A DNA stretch of 42,378 nucleotides from Pseudomonadota bacterium (lineage in GTDB: Bacteria; Pseudomonadota; Alphaproteobacteria; G022571365). Shown here one piece after another: positions 1 to 42,378 of this stretch (position 1 is the stretch's first letter; the number at the start of each line of letters is the position of its first letter). The notes beneath the pieces were generated by a model, which was not told where the DNA came from, did no database searches, and saw nothing but the letters and a program-made list of their open reading frames with translations. The DNA is taken from NCBI GenBank assembly GCA_022571365.1, contig JACZXZ010000012.1:1-42378 (forward strand), given 5' to 3'. The translations under genes were made by a program, and so were the position numbers.

Positions 1-153
1 GTCGTGACCCTGCCGCCGAAGGTGTTTCGCCAGCTGTTCGCCCACCCGCTCACCGACAAGGGGCTGGCCGCCTTCCTCGCCGACTGGCGGAAGACCGGCC
101 AATCCATCCTCGAGGCGGAAGAAGAAGGAAAACGGGCCGTTGCGCAAGCCTGA
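1..153 (+). CDS. Transaldolase / fructose-6-phosphate aldolase, C-terminal end (partial)
   Basis: The first reading frame is open from the window edge to a TGA and encodes the last 50 residues of a protein; the start lies outside the window. The segment with [18 protein letters not shown] and [11 protein letters not shown] matches the C-terminal region of the small transaldolase family (TalC/FSA), which forms a TIM-barrel Schiff-base aldolase acting on sugar phosphates. The catalytic lysine is upstream and not visible, so transaldolase and fructose-6-phosphate aldolase activity cannot be told apart. The tail after the conserved block is charged and short. The F420 cluster begins about 110 bp downstream on the same strand, but nothing in the sequence ties the two functionally. 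Confidence 0.85.
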
Positions 154-266
154 AGGCGCGGAATCCGCCGCCCTCCCGGGCCTCGCCGGCGTCCAGGTCG
201 CGGAGTATCTCAGCCGGCATCCGCATCATCTGCGAGCCTGAAGAGACATCCGGATAGCAGAGCGTG

Positions 267-1049
267 ATGTCGCCATCGCTCTCGCCCGCCAAGCTTCAGC
301 TCATCGCGCTTCCCGGCATCCCGTTGGTGAAACCCGGCGACGACCTCGCCCACTTCATCCTCGGCGGCGTGGCCGCGGCAGACGAGTCGCTCAGTACCGG
401 TGACGTGCTCGTGATTGCCCAGAAAATTGTGTCCAAGGCGGAAAACCGCTACGTCGACTTGAGGCAGGTCACGCCGTCGGCGCGAGCGCGGGAACTGGCC
501 GATCTTTGCCATAAGGACCCAAGGCTTGTAGAGCTGATCCTTTCGGAGTCTGATGAGGTGTTGCGCTGCCAGCCGGGCATAGTGATCGTCGTTCATCGCC
601 TTGGCATCATTTTTGCCAATGCGGGCATCGACAGCTCCAACGTTGAGCCGGAAGGCGAAGCCGAGCGGGTGCTGTTGGTGCCCCAGGATCCCGATGGCAC
701 GTGCCGCCGCCTCCGCGGCGAGCTGCGCGAACGCTCGGGCGTCGATTTGGCCGTGATCATAAACGATAGTGTTGGCCGCGCCTGGCGCAATGGCACCGTT
801 GGCATCGCGCTGGGAGCCTCGGGCCTGCCTTCGCTCCACGACTTGCGCGGCCGTCGCGACCTGTTCGGCCGATCCCTCGTGGTGACCCAGGAAGGCATCG
901 CCGATGAACTCGCGGCCGCCGCCTCGCTGCTCCAGGGGCAAGCGGGCGAAGGGGCGCCAGTGGTCCTGATTCGCGGTCTCAAACTTGCGGGCGCCGCCGC
1001 CAACGCCGCGGCGTTGATCCGGCCGAAAGCAAAGGACCTGTTCCGCTGA
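267..1049 (+). CDS. cofE: Coenzyme F420-0:L-glutamate ligase (CofE)
   Basis: This 260-residue protein is a single-domain CofE. The family adds gamma-linked glutamates to F420-0 using GTP. Recognisable family stretches are PGIPLVKPGDDL near the N-terminus, GDVLVIAQKIVSKAE, the central VIINDSVGRAWRNG, and GIALGASGLPS. Length is close to archaeal CofE and it lacks the C-terminal FMN reductase domain found in actinobacterial FbiB, so the final dehydro-F420 reduction must be done elsewhere or by a CofD route that avoids it. A GTG lies directly before the chosen ATG (264) and could also be used. The stop codon overlaps the cofD start by one base, indicating one transcript with coupled translation. 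Confidence 0.93.
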   Translation: MSPSLSPAKLQLIALPGIPLVKPGDDLAHFILGGVAAADESLSTGDVLVIAQKIVSKAENRYVDLRQVTPSARARELADLCHKDPRLVELILSESDEVLRCQPGIVIVVHRLGIIFANAGIDSSNVEPEGEAERVLLVPQDPDGTCRRLRGELRERSGVDLAVIINDSVGRAWRNGTVGIALGASGLPSLHDLRGRRDLFGRSLVVTQEGIADELAAAASLLQGQAGEGAPVVLIRGLKLAGAAANAAALIRPKAKDLFR

Positions 1050-2029
1050 TGAACGGATCGTCGAGCGAAAAGAGATCACGCGTCGCATGTCTCGCCCTGT
1101 CGGGGGGAGTCGGGGGTGCCAAGCTCGTCGTCGGCCTGGCGCGCGTAATGGATCCTGTGGCGCTCCTGGTTGTCGCCAACACGGGTGACGATTTCGAACA
1201 TCTCGGGCTCCACATCTCGCCGGATATCGACACGCTCACCTACACCCTCGCCGGACTCAATCACCCGAAGAATGGATGGGGCCGCGCCGACGAAACCTGG
1301 ACGTTCATGGCCGCGCTCGAAGCACTTGGCGGCGAGACTTGGTTTCGTCTCGGGGACGGGGACCTTGCCACGCATGTCGAACGCACCCGGCGGCTCAACG
1401 CGGGCGAGACCCTCACGGCAATTACCGCCGACTTTTGCGCCAGGCTCGGTGTCTCGACCAGGGTGGTGCCCATGAGTGACGATCCTGTCCGCACCGTCGC
1501 TGAGACGCCGGACGGGCCGCTCGCGTTCCAGCACTACTTCGTCCGCGACCGCTGCCAGCCGGTGGTCAAAGGGTTCCGCTTCGCGGGTGCGGCGGAGGCG
1601 CGCGCCAATCCGTCATTCCTCGAAGCGTTAGCCGACCCGGGTCTCAGCGCAGTCGTGATCTGTCCATCCAACCCGTTCATCAGCGTCGATCCCATCCTGA
1701 CGCTGCCCGAGGTGCGGGCGGGGCTGGCGGCGTCTCCGGCGCCCGTGATAGCCGTGTCACCAATCGTCGGTGGCCGGGCGATCAAGGGCCCAACGGCCAA
1801 GATGATGCGCGAGCTCGGTATTCCCTGCACGGCTCTCGCCGTGGCGCGGCACTATGGGGACTTGCTCGACGGCTTCGTGGTCGACTCAGAGGACGAAGCG
1901 TTGGCCGATCAGGTGCGGGAGCTGGGCGTCGAAGTGCTCGTCACGAAGACCGTGATGGAGAGTCTCGAGGATCGCATGTCACTGGCACGCGCCGTGCTCG
2001 ATTTTGCCGGCCGGTGGCGCCGGCCCTGA
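1049..2029 (+). CDS. cofD: 2-phospho-L-lactate transferase (CofD/FbiA)
   Basis: A 326-residue CofD-family enzyme. It transfers the phospholactyl (or related) group from the guanylylated donor made by CofC onto the deazaflavin Fo, giving F420-0 or dehydro-F420-0. The N-terminal glycine-rich LSGGVGGAKLV motif is the family hallmark, followed by ANTGDDFEHLGLHISPDIDT, which contains the conserved metal/substrate-binding acidic residues, and CPSNPFISVDPIL. Residues 1-14 ahead of the motif are poorly conserved, so a slightly later start is possible. It overlaps cofE by one base. Whether the donor is lactate-, enolpyruvyl- or glycerate-based cannot be read from the sequence. A 131-bp gap follows before cofC. 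Confidence 0.93.
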   Translation: MNGSSSEKRSRVACLALSGGVGGAKLVVGLARVMDPVALLVVANTGDDFEHLGLHISPDIDTLTYTLAGLNHPKNGWGRADETWTFMAALEALGGETWFRLGDGDLATHVERTRRLNAGETLTAITADFCARLGVSTRVVPMSDDPVRTVAETPDGPLAFQHYFVRDRCQPVVKGFRFAGAAEARANPSFLEALADPGLSAVVICPSNPFISVDPILTLPEVRAGLAASPAPVIAVSPIVGGRAIKGPTAKMMRELGIPCTALAVARHYGDLLDGFVVDSEDEALADQVRELGVEVLVTKTVMESLEDRMSLARAVLDFAGRWRRP

Positions 2030-2160
2030 GGCATGATCCCGGAATGCTGCTCGCCTCGTATTTCGCGCTGATGGACAATCTGTTAGAAAGGCCCGCATTG
2101 TTGGTCTGCGGCCGTCATCCATCCACCATTTCTTAAGATGTCTATGGTCGGCAAGCGCTG

Positions 2161-2868
2161 ATGTGGGCGATCCTACCAGTCAAGAATCTTGATGCCGCGA
2201 AGCAGCGGCTGGTGGATGTTCTGAGTCCAGCCGAGCGCCGGCTCCTCCTCCGAGCCATGCTCGAAGACGTGCTCGCGACGCTGTCGCATGTCGCGGCTCT
2301 GGACGGCGTCGCGGTCGTCTCGCGTGACCCCGTGGCAGCGAGCTTGGCGCGAAGCTATGGCGCCCTGTTGATGATGGAAGCCGAGAGCCGCGGCCAGAGC
2401 GCGGCCGTCTCGATGGCAGCCGTGAGGCTGGCGGCGGAAGGCGTCGACGGGATGATCACGGTGCCTGCCGACGTGCCGCTTGCGACGCCGGCAGAGATTG
2501 GCAAGGTCTTGGCGGTCCACGGGCCAGCGCTCGCCCTGACGATCGTACCGGCGCGGGACGAGAACGGCTCCAACTGCGTCGCTTGTTCGCCGGCCGACTG
2601 TATCCCGTTCCGTTTCGGTGACGGAAGTTTCTTCGCGCATCTGGAAGAGGCGCGTTGCCAAGGCATTACGCCACAAGCGCTCCATCTGCCAGGGTTGGGG
2701 CTTGACATCGACACCCCCGCGGACCTTGGGGTTCTCCTCGATCGACCCGGAGACACCCGCACCCACGCCTATTTGGCGGAAAGCGGTATCGCGAGGCGCC
2801 TGGGCAAGCGCGGCTGTGATGGTGGATCCATCCGCGTGACCGCTGGGCAGGCAAGAGGTTCACCATGA
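2161..2868 (+). CDS. cofC: 2-phospho-L-lactate guanylyltransferase (CofC)
   Basis: A 235-residue nucleotidyltransferase of the CofC family. It activates phospholactate (or phosphoenolpyruvate / 3-phosphoglycerate in some bacteria) with GTP to feed CofD. The N-terminal AILPVKNLDAAKQRL motif holds the nucleotide-binding lysines; a central TVPADVPLATP and the C-terminal LPGLGLDIDTPADL carry the metal-binding aspartates typical of the fold. The C-terminal 35 residues after the domain are basic and not family-typical. The end overlaps the fbiC start by four bases (ATGA). The preceding 131-bp gap may carry a second promoter, though no clear motif was found. Substrate preference sits in this enzyme in known systems and is undetermined here. 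Confidence 0.92.
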   Translation: MWAILPVKNLDAAKQRLVDVLSPAERRLLLRAMLEDVLATLSHVAALDGVAVVSRDPVAASLARSYGALLMMEAESRGQSAAVSMAAVRLAAEGVDGMITVPADVPLATPAEIGKVLAVHGPALALTIVPARDENGSNCVACSPADCIPFRFGDGSFFAHLEEARCQGITPQALHLPGLGLDIDTPADLGVLLDRPGDTRTHAYLAESGIARRLGKRGCDGGSIRVTAGQARGSP

Positions 2869-5318
2869 CGGCGTCGCTCGATGTTGTGGGGGCGGCAAGA
2901 CGGTTGACGCGAGCTGAGACCCTGGCGCTTGCCGAAGAGCGGAATACGGAAGCGCTCATGTGCACGGCCGCGGAGCTCCGCGACCGCGGTCACGGTAACG
3001 TCGTTTCGTATTCGCGCAAGGTCTTCATTCCGCTGACCCAGCTCTGCCGCGATGTCTGCCACTATTGCGCCTTCGCCCAGCCGCCACGCAAAGGCGCACG
3101 CGCTTACATGACCCCACAAGAGGTCCTGGCGACCGCCCGCGCCGGAGTTGCGGCTGGGTGCAAAGAGGCTCTGTTCACTTTGGGCGATAAGCCGGAGCTC
3201 CGCTATCCCGTGGCGCGGAAGGAGCTTGAACGGCTGGGGCACGAGACGACGCTTTCCTACCTGGCCGAGGTTGCGGAGCTCGTCCTCGAGGAAACAGGGC
3301 TTTTGCCGCACGCAAATCCCGGCGTGATGACGGCTGCGAACATTGCCGCGCTCAGATCCGTGTCCGTCTCGCAGGGACTTATGCTCGAGAGCGTGTCCGA
3401 ACGGTTATGTGCCAAGGGCGGTCCCCATCACGGGTCTCCCGATAAGAATCCGGCTGTGCGTCTTGCAACAATCAGGCTCGCGGGAGAGCTCAGGGTGCCG
3501 TTCACCTCGGGCATCCTGATCGGTATTGGTGAGACACGGCGGGAGCGCATCGAGTCGCTGCTGGCGCTCCGCGACCTGCACGATCGCTACGGACACATCC
3601 AGGAAATCATCATTCAGAACTTCCGCGCCAAGCCGGACACGCGGATGGCGGACGCGGCCGAGCCCGAGCTCGAGGAGCTCCTCTGGACGATTGCCGTGGC
3701 GCGCCTTTTGTTTGGCCCGGCAATGAACATTCAGGCGCCGCCCAACCTCAGTCCGGGCACATTGTCGCGGCTGATCGATGCCGGGCTGAACGACTGGGGA
3801 GGGGTTTCGCCCGTGACCCCTGATTTTGTCAATCCTGAGGCGCCCTGGCCGCACTTGGACGCCCTGGCGCGGGAGACCGCGGCCTGCGGCAAGGTGCTGA
3901 CCGAACGGCTCGCGATCTACCCGAGCTATGCGCTCGACGGCGAGCGCTGGCTCGACCCGGCGCTCCGCGTGCCGGTACTGCGCGGCATCGATGGGGACGG
4001 GTTCGCCCGGGCAGAGTCCTGGTCACCGGGGGAACAAGAACTGCCACCCGCCGATGTTTTGCGCCTCATCGAGGCGGCGCCATCGGTTCGGACCGCGGGA
4101 GACCTCGGTCGGGCTCTCGCCAAAGCGTCCGATGGAGAAGACCTTACCGGGGCGGAGATCGTCCGCCTGTTTCAAGCCCGCGGTGATGACTTCGCGGCTG
4201 TCTGCGCCGCCGCTGACCGGCTGCGTGCCAGGGTTAACGGCGATGTTGTGACCTATGTGGTCAACCGCAACATCAACTATACAAACGTCTGCTACTTCCG
4301 CTGCGGCTTCTGCGCGTTTTCGAAGGGCAAGCTCAGCGAAAACCTGCGGGGGCGGCCCTATGATCTGGACCTCGGCGAGATCGTAAGGCGCACGCGCGAG
4401 GCCTGGGCGCGGGGGGCAACGGAAGTCTGCATGCAGGGCGGTATCCACCCCGACTATACTGGACTCACCTACCTCGACATTTGTCGCGCGGTGAAGGAAG
4501 CGGTGCCCGAGATGCACATCCACGCGTTCTCCCCGCTCGAGGTTTGGCAGGGTGCGCACACCCTGGGCATCAGCGTGCCGGAGTTCCTTGAGCGGCTGCA
4601 GGAGGCCGGCCTCGGGACGCTGCCGGGAACCGCGGCCGAGGTGCTGGATGATGAGATTCGCGCGGTCATCTGTCCCGACAAGATCAGCACCCAACAGTGG
4701 ATGGACGGCATGGCTGCGGCGCACGCTGCGGGTTTCCATACCACTTCAACCATCATGTTCGGCCATGTGGACGCGGCCCGGCACTGGGCCCGGCATCTGT
4801 TGCGGCTCAGGGCATTGCAGGCTCGCACCGGCGGTTTCACCGAGTTCGTTCCCCTGCCATTCGTGCATATGGAAGCGCCCCTGTATCTGAAGGGACACGC
4901 ACGCAAAGGCCCGACGTTCCGCGAAACCGTCCTGATGCATGCGGTAGCGCGGCTGGCTCTCCACCCCCGCATCACCAACATTCAGATATCCTGGGTGAAG
5001 ATGGGGCCGGAGGGCGTGAAGGCGTGTCTTGAGGCGGGGGCGAACGACCTCGGAGGCACGCTCATGAACGAGACCATCTCCCGAGCCGCAGGCGCCTCGC
5101 ACGGCCAAGAGATGCCGCCCGAGCGGATGGAGGCCCTGATCCGAAGCGTGGGCCGGGTGCCCGCTCAGCGCACGACCCTTTACGACCGCGCGCCCGAGTC
5201 GCGTGTGAGGGCTTCTTTCGGCGCGTCCTCGCTGACACCCGTCGTCAATATGTCTGCGAGGCGAGACGAGCGCGGCTGGCGCGCACACGACCTCGTTCGG
5301 CTCACACCGTCCGGCTGA
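2865..5318 (+). CDS. fbiC: Fo synthase, fused CofG-CofH (FbiC type)
   Basis: This 817-residue protein fuses the two radical-SAM halves that build the deazaflavin chromophore Fo from tyrosine and 5-amino-6-ribitylamino-uracil. The N-terminal CofG-like half has the 4Fe-4S motif at C61, C65, C68; the C-terminal CofH-like half has it at C476, C480, C483 (CYFRCGFC). Flanking blocks such as ANPGVMT, NFRAKPDTRM, GGIHPDYTG, HAFSPLEV and GTAAEVLDD are family-typical. Full length and both clusters intact argue for activity. Archaea and cyanobacteria usually have separate cofG and cofH; the fusion is the actinobacterial/proteobacterial arrangement. It overlaps cofC by four bases and closes the operon. 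Confidence 0.95.
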   Translation: MTASLDVVGAARRLTRAETLALAEERNTEALMCTAAELRDRGHGNVVSYSRKVFIPLTQLCRDVCHYCAFAQPPRKGARAYMTPQEVLATARAGVAAGCKEALFTLGDKPELRYPVARKELERLGHETTLSYLAEVAELVLEETGLLPHANPGVMTAANIAALRSVSVSQGLMLESVSERLCAKGGPHHGSPDKNPAVRLATIRLAGELRVPFTSGILIGIGETRRERIESLLALRDLHDRYGHIQEIIIQNFRAKPDTRMADAAEPELEELLWTIAVARLLFGPAMNIQAPPNLSPGTLSRLIDAGLNDWGGVSPVTPDFVNPEAPWPHLDALARETAACGKVLTERLAIYPSYALDGERWLDPALRVPVLRGIDGDGFARAESWSPGEQELPPADVLRLIEAAPSVRTAGDLGRALAKASDGEDLTGAEIVRLFQARGDDFAAVCAAADRLRARVNGDVVTYVVNRNINYTNVCYFRCGFCAFSKGKLSENLRGRPYDLDLGEIVRRTREAWARGATEVCMQGGIHPDYTGLTYLDICRAVKEAVPEMHIHAFSPLEVWQGAHTLGISVPEFLERLQEAGLGTLPGTAAEVLDDEIRAVICPDKISTQQWMDGMAAAHAAGFHTTSTIMFGHVDAARHWARHLLRLRALQARTGGFTEFVPLPFVHMEAPLYLKGHARKGPTFRETVLMHAVARLALHPRITNIQISWVKMGPEGVKACLEAGANDLGGTLMNETISRAAGASHGQEMPPERMEALIRSVGRVPAQRTTLYDRAPESRVRASFGASSLTPVVNMSARRDERGWRAHDLVRLTPSG

Positions 5319-5728
5319 CGCCAGCGGTTGGTCTTGGGAACGGTCGCCGGTCCAGGATCACAGCGAGGTCAAACTTCCACGAACCGACCTTTGAAAGACG
5401 CTGCCCGATGAGTTCCTGCAAGCCAGCGATTTTAAAAGCTATTCCATCTGGAAGCGACTGTTTAAGGGGATCGAGGAGTTGCAGGATTAGCGACCGCCCG
5501 GGAATACCGCCCGGGAATAATGTGGCGGTTCATCGGGTGCCCTGCTGGTGTTTTTCCTGCCGGCGAGGCGTGATGGTTTGCAAACTAAATTGCGAACCAA
5601 CAGAACGTCACGGAAGAACGTCGCGGAGCGGTTTCGGGCGGTGCTGGACGGGATGGAGTGGTCGTCATTACTTAACAGCCGAAACACTTAGGAATTGCGC
5701 GGCACTGTCCAGTGTGATTGGCGTCGCA
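5319..5728. other. Gene-poor stretch after the F420 cluster, with a possible gene fragment
   Basis: No intact gene was found between fbiC and the tRNA relic. Frame 5395-5490 (+) reads as a 31-residue tail with protein-like composition (YSIWKRLFKGIEELQD before a TAG) that starts after an in-frame stop and has no start codon; it resembles the C-terminal scrap of a lost gene but the family was not recognised. A second open stretch (about 5521-5691, containing AERFRAVLDGMEW) also lacks a convincing start and ribosome site. Base composition is lower in GC than the flanking operon. The stretch is best read as decayed accessory DNA. Confidence 0.45.
5494..5519. repeat. Two tandem copies of a 13-bp unit
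   Basis: CCGCCCGGGAATA occurs twice head to tail without a gap. Each unit contains the CCCGGG palindrome. It lies inside the gene-poor stretch; no function is evident. Confidence 0.8.
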
Positions 5729-5790
5729 TTGCTAAACCTGTTATACGATTAACACCCGTATCGTGGGTTCGAATCCCACGCCCTCCGCCG
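5729..5790 (+). pseudogene. 3' part of tRNA-Ser(GCU), 5' half missing
   Basis: From the anticodon loop (TTGCTAA, anticodon GCT at 5731-5733) to the 3' end the sequence reads as a class II serine tRNA: a long variable arm with ATACG (5743-5747) pairing CGTAT (5757-5761), a perfect T arm (GTGGG 5763-5767, TTCGAAT loop, CCCAC 5775-5779), the acceptor strand GCCCTCC (5780-5786), discriminator G and CCG. The bases before the loop do not pair with those after it, and no matching 5' acceptor strand or D arm precedes it. Similarity that begins at the anticodon loop and runs to the 3' end is what a tyrosine-recombinase attachment site leaves at the far end of an integrated element. It could instead be a decayed tRNA gene. 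Confidence 0.75.
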
Positions 5791-5973
5791 ATTTTAATGT
5801 CTTAGCCCTCTCCCCGCCGCCGTTTTCTTCCCCTGCAACCGTTGCAGCTGAGCCGACGTTTGTGCCGGCTTTCTTTGCCTTGCTCGACTGGAGAGCTTAT
5901 TTCAAAGATGACATGAGGTATTTTGGCTGCGGTAGGGTCGGCGCCTCGTCGGCCTGGGCCAGACCTATCCCAA

Positions 5974-6314
5974 GCCACGCCGTGCGGCGCTCAACACGGC
6001 ATCTGGCATCGAAAGCCACGCCGTGCGGCGCTCAGCACGGCATCTGGCATCGAAAGCCACGCCGTGCGGCGCTTAGCACGACATCTGGCATCGAGGGCCA
6101 CGCCGTGCGGCGCTCAGCACGGCATCTGGCATCGAAGGCCACGCCGTGCGGCGCTTAGCACGACATCTGGCATCGAAAGCCACGCCGTGCGGCGCTCAAC
6201 ACGGCATCTGGCATCGAAAGCCACGCCGTGCGGCGCTCAGCACGGCATCTGGCATCGAGGGCCACGCCGTGCGGCGCTCAACACGGCATCTGGCATCGAA
6301 GGCCACGCCGTGCG
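5974..6314. repeat. Array of eight 41-bp tandem repeats plus a partial ninth
   Basis: Units start at 5974, 6015, 6056, 6097, 6138, 6179, 6220 and 6261, each exactly 41 bp, with a truncated ninth at 6302. Each holds GCCGTG and, ten bases on, CACGGC or CACGAC, able to form a short hairpin, then GGCATCTGGCATCG or a one-base variant of it. Variation is limited to a few positions (tcaac/tcagc/ttagc and gaaa/gagg/gaag) that combine in different ways, suggesting recombination among units. Since 41 is not a multiple of three, long open frames through the array cycle through all frames and are not evidence of a protein. There are no unique spacers, so this is not CRISPR. The array ends 36 bp before the hydrolase start. 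The flanks 5791-5973 and 6315-6350 hold nothing recognisable. Confidence 0.95.
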
Positions 6315-6350
6315 TCCGGCTCGGTCGTCGCCTGATTCAGCGATAGCGCC

Positions 6351-7505
6351 ATGATTTCAGACTTGCCATCCGGATCGCGCTTGGCCGTCGTCGCGGCGCT
6401 TTCGCTCGTCCTCGCCGCCTGCTCGCTGCCGCGGGTCATCGAGGCCGCGCGGGTGCTCGGCGACATCGTCGCCGGCGAGGAGCCGAGCTCGCTGAAGGAT
6501 CGAACCCCGACCCCCGAACGCGTGCCGGTCGCCTATCGGGTCGACGGGCGCGCCTATGACGGGGACCTCTACCTGCCGGGGGACCGGACCGAGGGCGCCA
6601 TCGTCCTGGTGCCGGGCGTCTCCCGGGCGGGCAAGGACGACCGTCGTCTGGTGGCGTTCGCCAACACGCTGGCGCGGGCCCGCTTTGCCGTTCTGGTGCC
6701 GGACATGCAGGGTTTGAAAGCCCTCAAGGTGCGCGCCACCGACGTCCGCGAGATCGCCCACGCGATCGCTTACTTCGCCGACAGCAGCGCCGCGGCGGGC
6801 CATGATCGGATCGGCCTGGTCGCCGTCTCCTACGCCGTCGGCCCCGCGATTCTCGCCGCCCTCGAGCCCGATGTCCGCGACCGAATGGGCTTTGTAGTGG
6901 GCATTGGCGGCTATTGGGACCTGGAAGCCGTGGTGACCTATTTCACCACCGGCCACTACCGCGAGCGCCCGGACAGGCCGTGGCGGCGCGCGCAGCCCAA
7001 CGCCTACGGCAAGTGGGTGTTCGTCCTGAGCAATGTCGAACAGCTGGAGAGCGCCGCCGACCGCGCGATACTGGACCGCATGGCGCGGCTTAAATTCGAT
7101 GACCCCGATGCCGGCATTGCCAAACTGGCGGCTCGATTGGGCCCCGAAGGGCGGTCGGTCTACGCCCTGCTCGACAATACCGATCCGGAACGGGTGCCGG
7201 CCCTGTTGGCCGCCTTGCCTGCGGGCATCAAGGCCGAGTTCGCGGCACTCAACCTCAAAGGCCGCGATTTCTCGCGCTTGAGCGCCCGGTTGATCCTCAT
7301 TCACGGCCGTGATGACACCATCATCCCCTATACCGAGAGCGTCGCCCTCGCCGCCGCGCTGCCCAAGGAACAGGCCGAGCTTTACCTGGTTGATAGCCTT
7401 GCCCATGTCGATCTCGGCCCGACCGGGCTGATCGACACTTTCACACTGTGGCGGGCGGTTTACCGGCTGCTCGAGCAGCGGTCGCCGGCGCGGCCGGCGG
7501 GCTGA
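6351..7505 (+). CDS. Lipoprotein alpha/beta hydrolase
   Basis: A 384-residue protein with a lipoprotein signal: a hydrophobic stretch ending in LAAC with C24 as the lipidation site. The mature part has an alpha/beta hydrolase fold: VLVPGVSRAGKDDRR (oxyanion region), a VAVSYAVG elbow with the nucleophile serine, GRDDTIIPYTES carrying the likely acid, and a C-terminal SLAHVDLG with the likely histidine. The substrate cannot be predicted; the fold includes esterases, peptidases and dienelactone hydrolases. No clear ribosome-binding site precedes the ATG; the repeat array stands immediately upstream, so the array may form the 5' leader of this gene. Confidence 0.8.
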   Translation: MISDLPSGSRLAVVAALSLVLAACSLPRVIEAARVLGDIVAGEEPSSLKDRTPTPERVPVAYRVDGRAYDGDLYLPGDRTEGAIVLVPGVSRAGKDDRRLVAFANTLARARFAVLVPDMQGLKALKVRATDVREIAHAIAYFADSSAAAGHDRIGLVAVSYAVGPAILAALEPDVRDRMGFVVGIGGYWDLEAVVTYFTTGHYRERPDRPWRRAQPNAYGKWVFVLSNVEQLESAADRAILDRMARLKFDDPDAGIAKLAARLGPEGRSVYALLDNTDPERVPALLAALPAGIKAEFAALNLKGRDFSRLSARLILIHGRDDTIIPYTESVALAAALPKEQAELYLVDSLAHVDLGPTGLIDTFTLWRAVYRLLEQRSPARPAG

Positions 7506-7725
7506 GGCGCATGGTTTAGGGCGGCGCCGCTCCGCCACGCCCTGTGCCCGGCGGCGGCTCAGGCGAGCGATCGGGCGGCTCGCGGCGACCAACGTCATGG
7601 TCAAGCGGCCGGCGGAGTGGTAGAATAATTGGGAAACGGTACAACGTGCCGGAAGCAGGGGGGTGGTTCCCGATCCGCGACGGGGGAAAGCCCTCAAGAC
7701 GTCGAGATGACAGGGAGCCTTTGCA

Positions 7726-7965
7726 ATGAACAAGAGCAGGACATGGGGACTGGTGGTCGTCATTATTGGCGTACTGGCGAACAATTACGTCTATCTTCAC
7801 GATCTCATCCTGGACAGGCACGAGGGCATGATTCTTCTCGGCTGGAAGGCCGGGATCGGAATTATTGTCACGCTGGCGGTGATCTTCATCGGCCTCGTGC
7901 TCCTGTTGCGTTCGCCGGCGGGTGAGGCGGGTGAGACGGCTAAGGCGGGTGAGACGGCCGATTGA
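7726..7965 (+). CDS. Small two-helix membrane protein
   Basis: A 79-residue protein with two predicted membrane helices (about 7-25 and 42-62) separated by a short loop containing LHDLILDRHEGM. The ribosome site AGGGAG lies suitably before the ATG. The tail has a duplicated GEAGETAKAGETAD that comes from a short direct repeat in the DNA, and may be a recent extension, since the reverse strand immediately downstream carries a relic of another gene. No family was recognised. The 220 bp upstream (7506-7725) hold no other gene and no certain regulatory element. Confidence 0.65.
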   Translation: MNKSRTWGLVVVIIGVLANNYVYLHDLILDRHEGMILLGWKAGIGIIVTLAVIFIGLVLLLRSPAGEAGETAKAGETAD

Positions 7966-7971
7966 ACGCGC

Positions 7972-8133
7972 TTTAAGGCGGCGGGCGGGGCGCAGCGCCG
8001 CCCAACGGCCGGTAAAGCCGCCACCGGTGAGCGCGATCTCGCGGTCCATGTTGCCCTCGGGCGGATACCAGGCGCCCACCGTTTCGCGGGCGCTCGCCTC
8101 CCAATAGCTTTCGACCGGATGGGCCGGCCCTAG
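7972..8133 (-). pseudogene. N-terminal relic of an FAD-dependent oxidoreductase (DAO family)
   Basis: Read on the minus strand from 8130 the frame gives PVESYWEASA, then a short linker, then REIALTGGGFTGRWAALRPA. This matches the N-terminus of DadA / gamma-glutamylputrescine-oxidase-like enzymes, which have a YW-containing leader followed by the FAD-binding IIGGGFTGLWAA dinucleotide motif. There is no start codon after the in-frame stop at 8134-8136. Similarity stops after about 50 residues, and the frame then runs antisense into the small membrane protein. It is a fragment, not a functional gene. Confidence 0.7.
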
Positions 8134-8196
8134 TCAAGAGCGGCAGGGGCCGGTCGTGGCGGGCTTCGTGCCGGGCGTGACGGCAGGCGCGGGTCG

Positions 8197-8316
8197 CTTA
8201 CGGACGTCGGTGGGCTTCACCGGGAGATCCGCAAGATCCGGGAGATGATCGAGCTACCGCTCAAGTACCCGGAGGTCTTCGAACGCTTCGGAATCGAGGC
8301 TCCCAAGGGGGTCTTG
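8197..8316 (+). pseudogene. 40-codon relic of a CDC48-type AAA+ ATPase
   Basis: The plus strand encodes [17 protein letters not shown] followed by [17 protein letters not shown] and APKGVL. This is the highly conserved segment just before the Walker A motif of the first ATPase domain of CDC48/VCP-like proteins (VGGL, then IELPL, then PKGVLLxGPPGTGKT). It stops exactly before Walker A: the next codons are unrelated. No other part of the ATPase is nearby. The fragment is antisense to the last 33 codons of the Nudix gene, so both frames are open across it. Confidence 0.8.
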
Positions 8317-8741
8317 CCTCGACGGTCCGCCGCGAGATGGATGACGCGCACGGTCTCGTCCCACAGGCCGTAGCGGGGAAGCTCGTCCAGGGCGATCCAG
8401 GCGACGGCGGCGGCGTCATCCTGGGCCCGGGCCTCGCCGGCCCGCCATTCGGCGAGCAAGTCGACGAGCGTGTAATGGGCGCGCACGCCCCCTTCCGGGT
8501 CGCGGTCGATCGAGTCGACGACGGCGATCACGTCGATGAGGTCGATCTCGAGCCCGGTCTCTTCGGCGACCTCCCGGCGCGCCGCCTCGAAAACCGTCTC
8601 GCCGAGCTGCTGGACACCGCCCGGGATGCTCCACTGTCCCTGACGGGGCGGTTTGCCGCGCTTGACCAGCAGCACCCGGTCGTCGCGCCAGATCACCACG
8701 CCCACACCGACAAAAGGCCGGTCGGGATAGCTTCGTGTCAT
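8217..8741 (-). CDS. Nudix hydrolase with replaced C-terminus
   Basis: A 174-residue Nudix protein. The Nudix box runs from [16 protein letters not shown] to EVAEETGLE, with all conserved glycine and glutamate positions present, after [14 protein letters not shown]. Family members hydrolyse nucleoside diphosphates linked to another group; the overall look is close to ADP-ribose or NADH pyrophosphatase-like members, but the substrate is unknown. The ATG at 8741 is chosen because the upstream extension is Arg/Gly-rich and unconserved. The last roughly 33 residues are the antisense translation of the CDC48 relic, so the original C-terminus appears to have been lost and the frame now ends in relic DNA. 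The catalytic domain itself seems complete. Confidence 0.8.
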
Positions 8742-8910
8742 TGCTCTTGGCTCTTCGCTCTGGGCGAGGTCCGAATCGGCGGAACGCCGGGCCCGTCCGC
8801 CGCCCGGCCTCACCGCCGAGCGATAGGGCTAGACGATCGCGCCGGCCCGTGCAATCCCAAAACCGAGGATCGCCGTCTCGGCCCGCCCGGTCGAAGCCGA
8901 TCCCAGGAGC

Positions 8911-8935
8911 CCGGCCGCAGGCGCCTGCGGGCCGG
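8911..8935. terminator. GC-rich inverted repeat downstream of the kelch gene
   Basis: A perfect 12-bp palindrome GCAGGCGCCTGC (8917-8928) is flanked by CCGGCC and GGGCCGG, giving a long stem with one bulged G. It lies about 60 bp after the kelch stop on the minus strand. No T-run follows on either strand, so it may be a factor-assisted stop or a protein site. Nothing else is seen between 8742 and 8994. Confidence 0.35.
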
Positions 8936-8994
8936 CCCAATCAGCCGCGCCATGGGAGCGAGGGGAAAGAGGCCTGGGCCTTTGCCGCTGGCGC

Positions 8995-9975
8995 TCATTC
9001 GCCACCTGCGGCGGCCGGGTCGAAAATCTCCACCGCGTCGGAGAACGAGATGAAGCTCAATGACCCGGCCTTGGTCGCGCCGCCGATGACGTACCACCGC
9101 CCCCCGACAATCGCCGAGGATAGACCGTGTCGCGGCGTGGGCAGGTCGGGCAATTTGAGCCAGCCGTCGGTGGCCGGATCGTAAACCTCGTGTTGGCCGA
9201 AGGTCTGGTGCGGTGAAAACGCCTCGCCGCCGGTCACATGAATGCGGCCGGCCAGCGCTGCCGCCGTCAGACCGCCCCGGGGCGTCGGCATGTCGCGGCC
9301 TCGGGTCCAGCTGTCGGTTCCCGGGTCGTAGCTCTCGACCGTGGCGAGATTCCCTTTCCCGCGCCAGCGTCCGCCGATGACGTGAAGCGCGCCGTCGACG
9401 ACCGCGACCGCCAGATGCTCACGCGCCGTCGGTAGCGGCGCCCGCGTGGCGTCCCAGTGATCGCTCGCCGGGTCGTAGGTGAAAAGCGCCGTGGCATCCG
9501 GTCCTACGCCGCCGACCACGTAGAGCACGCCATCGATGCTCGCCATGGCGTGCGCCGCCCGCGGCGCCGGCATATCGGCCACGGCGATCCAGCTGTCGGT
9601 TCCCGGATGGTAGGCCCAGGCACCGCGGACGTTGGCCTTGAAGAAGATGTTGTCATAGCCGCCGGTCACGTAGATCCGCCCGCCCGCGGCCGCCAGGCCC
9701 GCATGGTGGAGTGTGACCGGCAGGGGCGCGAGCGTGCGCCAGGCATCCGCTGCCGGATCATAGACCTCGAACGCCGCCGTCGTTCCAAGGGTGGTGAGCC
9801 CGCCCGCGGCGTAGATCTTTCCGTCGAGGACGGCGGCCGCGATCTCGGAGCGGGCGGTCGGCATGGCCGCGCCCGTTGTCCATGGCCCTGCGGCCGCCGC
9901 CGGGCCGCCGACCGCCGCGATCAACGCCGCGCAGCCGAGGCGGACGGTACGGAAAAGCCTCCCGAGGGCGTTCTT
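8995..9975 (-). CDS. Exported kelch-repeat beta-propeller protein
   Basis: A 326-residue protein starting MKNALGRLFRTV with a Sec signal peptide ending near PAAAAG. The rest consists of about six kelch repeats, each with a GG pair before a tyrosine and a DPxxDxW pattern (for example IYAAGGL, IYVTGGY, LYVVGGV, LHVIGGR, IHVTGGE, WYVIGGA). Such repeats fold as a six-bladed propeller, here in the periplasm or outside the cell. The start at 9975 has GAGGAAG a dozen bases upstream; a longer frame to 10053 lacks this. The ligand is unknown. It lies downstream of, and in the same direction as, the Tad minor pilin genes, but a link is only positional. Confidence 0.85.
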   Translation of the reverse strand, partial: KNALGRLFRTVRLGCAALIAAVGGPAAAAGPWTTGAAMPTARSEIAAAVLDGKIYAAGGLTTLGTTAAFEVYDPAADAWRTLAPLPVTLHHAGLAAAGGRIYVTGGYDNIFFKANVRGAWAYHPGTDSWIAVADMPAPRAAHAMASIDGVLYVVGGVGPDATALFTYDPASDHWDATRAPLPTAREHLAVAVVDGALHVIGGRWRGKGNLATVESYDPGTDSWTRGRDMPTPRGGLTAAALAGRIHVTGGEAFSPHQTFGQHEVYDPATDGWLKLPDLPTPRHGLSSAIVGGRWYVIGGATKAGSLSFISFSDAVEIFDPAAAGGE

Positions 9976-10039
9976 CATTGAAACGAAATTCTTCCTCGCC
10001 CCGTGATTGAACCGACGACGGCTCGGCCGGCTCGATGCT

Positions 10040-10585
10040 TCACGGAGGAACAATGTCAGTTGGGCCGAGCCCGGTGGTGGTGATATCGGGGTAGGTGAGT
10101 GTGTCGGGTACCCCGGGAAGGTAGTTGAGAAAGAAGAAGTCGTGCTCGAGGTCGATCAGGCTCAGCGTCACCACCGGGGTCACGGCGCCGGGCACCTCGC
10201 TCGGGTCGGTGACTCCCGACTCGGTATAGCTCAGGCGCAGATTAGAAGCCTCGACATCCCCTGCCGTCCGCTGGACCCGGGCGACGATGATGTCCCACGA
10301 TGAAGCGGAGCCCACCGGGCCGCCGCTGCATGACACGCCGGCGCCCGAGCCCGTGCAGGTGATCGTGTTGTCGGGGTTCAGATTGTCAAGCGATGCCACC
10401 GGTGCTTCGATCAGTGCCGTGCGCAGCCCGGCGCGGCTGGCCTCGCTGAAGCGGTGGTAATCGAAAAGAATGAGCGTGAGTTCGAGCAACCCGAGGGTGA
10501 GCAGCACCAGTCCCGGCAGGATGAAGGCGAACTCGATGGCGACGGCGCCGCGCCGGCAGCGGGGGAGGCGCCTGAACGGGCGCAT
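10040..10585 (-). CDS. TadE-family minor pilin (TadF position)
   Basis: A 181-residue TadE-like protein: a short basic leader (RPFRRLPRCRRG) followed by AVAIEFAFILPGLVLLTLGLLEL, the processed pseudopilin helix with the conserved glutamate. The remainder is a periplasmic domain with two cysteines (CTGSGAGVSC) that could form a disulfide. It is the last gene of the Tad run. The ATG at 10585 lies five bases after the upstream stop; an ATG at 10615 overlapping that gene is the alternative. No strong ribosome site decides between them. Function by family: minor pseudopilin needed for Flp pilus assembly. Confidence 0.8.
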   Translation of the reverse strand: MRPFRRLPRCRRGAVAIEFAFILPGLVLLTLGLLELTLILFDYHRFSEASRAGLRTALIEAPVASLDNLNPDNTITCTGSGAGVSCSGGPVGSASSWDIIVARVQRTAGDVEASNLRLSYTESGVTDPSEVPGAVTPVVTLSLIDLEHDFFFLNYLPGVPDTLTYPDITTTGLGPTDIVPP

Positions 10586-10589
10586 CCAT

Positions 10590-11054
10590 CTAATTGCCGA
10601 TGTAGGCTTGCTCATGGACCGCTGACAGATTGAAATCTTCCAGACCGACCGCCGCGAGCAGCCCGGGCAGCAGGGGGTCCAACGGCACCGAGCCTTCGAG
10701 CCGGATGAGGGGCACCTCATTTGCACCCACCGTAAAGGTCGTGGTGGTGATGGTGAGCGTGGCCGAGGGATCGGCCCAGCCGGAAACCAGCAGCGGCGCG
10801 TCGCCGCTGAGACCGCCCGTCCTGACCAGGTTGTCGATCCTCTGCTCGGTGGTGGCGTCGAAGGGGATATCGCTGCGCGCCGCGAAACTGGCGCCGGCCC
10901 TGAGGCCCCGCTCCAGCGCGTTGCTCTGCGAGATCGCCCGGCCGAACTCGACCATGCCCACGAGCATGATCAGCAACAGCGGCAGCAGCAGGGCGAACTC
11001 GACCGCCGCCGCGCCCCTGGGAGAGCGGCGGAACTCACTCAACCAGGCGAACAT
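10590..11054 (-). CDS. tadE: TadE-family minor pilin
   Basis: A 154-residue TadE pseudopilin. After a short leader (MFAWLSEFRRSPRG) comes AAVEFALLLPLLLIMLVGMVEF, the typical class III prepilin cleavage and helix region with the conserved glutamate, then GRAISQSNALERGLRAGASFAAR and a beta-rich C-terminal domain. It should be processed by CpaA and work with the other TadE-like protein. The start overlaps the tadG-like gene by about 20 bases; an ATG two codons earlier (11060) is equally possible. No good ribosome site is seen, consistent with translational coupling. Confidence 0.82.
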   Translation of the reverse strand: MFAWLSEFRRSPRGAAAVEFALLLPLLLIMLVGMVEFGRAISQSNALERGLRAGASFAARSDIPFDATTEQRIDNLVRTGGLSGDAPLLVSGWADPSATLTITTTTFTVGANEVPLIRLEGSVPLDPLLPGLLAAVGLEDFNLSAVHEQAYIGN

Positions 11055-12468
11055 TGGCATGCACGTCGCCAGAGCTCTGGGCGGTGAGCGGGCCGACGAC
11101 CTCGCCGTAGATTGAGGCATCCGGCGGGTTGGGCACCTCCTCGGTGATGAAGAACTCGATGTAGCGTCCGTTGGTCGGATACGTCCCGCGGCCCTGGACG
11201 CCCAGCGCCTGGCAATTCAATACGGCGACGTTCACGACGCGGCGCTTCGGGTCGTCGTCCGGGATTGACTCCGGCTGGCCGCTGCAGTCGGGATCCGGCC
11301 CGGAGCCGCCGCCGGATTGTCCCTGGCCTTGTCCCTGGCCCTGGCCTTGTCCCTGACCGCCCCCTCCGCCCGTACAGGCAGGGGAGTCGGAGAGGGGGAG
11401 CTCCACCGATCCGCCCAGCTCGTAGAGGTACATCTCGTAGCGGCTGGCGTTGGCCAGCACGCCGGGAAGCGTGCCGGAATGCATCTCCGTCCAGTAGTCG
11501 CTGCGGCTCCAATTGCCGTTGCCGAAGTCGTTGGCGGGGGTGATGTTGTTGTCGCGCGGATAGTTGATGATGTTGCCTGCCGGGATATTGGTCTGTTGCG
11601 TACTGGTGTCGAAGCGCGAGTTGATGCCCTGGCGAACCTGCTGGGTCTGGACACCGGGCGCGGTTTCCACCTCGGGCCCGGTGCATTGGGCCTGAGTGAC
11701 CGCCGCCAGCGCTTGGCCGATGTTGCTCGCGCCGCAATTGCCGGTGAGCGGGCACAAGAGGCCGTATTGCCCGGGCGCGGGCGAGTTGCCGCTAGGCCCG
11801 GGCTTGATGCGCAACTGTTTGCCGATGCTGGATGAGATGAAGAGGTTGGGCCCGCCGGTTTCCGCAGGGTTGCAAATCATGAGCGGGGGCGTGTTGCAGA
11901 TGATCGGCTCGTACTTTGCCGTCGCAAAGGCGTTGAGCTGAACGACGTTTTCCGATTGGCGGCTGGTAAGCCGGGCGATAACCGGCTCGAGGATAAGGTC
12001 GATGTCCTGCGGGACCATGGTGACCCGTATGTAGACGGCGTCCTCGTTGCTCGTCGCCGCCACGTCCGGCGAGATCTCGCTGAAGAACTCGACGTTGGTC
12101 ACATCCAGCGAACCGACCCCGGCGAGCAGCAGGCCGCTCTGGGAGGCGGCGGTCCTGGCCACCTGCTCGGCCTGTTGGCGGGCATCCTCATAGCCGTCGA
12201 GCTCGACCGCCCCGGCGAGCGCCGCCGCGTCAGCGGCATTCTGCATCTGGGTGCGAAGCACCGCCATGCGGCCGTAGTCAATGGCCAAAACGCCGGAGCC
12301 AAGCAGCAGCAAGCTGACCATCGCTATATAGATGGCGACCGCGCCACGCTTGTCCCGCCATAGCGTCGAAGCGATACGGCTCAGGCCGCCTCCGGCGCTG
12401 CGTCGGTCGGGCGTCCCGTGCGTGGCCTCCGCCCGTCGGCCCGGTTTTTTTGCTTTGCCAAGACGCAT
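11035..12468 (-). CDS. tadG: TadG-like pilus-associated protein
   Basis: A 477-residue protein with a basic N-terminus, then RGAVAIYIAMVSLLLLGSGV leading to AIDYGRMAVLRTQMQNAADA, the TadE/TadG N-terminal helix region (Tad_N, "putative Flp pilus-assembly" domain). It is anchored in the inner membrane and faces the periplasm. A low-complexity run of alternating Gly and Gln (encoded at about 11314-11360) and several cysteines occur in the C-terminal half. No von Willebrand MIDAS motif was clearly seen, unlike some TadG proteins. A ribosome site AAAGGA stands eight bases before the ATG. It heads the tadG-tadE-tadF group. Confidence 0.82.
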   Translation of the reverse strand: MRLGKAKKPGRRAEATHGTPDRRSAGGGLSRIASTLWRDKRGAVAIYIAMVSLLLLGSGVLAIDYGRMAVLRTQMQNAADAAALAGAVELDGYEDARQQAEQVARTAASQSGLLLAGVGSLDVTNVEFFSEISPDVAATSNEDAVYIRVTMVPQDIDLILEPVIARLTSRQSENVVQLNAFATAKYEPIICNTPPLMICNPAETGGPNLFISSSIGKQLRIKPGPSGNSPAPGQYGLLCPLTGNCGASNIGQALAAVTQAQCTGPEVETAPGVQTQQVRQGINSRFDTSTQQTNIPAGNIINYPRDNNITPANDFGNGNWSRSDYWTEMHSGTLPGVLANASRYEMYLYELGGSVELPLSDSPACTGGGGGQGQGQGQGQGQGQSGGGSGPDPDCSGQPESIPDDDPKRRVVNVAVLNCQALGVQGRGTYPTNGRYIEFFITEEVPNPPDASIYGEVVGPLTAQSSGDVHANVRLVE

Positions 12469-12529
12469 GTGGTGCGGTCCTTTGTCTTTAGCAGCCAGCC
12501 TCGACGGCGCGATATTGGCAAAGTACCTT

Positions 12530-12563
12530 CCCCCGGCCAGTGACGGCCGTCACTGGCCGGGGG
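12530..12563. repeat. Perfect 34-bp palindrome between two Tad genes
   Basis: The left half (17 bases, from CCCCCGGCC to GTGACGG) is exactly mirrored by the right half, with no spacer. It lies in the 164-bp gap between the pilus-assembly N-domain gene and tadG. On the plus strand it is followed by TTTCCCATCTATTTTT, which would make it a terminator for plus-strand transcripts; on the minus strand, the coding direction here, no T-run follows. It may be a bidirectional stop, an mRNA-processing hairpin that sets the relative level of tadG, or a protein site. Confidence 0.85.
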
Positions 12564-12632
12564 TTTCCCATCTATTTTTCAATATGGTCATCGGATCGGT
12601 GCCGCGCCAGCCGGGCACCCACCTTCACGCGG

Positions 12633-13097
12633 CTACTCCACGCCGGCAGCGGCCTCGGCGGTAGCCCCGGCGGAAGCGCTGGTTTCGCCACCAGCGGTGG
12701 GCGGTAGCTGGCCCGGGGTCGGCACCGAGGCGCAGCGGGGCGCACAGCTCAGGGTTGACTCCTCGGTGTTACGATAGACGGTGACGTGCCGCTCAAGGTT
12801 GGGCACGACGACCACATCGGCATCGAGGATTTTCTTTCCCTTGCTGTCGAGGATGATGAGGCTGGTCTCGCCCGGCCGCTTGCCGAGGAGGAGGATGAGC
12901 CGCGGCGACTCCACGGCCAAGTCGATGATCTCGGGATTGGCGGTCAGAATGGTGGAGGCGTCGACGGAGAGGCGCAAAACCTCCGCCTTATCGACCACCA
13001 CCTGTATCGTTTCGCCAGCCATGGCGGCGGGTGCCAGCCACAGGAGACAAGCCCCCCCTATGGCTATGGCGCAGCACCGGCGCATCATGGCCGCCAT
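12633..13097 (-). CDS. Exported pilus-assembly N-domain protein (CpaC N-terminal-like)
   Basis: A 154-residue protein with a Sec signal (MRRCCAIAIGGACLLWLAPAAMAG) followed by one domain seen at the N-terminus of CpaC/RcpA secretins: ETIQVVVDKAEVLRL, then ANPEIIDLAVESPRLILLLGKRPGE, then LIILDSKGKKIL. The tail is Ala/Thr/Ser-rich. Stand-alone forms of this domain are common in Tad loci and probably sit in the periplasm with the secretin. Two cysteines (LSCAPRCASV) could be oxidised. The start is uncertain: ATGs at 13097, 13088, 13085 and 13151 are in frame and none has a clear ribosome site. Confidence 0.78.
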   Translation of the reverse strand: MAAMMRRCCAIAIGGACLLWLAPAAMAGETIQVVVDKAEVLRLSVDASTILTANPEIIDLAVESPRLILLLGKRPGETSLIILDSKGKKILDADVVVVPNLERHVTVYRNTEESTLSCAPRCASVPTPGQLPPTAGGETSASAGATAEAAAGVE

Positions 13098-13194
13098 CGG
13101 TGTAGCCAAATGGTAAATAGCAACCCGTCCGATTGTCTTTGACCTTGACATTGGCGCGAGGTTGGCAAGGCCGCGTTCAAAATCCCAAACGTGT

Positions 13195-13232
13195 AGTATG
13201 TAGGATATAGTATAATATCATATAATCATAGG
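13195..13232. promoter_or_regulatory. AT-rich divergent promoter region
   Basis: Between the divergent pilus N-domain gene and the tadD-like gene, TATAATATCA is followed by TATAATCATA (13211-13230), giving two consensus -10 hexamers ten bases apart in an otherwise GC-rich region. A good -35 element at the right spacing was not identified. The rest of 13098-13388 shows no gene. Confidence 0.4.
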
Positions 13233-13388
13233 TTGTCCTCCGCCGAACATTCTTCGCCCATTAACCCTGCGGGGGCGCGCCGAAGAGGGCTATCGTGTCT
13301 TGGCTGTGCTGACACCTATAGAAGCCGACGCCATTGCGGGGCGGGGCCCATTTTGCCTGGGCCGCAGCCCAGCCTCGGGGGGCGTGCG

Positions 13389-14222
13389 ATGATGGCGAAG
13401 GCCTGTGTCCGCCTCGTCGCGCTTGCCGCCACCGTCCTGCTTGCGGCGTGCGCGACAGACCTCGACACGCTCGGGGATAGTCCCGATACCGTGATATCTA
13501 CGCTCATGAAAGCGGCGCAGGCCTCGCAGGGATCGTACAACTACGGCGCCGCAGCGGGCTTTTACGCCAATCTCTACCAGCGCGATCCGGAAAATCGCGA
13601 GGCGCTGCTCGGCTATGTCCGCAACCTGCGCTATGTGGGTAGTCCTGAAAGGGCGATCGGGATCTTGAGGGGGGCTCTCGAAAACACACCCGAGGACGGA
13701 GAACTCCTGGCCGATCTTGGCAAGGCGGAGCTCGCCGCCGGCCGGCCGGAGCAGGCGGTGGAGACGCTTACAGCCGCGGCGGAGTTTGCTCCCGATGACT
13801 GGCGCATTCACTCGGCGCTCGGCATCGCCTACGACCGGTTGGAAGCCTATGAGGAGGCGATGAGCAGCTATGAGGAGGCGCTCAGGCTGTCGCCCGACAA
13901 TCCGACGGTGCTGAACAACCTGGCGCTGTCGCGCACCCTGGCAGGCGATCTCGACGGCGGCGTCGCCGTGCTCAAACGGGCGGAGATGCTGGCACGGCCC
14001 GGTGCGATCCTCCAGATCCGTCAGAACCTGGCCCTGCTTCGCGCCCTGCAAGGTAATTTCCGCGAGGCCGAACGTTTGACTAAGTCAGATCTGCCCGAGA
14101 AAATTGCCGAGCACAACCTTGAGTACTACCAGATATTGGCGACGGGCGTCCTGATCCACGGCACCACCGAGGACCCTGGCGAGCCAGCGCCCCCGCTCCA
14201 GCATCCGCTTCAACGGGAATAG
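13389..14222 (+). CDS. tadD: TadD-like TPR lipoprotein
   Basis: A 277-residue protein with a lipoprotein signal (MMAKACVRLVALAATVLLAAC, lipidated C21) followed by four to five TPR repeats, for example YNYGAAAGFYANLYQRDPEN, the AELAAGRPEQAVETL unit, IAYDRLEAYEEAMSSYEEAL and LNNLALSRTLAGDLDGGVAVL. TadD is the periplasmic pilotin-like TPR protein of Flp pilus systems that helps the secretin assemble. It is on the opposite strand to all other Tad genes, though in the middle of the locus, so it is expressed from its own promoter. The ATG at 13389 puts the signal at the N-terminus; the longer frame back to 13233 has no such logic. Confidence 0.85.
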   Translation: MMAKACVRLVALAATVLLAACATDLDTLGDSPDTVISTLMKAAQASQGSYNYGAAAGFYANLYQRDPENREALLGYVRNLRYVGSPERAIGILRGALENTPEDGELLADLGKAELAAGRPEQAVETLTAAAEFAPDDWRIHSALGIAYDRLEAYEEAMSSYEEALRLSPDNPTVLNNLALSRTLAGDLDGGVAVLKRAEMLARPGAILQIRQNLALLRALQGNFREAERLTKSDLPEKIAEHNLEYYQILATGVLIHGTTEDPGEPAPPLQHPLQRE

Positions 14223-14302
14223 GCGGACTCACGTCGACCGTTGACAGGCGCGGCTGGGGGCAGCCCGCCTCTGCGCCCCCGCTCGGGCTGGTCACCCGTC
14301 AG

Positions 14303-15268
14303 CTAGGGGCCCAGGCTGGCCATGGTTTGGATGACGGCCGGGCCAAGGATGATGACGAATATGGTCGGCAGGAAGAACACGATCATCGGCACGGTAAGCT
14401 GTGCCGGCAGGGCTCCCGCCTTCTTTTCCGCCCTGATCATACGCTCGTCGCGGTTTTCTTGCGCCAGCACGCGCAACGCAACGGCGACCGGCGTGCCGTA
14501 CTTTTCCGACTGAATGAGCGTTGTTGCAAGGGATCTGACCGAAGCCAGGCGAACGCGCTCGGTCAAGTTCTGGAACGCCTGCCGTCGGTCGCCGAGGTAG
14601 CTCAGCTCGGCCGTCGTGAGGCCGAGCTCCTCAGCGAGCTCGGGCGAGCTATCGGCGAGCTCGTCGGTGACCCGGGCGAACGCCCCCTCGATTGAAGAAC
14701 CCGACTCGACACAGATCACCAGCAGGTCAAGCGCGTCGGGAAAGGCCTTCGTTATGGCTTGCTGGCGGTGCTGGATGCGGTTGCTGACGAGGACGTTCGG
14801 CAGGTAGAACCCGATGACCGCGACAACGGCCAACACCACGAATTTCACGGGCATGGGCATGACGAACTTCTGGGATCCGAACAGCATAAGCGCCGTGAAC
14901 AGCCCGAGCCCTATGGGCAGCACCAGGCGGGTGAAGGTGAAGGTGATGGCGGCGGCCTGGCTGCGCCAGCCGGCCTGGGCGAGGCGCCTCCGCACCGCCT
15001 TCGATTGGATCAGCTGCTGTAGCTTGAGCCGCTCCAACACTTGCTTCATGAAACCGACACGGGCGAGGCTTCGGGCCTGCGCGCTCTTCCGCAGCGAAGC
15101 TTGTTGGTGGCGGCTGAGCTCCACCCGCCTCTCGGCCACGGCCTTGAGCCGGGAGTCCAGCTGATCACGGCGGACCAGCGGCAGGCCGACAGCAAGGATC
15201 GATACGAAGCTGCCGAGGCTGGCCAGCACCAGGATCAAGGTGGCGGGATCGGTGAGATACGCCATCAT
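14303..15268 (-). CDS. tadC: Tad platform protein TadC
   Basis: A 321-residue integral membrane protein with a GspF/type II secretion F domain. Helices lie near residues 11-31, 105-125, 139-159 and 290-315. The central cytoplasmic part contains AFPDALDLLVICVESGSSIEGAF and LGDRRQAFQNLTERV, typical of the TadC branch. With TadB it forms the inner-membrane platform on which the ATPase acts. Its ATG overlaps the end of tadB by four bases, so the two are translationally coupled. The 80-bp space to the converging tadD gene carries no clear terminator. Confidence 0.92.
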   Translation of the reverse strand: MMAYLTDPATLILVLASLGSFVSILAVGLPLVRRDQLDSRLKAVAERRVELSRHQQASLRKSAQARSLARVGFMKQVLERLKLQQLIQSKAVRRRLAQAGWRSQAAAITFTFTRLVLPIGLGLFTALMLFGSQKFVMPMPVKFVVLAVVAVIGFYLPNVLVSNRIQHRQQAITKAFPDALDLLVICVESGSSIEGAFARVTDELADSSPELAEELGLTTAELSYLGDRRQAFQNLTERVRLASVRSLATTLIQSEKYGTPVAVALRVLAQENRDERMIRAEKKAGALPAQLTVPMIVFFLPTIFVIILGPAVIQTMASLGP

Positions 15269-16260
15269 ATCTGAAAGCTCACCATCTTTTTCATGATGGC
15301 TATGCCGATGCCCATCCAGAGCAGGATGCCTGCCAGCATGATATTGCCCATCTCGGTGTTGAACAGCATGGCGATGTAATCAGGCTGCACCAGGAGCAGC
15401 GCGCCGGTGATCAAGAACGGCAGCGAGCCGATGATCATCGCCGACGACTTTGCTTCGCTCGACAGCGCCTGCACCTTGCCCTGCATCTTCTTGCGCTGGC
15501 GCAGAATGCCGGACAGATTACTCAGCGTCTCGGCCAGATTGCCGCCGGTCTGCTGCTGGATGGTGAGCACGATGGTGAAGAACTTGACTTCCACCGTCGG
15601 CATGCGCGTTAGCGCGCGCTGTAGCGCCTCGTTGAGCGTCATGCCGAGGCGGATGCCGTCGGTGATCAGACGGAATTCGGTGCGAACCGGCTCCGGTGAT
15701 TCCTTGGCGATAATGTTGAGGCATTCGCCGAGCGGCAGGCCCGAGCGTATGCCGCGCACGATGATGTCGAGTGAATCGGCAAAATTCTCGGTGAACGCTT
15801 TCTTCCGCCGCTTGGCGAGATAGCGCAGCACCAGCTTCGGCAAGCCGACGCCTGCAATGATGGCGATAAGGGGGGTCGCGATCCTGGGCAACCCGAGGAG
15901 GGGATAGAGGAGCGCCGAGACCACCGCGACGACGGCGCAAATGATGAGGTAATTGCGTACCGAGAGAGTGAGTCCGGCCTCTTCCAGGTCGCGGCGGATC
16001 TTCTCCTTGGGCGACTTCCGGCGCCCGGTTTCCTGTTGCTTGAGCTTGTCCTCGACGTGAGTCCGGTGTCGGGCGTCGGTCTTGCCGCCCGCGCGCGCCG
16101 CGCCGCCGCGCCGGCCCGGGCCGGCGATGATGGCGATGCGCTTGCGCAACCGCGCCCGCGGTCCGAACTGCAACATCGCCACGGCGGACAGCACTACGGC
16201 GACGAGGACGATCCCCGCACCCCCGCCGAGGACGAGCAAGTCCATGGGGACGTCAGGCAT
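15265..16260 (-). CDS. tadB: Tad platform protein TadB
   Basis: A 331-residue GspF-domain membrane protein. It has an N-terminal helix (about 6-28), a basic cytoplasmic segment rich in Arg/Lys, a pair of helices around 105-145, the F domain with ENFADSLDIIVRGIRSGLPL and QQQTGGNLAETLSNLS, and C-terminal helices near 270-320. TadB partners TadC. The ATG at 16260 overlaps the ATPase gene by eight bases; a second in-frame ATG at 16245 follows the ATPase stop and gives a shorter N-terminus beginning MDLLVLGG. Both are plausible. Confidence 0.92.
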   Translation of the reverse strand: MPDVPMDLLVLGGGAGIVLVAVVLSAVAMLQFGPRARLRKRIAIIAGPGRRGGAARAGGKTDARHRTHVEDKLKQQETGRRKSPKEKIRRDLEEAGLTLSVRNYLIICAVVAVVSALLYPLLGLPRIATPLIAIIAGVGLPKLVLRYLAKRRKKAFTENFADSLDIIVRGIRSGLPLGECLNIIAKESPEPVRTEFRLITDGIRLGMTLNEALQRALTRMPTVEVKFFTIVLTIQQQTGGNLAETLSNLSGILRQRKKMQGKVQALSSEAKSSAMIIGSLPFLITGALLLVQPDYIAMLFNTEMGNIMLAGILLWMGIGIAIMKKMVSFQI

Positions 16261-17887
16261 CGGTTTCGCTCAGCGCTTCGGCGAGCTGTCGCTCCAGGCC
16301 GTAATAACGCGCCCTGTCCCAGAAATTGGGGCGCAGGCCGCTCGGCCGGTGGCGCCCGGTGATGTTGCCCTTCTCGTCTTCGCCCTCAATCTCGTACGTA
16401 TACAGGTGTTGTATGGTGACGACATCGCCTTCCATGCCGACAAGCTCGCTCACGTGGGTGATCTTGCGCGAGCCGTCGCGCAGACGCTCCACTTGAATGA
16501 TGACGGTGATGGCGGCGGCGATCTGTTCGCGCACGGTCCTGACCGGCAAGTTGAAGCCGCCCATGGCGATCATGTTCTCGAGACGGCTGATCGCGTCGCG
16601 TGGGGAGTTGGCGTGCACCGTGCCCATCGAGCCGTCGTGGCCGGTGTTCATCGCCTGCAGCAGGTCGAACGCCTCGGGACCGCGGACCTCGCCCACGATG
16701 ATCCGCTCGGGCCGCATGCGCAGGCAGTTCTTCACCAGGTCGCGCATGGTGACCTCACCGATGCCCTCCAGGTTTGGCGGCCGCGTCTCCAGGCGCACCA
16801 CGTGGGGCTGCTGCAGTTGTAGCTCGGCCGCGTCCTCGCAGGTGACCGTGCGTTCACTCGGGTCGATGAATTGGGTCAGACAGTTCAACAGCGTGGTCTT
16901 GCCCGAACCGGTGCCGCCCGAGACCAGCACGTTGATCCGGCAGCCGCCGATCACCTCCAGAAGCTTGGCGAGGGGTGGCGTGAGGCTGCCGAATTCTATC
17001 AGCTTGTGCAGTGTGAGCTTTTCCTTGGTGAACTTTCTGATGGTCAGGACCGGTCCATCGAGTGCCAGCGGCGGCACGATGACGTTGACGCGTGAGCCGT
17101 CGAGAAGGCGCGCGTCGCAGATTGGGCTGGCCTCGTCGACGCGCCGGCCGACGGCGCTGACGATCCGCTGGCAGACGTTCATGAGTTGCGCGTCGTCGCG
17201 GAATTTGACGTCGGTGAGAACAATGCGCCCGTTGGTCTCGATGTAGACTTGTTGGGAGCCGTTCACCATGATGTCCGCGATGTCATCGCGATCGAGCAAG
17301 GGCTCGATCGGCCCCAGGCCGAGCACGTCATTGCAGATGTCGCCGATCACCCGGTCCTGCTCGGCGGCGCTCAGCACCATGTTGCGAATGGTGATGATCT
17401 CGCTGATGACGTCGCCGATCTCCTCACGCACCGCGTCGGGATCGAGCTTGGTCAGCGCGCTGAGATCGACCGCGGTCAAGAGATCATTGAAGACCTTGAT
17501 CTTGATCTCCTCGAGCCGCTGGTCAGGCTTGCTGGTCGTCGCCTTAGGCTGCGCTTTGACCTTCTTCGCCGGTTCGCTCGGCGCCGGAGCGGCCTCGGGC
17601 CGCCGGTCGGGCTCGCCGGTCGTCGCCTTAGGCTGTGCTTTGGCCTTCTCCGGCGGTTCGCTCGGCGCCGGAGCGGCCTCGGGCCGCCGGTCGGGCTCGC
17701 CGGTCGTCGCCTTAGGCTGCGCTTTGGCCTTCTCCGGCGGTTCGCTCGGCGCCGGAGCGGCCTCGGGTTGCGCCGACGCCGGAGCCGGCGTTTCGACTAC
17801 CTTGAGCTGCGGCGACGGTGCCGTCGGCTTCTCAGCGGCGGGATCAGGTTTTCGAGCGGCCGGAGGGCCCTCACGTTTACCAAACAT
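16253..17887 (-). CDS. cpaF: Flp pilus ATPase CpaF/TadA
   Basis: A 544-residue secretion ATPase of the CpaF/TadA family, the motor for Flp pilus extension (and possibly retraction). The catalytic half carries Walker A GGTGSGKT (324-331), the Asp box around TCEDAAELQL (349-358), Walker B-type RIIVGEVRGPEAFDLL (395-410) and the His box GHDGSMGTVHANSPRD (416-431). Before it is a long Pro/Ala/Lys-rich N-terminus of about 125 residues containing three copies of a 28-residue repeat, unusual for the family. GAGGAG stands just before the ATG. It overlaps tadB and follows cpaE by 65 bp. Confidence 0.95.
   Translation of the reverse strand: MFGKREGPPAARKPDPAAEKPTAPSPQLKVVETPAPASAQPEAAPAPSEPPEKAKAQPKATTGEPDRRPEAAPAPSEPPEKAKAQPKATTGEPDRRPEAAPAPSEPAKKVKAQPKATTSKPDQRLEEIKIKVFNDLLTAVDLSALTKLDPDAVREEIGDVISEIITIRNMVLSAAEQDRVIGDICNDVLGLGPIEPLLDRDDIADIMVNGSQQVYIETNGRIVLTDVKFRDDAQLMNVCQRIVSAVGRRVDEASPICDARLLDGSRVNVIVPPLALDGPVLTIRKFTKEKLTLHKLIEFGSLTPPLAKLLEVIGGCRINVLVSGGTGSGKTTLLNCLTQFIDPSERTVTCEDAAELQLQQPHVVRLETRPPNLEGIGEVTMRDLVKNCLRMRPERIIVGEVRGPEAFDLLQAMNTGHDGSMGTVHANSPRDAISRLENMIAMGGFNLPVRTVREQIAAAITVIIQVERLRDGSRKITHVSELVGMEGDVVTIQHLYTYEIEGEDEKGNITGRHRPSGLRPNFWDRARYYGLERQLAEALSETDA
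17516..17767. repeat. Three tandem 84-bp repeats inside cpaF
   Basis: The DNA encodes residues 41-68, 69-96 and 97-124 of CpaF as three 28-residue copies starting PEAAPAPSEP. The first two copies are identical at protein level; the third differs at several positions (for instance AKKVKAQ for PEKAKAQ). Being a multiple of three, copy-number change would leave the ATPase in frame. The repeat is Pro/Ala/Lys-rich, so it probably forms an extended linker. Confidence 0.9.
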
Positions 17888-17952
17888 GGCTCCTCGTTTT
17901 TATGTAGACCTTTTTGTATGCAACTTTAACTATGACATATATGGATTTAAAT

Positions 17953-19134
17953 CTACTTCCTGAACAATGACAACACGCCTTTCTTCTTCTTCTCCGTCAC
18001 TTTCTGTCGTCCGCTTAGGGTTTTTGCCAGTTCGCCAAGATCGGCCGCCACCCTTTGACGAGCCTTGATCTCGGCGACCATTTGACCGTTGTTGGCCGCC
18101 GTGCCGAACAGCGCCGGCTCGAATGGAACTTCGAGGGTAGTCTTGCACTTCAGCGTCTCTTCAAAGTTCTTGGGCGAAAGCTCTGTCTTCTTGTAGGCGC
18201 CGACGCGATTGAGGATAAGGCGCAACGGCGGGTACTCGCCACGCAGCGCCGTCAGTTTTGTATATAGGTTCTTCGCATCCCGTAGGCCCGCCAGATCGAG
18301 GGAGGTGGTGATCGCGACCTCGTCGCTGTCCTGCAGGCTTTGCTGTGCCCATGGCGTCCAGCCGTGCGGCATGTCAAGAACGACGAACGCCACCATGCGG
18401 CGCAGCTTTTCCAGTACTTGGCTCAGGGATTCTATGGTGATTTCCGGATTGCTTTCAAGAGAGCCGGGTGCGGCCAGCAGCATCAGATGCTCGTCATATT
18501 TTTCCATAAAGCGTTCGAGCAGCACCTCGTCGACTCGTTCCGGCTGAGCCAGCGCGTCGACAATCCCGTTATCGGCCTCGATGTTGAAGGCCAGGGCGGC
18601 CGTGCCGAAGGGGATGTCCAGGTCGACCAAGGCGACGTTTTCCTCGTAAATGTCACCCAGACTCCACGCGACGTTGTGAGCCATGGTGCTGCTGCCGGTG
18701 CCGCCGCGCGCGCCGACAAAGGCGATCATCCGGCCCAGCTGGGCGGCGTCCGGGTCGCCGCAGATCGCCATCAAGGCCTCGGTGATCTGCGCCGGCGTCA
18801 CCGGCCGGGTGAGGTAGTCGCTGACACCGTGGCGGAGCAGCGCACGATAGAGGGAGACGTCGTTCTCGGTGCCAATGACGATGACGTTGCTGCCGACGTT
18901 GCAGACCTCGGCGAGCGAGTCGATCTCGGCCAGCAGAGAGTCACCGCTTTTTTCCGACTCGATGACGACAATGGTCGGGGTCACATTCTCCGAGCAGTAG
19001 GCGATGGCGGCTTCGATTCCGCCGAAGTCGCCCGAGCTCTTGGCCTCCGCCAAGCGCCGGTCGCTGCAGGCTTGTTCGAGGGCTTGTTTGGTCTCCTCGC
19101 TTTCGACGAATGCCTGGATCGAAACGTTGATAAT
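17953..19134 (-). CDS. cpaE: Pilus assembly protein CpaE/TadZ, probable ATT start
   Basis: A protein of about 393 residues with an atypical receiver-like N-domain and a MinD/ParA-like ATPase domain containing the deviant Walker A FVGARGGTGSSTMAHNVA, then ALVDLDIPFGTAALAFN and VVLDMPHGWTPWAQ. CpaE/TadZ localises the Tad machine at the pole. The first ATG/GTG/TTG codon in frame is the TTG at 19053, which falls inside conserved sequence. Upstream, the frame stays open and reads IINVSIQAFVESEETKQAL, the expected TadZ N-terminus. A strong ribosome site GAGGAGG (19143-19149) sits eight bases before an ATT (19132-19134), so an ATT start is proposed. A damaged ATG or a sequencing error could also explain it. 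Confidence 0.8.
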   Translation of the reverse strand: MINVSIQAFVESEETKQALEQACSDRRLAEAKSSGDFGGIEAAIAYCSENVTPTIVVIESEKSGDSLLAEIDSLAEVCNVGSNVIVIGTENDVSLYRALLRHGVSDYLTRPVTPAQITEALMAICGDPDAAQLGRMIAFVGARGGTGSSTMAHNVAWSLGDIYEENVALVDLDIPFGTAALAFNIEADNGIVDALAQPERVDEVLLERFMEKYDEHLMLLAAPGSLESNPEITIESLSQVLEKLRRMVAFVVLDMPHGWTPWAQQSLQDSDEVAITTSLDLAGLRDAKNLYTKLTALRGEYPPLRLILNRVGAYKKTELSPKNFEETLKCKTTLEVPFEPALFGTAANNGQMVAEIKARQRVAADLGELAKTLSGRQKVTEKKKKGVLSLFRK

Positions 19135-19142
19135 CTTTCCGT

Positions 19143-19149
19143 CCTCCTC
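19143..19149 (-). promoter_or_regulatory. Ribosome-binding site that supports the ATT start of cpaE
   Basis: GAGGAGG on the minus strand, eight bases before the proposed ATT. It is the only strong site near the conserved start of the protein, and no canonical start codon lies at a workable distance in the right frame. Confidence 0.6.
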
Positions 19150-19447
19150 AGGCGATATTTCCCAGATGGGCTCCCGATGATCGCAAGTTTAGCACCAACC
19201 GGCGTTCAACGCCATTTGGGAGCGGCTTTCCGTCTTTAGCGCACTCGCTTGCGAACAATTGCCGCCGAAAGATGCCAGTTGGATTCCACTCTCAGAGGGT
19301 CGTGCCGGCTTTCAACCGTCAGGCGCCCTCCCACAAACTCTCTCGATCCGCGTTAATGCTTTGAGATATATGGAAAATTCCGTTCGGGATCGAATTCGAG
19401 GGAGGATCTGGAGAATCCAGGCTCAGGCGAAATCGGGTTGAGAGCTA
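19150..19447. other. Intergenic region between cpaD and cpaE
   Basis: About 300 bp without a supported gene. It separates the cpaB-cpaC-cpaD group from cpaE onward and probably carries a promoter for the second group. GGCGTTCAACGCC (19201-19213) is a short perfect inverted repeat about 67 bp upstream of the cpaE start and could be an operator. No clear terminator was seen after cpaD. Confidence 0.4.
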
Positions 19448-20122
19448 CTACTCGCTAATTTCTTCGCTCACCGTCGCCTTCTCTTCAGCCGTCTTCTCCG
19501 CGCCGGTGACCTCACCCCGACGGTATTTACCGATGATCAGGTCGCTGCGCGCGGTGTCGCGCAGCCCTAGCGGCGCCGGCCCGACGAGATGGGCCGGATT
19601 GGCCACCATGAGGCCCAGATTGCGCCGTGTCGCGCAGCCGTAGTTGGGGGGCAGCGCGTTGGTTGGGTTGTAGTGCGTCGGCCGGGACCAATCCCCGCAC
19701 TGCGGCACCCTGACTTTTATGCCCTCGAAATGCAAGGTGGCTAACCGGGGCCCTTCCGCTGCCTCGACCTCAAGGCCGAGGCGCACGGCCCCGGGCGCAA
19801 CACCGCGGCGGTAGGCATAACGCTCGAGAGCTCGGCCGCGTCTGAGCGCCGCCTCGTCATCTTCGCTCTCTGCCGGCACGGTGATCGTCAACGGGGCGAG
19901 ACCGCGTTTGCCATACTCGGCCAGGAAGCCGTCGAGGCGGGCGCGCTCGTCGGGGGCGAGGCGGGTGACGTCCTCGACGGCGGCGATCGAGAGTTCGTGG
20001 CTCTGCCTTTCGAGGGTGAAATCGTGGTACATCGGCGGCCCCGCGCAGCCGGCGGCGACGAGCAGCAAACCGGCGGCCCACCCGAGGGACCGCAAGCCTG
20101 AGCATTTCACTATTGTCGCCAT
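19448..20122 (-). CDS. cpaD: Pilus biogenesis lipoprotein CpaD
   Basis: A 224-residue CpaD-family lipoprotein. The signal ends in LLVAAGC, giving a lipidated cysteine near residue 26. The mature protein has the family block VPQCGDWSR with NALPPNYGCATRRNLGLMVA then NPAHLVGPAPLG, containing two conserved cysteines that could pair. CpaD is an outer-membrane-associated partner of the CpaC secretin. The C-terminal tail is acidic (AEKTAEEKATVSEEISE). Gene order cpaB-cpaC-cpaD is as in Caulobacter, with 64 bp between cpaC and cpaD. Confidence 0.9.
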   Translation of the reverse strand: MATIVKCSGLRSLGWAAGLLLVAAGCAGPPMYHDFTLERQSHELSIAAVEDVTRLAPDERARLDGFLAEYGKRGLAPLTITVPAESEDDEAALRRGRALERYAYRRGVAPGAVRLGLEVEAAEGPRLATLHFEGIKVRVPQCGDWSRPTHYNPTNALPPNYGCATRRNLGLMVANPAHLVGPAPLGLRDTARSDLIIGKYRRGEVTGAEKTAEEKATVSEEISE

Positions 20123-20186
20123 AACGTAGCCCTTCCTTCAACCCACTGGCATGCCCGATCCGAGGCCGACCTTATGCCGTGGTGCA

Positions 20187-21644
20187 TTATTCCATGATAT
20201 ACCCGACCGGGCCCTCGATCTGGCCCGCCGGGGGCTCCAGATCCGGCTTGACATAGATTTTGTGCAACCGCCCGAACAGGTACATATCGACGTCGCTCGC
20301 CGGGGCGAAGCCGTCGGTCGGCAGGGCCAGGGCGCGCTCCGCCACCGGCTCGACGAGGTAGGCGGTGACGATAATGATGAGCTCGGTCTCGTTGCGCTGG
20401 AACTCCTGACTGCGGAACAGGGCGCCGAGGATCGGCAGGTTCATCAGGCCCGGTATGCCGGTGACCGTGTTGGTTATGTCGTCCTGGAGCAGGCCGGCGA
20501 TGACCAGGCTGCCGCCGCTGGGCAGCTCCACGGTGGTCTCCGCCCGGCGCAGCGTCAGCGCCGGAATGGTGACGGTATCGTCCGCGGTCACCTCAATCGT
20601 GAGCTCGCCCGAGCCAGCGCCGGTCGCCAGCGCGCTGACCTCGGTCGACACCTTGAGCGAGATGCGGCCCGACTCGAGCACCACCGGGGTGAAGGCCAAG
20701 CTCACGCCGAACGGCTTGAACTCGATGGTGAATGTACCGGGTTCTGTTCCGGGGATCAGGACCGGAAACTCGCCGCCGGCGATCAGGGTCGCGGTCTCGC
20801 CCGAGATCGCGGTCAGGGTCGGCTCGGCCAGGTTCTTGACCAGTCCTTCGCTCTCCAGCGCCTTGATGACCGTCGTGAGGCTGCGGGGGCCACTGTCGAA
20901 AACGAACGTGCCGGTGCCGAAAGCATTCACGCTGGCGACAGTGAGACCGCTAACCGAAGGCACACTTGTAGTCAAGTCGAAGCCGATATTCTCGGTTCTC
21001 GTCAACCCCAAGGTCAGGTCGATGCCGAGCTGCTTGAAGATATCGCGTCTGACCTCGGCGACGCGCACCTGGAGAAAGACCTGTTGCCCGCCCAGCACGC
21101 TCAGCATGTTGACCACGTTTTCATCCTCCGCGACGAAGCGCCGGGCGATCTGCCGGGCGTCCTCGGAGGCCTTTGGTGAGCGCACCGTCCCGGTCAGGAC
21201 AATGTCGGTGTTCACCGCTGTGACCTCGATGGTCTCGTTCGGCAGAATCTCGGCCAGGGCCTTTCTGAGCGCCGTCATGTCGACTTCCACCCGCACCTCG
21301 AGGCGGAGTGCGACACGGCCCTCGCTGTCGAGGAAGAAGACGTTGGTGTCGCCAACGGCCTGGGCCACGAGGAAGACCTTCCGCGCCGTCTTGACCACCA
21401 CGTCGACGATCTCCGGATTGGCCACCATGACGTCGCGCGCATCGACTGGCAGGTTGATGAGGCGCGTCTTGCCCACCGGCAGGGTGATGACGTAGGGCAC
21501 CGTATCGTCGATCAGTTCCTGCATCTCGATGCCGGCGTCCACGCCTTGCTGGGCCAACGCGGCTTGGGGCACGGCGAACTGGGCCACGGCGAGGAGGACA
21601 AGGACGTTTCTTATAGAAAAGCGTCCCATAAAAAAGCGGTTCAT
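20187..21644 (-). CDS. cpaC: Flp pilus secretin CpaC/RcpA
   Basis: A 485-residue secretin forming the outer-membrane channel for the Flp pilus. A Sec signal (ending AALAQQ) is followed by the pilus N-domain with LPVGKTRLINLPVDARDVMV and ANPEIVDVVVKTARKVFLVA, a BON-like domain around DIVLTGTVRSPKASEDARQI, and the C-terminal secretin domain with VFLQVRVAEVRRDIFKQLG, LAEPTLTAISGETATLIAGG and GIPGLMNLPILGALFRS. Length is normal for the family. Its ATG overlaps the cpaB stop by four bases. A stand-alone copy of its N-domain is encoded at 12633-13097. Confidence 0.94.
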   Translation of the reverse strand: MNRFFMGRFSIRNVLVLLAVAQFAVPQAALAQQGVDAGIEMQELIDDTVPYVITLPVGKTRLINLPVDARDVMVANPEIVDVVVKTARKVFLVAQAVGDTNVFFLDSEGRVALRLEVRVEVDMTALRKALAEILPNETIEVTAVNTDIVLTGTVRSPKASEDARQIARRFVAEDENVVNMLSVLGGQQVFLQVRVAEVRRDIFKQLGIDLTLGLTRTENIGFDLTTSVPSVSGLTVASVNAFGTGTFVFDSGPRSLTTVIKALESEGLVKNLAEPTLTAISGETATLIAGGEFPVLIPGTEPGTFTIEFKPFGVSLAFTPVVLESGRISLKVSTEVSALATGAGSGELTIEVTADDTVTIPALTLRRAETTVELPSGGSLVIAGLLQDDITNTVTGIPGLMNLPILGALFRSQEFQRNETELIIIVTAYLVEPVAERALALPTDGFAPASDVDMYLFGRLHKIYVKPDLEPPAGQIEGPVGYIME

Positions 21645-22558
21645 TTTTGGCTGGAGAACTCCAGCGTGGTCAACGTGGACGAGCGGTAAACCTTCAGCTT
21701 CTTCCTCTGCGCGAAAGCCGATGCCTCGTCCGATACCGGGCCCTCGATTCCGGCCTGTGCCAGGATCGAGGCCCGCACGGCCTCACTGATCTCGCGATCA
21801 CTGGTATAGCCGATCTCCCCCTCTGCGATCTCGCCTGGGGTGAGACTGCGCAGCGACAGGGAAAGGATACCCATCGTCGACGCCACGGCGAGCAGCTCGG
21901 CCTGCTTCGGCGTAACCTCCAAGGTCACCGTTTTTGAGACCTGCGCGTCCTTGTCCAGGTCGGCCATGCTCTGGTCTATGGCGAGCACCCTGACGTCCTT
22001 GAGAACGGTTTCACTGGAGAACTGCACCACCGGCCCTATGACATCCTGTCCCTCGTCCGTCCTCACTAGGGCCTTGCGGATCTCGACGGTCAGGATGACG
22101 TCGATCCGGTCGCCGGGGGAAACGAAGCCGGCGGCGCCTGAAACCGGGTTCACCGCAATGCTCACGGCGCGCATCCCCGGCGACACTGCGCCAGCCAGGA
22201 AGCCGGCCTCGCTGCGTTTGAACACCTTGTCCGTCGTGATCGGCTCGCCCTGGCCGATGCCGCGCTTGACCACGAACCCGACCAACTCCTCGTCGACATC
22301 CTCCTCGTCCGCCAGGATGTAGTTCTTGCCGACACCGTCCTCCGGCCAAGCCCGCCACGTCATATCCTCGTATTTGAGGATCGTGCCGGCGGCCAGATCC
22401 CTCTCGGCGACCAGCACCTCCACCGCCGCGATGCCTGGTCGCTGGTCCTCGGCCGTCGAGGGGGCCACCTGGCTCTGCAGATAACGGTTTACGAGGAACG
22501 TCGTCAGGCCCGCGACGGCGAGCGCAACAACGATGAGAACGATGGTCAAAGGGCGCAT
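21641..22558 (-). CDS. cpaB: Flp pilus assembly protein CpaB/RcpC
   Basis: A 305-residue protein with one N-terminal membrane helix (TIVLIVVALAVAGLTTFLV), then a SAF-type beta-clip domain with VEVLVAERDLAAGTIL and GVSPGMRAVSIAVNPVSGAAGFVSPGDRIDVI-type sequence (here AVSPGMRAVSIAVN, then FVSPGDRIDVILTV). CpaB is thought to interact with the secretin and with peptidoglycan in the periplasm. It starts the cpaB-cpaC-cpaD group; the gap upstream has tandem operator-like repeats. It overlaps cpaC by four bases. Confidence 0.92.
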   Translation of the reverse strand: MRPLTIVLIVVALAVAGLTTFLVNRYLQSQVAPSTAEDQRPGIAAVEVLVAERDLAAGTILKYEDMTWRAWPEDGVGKNYILADEEDVDEELVGFVVKRGIGQGEPITTDKVFKRSEAGFLAGAVSPGMRAVSIAVNPVSGAAGFVSPGDRIDVILTVEIRKALVRTDEGQDVIGPVVQFSSETVLKDVRVLAIDQSMADLDKDAQVSKTVTLEVTPKQAELLAVASTMGILSLSLRSLTPGEIAEGEIGYTSDREISEAVRASILAQAGIEGPVSDEASAFAQRKKLKVYRSSTLTTLEFSSQK

Positions 22559-22586
22559 GGCTCTTTCCCCATCTCCTTAATACGTC

Positions 22587-22627
22587 ATTTCACGTTTCAG
22601 AAATACTTCATTTCACATTTCAGAAAT
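22587..22627. promoter_or_regulatory. Two tandem 18-bp palindromic sites upstream of cpaB
   Basis: ATTTCACGTTTCAGAAAT (22587-22604) and ATTTCACATTTCAGAAAT (22610-22627) differ at one base, are spaced 23 bp apart (close to two helical turns), and each has ATTTC/GAAAT arms. They lie 29-69 bp before the cpaB start in an AT-rich patch. They look like paired binding sites for a dimeric regulator. Confidence 0.6.
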
Positions 22628-22644
22628 AGCATTATTTCTCTACA

Positions 22645-22665
22645 TATGGTATGCTTATGGTATGC
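22645..22665. repeat. Direct repeat TATGGTATGC, two copies 11 bp apart
   Basis: TATGGTATGC occurs at 22645-22654 and 22656-22665, one helical turn apart, just upstream (relative to cpaB) of the palindromic pair. On the minus strand this reads GCATACCATA twice. It may belong to the same control region. The remaining stretch to 22825 shows nothing recognisable. Confidence 0.5.
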
Positions 22666-22825
22666 CTGATTTGAACCATATCAAGATTTTGCTTGACCAT
22701 TTAGGCTCGAAAAATACCCGAAGATCACCATTCCTGGGAAATCCAGATCACCGGTTTACCGGATTGCTCGAAACGGTCTCGCCCGGCCGCCTCTGGATAT
22801 CGCCGGCACGATGGCCGATGGGCTG

Positions 22826-23290
22826 TCATCCCGTCCCGGACAGTGAGCTCATGACCTCCCCGAACAGCAGCAAACTGGCCACGGCTATGGCAACTCCGTA
22901 CGGTATTTTACCTTCGGGCGCAAGCAGGCGTGCGACCCAGGTCCTGGCTTTCCACCGTGCGGGCAAGCCGATCTTGCGGGCGAGCAGGACAAGCAGAGCG
23001 AGCCCGCCACCAATGATTGCGACCAGCAACAAATAGGCCGCCAGCCCTTCCCATCCGATCCACAGCGTGCCCGCGGCCAGAAGCTTGGCGTCGCCGCCGC
23101 CGAACAGCCCCAGGAAAAATAACGTCGCAGCGACGACCAGCACGCCCAGGCCGACGCCGAGGTGGATCAAGATGTCCGATATCGGCCAGCCCGCACCGAT
23201 GGCCGCCGCCAGAAAGGCGCATCCGAGGGCGACGGGAATCCAGTTGGGAATCCGGTAGTCCGCAAGATCCCGATAGGCCGCGAAGGCCAT
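22826..23290 (-). CDS. cpaA: Prepilin peptidase CpaA/TadV, N-terminus unclear
   Basis: An A24-family aspartic prepilin peptidase that would process the Flp pilin and TadE-like pseudopilins. It has the two catalytic aspartates in context: YRDLADYRIPN near the N-terminus and the GxGD-type FGGGDAKLLAAGTLW further on, with four to five hydrophobic helices. The first canonical start (ATG at 23290) leaves only a few residues before the first motif and cuts the first helix. In the same frame upstream, up to past 23400, there is no stop and no ATG, GTG or TTG, yet the 20 codons before 23290 encode a hydrophobic FAQAVLGACVYIFPAA. The gene may use a rare start (for example ATA at 23303-23305) or be N-terminally damaged. 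Confidence 0.8.
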   Translation of the reverse strand: MAFAAYRDLADYRIPNWIPVALGCAFLAAAIGAGWPISDILIHLGVGLGVLVVAATLFFLGLFGGGDAKLLAAGTLWIGWEGLAAYLLLVAIIGGGLALLVLLARKIGLPARWKARTWVARLLAPEGKIPYGVAIAVASLLLFGEVMSSLSGTG

Positions 23291-23449
23291 CGCGGCGGGA
23301 AATATGTATACACAGGCTCCGAGAACCGCCTGTGCGAAGCTTTGTCCAGACGTGACCGTTCCCTGCTGACAGTAGATGTAGATGCTATGGGGCGGCCTTC
23401 CCGCAGCAGCTTGGGGATATAGGGCCGCTTGGCTCGAAAGGGATCCCCC

Positions 23450-23469
23450 GGTTCACCCTCCGGCGAACC
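23450..23469 (-). terminator. Hairpin after the pilin gene
   Basis: GGTTCACC and GGCGAACC pair (one G-T on one strand) around a four-base loop, about 85 bp after the flp stop. No T-run follows. Such a hairpin could protect the pilin mRNA end or partly terminate, giving more pilin than peptidase. Confidence 0.35.
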
Positions 23470-23551
23470 ATCGGAAACCCAACTTCCTCGGCTCGTCCTC
23501 AGGCCGCTGCCGGCCCGGAAGGGCTGCGATCACGCATCCCTGCTATCAGCC

Positions 23552-23773
23552 TCATTGGTTCAGATTTTCCGAAATGCCCGTGAACAGGGTGACGAGATCG
23601 TCGCCAATCGTGAACACGATCGCCACGATCGCAACCGCGATCCCCGCCGCGATCAGACCGTACTCGATGGCCGTCGCGCCGGACTCATCGTCCCTGAGTT
23701 CTCTCAGCTTGTCGGCGACTGAGTCGCGCAAGCCGTATTTCAGGCCCTGATACTTCAAGTAAAGACGCAGCAT
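23552..23773 (-). CDS. flp: Flp/Fap major pilin
   Basis: A 73-residue class IVb prepilin. A 34-residue leader (MLRLYLKYQGLKYGLRDSVA, then DKLRELRDDESG) precedes the processed part ATAIEYGLIAAGIAVAIVAI, with the conserved Glu-Tyr pair at positions 5-6 after the presumed cleavage glycine. The short C-terminal end is GDDLVTLFTGISENLNQ. The ATG at 23773 is preceded by GGAGGG at good spacing; a longer frame to 23839 has none. The leader is longer than typical Flp leaders. It is the first gene of the Tad run and should be the pilus subunit, cleaved by CpaA. Confidence 0.93.
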   Translation of the reverse strand: MLRLYLKYQGLKYGLRDSVADKLRELRDDESGATAIEYGLIAAGIAVAIVAIVFTIGDDLVTLFTGISENLNQ

Positions 23774-23858
23774 TGAAACCCTCCAAGGCTCGTTTCGTCC
23801 AGCGCTAGATTCACGTGGAGCGTCAGGAAACGCTAACATGGAAATGGACTACCGGCAA

Positions 23859-24605
23859 CTAGGCGTCCGCCGCCCTCGAGCCGGTAGTCCCACTCTCCTC
23901 GGCGCTTTGCGCCAGCTGGCGCAGGCGGAAATAGTCGTTGATATAGAGCGTTTTGTGATGGCGTTCGACCACGCCGTCGCGGGCGAGGTGGCCGATGGCG
24001 CGGGCCACCGTATCCTGCGTGGTGCCGGCCCAGGTCGCGATTTCCTTGTGATTGGGCATGTCATGGATGCCCCAGGTGCCGTCCGGTTTGACCGCCGGTC
24101 CGGCCAGGCGCAGCAGCTCCATGTAAACGCGCTGGCTCGGCGTCAGGCCCGTCAGGTCACGCACCCGGACATCCAGCCCGCGGATCATCTGGACCAGGCG
24201 CTTGTTGATTTGCCACGGCAGCTGCGGGTATTTGATTAGAAGGTCGACGAAGGTCTTGTGGTCGAGCGAGGCAAGCAGCGTGTCGGTCTGGGCGAACGCA
24301 TCCGCCGAGCGAGGGCTCTCGTCAATCGCCGCCATCTCCCCGAAATACTCGCCTTCCGGGAAGCTTGCGAGTTTGATCTCCTGCTCGGAGCCCGAATAAA
24401 TGACGACGCGCACCGTGCCGCGGACGATAAAATAGACCTCAGCCGAGTGCGAACCACGGCTGAAAATTTGCTCGTTCTCGGCAAAGCGGTGCCACTTGCA
24501 CTTGGCCTCGATCTTCCTGATCGCTTCGGGGCTCAGGTCCTTAAACAGCGACACACCCTTGAGCGATTTGCCTCTGTCGAGCGTCCGTTTCAACGCATCC
24601 ACCAT
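23859..24605 (-). CDS. Crp/Fnr-family transcription regulator
   Basis: A 248-residue regulator. The N-terminal cyclic-nucleotide-binding-type beta barrel contains GTVRVVIYSGSEQEIKLASF, then EGEYFGEMAAIDESPRSADA, close to the cAMP-binding consensus. A dimer helix follows, then a Crp-type winged helix with NHKEIATWAGTTQDTVARAI. The recognition helix reads QDTVAR where CRP has RETVGR, and there is only one cysteine in the N-terminal region, so it is not an oxygen-sensing Fe-S FNR. It lies 85 bp upstream of flp in the same direction and may control the pilus locus; that is inference from position. Confidence 0.88.
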   Translation of the reverse strand: MVDALKRTLDRGKSLKGVSLFKDLSPEAIRKIEAKCKWHRFAENEQIFSRGSHSAEVYFIVRGTVRVVIYSGSEQEIKLASFPEGEYFGEMAAIDESPRSADAFAQTDTLLASLDHKTFVDLLIKYPQLPWQINKRLVQMIRGLDVRVRDLTGLTPSQRVYMELLRLAGPAVKPDGTWGIHDMPNHKEIATWAGTTQDTVARAIGHLARDGVVERHHKTLYINDYFRLRQLAQSAEESGTTGSRAADA

Positions 24606-25047
24606 TCAACCCGGGAGACAGGGGAATTGGGCGGACAACCGCCGATATTGTTGATATATACTGAAAAAAATGGTCGACAACAAGCTGGGAGCCCTATGGG
24701 GAGACTGATCCCCGGCTCATGGGGGATCGGATTCAGGCCGCCCTTCACTGGGAACTCGTCCCTGTGACTAAAAGCGTGCCGCACGGATGGCGACGGCCGG
24801 GAGGAGCGGCAGTCGCCCGACTGGCATGAAATCGAACGGACGGCGATGCGCTGGACTCGGATCTTGACCGAGGTGGCCAGACGCAAGACCGCTCCCGCGC
24901 GCCGCTTCGCCCTGGCGCCTCCCTTGGTCCCGTCTCGCCGGCGCGGCTGTCCGACGGCCGGGTTTGGAAGATTTGAAGGCTCAGTTGCCGGCAATCATGC
25001 AACCCTGGCGAACGGCACGCTGGCGACGGGGCTCCAGACGACCTGGA
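24606..25047. other. 440-bp intergenic region, no supported gene
   Basis: Open frames occur on both strands, but none combines a ribosome site, a plausible start and recognisable protein features. A plus-strand stretch near 24806-24910 (with DWHEIERTAMRWTRILTEVA) has protein-like composition and may be a decayed gene piece; the family was not recognised. An AT-rich patch at 24650-24675 probably carries the Crp-family gene's promoter. Confidence 0.35.
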
Positions 25048-25815
25048 TCAGCGCCTTACAATCAGACACGCTTCCTTTCGCTGTGTCAGCGCATCGCACA
25101 GCTTGCGCGCCGCTTCCATGTCGGGGATGGGACCGACCCGAAGCCGGTAGAAAACCCCCTTCGATCCGAGATCGGCCTGCTCGATCGAACTTGTTAGCTG
25201 GCCGAGCAGATCGCCGTGGGCCCGGCGCAGCCGCTGCCACTCGCGCTCGGCGGCTGCAGCCGATCTGACGGCGGTGAGTTGCAGTCTGTAGCGTCCCTCC
25301 GCGAGCCCGGCATCGTCGGGCTTGGCCGCGGCGACCGCCCCCGACGGTGCGGCGAGCGGCTCCCGCCGTTGCGCCGCTTCGCGTTGCGCCGCTTCGCGTT
25401 GCGCCGCAGTCATCAACCTTGTGAGGTTGTCGAGATTCGGGACGGCGAGATCGTTGTCCTGCGCGGTCGCAAGGCTGTACCAGAAATAGGCTTCCACATA
25501 ATCCTGCGGCACGCCTTTGCCGGTCTCGTACATCACGCCCAGATTGTTCTGGGCACCTGCGTGCCCCTGCTCGGCCGCTTTGCGATACCACTTCATCGCC
25601 TCGCCATCGTCCGCCGGCGCGCCCAGTCCTTTCTCGTACATGAAACCAAGGTTGAACTGGGCTTTCGCCTGACCCCGTTCGGCCAGCGCCATGAATTCGG
25701 CAAAGGCAGCGGCGTAGTCGCCGCGATTGTAGGCAGCGACACCGGCGTTGAAGTCAGCCCGCGCCGATAGCGCCAAACCGATGAACAGTACCGCGACCAA
25801 CGCAAGACGTTTCAT
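25048..25815 (-). CDS. Exported Sel1-repeat protein with SPOR-like C-terminus
   Basis: A 255-residue protein with a Sec signal (MKRLALVAVLFIGLALSARA). Residues 22-125 contain TPR/Sel1 repeats: FNAGVAAYNRGDYAAAFAEF, AKAQFNLGFMYEKGLGAPAD and AGAQNNLGVMYETGKGVPQD. An Ala/Gln/Arg linker with a duplicated QREAAQREAA follows, then a SPOR-like domain, YRLQLTAVRSAAAAEREWQR to YRLRVGPIPDMEAARKLCDA. SPOR domains bind denuded septal peptidoglycan, so a periplasmic cell-wall or division-linked role is plausible. Similar architectures are frequent in Alphaproteobacteria. No partner is evident next to it. The 254 bp upstream (25816-26069) show no supported gene. Confidence 0.82.
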   Translation of the reverse strand: MKRLALVAVLFIGLALSARADFNAGVAAYNRGDYAAAFAEFMALAERGQAKAQFNLGFMYEKGLGAPADDGEAMKWYRKAAEQGHAGAQNNLGVMYETGKGVPQDYVEAYFWYSLATAQDNDLAVPNLDNLTRLMTAAQREAAQREAAQRREPLAAPSGAVAAAKPDDAGLAEGRYRLQLTAVRSAAAAEREWQRLRRAHGDLLGQLTSSIEQADLGSKGVFYRLRVGPIPDMEAARKLCDALTQRKEACLIVRR

Positions 25816-26069
25816 GGCAGATGTGTCCGGCCGATATCCGGTGAGGCTAGCCCAGTGCGCCCGATGATACCAGTGAGCAGCGGCGACCGCCGGGGGACTC
25901 CATCAAGGCTTGACCATCGGCGCGGCCATGGGCGCGATCGAGCGCTGCTCCCGGACGGCGGTGCTGGCGTCGTCCATTTCGCGAACCGCCGCAAGACCGG
26001 TCCCGCCCGCTGCAACGCCGGTTAGGGACCGAGAGAGCCGCCGTCGGTTGCCATGGCGGGCCAGCGGGC

Positions 26070-26714
26070 TCAGCCTTCGAGGATCTCCCAACCCTGACGT
26101 CGGGCCACCCGAGCGAGGGTGCTGTCCGGGCAAACCGCGATCGGGCGGCCGACCTTCTCGAGCAGTGGCAGGTCGTAGCCGGAATCGGCGTAGACCACGC
26201 AATCGGCGAGTTCCGAGCCGAGGCCGGCGCATAGCTCCCGGGCACGGGCCAGCTTCTCCTCGGCGAATGGATGGGCGAGCGGCGGGTCGTCGGTGAAGCA
26301 CCGGCCGTTCTGGGCGCAGCGGGTGGCGCTCCACGTCTTTATGCCCACCGTCCGCGCCAGCGGCCGGGCGATGAAATCCGGTGTTCCGGTCAAGAGCGCG
26401 ATGGTGTCGCCCGCCGCGCGGTGGCTCTCCAAGCGCAGCAGCAGGGTTCGGCGGAGGCGACGCTTAACCTCGTCGCGTACGAACACTTCTGCCAGGCTCT
26501 CGATGTCCGCGGTCGGGAGCCCCGCGAGATAGGCTTTGTTTTTCTTGAAGCAATGCCGTCCGTAACGGGGGGCCCAGTGGAACTGGAACTTGAGCGCCGC
26601 AGCGAGCTGGGAGGGGCCAAGCTTGCCGTGGCGCAGCAGATAGGCGACGAACCGTCGCTCGCAGCTCCGGCCGGCCACGAGCGTGCCGTCCACGTCAACC
26701 AGGACGCACGCCAC
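26070..26714 (-). CDS. HAD-superfamily phosphatase (subclass IB)
   Basis: A 214-residue HAD-IB-type hydrolase. Motif I is VDVDGTL with nucleophile D7 and D9, motif II is ALLTGTPDF, motif III lies around HPFAEEKLARA, and motif IV is VVYADSGYDLPLLE. Relatives include phosphoserine phosphatase and the lipid phosphatase PgpC. It directly follows a CDP-alcohol phosphotransferase gene (adjacent bases), so it may dephosphorylate that enzyme's product or act on a lipid phosphate; this is inference. No membrane segment is obvious. Confidence 0.8.
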   Translation of the reverse strand: MACVLVDVDGTLVAGRSCERRFVAYLLRHGKLGPSQLAAALKFQFHWAPRYGRHCFKKNKAYLAGLPTADIESLAEVFVRDEVKRRLRRTLLLRLESHRAAGDTIALLTGTPDFIARPLARTVGIKTWSATRCAQNGRCFTDDPPLAHPFAEEKLARARELCAGLGSELADCVVYADSGYDLPLLEKVGRPIAVCPDSTLARVARRQGWEILEG

Positions 26715-27347
26715 CTAGCGTGCTTCTCGCATCGGCTTGGGTTTGGCCAGGATGCCCTCGGCGGTGAGATATTCGACGACGACCGGGACGCCGCGCACCA
26801 GACACAGCACGACTGCGGCAAAGATCAATATGTCGGCGGCGGCCATCGCCACCGTGGCGTAGGAGGACCAGAATTCAGGATAGAGCGCCGGCCACGGCTG
26901 GATCAGGAACAGCCAGCCAAAGGTCACCAGCTTGACCGCGCCGTAAAAGCCGCGCATGAACCGTCCGGCGACCAGAAAGCGGCCCCATCGCGTGCGCATC
27001 ATGCCGAACGCCGTCTCGCCTTGGGACACGGCGCGGAAGCGGATCGAATCGACGACCACGGCGCGGGTGATGAACACGATGGCGACCCACAGCGGCACCA
27101 GACTCAAATAGGCCAGCACGATCCACAGCACGTTTTCGACCACCCGGTCGACCACGATGTCGAAGATCGATCCGAAAGCGGAGGCCTCGCCTCGCCGCCG
27201 GGCGACGTAGCCGTCTATGCCGTCGAGCGCAATGATGAGCACCAACAGAGGCGCGTCGACGAGCTGCCATGCCGGCGGCGCCTGTACGGCCAGGGCCACC
27301 AGGACGAACAGCAGCAGAAAGCGCGACAAAGTGATGAGATTCGCCAT
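26715..27347 (-). CDS. CDP-alcohol phosphatidyltransferase-family protein
   Basis: A 210-residue membrane enzyme with the signature DGIDGYVARR, then GSIFDIVVDRVVENV, matching the D-x2-DG-x2-AR-x8-G-x3-D-x3-D motif that binds metal and the CDP group. About six membrane helices are expected. The family makes phospholipids by exchanging CMP for an alcohol; substrates include glycerol phosphate, serine, inositol phosphate and choline. The pairing with a HAD phosphatase would suit a phosphatidylglycerol-phosphate or similar two-step route, but the specificity is not readable. Confidence 0.82.
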   Translation of the reverse strand: MANLITLSRFLLLFVLVALAVQAPPAWQLVDAPLLVLIIALDGIDGYVARRRGEASAFGSIFDIVVDRVVENVLWIVLAYLSLVPLWVAIVFITRAVVVDSIRFRAVSQGETAFGMMRTRWGRFLVAGRFMRGFYGAVKLVTFGWLFLIQPWPALYPEFWSSYATVAMAAADILIFAAVVLCLVRGVPVVVEYLTAEGILAKPKPMREAR

Positions 27348-27544
27348 GCCTCGCCAGCTTACTTGCCGATAGGTCAGGCTGCGTTTCGATTATGACATGG
27401 AGTTGCCCCTTCGGGCAACCGTGAGCCTGTTGTCCCCCTGGGAAGCTTGCGGTTCCTCGCCGGCCCAGGATCGGGGGGAGTGCGTGGGCGCGCCACGGGA
27501 AATTCCGGCCATCGCCCCATTCGGGGGCGGCGGGCTCGGCCGGG

Positions 27545-27558
27545 TTGATCTATGTCAA
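27545..27558 (+). promoter_or_regulatory. FNR/NnrR-type box
   Basis: TTGATCTATGTCAA fits the FNR consensus TTGAT-N4-ATCAA with one mismatch and the broader TTG-N8-CAA used by NnrR/DNR-type NO regulators. It is centred about 104 bp before the CuA-protein ATG and about 58 bp before the start site implied by the -10 at 27598-27603, near a class I activator position. Confidence 0.6.
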
Positions 27559-27597
27559 TGCCAAACTTCCTCGGCGTGATTACCCTCAACATAATTA

Positions 27598-27603
27598 TAT
27601 AAT
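27598..27603 (+). promoter_or_regulatory. Consensus -10 hexamer TATAAT
   Basis: TATAAT in an unusually AT-rich patch (27588-27620) of this GC-rich window, 53 bp before the CuA-protein start. No good -35 hexamer stands 17 bp upstream, which fits an activator-dependent promoter. Confidence 0.5.
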
Positions 27604-27655
27604 TTAATCAGTGCATTAATCGGCTTTCGGTGCCGGGACACAGGAGAAAAAGCTG

Positions 27656-28315
27656 ATGGCGGAAAAGCCCGACTTCGATGGAAAGCATGTCACGACTCGA
27701 CGGGGTTTCGTGACTGTTCTCGGCTTTGGCGTGGTGAGCCTGTACGGCTTGTGGGCAGCCTACGGGGCCGCGCCGACCAGCCTGGCATTCATGTCAGGCG
27801 CGGAAGGCGGGGGTATGAAAGGCATGGGCCACGGCGGCGAAGGGGGCATGTCGCCCGAGGAGTTCAATCGTCTGGCCGACGCGTTCTTTGAAGCCAACAC
27901 GCTTCCCGACGGGAGTGTGAGACCGGCCCGCCGTGAGGTCGCGGGTGTCTCGGCCGAGGCCCGCGAACATGGCGCCGCTATGCCGGGCATGTCCATGTCC
28001 GAGGAGGACGAGCACGGGGACGAGCACGAGGACGAGCCGGTCATCGTCTACGTGAGGGCCTCGAGGTACGGTTATGAGCCCGACGTGCTGCGGCTGGAGC
28101 CCGACGTCCCTTACAAATTCAGGATCATGGCCGTCGACGCGGACCACGGGGCCTCGATCAATTTCCGAATGGGGAGCCGCATGATCCGCTGCCGGGCGAG
28201 AACGCTGACCGAAGCGATCCTGATGTTCACCGCGCCCGGCGAGTACCTGTCCTACTGCACGGTCTATTGCGGTGAGGGCCACGACCAGATGATGGCCAAG
28301 ATCGTCGTGGCATAG
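27656..28315 (+). CDS. CuA-domain protein, oxidase subunit II type, with Tat-like signal
   Basis: A 219-residue protein ending in a cupredoxin domain with a complete CuA site: H164, C201, C205, H209 and M212 (YCTVYCGEGHDQM). The family delivers electrons to heme-copper oxidases. The N-terminus reads TTRRGFVTVLGFG followed by a hydrophobic stretch, a twin-arginine motif rather than the usual plain anchor. Between them is a Met/His/Gly-rich segment (residues 46-65 and 105-124, including MPGMSMSEEDEHGDEHEDE) that could bind copper. AGGAG precedes the ATG. It is followed after 20 bp by the subunit I homologue. The window has no subunit III. Confidence 0.88.
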   Translation: MAEKPDFDGKHVTTRRGFVTVLGFGVVSLYGLWAAYGAAPTSLAFMSGAEGGGMKGMGHGGEGGMSPEEFNRLADAFFEANTLPDGSVRPARREVAGVSAEAREHGAAMPGMSMSEEDEHGDEHEDEPVIVYVRASRYGYEPDVLRLEPDVPYKFRIMAVDADHGASINFRMGSRMIRCRARTLTEAILMFTAPGEYLSYCTVYCGEGHDQMMAKIVVA

Positions 28316-28335
28316 CCGCCAGGCAGAAGCGAGCC

Positions 28336-30003
28336 ATGGCTGCGAGCAAGCTGGTCGAAGGCCTGAAACGCCTGCCTGGCGGCGACAGGGCCTTGCTCAA
28401 GGGCTTTGTCGGTATGGCCGTGCTGGCCCTCGGGCTCGGTCTTGTGTACGGCGCGGTGACCGCCTTCGCCCGCGCCGGCTTCATCACTCTGGAGCCTGAT
28501 GTCGCCTATCCGATATTGACCCTCCACGGGGTCACGGCCTTCTTCTACTGGCTGTATTTTATCCAAGCGGGCTTGGTGCTCATTCTGGTCGCCACCTACA
28601 CGGCAGGTGTCGAGAGGCTGGTGTGGAGTCCGCTGGCGTGGCTCGGTCTTGGCCTCATGGTCGCCGGATTTGGCCTGAGCGAGCTGATGCCCATCTTGGG
28701 CGCGGTCATGTTGTACGACGGCCAGCCGGAGCTGATCGGCTACGAGATGACGAAGGGCGGCTTCTTCTATCTCGGCTACCTCCTTCTCAGCCTGGGGCTG
28801 TTCCTGGTCGGCGTATCGAGCATCTCCACCGCCCTCAAACCACGGTTCGAAGGGAAGGTCCAGACCTGGTCAGCGATCAGCTTCGCCAGCGTCGCCTGGG
28901 CTGGGCTGCTCATGGTGAGTGCCGTGGCCGCGATTAATGCCTTTCTGCCGGCGGCCTTGTGGGCGTTCGGTCTGGGACCGGCGCCTTCAGCCTATGCGAT
29001 GAGCTGGAGCGTCCTGTTCCACAACGTCCATTACCTGCCCCTGATGGCTACGGTGCTGCTGTGGTACGTGCTGGTGGAGGAGATGGTCGGCGTCAAGTCG
29101 ATCTTCGGGGAACGGTTTTCAAAGATCGTCTTCTGCCTCTATCTGATCTTCGTGCCGCCGACGTCCCTGTACCACATGTTCCTGGAACCCGGGCTCTCCG
29201 ACGCGGTCAAGGTCCTGGGGTCGTTGTTGTCGCTATTCATCGGCGTTCCCACTGTGCTCGTCTTTTTGATCATCGTCGCTTCCCTGGAGGCGCATGCCAG
29301 GGCCCACGGGGGCCGCGGCTTGTTTGGCTGGGTGCGCATGCTGCCCTGGCGCAATCCAGCGATGGCGGCGATCGGCATGGCGGTGGTCAATCTTGCCCTC
29401 GGCGGCGCCTTTTCCTTCGTGTTGATCCAGGAAAAGCTCGCGCCGCTCTTGAGCGACACCTTCTTCGTGCCGGGCTACTTCCACTTCCTTACGCTCGGCA
29501 CGGTGACACTCACCTTTATCGCGATGTTGATGTACGTAATCCCAGGCCTGACGGGCCGTCCGCTGTGGAACCCCTCGCTTCTCGCGAAGCTGCCGTACGT
29601 GACGACCTTCGGCCTGCTGATCTTCGGCGGCGCCGGCCTCACCGCCGGCTATCTGGGGGTGCCGCGGCGCCTGTTCGACGTGAGCTATGGAGGCCAGGCG
29701 CCGGAGATATGGGGGACGCTGATGTTCGTCGTCGGCATTGGCGCGGTGTTCATGACAGTCGCGCTGGCCCTTTACGTCTTCGGCCTGGTCAGGACCCTGT
29801 TCGAGCGGGTGAGCGAGGCCGGGGCAGAGACGACCAACCTCGCGGTAGTGTCGTGGGGCGGGATCGCCGTCGGCCGGCAGGCCGCGTGGGTCGGTCCGCT
29901 TTCCGTGCTCGTCCTCATCGCCTGCATGTACGTGTTCACCGCCCTGGGCTTCGAGCTGATGCAGAGCCTGCCAGTCAGCGTGACCGGCGGACATGGTGAC
30001 TAG
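28336..30003 (+). CDS. Heme-copper oxidase subunit I homologue with altered active site
   Basis: A 555-residue, roughly 13-helix protein clearly related along its length to B-family (ba3-type) subunit I: TLHGV with H64, SLEAHARAHGGRGLFGW, LPWRNPA, FVPGYFHFLTLG, VIPGLTGRP and GVPRRLFD. By hand alignment to Thermus ba3, the low-spin heme ligands are kept (H64, H383), one CuB ligand and the cross-linked tyrosine position are kept (H229, Y233), and the second CuB histidine is H280. The first histidine of the HH pair is Y279, and the proximal ligand of the high-spin heme is Y381 (PGYFHF for PGHFH). It may be a non-oxidase electron-transfer or gas-reacting enzyme. It is annotated from homology; activity is unknown. 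Confidence 0.85.
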   Translation: MAASKLVEGLKRLPGGDRALLKGFVGMAVLALGLGLVYGAVTAFARAGFITLEPDVAYPILTLHGVTAFFYWLYFIQAGLVLILVATYTAGVERLVWSPLAWLGLGLMVAGFGLSELMPILGAVMLYDGQPELIGYEMTKGGFFYLGYLLLSLGLFLVGVSSISTALKPRFEGKVQTWSAISFASVAWAGLLMVSAVAAINAFLPAALWAFGLGPAPSAYAMSWSVLFHNVHYLPLMATVLLWYVLVEEMVGVKSIFGERFSKIVFCLYLIFVPPTSLYHMFLEPGLSDAVKVLGSLLSLFIGVPTVLVFLIIVASLEAHARAHGGRGLFGWVRMLPWRNPAMAAIGMAVVNLALGGAFSFVLIQEKLAPLLSDTFFVPGYFHFLTLGTVTLTFIAMLMYVIPGLTGRPLWNPSLLAKLPYVTTFGLLIFGGAGLTAGYLGVPRRLFDVSYGGQAPEIWGTLMFVVGIGAVFMTVALALYVFGLVRTLFERVSEAGAETTNLAVVSWGGIAVGRQAAWVGPLSVLVLIACMYVFTALGFELMQSLPVSVTGGHGD

Positions 30004-30024
30004 ATCCGATATGAAAGATAGGCC

Positions 30025-30240
30025 ATGAAAGAAGACGTCTGGTTGATCGCGACCGTGTTCGTCGTCTGGGCCGTCCTGTCAATCATGTATTTCACGATTC
30101 CCATGATCTACATGCCGACCACCGGGCGCGTGTGGGCGCTGGGAGCGCTGCTTTTTCTAGTGCTGGCGGTTGTGGTCGCTATCGGGGAAAGCAGGGGTCG
30201 GACCAAACATCACGTGAACGATCCTCCCACCTTCTCCTAG
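30025..30240 (+). CDS. Small membrane protein of the oxidase-like cluster
   Basis: A 71-residue protein with two hydrophobic helices (about 6-28 and 38-57) and a polar C-terminus (GESRGRTKHHVNDPPTFS). It starts 21 bp after the subunit I homologue on the same strand, so it is probably a small accessory subunit, similar in size and place to subunit IIa of ba3 oxidases, though sequence similarity could not be judged. ATAGG stands before the ATG. Confidence 0.7.
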   Translation: MKEDVWLIATVFVVWAVLSIMYFTIPMIYMPTTGRVWALGALLFLVLAVVVAIGESRGRTKHHVNDPPTFS

Positions 30241-30259
30241 GCTCCCTCCTAGTCTCCCA

Positions 30260-30280
30260 GGCGGCCGCGTCGTGGCCGCC
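30260..30280 (+). terminator. GC-rich hairpin after the oxidase-like operon
   Basis: GGCGGCC and GGCCGCC form a perfect 7-bp stem with a 7-base loop, 20 bp after the small membrane gene. No T-run follows. It may separate the oxidase-like genes from the outer-membrane-protein gene. The rest of 30241-30440 holds no gene. Confidence 0.45.
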
Positions 30281-30440
30281 CCTGGCGAGCTGGGTCACAG
30301 CCTCAAGGAGGGTGACTTGCTTCGGCCTTTCTCGAGGTCCGGCGAAAACGTGGCCGCCACTCCTCATGGGGCGCGCTCCGGAGCACGTACCACGAAGGGA
30401 TCAGCGGGTACTATTCAGTGAGTACTGTAAGGAGGTCAAA

Positions 30441-31493
30441 TTGAAGCGGGTCCGACTGGGAGTGGCAGCCTGCCTTATGATGCTTGGGGTCAGCGGCGCG
30501 GCCAGTGCCCAAGACCCCGAGGGCATGACTGATGGCATGACTATGGAAATGGGCGGTGGCGGCATGCATCTCAGACCTGATGGGCGCGCGCCAATCGGCG
30601 TGATGGGCGACCACGTGCCCATGGAGGGGGCGTGGAGCATCACCTATCAATTCATGCGTATGGCGATGGACGATAATCGGTCCGGGACCGACACGCTCTC
30701 CGACGCGGAAGTCCTGACGGACTTCTCGATCGCACCCACCCGTATGACAATGGACATGCACATGGCGTCCGTTATGTACGGTTGGAGCAAGAGTCTCTCG
30801 TTCATGGCCATGGTGCCATACTACGATAAGGAGATGGACCACATAAACCGGGCCGGCGTGCGCTTTACAACGAAGTCCAAGGGCGTCGGCGACGTCGCGC
30901 TGAAGGGCGTCTATGGACTTTACCAGAGGCAAGATCACAACGTCTTGCTCAACGCGGGCGTCAGCCTGCCGACAGGATCGATTGACAAGAAGGACGATAC
31001 GCCCGCAGGCCTAAATCAACAACTTCCCTACCCGATGCAGATCGGTTCCGGGACGTTCGACCTGCTACCAGGTCTTACCTATCGCGGTCACACGAGTGAT
31101 TTCTCCTGGGGTGGACAGATTGGCGCCACCATTCGGCTCGGCAGGAATGACAACAGTTATGCCTTGGGCAATCGCTACCGCACGACCACCTGGGGGGCGC
31201 GTAAGTGGGCCGACTGGATTAGCACGTCACTGCGTGTCGCTGCCGAGGTGGTAGACAATGTCGATGGCGCCGATCCGTTGTTGAATCCGGCGAGCGTGCC
31301 GACGGCGGATCCCGACCGGCGAGGCGGCACGCGTGTCGATATCCTGGGCGGCGTAAACTTGATTGGCACGGCGGGCGTGGCAAGGGGCCAGCGCCTGTTT
31401 ATCGAGTTCGGCATTCCCATCTATCAAAACCTGGATGGACCGCAGCTCGAAACCGATTGGCTGTTGACCGTTGGTTTGCAATTCAGGTTCTGA
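30441..31493 (+). CDS. Met-rich outer-membrane-type protein (phenol-degradation "transporter" family), TTG start
   Basis: A 350-residue protein with a Sec signal (LKRVRLGVAACLMMLGVSGA, cleaved after ASAQ). The mature N-terminus is Met/Gly-rich (MTDGMTMEMGGGGMHL), then GVMGDHVPMEGAWSITYQFM and TRMTMDMHMASVMYG. The remainder has alternating beta strands and ends in a terminal aromatic (LQFRF), typical of an outer-membrane beta barrel; the layout resembles proteins annotated "transporter" or "meta-pathway of phenol degradation" that often accompany copper-redox genes. The start is TTG at 30441, with a perfect AAGGAGG five bases before it; no ATG fits. Its place after the CuA/oxidase genes suggests a copper-linked role (inference). 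Confidence 0.8.
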   Translation: MKRVRLGVAACLMMLGVSGAASAQDPEGMTDGMTMEMGGGGMHLRPDGRAPIGVMGDHVPMEGAWSITYQFMRMAMDDNRSGTDTLSDAEVLTDFSIAPTRMTMDMHMASVMYGWSKSLSFMAMVPYYDKEMDHINRAGVRFTTKSKGVGDVALKGVYGLYQRQDHNVLLNAGVSLPTGSIDKKDDTPAGLNQQLPYPMQIGSGTFDLLPGLTYRGHTSDFSWGGQIGATIRLGRNDNSYALGNRYRTTTWGARKWADWISTSLRVAAEVVDNVDGADPLLNPASVPTADPDRRGGTRVDILGGVNLIGTAGVARGQRLFIEFGIPIYQNLDGPQLETDWLLTVGLQFRF

Positions 31494-31618
31494 GGCGCTG
31501 CGTTGCCCGTCATTCGGTCAATGGCGTGGGCGGACACCGGGCCAGGAATCTGGACGCACACACGATGGAGCCCGTGCATGAATCCGTTCGATTTCGCCGC
31601 TAGACTGCGAAGTCGCCG

Positions 31619-31846
31619 ATGACGACGAAGGTGCTGGACCTCAAGGGACTCAAGTGCCCGCTGCCGGTGCTGAAGGCGCGCCGCACCATGAAGGAGCTCG
31701 CGGGCGGGGATATCCTTCAGGTGCTGGCCACCGATCCGGGCGCGGTCCAGGACTTCCAGGCCTATTGCGAGGCCACGGGCGACACGCTCTTGGAATGGGG
31801 CGAGGCGGACGGCGTCTTCACTTTCCGGATCAGGAAGTCGGCCTGA
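31619..31846 (+). CDS. tusA: TusA-family sulfur carrier
   Basis: A 75-residue TusA-like protein. The conserved KCPLPVLKARR motif holds the persulfide-carrying cysteine (C13), followed by MKELAGGDILQVLATDPGAV and a C-terminal strand. The family carries sulfur from cysteine desulfurases to tRNA thiolation, molybdenum cofactor assembly or sulfur oxidation enzymes. No partner genes lie nearby, so the pathway is open. It converges with the RND permease gene with nine bases between stops. Confidence 0.9.
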   Translation: MTTKVLDLKGLKCPLPVLKARRTMKELAGGDILQVLATDPGAVQDFQAYCEATGDTLLEWGEADGVFTFRIRKSA

Positions 31847-31855
31847 GCCCGCGGC

Positions 31856-34800
31856 TCACTCCGCCGCCGCGCCCACCGGCTCGGGACCGGGCGGCCGCCG
31901 CTTGCGCTCGACGGTGCCGACGACCAGGCTTAGGAGCGGCGGAATGATGGCCAGGGTCAAGAGGGCCGAGAGCGTCAGCCCGCCGAGCACCACCGAGCCC
32001 AGCCCGCGGTAGAGCTCGGACCCGGCGCCGGGGAACAAGACCAGCGGCAGCATCCCGAACACGCTGGTCAGCGTCGACATGAAGATCGGCCGGGTCCGGT
32101 TCCGCGTCGCCTCGACGATGGCCTCGGCGACCTCCTTGTTCTCGTGGCGCACCAGGTAGAGCGTCTGGTGGACCAGCAGGATGGCGTTGTTGACGACGAT
32201 CCCGATGAGGATGACGAAGCCCAAGAGGGTCAGCATGTCGAGCGGCTGGAAGGTGTACAGGTTCAGCACCGCCAAGCCGCCGATCCCGCCCGCGGTGGCG
32301 AGCGGCACCGAGAGCAGGATGATCAGGGGATAGAGGAAGCTCTCGAACAGCACCGCCATCACCAGGTAGACGATGATCACCGCCAGGATCAGGTCGATGA
32401 CCATGGCGTCCCAGGTCTGGGTCAGCTTGTCCGCCGTTCCCGAAAGGTCGAGCCTGACGCCGGGCGGAAGCCCTTCCGCGCGCAGCCTGTCGATGACCTC
32501 GCTGTCAATGATCTCTATGGCCACCTCGAGCGGCAGCTCGGCGGCCGGCAGGATCTCCAGGGTCACCGTGCGCACCCGCTCCAGGTGACGGATCTCGGTC
32601 GGCCCCGCGGTGACGACGACGTCGGCCAGCGAGCTGACCGGCAGGATCATGCCCGAGCGGGTCACCACCGGCAGGTTGGCGATGCCCTGGGTCTCGCGGA
32701 TCTTGCGCTGGGGACCCAGGAGCGTCAGATCAATCCGCCGCCCCTCGACGGTGATCTCGTCGACCCTGAGCCCGTCGTTGAAGGCGTCCACGGTCAGCCC
32801 CAGCTCGCGCACGCTCACGCCGCTGTCGGCGAGCCGCAAGGGATCGGGCAGGACCCGCACTTCCGGGGCGCCGAGTTCGAGGCCGGGATTGGGCTGAAGC
32901 TGGTTGCCCGCCTCGCGCGGCAGCACGATGTTGATGAGCGAAGTCGCCCGGAGGGCGACGTCGAGGACCGCCGCGAGATCGGGGCCGGAGACGTTGAAGT
33001 CGATCGAGCGGCTGCCGCTCAGGTGACGGCCGAACAGCGACAATTGGGTCACGAAGCCGAAGGTTCCGGGCTCGCGGAAGATCCGATCCTGGAGGACCGG
33101 GACCAGCTCGCCGGCCCGGGTCGGATCGACCGCCTTGGCGCCCATGAAGGTCCGCGCGCGGGTGGCGACGAAGAAGAAGTTCTCGATTTTCGGCGGCTCT
33201 CCCGGCGCCGCCTCGGGCCCGGTGCTCGAGGCCCACAGCGGCTTGATGGAGTCCTCGATCTCTTCGGCGATCTTGGTCATGGTATCCAGGTTGTAGCCGG
33301 GGGGCGGCAGCATCGTGCCGAAGACCAGGTTGCGGTTGCCTTCCGGCAGGTACTCGAGCTTGGGCAGGAACAGCCAGGTGGCGAGCGCGCCCGCGCCGCA
33401 CAGGACCGCGACGACCGCGATCGCCGTGGGGCGCGAGCGCACGGTCAGGCGCGTGAAGCCGATGAGCGCGGCCACGAACAGCTCGGCCACCCGGTCCACC
33501 CCCGGCAGTCTCATCCGCGTCTTGCTTTCGTGGCCGGGGCGGCCTAGCAGGCGGTTCGCGAGCGCCGGAATCACCGTGACCGCGACCAGCAGCGATAAGA
33601 GTACCGCCACCGAGATCGCCACCGCGATGTCGCGGAACAACTGCCCCACCTCCAGCTTCATGATCAGGATCGGCGCGAACACCACGACCGTGGTCAGCGC
33701 CGAGACCAGCACCGCGCCCCAGACCTGCCGGGTCCCGCGGTAGGCCGCCTCGGCCGCCGGTATCCCCTGCTGGCGCAAGCGGTAGATGTTCTCCAACACG
33801 ACGATGGCGGCGTCGACCACCATGCCGACGGCGAAGGCGATGCCGACCAGCGATATGACGTTGATCGACCGGCCGAGCGCGGCCATGGCGACGAACGCGC
33901 CGATCACCGACACCGGAATGGCCAATGAGACGACCAGCGTGGCGGCGCCCGAGCGCAGGAACAACAGCAGGACCAGCGCGGCGAGCGTGCCGCCGATGAA
34001 AATGTTCTGCTGGACAAGGCTGATGGCCGAGCCGATGTAGACCGTCTCGTCGTAGACCTGATTGAGCACGAGGCCGGCGTCGGGAAGCACCCCGCGGTTG
34101 AGCTCGGCGACCGCCTGGCGGACGCCCTCCATGGTCTCGATGACGTTGGCGCCGGCCTCGCGGATGACATTCAGTGCGATCGCCGGTTCGCCCAGCTGGC
34201 GGATGTGGGCCACCGGCTCCTTGTAGCCGAAGGACACTTGGGCGATGTCGCCGACGGTGACCCGCGCGATCCGGCCGGAGGTCGGATCCTCGCCGGTCCT
34301 GAGGACGACCGCGCGGACCTGCTCGGGCGTGGTGAACTCGCCTTCGGTGCGCACGACGTAGCGGCGTTTGCCTTCCTCGACGTCGCCCGCCGATACGGAA
34401 GCGTTGGCGGCTTTGAGCACATCGACGATCTCGGCGACGGTGAGCCCGTAGCGCGCCATCCGCTCGGGGTCGACCACGACCTGCAACTCCCGCTCGCTGC
34501 CGCCGTAGATGTTGGCCCGGGACACGCCGGGCACCCGCTCCAGGCGGTCCTGGATGAGATCCTCGGCGAGATCCCCATAGGTGTGGATCGCGCGGTCGTT
34601 GCCGGGCGCCCGGATCAGCGCGAACCAGGCGATGGGGGTATCCTCGGCGGTTGCGGTCTTCAGGAACGGCTCGTCGGCCTCGTCGGGGTAGTCGGCCACC
34701 CGGTCGAGCCGGTTGGAGACCAGCAGCAGCGAGCGGTCCATGTTCTGGCGCAGGTCGAATTCGAGCTTGATTTCACTGCGCCCGTCCTCCGAGCGGCTGG

Positions 34801-35041
34801 TCATCTCCTCGAGGCCCTCGAGCCCTTTGAGCACCTCCTCCTGACGGTTGGTGATCTCGCGCTCGACCTCGGCCGGGGCCGCCCCGGGCCACGTCGTGGT
34901 GATGGTGATGACCGGCTTCCGCATGTCGGGGGCGAGCTGGATCGGGATGGCCTGGAGCGCCACCAGCCCGAACAGGACGACCATGAGCACCACCGCCATG
35001 ACGGCGATCGGGCGGGCGAGGGCGAGCTTGATCAGGTTCAT
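31856..35041 (-). CDS. RND efflux permease (HAE-1/AcrB type)
   Basis: A 1061-residue inner-membrane proton-driven efflux pump with the duplicated RND architecture: helix 1 (MNLIKLALARPIAVMAVVLM), a large periplasmic porter domain, and helix clusters around 345-500 and 890-1040. The helix 4 motif reads GMVVDAAIVVLEN (D410, with Ala where AcrB has a second Asp), and the helix 10 motif reads GIVVNNAILLVHQ (Asn where AcrB has Lys). These changes occur in several RND subgroups; D410 should remain the proton site. The substrate is unknown. The ATG follows the membrane-fusion gene's stop immediately, so the pair is an operon. Confidence 0.93.
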   Translation of the reverse strand: MNLIKLALARPIAVMAVVLMVVLFGLVALQAIPIQLAPDMRKPVITITTTWPGAAPAEVEREITNRQEEVLKGLEGLEEMTSRSEDGRSEIKLEFDLRQNMDRSLLLVSNRLDRVADYPDEADEPFLKTATAEDTPIAWFALIRAPGNDRAIHTYGDLAEDLIQDRLERVPGVSRANIYGGSERELQVVVDPERMARYGLTVAEIVDVLKAANASVSAGDVEEGKRRYVVRTEGEFTTPEQVRAVVLRTGEDPTSGRIARVTVGDIAQVSFGYKEPVAHIRQLGEPAIALNVIREAGANVIETMEGVRQAVAELNRGVLPDAGLVLNQVYDETVYIGSAISLVQQNIFIGGTLAALVLLLFLRSGAATLVVSLAIPVSVIGAFVAMAALGRSINVISLVGIAFAVGMVVDAAIVVLENIYRLRQQGIPAAEAAYRGTRQVWGAVLVSALTTVVVFAPILIMKLEVGQLFRDIAVAISVAVLLSLLVAVTVIPALANRLLGRPGHESKTRMRLPGVDRVAELFVAALIGFTRLTVRSRPTAIAVVAVLCGAGALATWLFLPKLEYLPEGNRNLVFGTMLPPPGYNLDTMTKIAEEIEDSIKPLWASSTGPEAAPGEPPKIENFFFVATRARTFMGAKAVDPTRAGELVPVLQDRIFREPGTFGFVTQLSLFGRHLSGSRSIDFNVSGPDLAAVLDVALRATSLINIVLPREAGNQLQPNPGLELGAPEVRVLPDPLRLADSGVSVRELGLTVDAFNDGLRVDEITVEGRRIDLTLLGPQRKIRETQGIANLPVVTRSGMILPVSSLADVVVTAGPTEIRHLERVRTVTLEILPAAELPLEVAIEIIDSEVIDRLRAEGLPPGVRLDLSGTADKLTQTWDAMVIDLILAVIIVYLVMAVLFESFLYPLIILLSVPLATAGGIGGLAVLNLYTFQPLDMLTLLGFVILIGIVVNNAILLVHQTLYLVRHENKEVAEAIVEATRNRTRPIFMSTLTSVFGMLPLVLFPGAGSELYRGLGSVVLGGLTLSALLTLAIIPPLLSLVVGTVERKRRPPGPEPVGAAAE

Positions 35042-36166
35042 TTAAGACCCCTGCTCAAACCACACCTTCTGGCCGTCCTTAAGCCGCTCGTTGCCCCGCA
35101 CCACCACCAGATCGCCGGGTTCCAGGCCGGAGAGCACCTCGAATCGGCCGCCGATCGCCTCGCCCAGCTCGATCGTGCGGACCGAGGCCGCATCGCCGTC
35201 GACGACGAAGACCAGCGGCGTGCCCTGGCGCTCGATCACCGCGTCCTTGTGGACCGAGACCACTTCTCTGGCCTCGCTTAGCGGCACGTGCACGATCACG
35301 CTCTGGTTGTTCGCCAGGCCCAGGCGCGCGGGGTCGAGGTCCGGCGTAAAGCGCACCGGCCGGGTCCGGGTCAAGGGGTTTTCCTCGGGCACCAGGGCGC
35401 GGACAAAGGCGCGGTAGAGAATCTGGTTGGAAAGCTCGAAATCGACGGCGGTCCCCGGCTTCAGCCCGGCGATGCGCTGGGCCGGGACGTCGGCTTCGAT
35501 CTCCATATCCGCGTCGTTGATGAGCGTCACCACCGGCTCGCCGACGTTGAGATAGGCGCCCGACGCGGTGTGGCGCAGGGTGACGACACCCGGATAGGGC
35601 GCGCGGATTTCCGCATTGTAGAGGTTGATCTCGGCCAGCCGGAGGCTGGCCCGGGCCCCGGCGAGCTGGGCCTGGGACTCGCTGACCAGTCCTTCGCCCA
35701 TGGCGACATCCTGGCGGACGTCCTCATAGCGCGCCTTGGGAAAGGCCGCCGATTTGGACTCGCGCAGCTTCTCGAGGCGGGCCAGCTCCTGTCGCGACTG
35801 CTTGAACTCGGCCCGGGCGGTGGCCAGGCGCGCGACGTAGCCCGCGACCTCGGCGGCCCTCAAGTCGCGCTCGGCCTCAAGGGCGTCGGTCACCAGCACC
35901 GCCAGCACGTCGCCGGCCTTCAGCCGGTCCCCGACGTCGACACGCATCTCGGCCACAGCGCCCGGGGCAAGCGCCGCGACCACCCCGCTCTGGCGCGCCA
36001 CCAGCCGGCCGATCACCGGCACCCACTGGGTCAATGGCTCGAGCCTGACCGCGTCCACCTGAACGACGGCCGGCGGCTCCTCCTGAGTCCAGGCCCGATC
36101 GGCGACCACCGGGAACAGGGCGGCAAGCGCGATGACGGTCACGGTTATGCGCGCGCTTCGGATCAT
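35042..36166 (-). CDS. RND efflux membrane-fusion (periplasmic adaptor) protein
   Basis: A 374-residue adaptor with a signal sequence (ending VVADRAWTQ). It has the lipoyl/barrel-sandwich halves (GVVAALAPGAVAEMRVDVGD and APYPGVVTLRHTASGAYLNV), a helical hairpin between them with coiled-coil character (LRAAEVAGYVARLATARAEF, then QELARLEKLRESK), a beta-barrel domain (DADMEIEADVPAQRIAGLKP) and a membrane-proximal end with GLEPGDLVVVRGNERLKDGQ. It links the permease to an outer-membrane channel that is not in the window. It starts directly after the marR stop. Confidence 0.92.
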   Translation of the reverse strand: MIRSARITVTVIALAALFPVVADRAWTQEEPPAVVQVDAVRLEPLTQWVPVIGRLVARQSGVVAALAPGAVAEMRVDVGDRLKAGDVLAVLVTDALEAERDLRAAEVAGYVARLATARAEFKQSRQELARLEKLRESKSAAFPKARYEDVRQDVAMGEGLVSESQAQLAGARASLRLAEINLYNAEIRAPYPGVVTLRHTASGAYLNVGEPVVTLINDADMEIEADVPAQRIAGLKPGTAVDFELSNQILYRAFVRALVPEENPLTRTRPVRFTPDLDPARLGLANNQSVIVHVPLSEAREVVSVHKDAVIERQGTPLVFVVDGDAASVRTIELGEAIGGRFEVLSGLEPGDLVVVRGNERLKDGQKVWFEQGS

Positions 36167-36721
36167 TCACTCGCTCACCGACTGCCCTCGCTGGGGCGTG
36201 GAGCCCGCGCCCGAGGCTTTCCGGGGGCGCTCATTGACTTGCTGGGCATACACTCCGCCGTTCGCTGGGGTTTCCGCCGGAGCGAGGTTCAAGAGGTTTG
36301 TCTTGATCGCGATCAGCATGTCGATCAGCCGCTCCCGGTCTTCCCGCGAGATGTTGGCCAGGGCGTCCTCGCGCGTCTGCAGGCCGATCTCCCGCATTGT
36401 CACCAGCACGGTCCCGGCCTTGTCCGTGAGGAACACCCGTTTCGCCCGGCGGTCCTCGCTGTCGGGCCGGCGCTGCACCCAGCCCGCCGCCTCGAGCCGG
36501 TCGAGAAGACGGGCCATGGACGGTTTCGCGATTTCGAGCAAGTTCGCGAGGGCCGATTGGGTGATGCCGTCGCTCCGGTAAAGGTAGGCCAGGACCGACC
36601 ATTGGGAGCGGGTCATGCCCAGCGACCTCACGCGCCCGTCGAACACCTTTCTCAGGAGGCGGGTCACGTCGGTGACCAGGAAACCGAAGCTGCGGTCGAG
36701 ATCGTCGTGCTGCATGGCCAA
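36167..36721 (-). CDS. MarR-family repressor
   Basis: A 184-residue winged-helix regulator: SLGMTRSQWSVLAYLYRSDG, the recognition region TQSALANLLEIAKPSMARLL, and the wing RRPDSEDRRAKRVFLTD. A C-terminal tail of about 40 residues (from APAETPANGG) is disordered-looking and not family-typical. MarR proteins usually repress a neighbouring pump until a small aromatic ligand binds. It is the first gene of the marR-mfp-rnd operon and palindromes lie just before it, so autoregulation is likely. A second ATG two codons in (36715) is possible. Confidence 0.9.
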   Translation of the reverse strand: MAMQHDDLDRSFGFLVTDVTRLLRKVFDGRVRSLGMTRSQWSVLAYLYRSDGITQSALANLLEIAKPSMARLLDRLEAAGWVQRRPDSEDRRAKRVFLTDKAGTVLVTMREIGLQTREDALANISREDRERLIDMLIAIKTNLLNLAPAETPANGGVYAQQVNERPRKASGAGSTPQRGQSVSE

Positions 36722-36728
36722 AGAATAG

Positions 36729-36757
36729 TTACCTAGCTAATAATTAACAACGTTAAT
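36729..36757. promoter_or_regulatory. Palindromic operator region of the MarR operon
   Basis: TTACCTAGCTAA (36729-36740, symmetric TTA-CTAG-TAA core) and ATTAACAACGTTAAT (36743-36757, six-base arms, three-base spacer) lie 8 and 22 bp before the marR ATG in an AT-rich patch. Both resemble MarR-family sites and overlap where the promoter should be. The remaining 36758-36884 holds no gene. Confidence 0.6.
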
Positions 36758-36884
36758 CTTCGCCATCGGCTCGACGCCGGCGGCAGTTGGCTCAAGGCCG
36801 GTGGACAATTGGCTGGTGGCGGCTCCGCCGGCGGATTAGTCTCCGCCATTGGCCCGGCTCCCGCGCCGCTCCATCGAGCCTTGG

Positions 36885-37811
36885 ATGACCACGCTTCTGA
36901 TCACCCATCCCGCCTGCATCGACCACGATCCGGGCCCCGATCATCCGGAAGCCCCGGCGCGGCTGAAGGCGATTCTCTCGGCTCTCGAGGGCGAGGCGTT
37001 CGCCGCGTTGGAGCGGCGCGAGGCGCCGTTGGCGGAGCGGGCGCAGATCGAGCGCGTCCATGACCCGGCCTACGTCCAGGCGGTGCTCGACGCCATACCG
37101 CGTTCCGGCCGTGTCGGCCTGGATCCGGACACCATCGTCTCGCCGGGCTCGGGCGAGGCGGCCTTGAGGGCGGCGGGGGCGATATGCGGCGCCGTCGATG
37201 CGGTGGTCGCGGGCGAAGCGAGCAATGCCTTCTGCGCCGTGCGCCCGCCCGGCCACCACGCCGAGCCGCGGCGGGCCATGGGATTCTGCCTCTTCAACAA
37301 CGTCGCCATCGGCGCCCTGCACGCGCGCGCCGGCCACGGCCTGAGCCGGGTCGCCGTGGTCGATTTCGACGTCCACCACGGCAACGGCACCCAGGCCACC
37401 TTCGAGCGCGATCCGGACCTGTTCTTCGCCTCGGTCCACCAGTCGCCGCTCTATCCGGGAACGGGCGCGGAGGACGAGCGTGGCGTGGGCAACATCGTCA
37501 ACCGGCCCTTGCCGCCGATGTCCGGCTCGCGCGAGTTCCGCGCCGCCATGACCGAGGACATTCTGCCGGCGCTTGAGTCCTTCGCGCCCGACTTCATCCT
37601 CGTCTCGGCGGGCTTCGACGCCCATACCGACGACCCGCTCGCGAGCCTCAACTTCACAGAGGAGGATTACGGCTGGGCCACCGGAGAGATCGTTCGGATA
37701 GCAGAGGGGTGCTGCGCCGGCCGCGTGGTCTCGACGCTTGAAGGCGGCTACAATCTGGAAGCGCTCAAGACGAGCGCGGCGGCCCTTGTCCGCGCCCTGA
37801 TGGCGGCCTGA
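36885..37811 (+). CDS. Histone-deacetylase-family (AcuC/HdaH-like) zinc hydrolase
   Basis: A 308-residue class II HDAC-family protein: MTTLLITHPACIDHDPGP, HPEAPARLKAIL, the active-site PPGHHAEPRRAMGFCLFNN, VAVVDFDVHHGNGTQATF (zinc ligands Asp and His), FFASVHQSPLYPGTG, and ILVSAGFDAHTDDPL (the third zinc ligand Asp), closing with LEGGYNLEAL. Bacterial members deacetylate acetyl-lysine, acetylpolyamines or similar amides. All catalytic residues are present. The ATG at 36885 starts at the conserved N-terminus; an earlier frame start at 36849 is unconserved. Substrate unknown. Confidence 0.9.
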   Translation: MTTLLITHPACIDHDPGPDHPEAPARLKAILSALEGEAFAALERREAPLAERAQIERVHDPAYVQAVLDAIPRSGRVGLDPDTIVSPGSGEAALRAAGAICGAVDAVVAGEASNAFCAVRPPGHHAEPRRAMGFCLFNNVAIGALHARAGHGLSRVAVVDFDVHHGNGTQATFERDPDLFFASVHQSPLYPGTGAEDERGVGNIVNRPLPPMSGSREFRAAMTEDILPALESFAPDFILVSAGFDAHTDDPLASLNFTEEDYGWATGEIVRIAEGCCAGRVVSTLEGGYNLEALKTSAAALVRALMAA

Positions 37812-37851
37812 GGCGGCCGGTTTTCCTTGCCCTCATTGGGGTCGGCCCTTA

Positions 37852-37911
37852 AACTCCCGGCCAAACTCGCGGCCAAACTCCCGGCCAAACTTCCAGCCAA
37901 ACTTCCAGCCT
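37852..37911. repeat. Five 12-bp tandem repeats upstream of xseB
   Basis: The unit AACTCCCGGCCA and variants (AACTCGCGGCCA, AACTTCCAGCCA) is repeated five times without gaps between the HDAC stop and the xseB start. The last copy ends eight bases before the xseB ribosome site. It may have arisen by slippage; any effect on xseB translation is speculative. Confidence 0.9.
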
Positions 37912-37928
37912 GAGGGGAGAACTTGACA

Positions 37929-38180
37929 ATGGCCGGTCCCTCCATTCCCCCCGATATCGCCGCCATGAGCTTCGAGGAAGCCCTTGAGGAGCTGGAGAAG
38001 ATCGTCCGTCGGCTCGAGGAGGGCAAGGGCAAGCTGGACGAGGCTGTTCGGTCCTACGAGCGGGGCGCCGCCCTCAAGAAACACTGTGAGGCCAAGCTCA
38101 GCGAGGCCCAGGCCAAGGTCGAGAAGATCGTCCTCGGACCGGAGGGGCAGGTCGGCACGGAACCCGCCGATACGAATTGA
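37929..38180 (+). CDS. xseB: Exodeoxyribonuclease VII small subunit
   Basis: An 83-residue protein with the XseB core: MSFEEALEELEKIVRRLEEG, KGKLDEAVRSYERGAALKKH, CEAKLSEAQAKVEKI. XseB coats the large subunit XseA in the nuclease that degrades single-stranded DNA; xseA is not in the window. The ATG at 37929 is preceded by GGGGAG at nine bases; a TTG two codons earlier is less likely. The xseB-ispA arrangement is common in Proteobacteria, and ispA follows after ten bases. Confidence 0.93.
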   Translation: MAGPSIPPDIAAMSFEEALEELEKIVRRLEEGKGKLDEAVRSYERGAALKKHCEAKLSEAQAKVEKIVLGPEGQVGTEPADTN

Positions 38181-38190
38181 GGCAATCGTC

Positions 38191-39078
38191 GTGAGCCGGC
38201 TGCAACAGGCCATGGCCGAGGCGACGGAATCCGTCAATGCGACCCTGGCGCAATTGCTGCCCGATGCCGACGGCTCCGAGGCCCAGCTTTACGAGGCCAT
38301 GCGCTATGCCACCCTGGGCGGCGGCAAACGGCTCAGGCCCTTCCTGGTGCTCACCGGGGCCGGGCTGTTCGACATCGCCCAGGAGTACGCGCTCAGGGTC
38401 GCCGCGGCGGTCGAGTTCGTTCACTGTTACTCGCTGGTGCACGACGATCTGCCGGCGATGGACGACGATGACTTGAGACGCGGCCGGCCGGCCTGTCACA
38501 AGCGTTTTGGCGAGGCGACCGCGGTTCTGGCCGGCGACGCGCTCTTGACGCTGGCCTTCGACGTACTTTCCGCGCCGGCGACCCATCCCGACCCGGAGGT
38601 CCGGTGCGCGCTGGTCCAGGCGCTCGCCGCGGCGGCGGGAGGACATGGCATGGTCGGCGGCCAGATGTTCGACCTGGAGGCCGAGAAGATGACCCTCGAC
38701 ATCGACGGCGTGACCCGGCTGCAGCAGCTCAAGACCGGTGCGCTCATTACCTTTGCCTGCGAGTCGGGGGCGATCTTGGGCCGGGCCGAGGAACCGGCGC
38801 GACGGGCCCTCCGTGCCTACGCGCGCGACTTGGGGCTGGCCTTCCAGATCGCCGACGATCTCTTGGACGCCGAAGGCAGCGAGGAGGTGGTGGGCAAGAA
38901 GGTCGGCAAAGACGCCGCCGCCGGCAAGGCGACCTTTGTTGGCATCCTCGGCGCCGAACAGGCCAGGGCGCAGGCCAGGATGTGCGCCGAGCGGGCCGCC
39001 GCTCATCTTGAGTTATTCGGCGAAAAGGCGGGCCTTTTAAGGGATGTGGCGCGGTTTGTCATAGAACGGCGCGCCTGA
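38191..39078 (+). CDS. ispA: Polyprenyl (farnesyl/geranylgeranyl) diphosphate synthase
   Basis: A 295-residue trans-prenyltransferase with a GTG start at 38191 (GAGG eight bases upstream). The first Asp-rich motif is DDLPAMDDDD (from D85) and the second is DDLLDAEG; GGKRLRPFLVL and VHCYSLVHDD are family blocks. It condenses isopentenyl diphosphate with allylic diphosphates; the position next to xseB suggests farnesyl diphosphate synthase, but chain length could be C15 or C20. The usual downstream dxs gene is absent; tlyA follows after a 156-bp gap. Confidence 0.92.
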   Translation: MSRLQQAMAEATESVNATLAQLLPDADGSEAQLYEAMRYATLGGGKRLRPFLVLTGAGLFDIAQEYALRVAAAVEFVHCYSLVHDDLPAMDDDDLRRGRPACHKRFGEATAVLAGDALLTLAFDVLSAPATHPDPEVRCALVQALAAAAGGHGMVGGQMFDLEAEKMTLDIDGVTRLQQLKTGALITFACESGAILGRAEEPARRALRAYARDLGLAFQIADDLLDAEGSEEVVGKKVGKDAAAGKATFVGILGAEQARAQARMCAERAAAHLELFGEKAGLLRDVARFVIERRA

Positions 39079-39234
39079 GGGCGGGGAAGTTGGCAAGCAA
39101 AACGCGGTTGCCGGACACGACCGGCGATCCTGCACCCAGCCGCGGCCTCATTCCGGCGCGGGTGGAACGGCCCGCCGGTGGGCCGGCGGCGCCCGGAAGG
39201 GGGGCGGCAAAGGCGCCGGCCCGCGCCTGATTCC

Positions 39235-40026
39235 ATGACCCGGCCCGCAGGGACCAGGCGGGGGGGCGCCCGGCCGGGCGGGAAGGTCCGCCTCGATCTG
39301 TTGCTGGTCGAGCGGGGGCTTGCGGAGTCCCGCGCCCGGGCCCAGGCGCTGGTGCTCGCCGGCAAGGTCTACAGCGGCACGCGGCGGCTCGAGAAGCCGG
39401 GCCAGACGGTCGCCATCGACGCGGCGCTGGAGATTCGGGGTCCGGCCCACCCCTGGGTTTCCCGCGGCGGGGTCAAGCTCGCCCACGCGCTGGATCATTT
39501 CGCCATCGACCCGAAAGGGCTCGTTGCGCTCGACGTCGGCGCCGCGACCGGCGGCTTCACCGAGGTGCTCTTGCGGCGCGGCGCGGCCCGGGTCTACGCG
39601 GTGGACGTGGGCCGCGGCCAGTTGGCGTGGAAGTTGCGCCAGGACCCGGACGTGGTCGTGCTCGAGCGCACCAACGCCCGCTATCTGAGCCGCGATCAGG
39701 TGCCGGACCCGATCGCTCTCATCACCTGTGATGTCAGCTTCATCGGCCTCGAGACGGTGCTGCCCGCGCCGCTCTCCCTCGCCGCGCCGGGCGCGCGGCT
39801 CGTCGCCCTTGTCAAGCCCCAGTTCGAGGTCGGCAAGGGCCGGGTCGGCAGGCGCGGCGTGGTCCGCGACCCGGCTTTGCACCGGGAGGTATGCGCGCGG
39901 GTCTCGGCCTGGCTCACGGCTCGGCCCGGCTGGACCGTGATCGGCCTCACCGAAAGCCCGATCCTCGGCCCCGAGGGCAACAGGGAATTCTTTATCGCGG
40001 CGCGGTTCGAGGGACAACCCGGTTGA
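39235..40026 (+). CDS. tlyA: TlyA-family rRNA 2'-O-methyltransferase
   Basis: A 263-residue protein with an N-terminal S4 RNA-binding domain (VRLDLLLVERGLAESRARAQ, then ALVLAGKVYSG) and an FtsJ-like SAM methyltransferase domain: LDVGAATGGFTEVLL, YAVDVGRGQLAWKLR, LITCDVSFIGLETVLP and VALVKPQFEVGKG. Homologues methylate 16S and/or 23S rRNA; the old name "hemolysin A" is misleading. The N-terminus before the S4 domain is short and basic. The preceding 156 bp could encode a Pro/Ala-rich 45-codon frame but nothing supports it as a gene. Converges on aroC. Confidence 0.9.
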   Translation: MTRPAGTRRGGARPGGKVRLDLLLVERGLAESRARAQALVLAGKVYSGTRRLEKPGQTVAIDAALEIRGPAHPWVSRGGVKLAHALDHFAIDPKGLVALDVGAATGGFTEVLLRRGAARVYAVDVGRGQLAWKLRQDPDVVVLERTNARYLSRDQVPDPIALITCDVSFIGLETVLPAPLSLAAPGARLVALVKPQFEVGKGRVGRRGVVRDPALHREVCARVSAWLTARPGWTVIGLTESPILGPEGNREFFIAARFEGQPG

Positions 40027-40110
40027 CGCTCAGCGATTCGGGCCGGGCTGGACCGCGGCAAGCGCGACTTTGCAAAGAAGGGTGGCTTGGGCTGTCCCCC
40101 CTCCCCCTAC

Positions 40111-40255
40111 CCCCTCCCGCCAGGGGAGGGGAAGTTCACGAAAACCCCCTCCCACGAGGGGAGGGGAAAATCGACAGGCGGTCCGGATCGCCACGACCCT
40201 CCCCATCGCTACGACCCTCCCCATCGCTACGACCCTCCCCCTCGACGGGGGAGGG
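40111..40255. repeat. Cluster of CCCCTCCC/GGGAGGGG hairpins with 18-bp direct repeats
   Basis: Three strong stem-loops share the CCCTCCCC-type arms: 40111-40131, 40146-40166 and 40233-40255 (nine-base perfect stem, five-base loop). Between the second and third, ACGACCCTCCCCATCGCT is repeated at 40193 and 40211 with a partial third copy at 40229. This kind of intergenic repeat is widespread in alphaproteobacterial genomes. It lies between the converging tlyA and aroC genes and could serve as a two-way terminator; TTTT follows the second hairpin on the minus strand. The rest of 40027-40291 holds no gene. Confidence 0.8.
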
Positions 40256-40291
40256 GTTGGGTGGGGGTGATCCACGGACTGTTTTTTCCGG

Positions 40292-41374
40292 CTAGCCGCA
40301 CTGGGCCTTGTGGCGCAACCAGTGGTCGGCCAGCACGCAGGCGATCATCGCCTCGCCCACGGGCACGGCGCGGATGCCGACGCAGGGGTCGTGGCGGCCC
40401 TTGACCGAGACCTCGACGTCGGCGCCGTCGACGGTGACGCCGCGGCGCGGCGTCGGGATCGAGCTGGTCGGCTTGACCGCGAAGCGGGCGACGATGTCCT
40501 GGCCGGTCGAGATGCCGCCCAGGGCGCCGCCGGCGCGGTTGGACAGGAACTCGGCCCGGCCGTCGACCATCCGCATTTCGTCATGGGCTTCCTCGCCCGG
40601 CCGGGCGGCGCCGGCGAAACCGTCGCCGATCTCGACGCCCTTGACGGCGTTGATGCTCATCAGCGCCTTGGCGATGTCGGCGTCGAGCTTGTCGTAGACC
40701 GGCTCGCCCAGGCCCGGCGGCACGCCCTCGGCCACCACCTCGATGACGGCGCCGGCCGAGGACCGCGCCTTGCGCACGCCGTCCAGGTAGCCCTCCCACT
40801 GTTTCGCCGCCACCGGATCGGGGCACCAGAACGGGTTTTGTTCCACCTCCGCCCAGTCCCAGCGGCTGCGGTCTATGGCGTGGGGGCCCATCTGGACCAG
40901 CGCCCCGCGGACGGCGAAGCGTTTGCCCCAGGCTTCGCCCAGGATCTTGCGGGCGATGGCGCCGGCCGCCACCCGCATCGCGGTCTCGCGCGCCGAGGCG
41001 CGGCCGCCGCCGCGATAATCGCGCACGCCGTATTTCTTGAAATATGTGTAGTCGGCGTGGCCGGGCCGGAACAGGTCCTTGATCTCACTGTAATCCCGGG
41101 GCCGCTGGTCCACGTTCTCGATCACCAGGGCGATCGGCGCCCCCGTCGTCACGCCCTCGAAGACGCCTGAGAAAAACTTCACCCGGTCGGGCTCGCGGCG
41201 CTGGCTGGTGAAACGCGACTGGCCGGGCCGGCGCCGGTCGAGCCATAGCTGGATGTCCTCCTCGGCGAGCGGGATCCGGGGCGGCACGCCGTCGACGACG
41301 CAGCCGATGGCGGGGCCGTGGCTCTCGCCCCAAGTGGTGAACCGGAAGGCCTGGCCGAAGCTATTGCCGGGCAT
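40292..41374 (-). CDS. aroC: Chorismate synthase
   Basis: A 360-residue AroC. It makes chorismate from 5-enolpyruvylshikimate-3-phosphate with reduced FMN, the last common step to aromatic amino acids, folate and quinones. Signatures are [40 protein letters not shown] with [19 protein letters not shown], and [20 protein letters not shown]. Full length, no defects seen. It starts three bases after the fabI stop, the usual alphaproteobacterial pairing, so the two share a transcript. Confidence 0.96.
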
Positions 41375-41377
41375 GGC

Positions 41378-42217
41378 TTAGGATTTCTGTTGGAGCTCCA
41401 TCAACATTTCCGCGACCTCCGCCGCGGCGTCGACCGCCAGCATCCCGACCACGTGATAGCCGCAGTCGACATGGTGAATTTCGCCCGAGACGCCGCGGCC
41501 GAGATCGCTCAAGAGATAGAGGCCCGCGCCGCCGACCTCGTCGGTGGTGACGTTGCGCCTGAGGGGCGAGTTCAACTCGTTCCACTTCAGGATGTAGCGG
41601 AAGTCGCCGATGCCCGAGGCCGCCAGGGTCTTGATCGGGCCCGACGAGATCGCGTTGACCCGGATGTCGAACCGGCCCAGGTCGACGGCAAGATAGCGCA
41701 CGCTCGCCTCCAGCGCCGCCTTGGCGACTCCCATGACGTTGTAGTGGGGCATGACCCGTTCGGCCCCGTAATAGGTGAGCGTCAACAGGCTGCCCCCGTC
41801 GGGCATCAGCGGCGCCGCGCGGCGGCACAACTCGGTGAAGGAATAGCACGAGATGTCGAGCGTCCGGGTGAAGTTTTCGCGCGTGGTGTCGAGGTACTTG
41901 CCCTTGAGCTGGTCCCGGTCGGAGTAGGCGATGGCGTGGACCGCGAAATCGACCGTCCGCCACCGCTCCTCGAGCGCGGCGAAGACCGCGGCCATGCTGG
42001 TCTCGTCGGTCACCTCGCAAGGCAGCACGAACTCGGAGTTGACGGAGGCGGCGAGCGGCTTCACGCGCTTTTCCAGCGCTTCGTTCTGATAGGTGAAGGC
42101 CAGCTCGGCGCCGTGGGCGGCAAGGGTCTTGGCGATCCCCCAGGCCAGCGAGCGCTCGTTTGCGACTCCCATCACCAAGCCCCGCTTGCCGGCCATGAGC
42201 GGCGCGCTTTCCGCCAT
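41378..42217 (-). CDS. fabI: Enoyl-ACP reductase (NADH), FabI
   Basis: A 279-residue short-chain dehydrogenase-type enoyl-ACP reductase, the last step of each fatty acid elongation cycle. It has the FabI N-terminus GKRGLVMGVANERSLAWGIA, AIAYSDRDQLKGKYLDTTRE and the catalytic Tyr-x6-Lys in HYNVMGVAKAALEASVRY, followed by NAISSGPIKTLAASGI. The C-terminal 30 residues (after HHVDCGYHVVGM) are longer than in E. coli FabI. The ATG at 42217 has GGGGGAGAG eight bases upstream; the longer frame to 42247 lacks one. First gene of the fabI-aroC operon. Confidence 0.94.
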   Translation of the reverse strand: MAESAPLMAGKRGLVMGVANERSLAWGIAKTLAAHGAELAFTYQNEALEKRVKPLAASVNSEFVLPCEVTDETSMAAVFAALEERWRTVDFAVHAIAYSDRDQLKGKYLDTTRENFTRTLDISCYSFTELCRRAAPLMPDGGSLLTLTYYGAERVMPHYNVMGVAKAALEASVRYLAVDLGRFDIRVNAISSGPIKTLAASGIGDFRYILKWNELNSPLRRNVTTDEVGGAGLYLLSDLGRGVSGEIHHVDCGYHVVGMLAVDAAAEVAEMLMELQQKS

Positions 42218-42263
42218 ATGGGTCTCTCCCCCGGTGAATGGGACCAATCAAAAGAAGTGCGGC

Positions 42264-42292
42264 ATCCTACACAAAAGCTCCAGGCGATCAAA
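42264..42292 (-). promoter_or_regulatory. Probable sigma-70-type promoter of fabI-aroC
   Basis: On the minus strand TTTGAT (42287-42292) and TAGGAT (42264-42269) are 17 bp apart, about 47 bp before the fabI ATG. Nothing else is recognised from 42293 to the window end. Confidence 0.45.
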
Positions 42293-42378
42293 GGCGGGCG
42301 TGGCGCCGCCGGCGCCGGCCGTCCGCCCGGTGCCGGGCGAGGGGCGTGGAAAAGCCCGTCGGCGCCCGCCGGAAGATC

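Follow-up and report, generated by a model that had tools for sequence, protein, structure and literature searches.

The gene at 28336..30003 of the window (the whole 42,378-nucleotide stretch of DNA analysed here) encodes a full-length heme-copper oxidase (HCO) superfamily homolog by fold, in which tyrosine occupies the position of the high-spin heme ligand and that of one CuB ligand, as it does in all 23 aligned members of its family. Our favored reading, to which we assign a probability of roughly 0.4, is that this subunit I belongs to a conserved three-subunit membrane complex that would derive from the B-family HCOs as sister to eNOR. Its catalytic site would be other than a heme-copper center, and its role would lie in nitrite/NO chemistry at low O2.

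Subunit I and its operon

The operon and its surroundings comprise the following features.

27545..27558, plus strand: perfect FNR/NNR-type box TTGATCTATGTCAA, 97 bases before the subunit II start codon
27656..28315, plus strand: subunit II, with an N-terminal TTRRGF membrane anchor, a Met/His-rich linker and a CuA cupredoxin domain
28336..30003, plus strand: subunit I, HCO-like, 555 aa, no internal stop in translation
30025..30240, plus strand: third subunit candidate, hydrophobic, 71 aa (VWAVLSIMYFTIPMIYMPTTGRVWALGALLFL)
30441..31493, plus strand: Met-rich exported beta-barrel-like protein, a probable associated gene (weak match to PF13557)
31856-36166, minus strand: RND efflux permease and HlyD-type adaptor, adjoining the operon

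A profile search matched subunit I to PF00115 at 1.4e-40, with 140 bits against a cut-off of 34.8. Its best solved relative is the ba3 oxidase of T. thermophilus, at about 24% identity overall, and the two align without gaps at both TM10 (VPGHFHL in ba3, VPGYFHF here) and TM7 (FHHQF and LYHMF), so a register error has no room. An AlphaFold model built with 17 relatives reached a pLDDT of 80.4 and a pTM of 0.86, with low confidence around residues 270-300 and 365-377, and Foldseek scored it against ba3 at a TM-score of 0.77-0.78. Subunit II also matched CoxB; its CuA ligands (H164, C201, C205, H209 and M212) align with the ba3 CuA domain in the PDB and are conserved in 18 relatives.

A homolog of the third subunit candidate, 56-78 aa long, directly follows subunit I in most of 20 loci. 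In the gammaproteobacterial loci L001-L006, this small third protein has roughly double the length and carries its motif in repeated form. At many loci a small exported His-rich protein, mostly bearing CC or CxxC, precedes subunit II at the same place (L045, L007, L009, L010, L011, L013, L016, L019 and L026); the window is without one. The Met-rich exported protein has a homolog (65% over 121 aa) just upstream of the operon in L045, the locus of the closest relative, and none was found at the other loci. Outside the operon, no conserved neighborhood is common to the whole family. Elsewhere in the window lie an 817-aa FbiC-like protein (2865-5318, plus strand; F420 synthesis), which contains two radical-SAM stretches and ends in a CofH region, and a set of Tad/Flp pilus genes (about 11035-22558, minus strand) that includes TadE/G-like proteins, a T2SSE ATPase, a secretin and RcpC/CpaB.

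Ligand positions

The positions that bear on cofactor binding are listed here with their ba3 counterparts.

28525-28527, plus strand: H64 codon, low-spin heme ligand (ba3 H72)
29020-29022, plus strand: H229 codon CAC (ba3 H233)
29029-29031, plus strand: H232 codon CAT (ba3 V236)
29032-29034, plus strand: Y233 codon TAC (ba3 Y237)
29170-29172, plus strand: Y279 codon TAC (ba3 H282, a CuB ligand)
29173-29175, plus strand: H280 codon (ba3 H283)
29476-29478, plus strand: Y381 codon TAC (ba3 H384, proximal ligand of heme a3)
29482-29484, plus strand: H383 codon, low-spin heme ligand (ba3 H386)
Subunit I: R444/R445 (ba3 R449/R450), kept

Y279, Y381, H229, N230, Y233, H280, H64 and H383, together with the motifs around them, are invariant in the 23 aligned family sequences. 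The bis-His site of the low-spin heme, H64 with H383, is kept throughout; the TM10 histidine for the high-spin heme is absent, Y381 standing there in 23 of 23; and the CuB set is incomplete, with H229 and H280 retained and the second His represented by Y279. The active-site tyrosine of the cross-link position persists as Y233, again in every sequence. None of the 23 shows a histidine shifted into the place of the lost proximal ligand, and the only other conserved TM histidines, H225 and H232, are both in TM6. The ba3 V236 position is His (H232) in 22 of the 23 and Gln in one, while the W229 position is His in 21, Ser in the window and Asn in its closest relative. The face of TM6 toward the former CuB/heme pocket thus appears to have gained histidines, and H232 might stand in for the lost CuB ligand, though it lies off the B-family position.

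Judged by its residues, the electron input is kept, with CuA in subunit II, the bis-His low-spin heme site and the propionate arginines. The low-spin, electron-transferring half of the enzyme would therewith be preserved, and the O2-reducing half would not.

The first-pass annotation, made from the letters of the window alone, had described a full-length gene with tyrosine at the high-spin heme His and at one CuB ligand, intact low-spin heme ligands and a complete CuA partner. Alignment to the ba3 structure bears out each element, the exchanges of H384 for Y381 and H282 for Y279 both falling in gapless stretches. The homologs with the same tyrosines that it proposed to look for exist, in 23 of 23 aligned sequences, and the shifted histidine that could have undone its reading is excluded by the same alignment. 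The present analysis adds to it H232, a third subunit, the promoter box of FNR/NNR type, the link with NirK and eNOR as the sister clade.

Distribution and phylogeny

A GTDB scan returned 19 relatives, which are 49-66% identical and come from Gamma-, Beta- and Alphaproteobacteria, and one further genome holds a copy at 75% identity. Copies in Azospirillum brasilense and Azospirillum sp. TSH58 lie on large replicons, complete ones included, and Siculibacillus lacustris also carries a copy. Viral contigs yielded no relatives. The family is rare: a phylum draw of 399 genomes contained it once, in the window's own genome, and a class draw of 384 genomes contained it in 5. Ordinary HCOs are also present in 22 of 22 host genomes; the family complex is therefore accessory and not the sole terminal oxidase. 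In a maximum-likelihood tree the family is monophyletic (100/100), on a long stem within the B-family enzymes, with eNOR as its sister (99/96).

Comparison with known classes

With ba3 the family shares the fold, the low-spin heme ligands, a CuA subunit II and the first and third CuB histidines, as well as the residues at Tyr237, Arg449/Arg450, Tyr133 and Tyr248. It differs at H384 and H282 (Tyr in the family), at V236 (His), at the K-path residues T312, T315 and Y244 (non-polar) and at D372, H376, G362 and G363 (all replaced). The likeness to eNOR lies in the sister position, the CuA subunit II and a Val at the ba3 Y244 position in both. In contrast to the family, which has neither set complete, eNOR retains the histidine of the high-spin heme and the pair in TM7, and its diagnostic active-site residue, Gln (PMC8756737), stands in 5 of 5 aligned eNORs where the family has Tyr233 in 23 of 23. 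The Tyr for Gln and the missing histidines of the high-spin heme and TM7 rule out the family as eNOR.

The same position is diagnostic in other NO reductases, being N in sNOR, D in gNOR, N in bNOR (CuANOR), E in cNOR and E in qNOR (PMC8756737 Table A4). These classes have the HCO fold in common with the family, and possibly NO-related genomic settings, but all differ from it at Y233. The sNOR-type proteins of two host genomes read PGHFHF and PHHL. By these residues the family is outside eNOR, sNOR, gNOR, bNOR, cNOR and qNOR, the classes compared. Neither nNOR nor nitric oxide dismutase (NOD) is known to have lost the high-spin heme His. HCO homologs with Tyr at these ligands were not described in the open literature searched, outside which the specialist HCO-diversity surveys lie. 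Both nNOR and NOD are named among the HCO classes (PMC11707229).

Two further departures from the usual ligand set came to light outside the family. The eNOR-like subunit I on T. thermophilus TF24 plasmid pTF24b (BFH81995.1; positions 1898-3583 of L036) reads VVGHFKG, with Lys as the TM10 low-spin heme residue in place of His. Divergent HCO-like proteins in L081 (minus strand, 656-aa frame) and L082 (plus strand, 496-aa frame) read IPAHYHG and IPSHYHA at TM10 and have a single His in the TM7 motif (LMHD and LHDL); an eNOR is nearby in L081. It is possible, on these motifs, that the L081 and L082 proteins form another HCO-like class.

Promoter boxes and the association with NirK

FNR- and NNR/DNR-type regulators recognise sites of the type TTGAY-N4-RTCAA. 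The box before subunit II is the single match to this pattern in the 42 kb window, where 0.04 would be expected. A search of 345 bp upstream of the operon detected the window's box only. At other loci a small gene separates box and subunit II, and extending the search to 1.2 kb for that reason brought up the remaining boxes. Of 16 loci, 6 (the window, L045, L007, L008, L019 and L026) have a perfect box no more than 700 bp upstream of the operon, and none was found upstream in the remaining 10; outside these regions the same loci have 5 boxes in 232 kb (binomial p 8e-8). Given these boxes, low O2 or NO probably induces the operon via a regulator of the FNR/NNR type.

Of 22 host genomes, 13, the window's own among them, have a copper nitrite reductase NirK that scores over its curated cut-off, a count that overstates the independent cases since some host MAGs are closely related. 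The class draw is the cleaner test, and there NirK is present in 4 of 5 carriers against 22-23 of all 384 genomes (6%; Fisher p ~4e-5). In L045 the operon is followed by nirK (which has a box of its own) and by genes for a hemerythrin-domain protein and a Crp/Fnr protein. This is the only locus where nirK adjoins it, the gene being on other contigs in the remaining hosts checked.

The nitrite/NO part of our reading has evidence against it, namely this adjacency in a single locus, the missing boxes in 10 of 16 and the copper-resistance neighbors described below. Replacement of a NOR by the family in NirK genomes is unsupported statistically: another recognised NOR is absent in 10 of 13 NirK-bearing hosts versus 7-10 of 19 NirK-bearing non-hosts, with NOR types assigned partly by E-value, ORF length and nearness to nirK. 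A full denitrifier setting was likewise rejected, NosZ being over the cut-off in just 1 of 22 hosts, with two partial matches besides.

Copper genes near the operon

Several loci have copper-resistance neighbors in place of denitrification ones. Copper P-type ATPases occur near the family copies in L007, L008 and L018, and CusA-type efflux near the copy in L026; the Azospirillum copies have CusA-type efflux and a Met-rich LTXXQ protein close by. Along with the RND efflux operon of the window (whose permease is closer to multidrug than to CusA models), its Met-rich exported protein, the small exported protein (CC-bearing in most cases) that precedes subunit II at many loci, and the nature of NirK as a copper enzyme, these neighbors would suit a complex for copper handling or cuprous oxidation. 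The Met/His-rich subunit II would then collect periplasmic Cu(I), with CuA and the low-spin heme accepting electrons, and the complex would protect the cell or load NirK or other copper enzymes. Set against this, the FNR/NNR-type boxes suggest sensing of O2 or NO and not of copper, many loci have no copper genes nearby, and copper is needed by any working CuA enzyme. We consider a copper-handling complex unlikely, though the least unlikely of the alternatives.

Fate of the high-spin heme site

The K-path of ba3 comprises Glu15 of subunit II, T315, Y248, T312, Y244, S309 and Y237 (PMC3141039). In subunit I it is partly lost, with T312 replaced by V/A, T315 by I/V/L and Y244 by V/L/M, and with Y248, Y237 and S309 (as Thr) remaining. 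Around the pocket, the family has Phe for G232, Leu/Phe and Ala/Ser for G362/G363, Ala for D372 and Ser for H376, although the last exchange alone says little because an A-family subunit of the window genome also has Ser there. With Y381, Y279, other residues of the high-spin pocket and the lower K-path all replaced, an ordinary O2 reductase is excluded. The first-pass annotation had allowed for a site with no high-spin heme, with one on a tyrosinate, or with copper alone. Since G362/G363, G232 and D372/H376 have given way to conserved residues and the K-path is broken, the evidence leans toward loss or heavy remodelling of the high-spin heme site.

The same changes weigh against a high-spin heme retained on a tyrosinate, with a catalase-like proximal ligand, facing a copper held by two or three histidines and reducing peroxide, NO or O2. 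Such a site would account for an invariant Y381 exactly at the heme ligand position and for the retention of H229, H280 and Y233 (the cross-link position), with H232 as a possible substitute for the missing CuB ligand. It would nevertheless have to accommodate conserved bulkier or non-polar residues at ba3 G232, G362, G363, D372 and H376 and the loss of the K-path positions T312, T315 and Y244. The kept R444/R445 might seem to speak for it, but R449/R450 in ba3 solvate the propionates of the low-spin heme (PMC3141039), so their retention is no argument for a high-spin heme. A tyrosinate-ligated heme seems to us improbable, more so than copper handling.

Less probable still is a non-catalytic electron conduit, in which the low-spin heme and CuA would carry electrons of quinol or cytochrome origin toward periplasmic partners (NirK, for example) or away from them, with the old catalytic site structural only. 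Conserved electron-transfer parts beside changed catalytic ones, and the co-occurrence of NirK, would be expected of it; the former catalytic site, however, is among the most conserved parts of the protein (motifs LFHN.HYLPL, PPT.LYHMF and SDTF.VP.YFHF), which suggests continuing chemistry. Taken together, the preserved low-spin half, the changed O2-reducing half and the apparent gain of TM6 histidines suit a remodelled metal site more than a vacant one.

Decay of an oxidase gene, or a mistake in assembly or sequencing, which ligand loss would suggest in one sequence, can be dismissed, because Y279 and Y381 are invariant in many independent assemblies across proteobacterial classes (with TAC codons in the window and Tyr in all 23 sequences), pairwise dN/dS in the family is 0.13-0.39, indicating purifying selection, and the partner genes, for the CuA subunit II and a membrane protein of 57-71 aa, are intact and conserved. 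The earlier impression of a complex in use and not in decay thus holds.

Proposed function and significance

In the HCO-derived complex that we favor, electrons from a cytochrome c or a cupredoxin would pass to CuA, on to the low-spin heme and from there to a remodelled site composed of H229, H232, H280, Y233, Y279 and Y381. This site would hold a non-heme metal, copper or iron, a tyrosinate-ligated heme being less likely, and NO or another small nitrogen oxide would be reduced there without proton pumping. An FNR/NNR-type regulator responding to low O2 or NO would switch the operon on alongside NirK. Tyr233 counts against an NO reductase, being the residue of O2 reductases, unlike the Q, N, D or E diagnostic of known NORs (PMC8756737 Table A4). 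In its most specific form, that an HCO clade discarded the high-spin heme and rebuilt the pocket (H229, H232 and H280 with Y233, Y279 and Y381) as a non-heme metal site reducing NO or a related nitrogen oxide, the proposal is doubtful, ranking between copper handling and the tyrosinate-ligated heme.

Descriptions of the HCO superfamily treat the heme-copper center as common to its members, and the binuclear centers of cytochrome c oxidases are called identical in a passage of PMC5829832. Annotation pipelines will label the genes of this family cytochrome c oxidase and predict O2 respiration on that basis. A conserved clade lacking the high-spin heme ligand would illustrate the extent to which the HCO scaffold can be reused, and it would provide a natural H-to-Y variant for heme-ligand chemistry. 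As Azospirillum and Siculibacillus lacustris are both cultured, their copies make direct testing possible, and the clade could supply a missing player in nitrite/NO metabolism.
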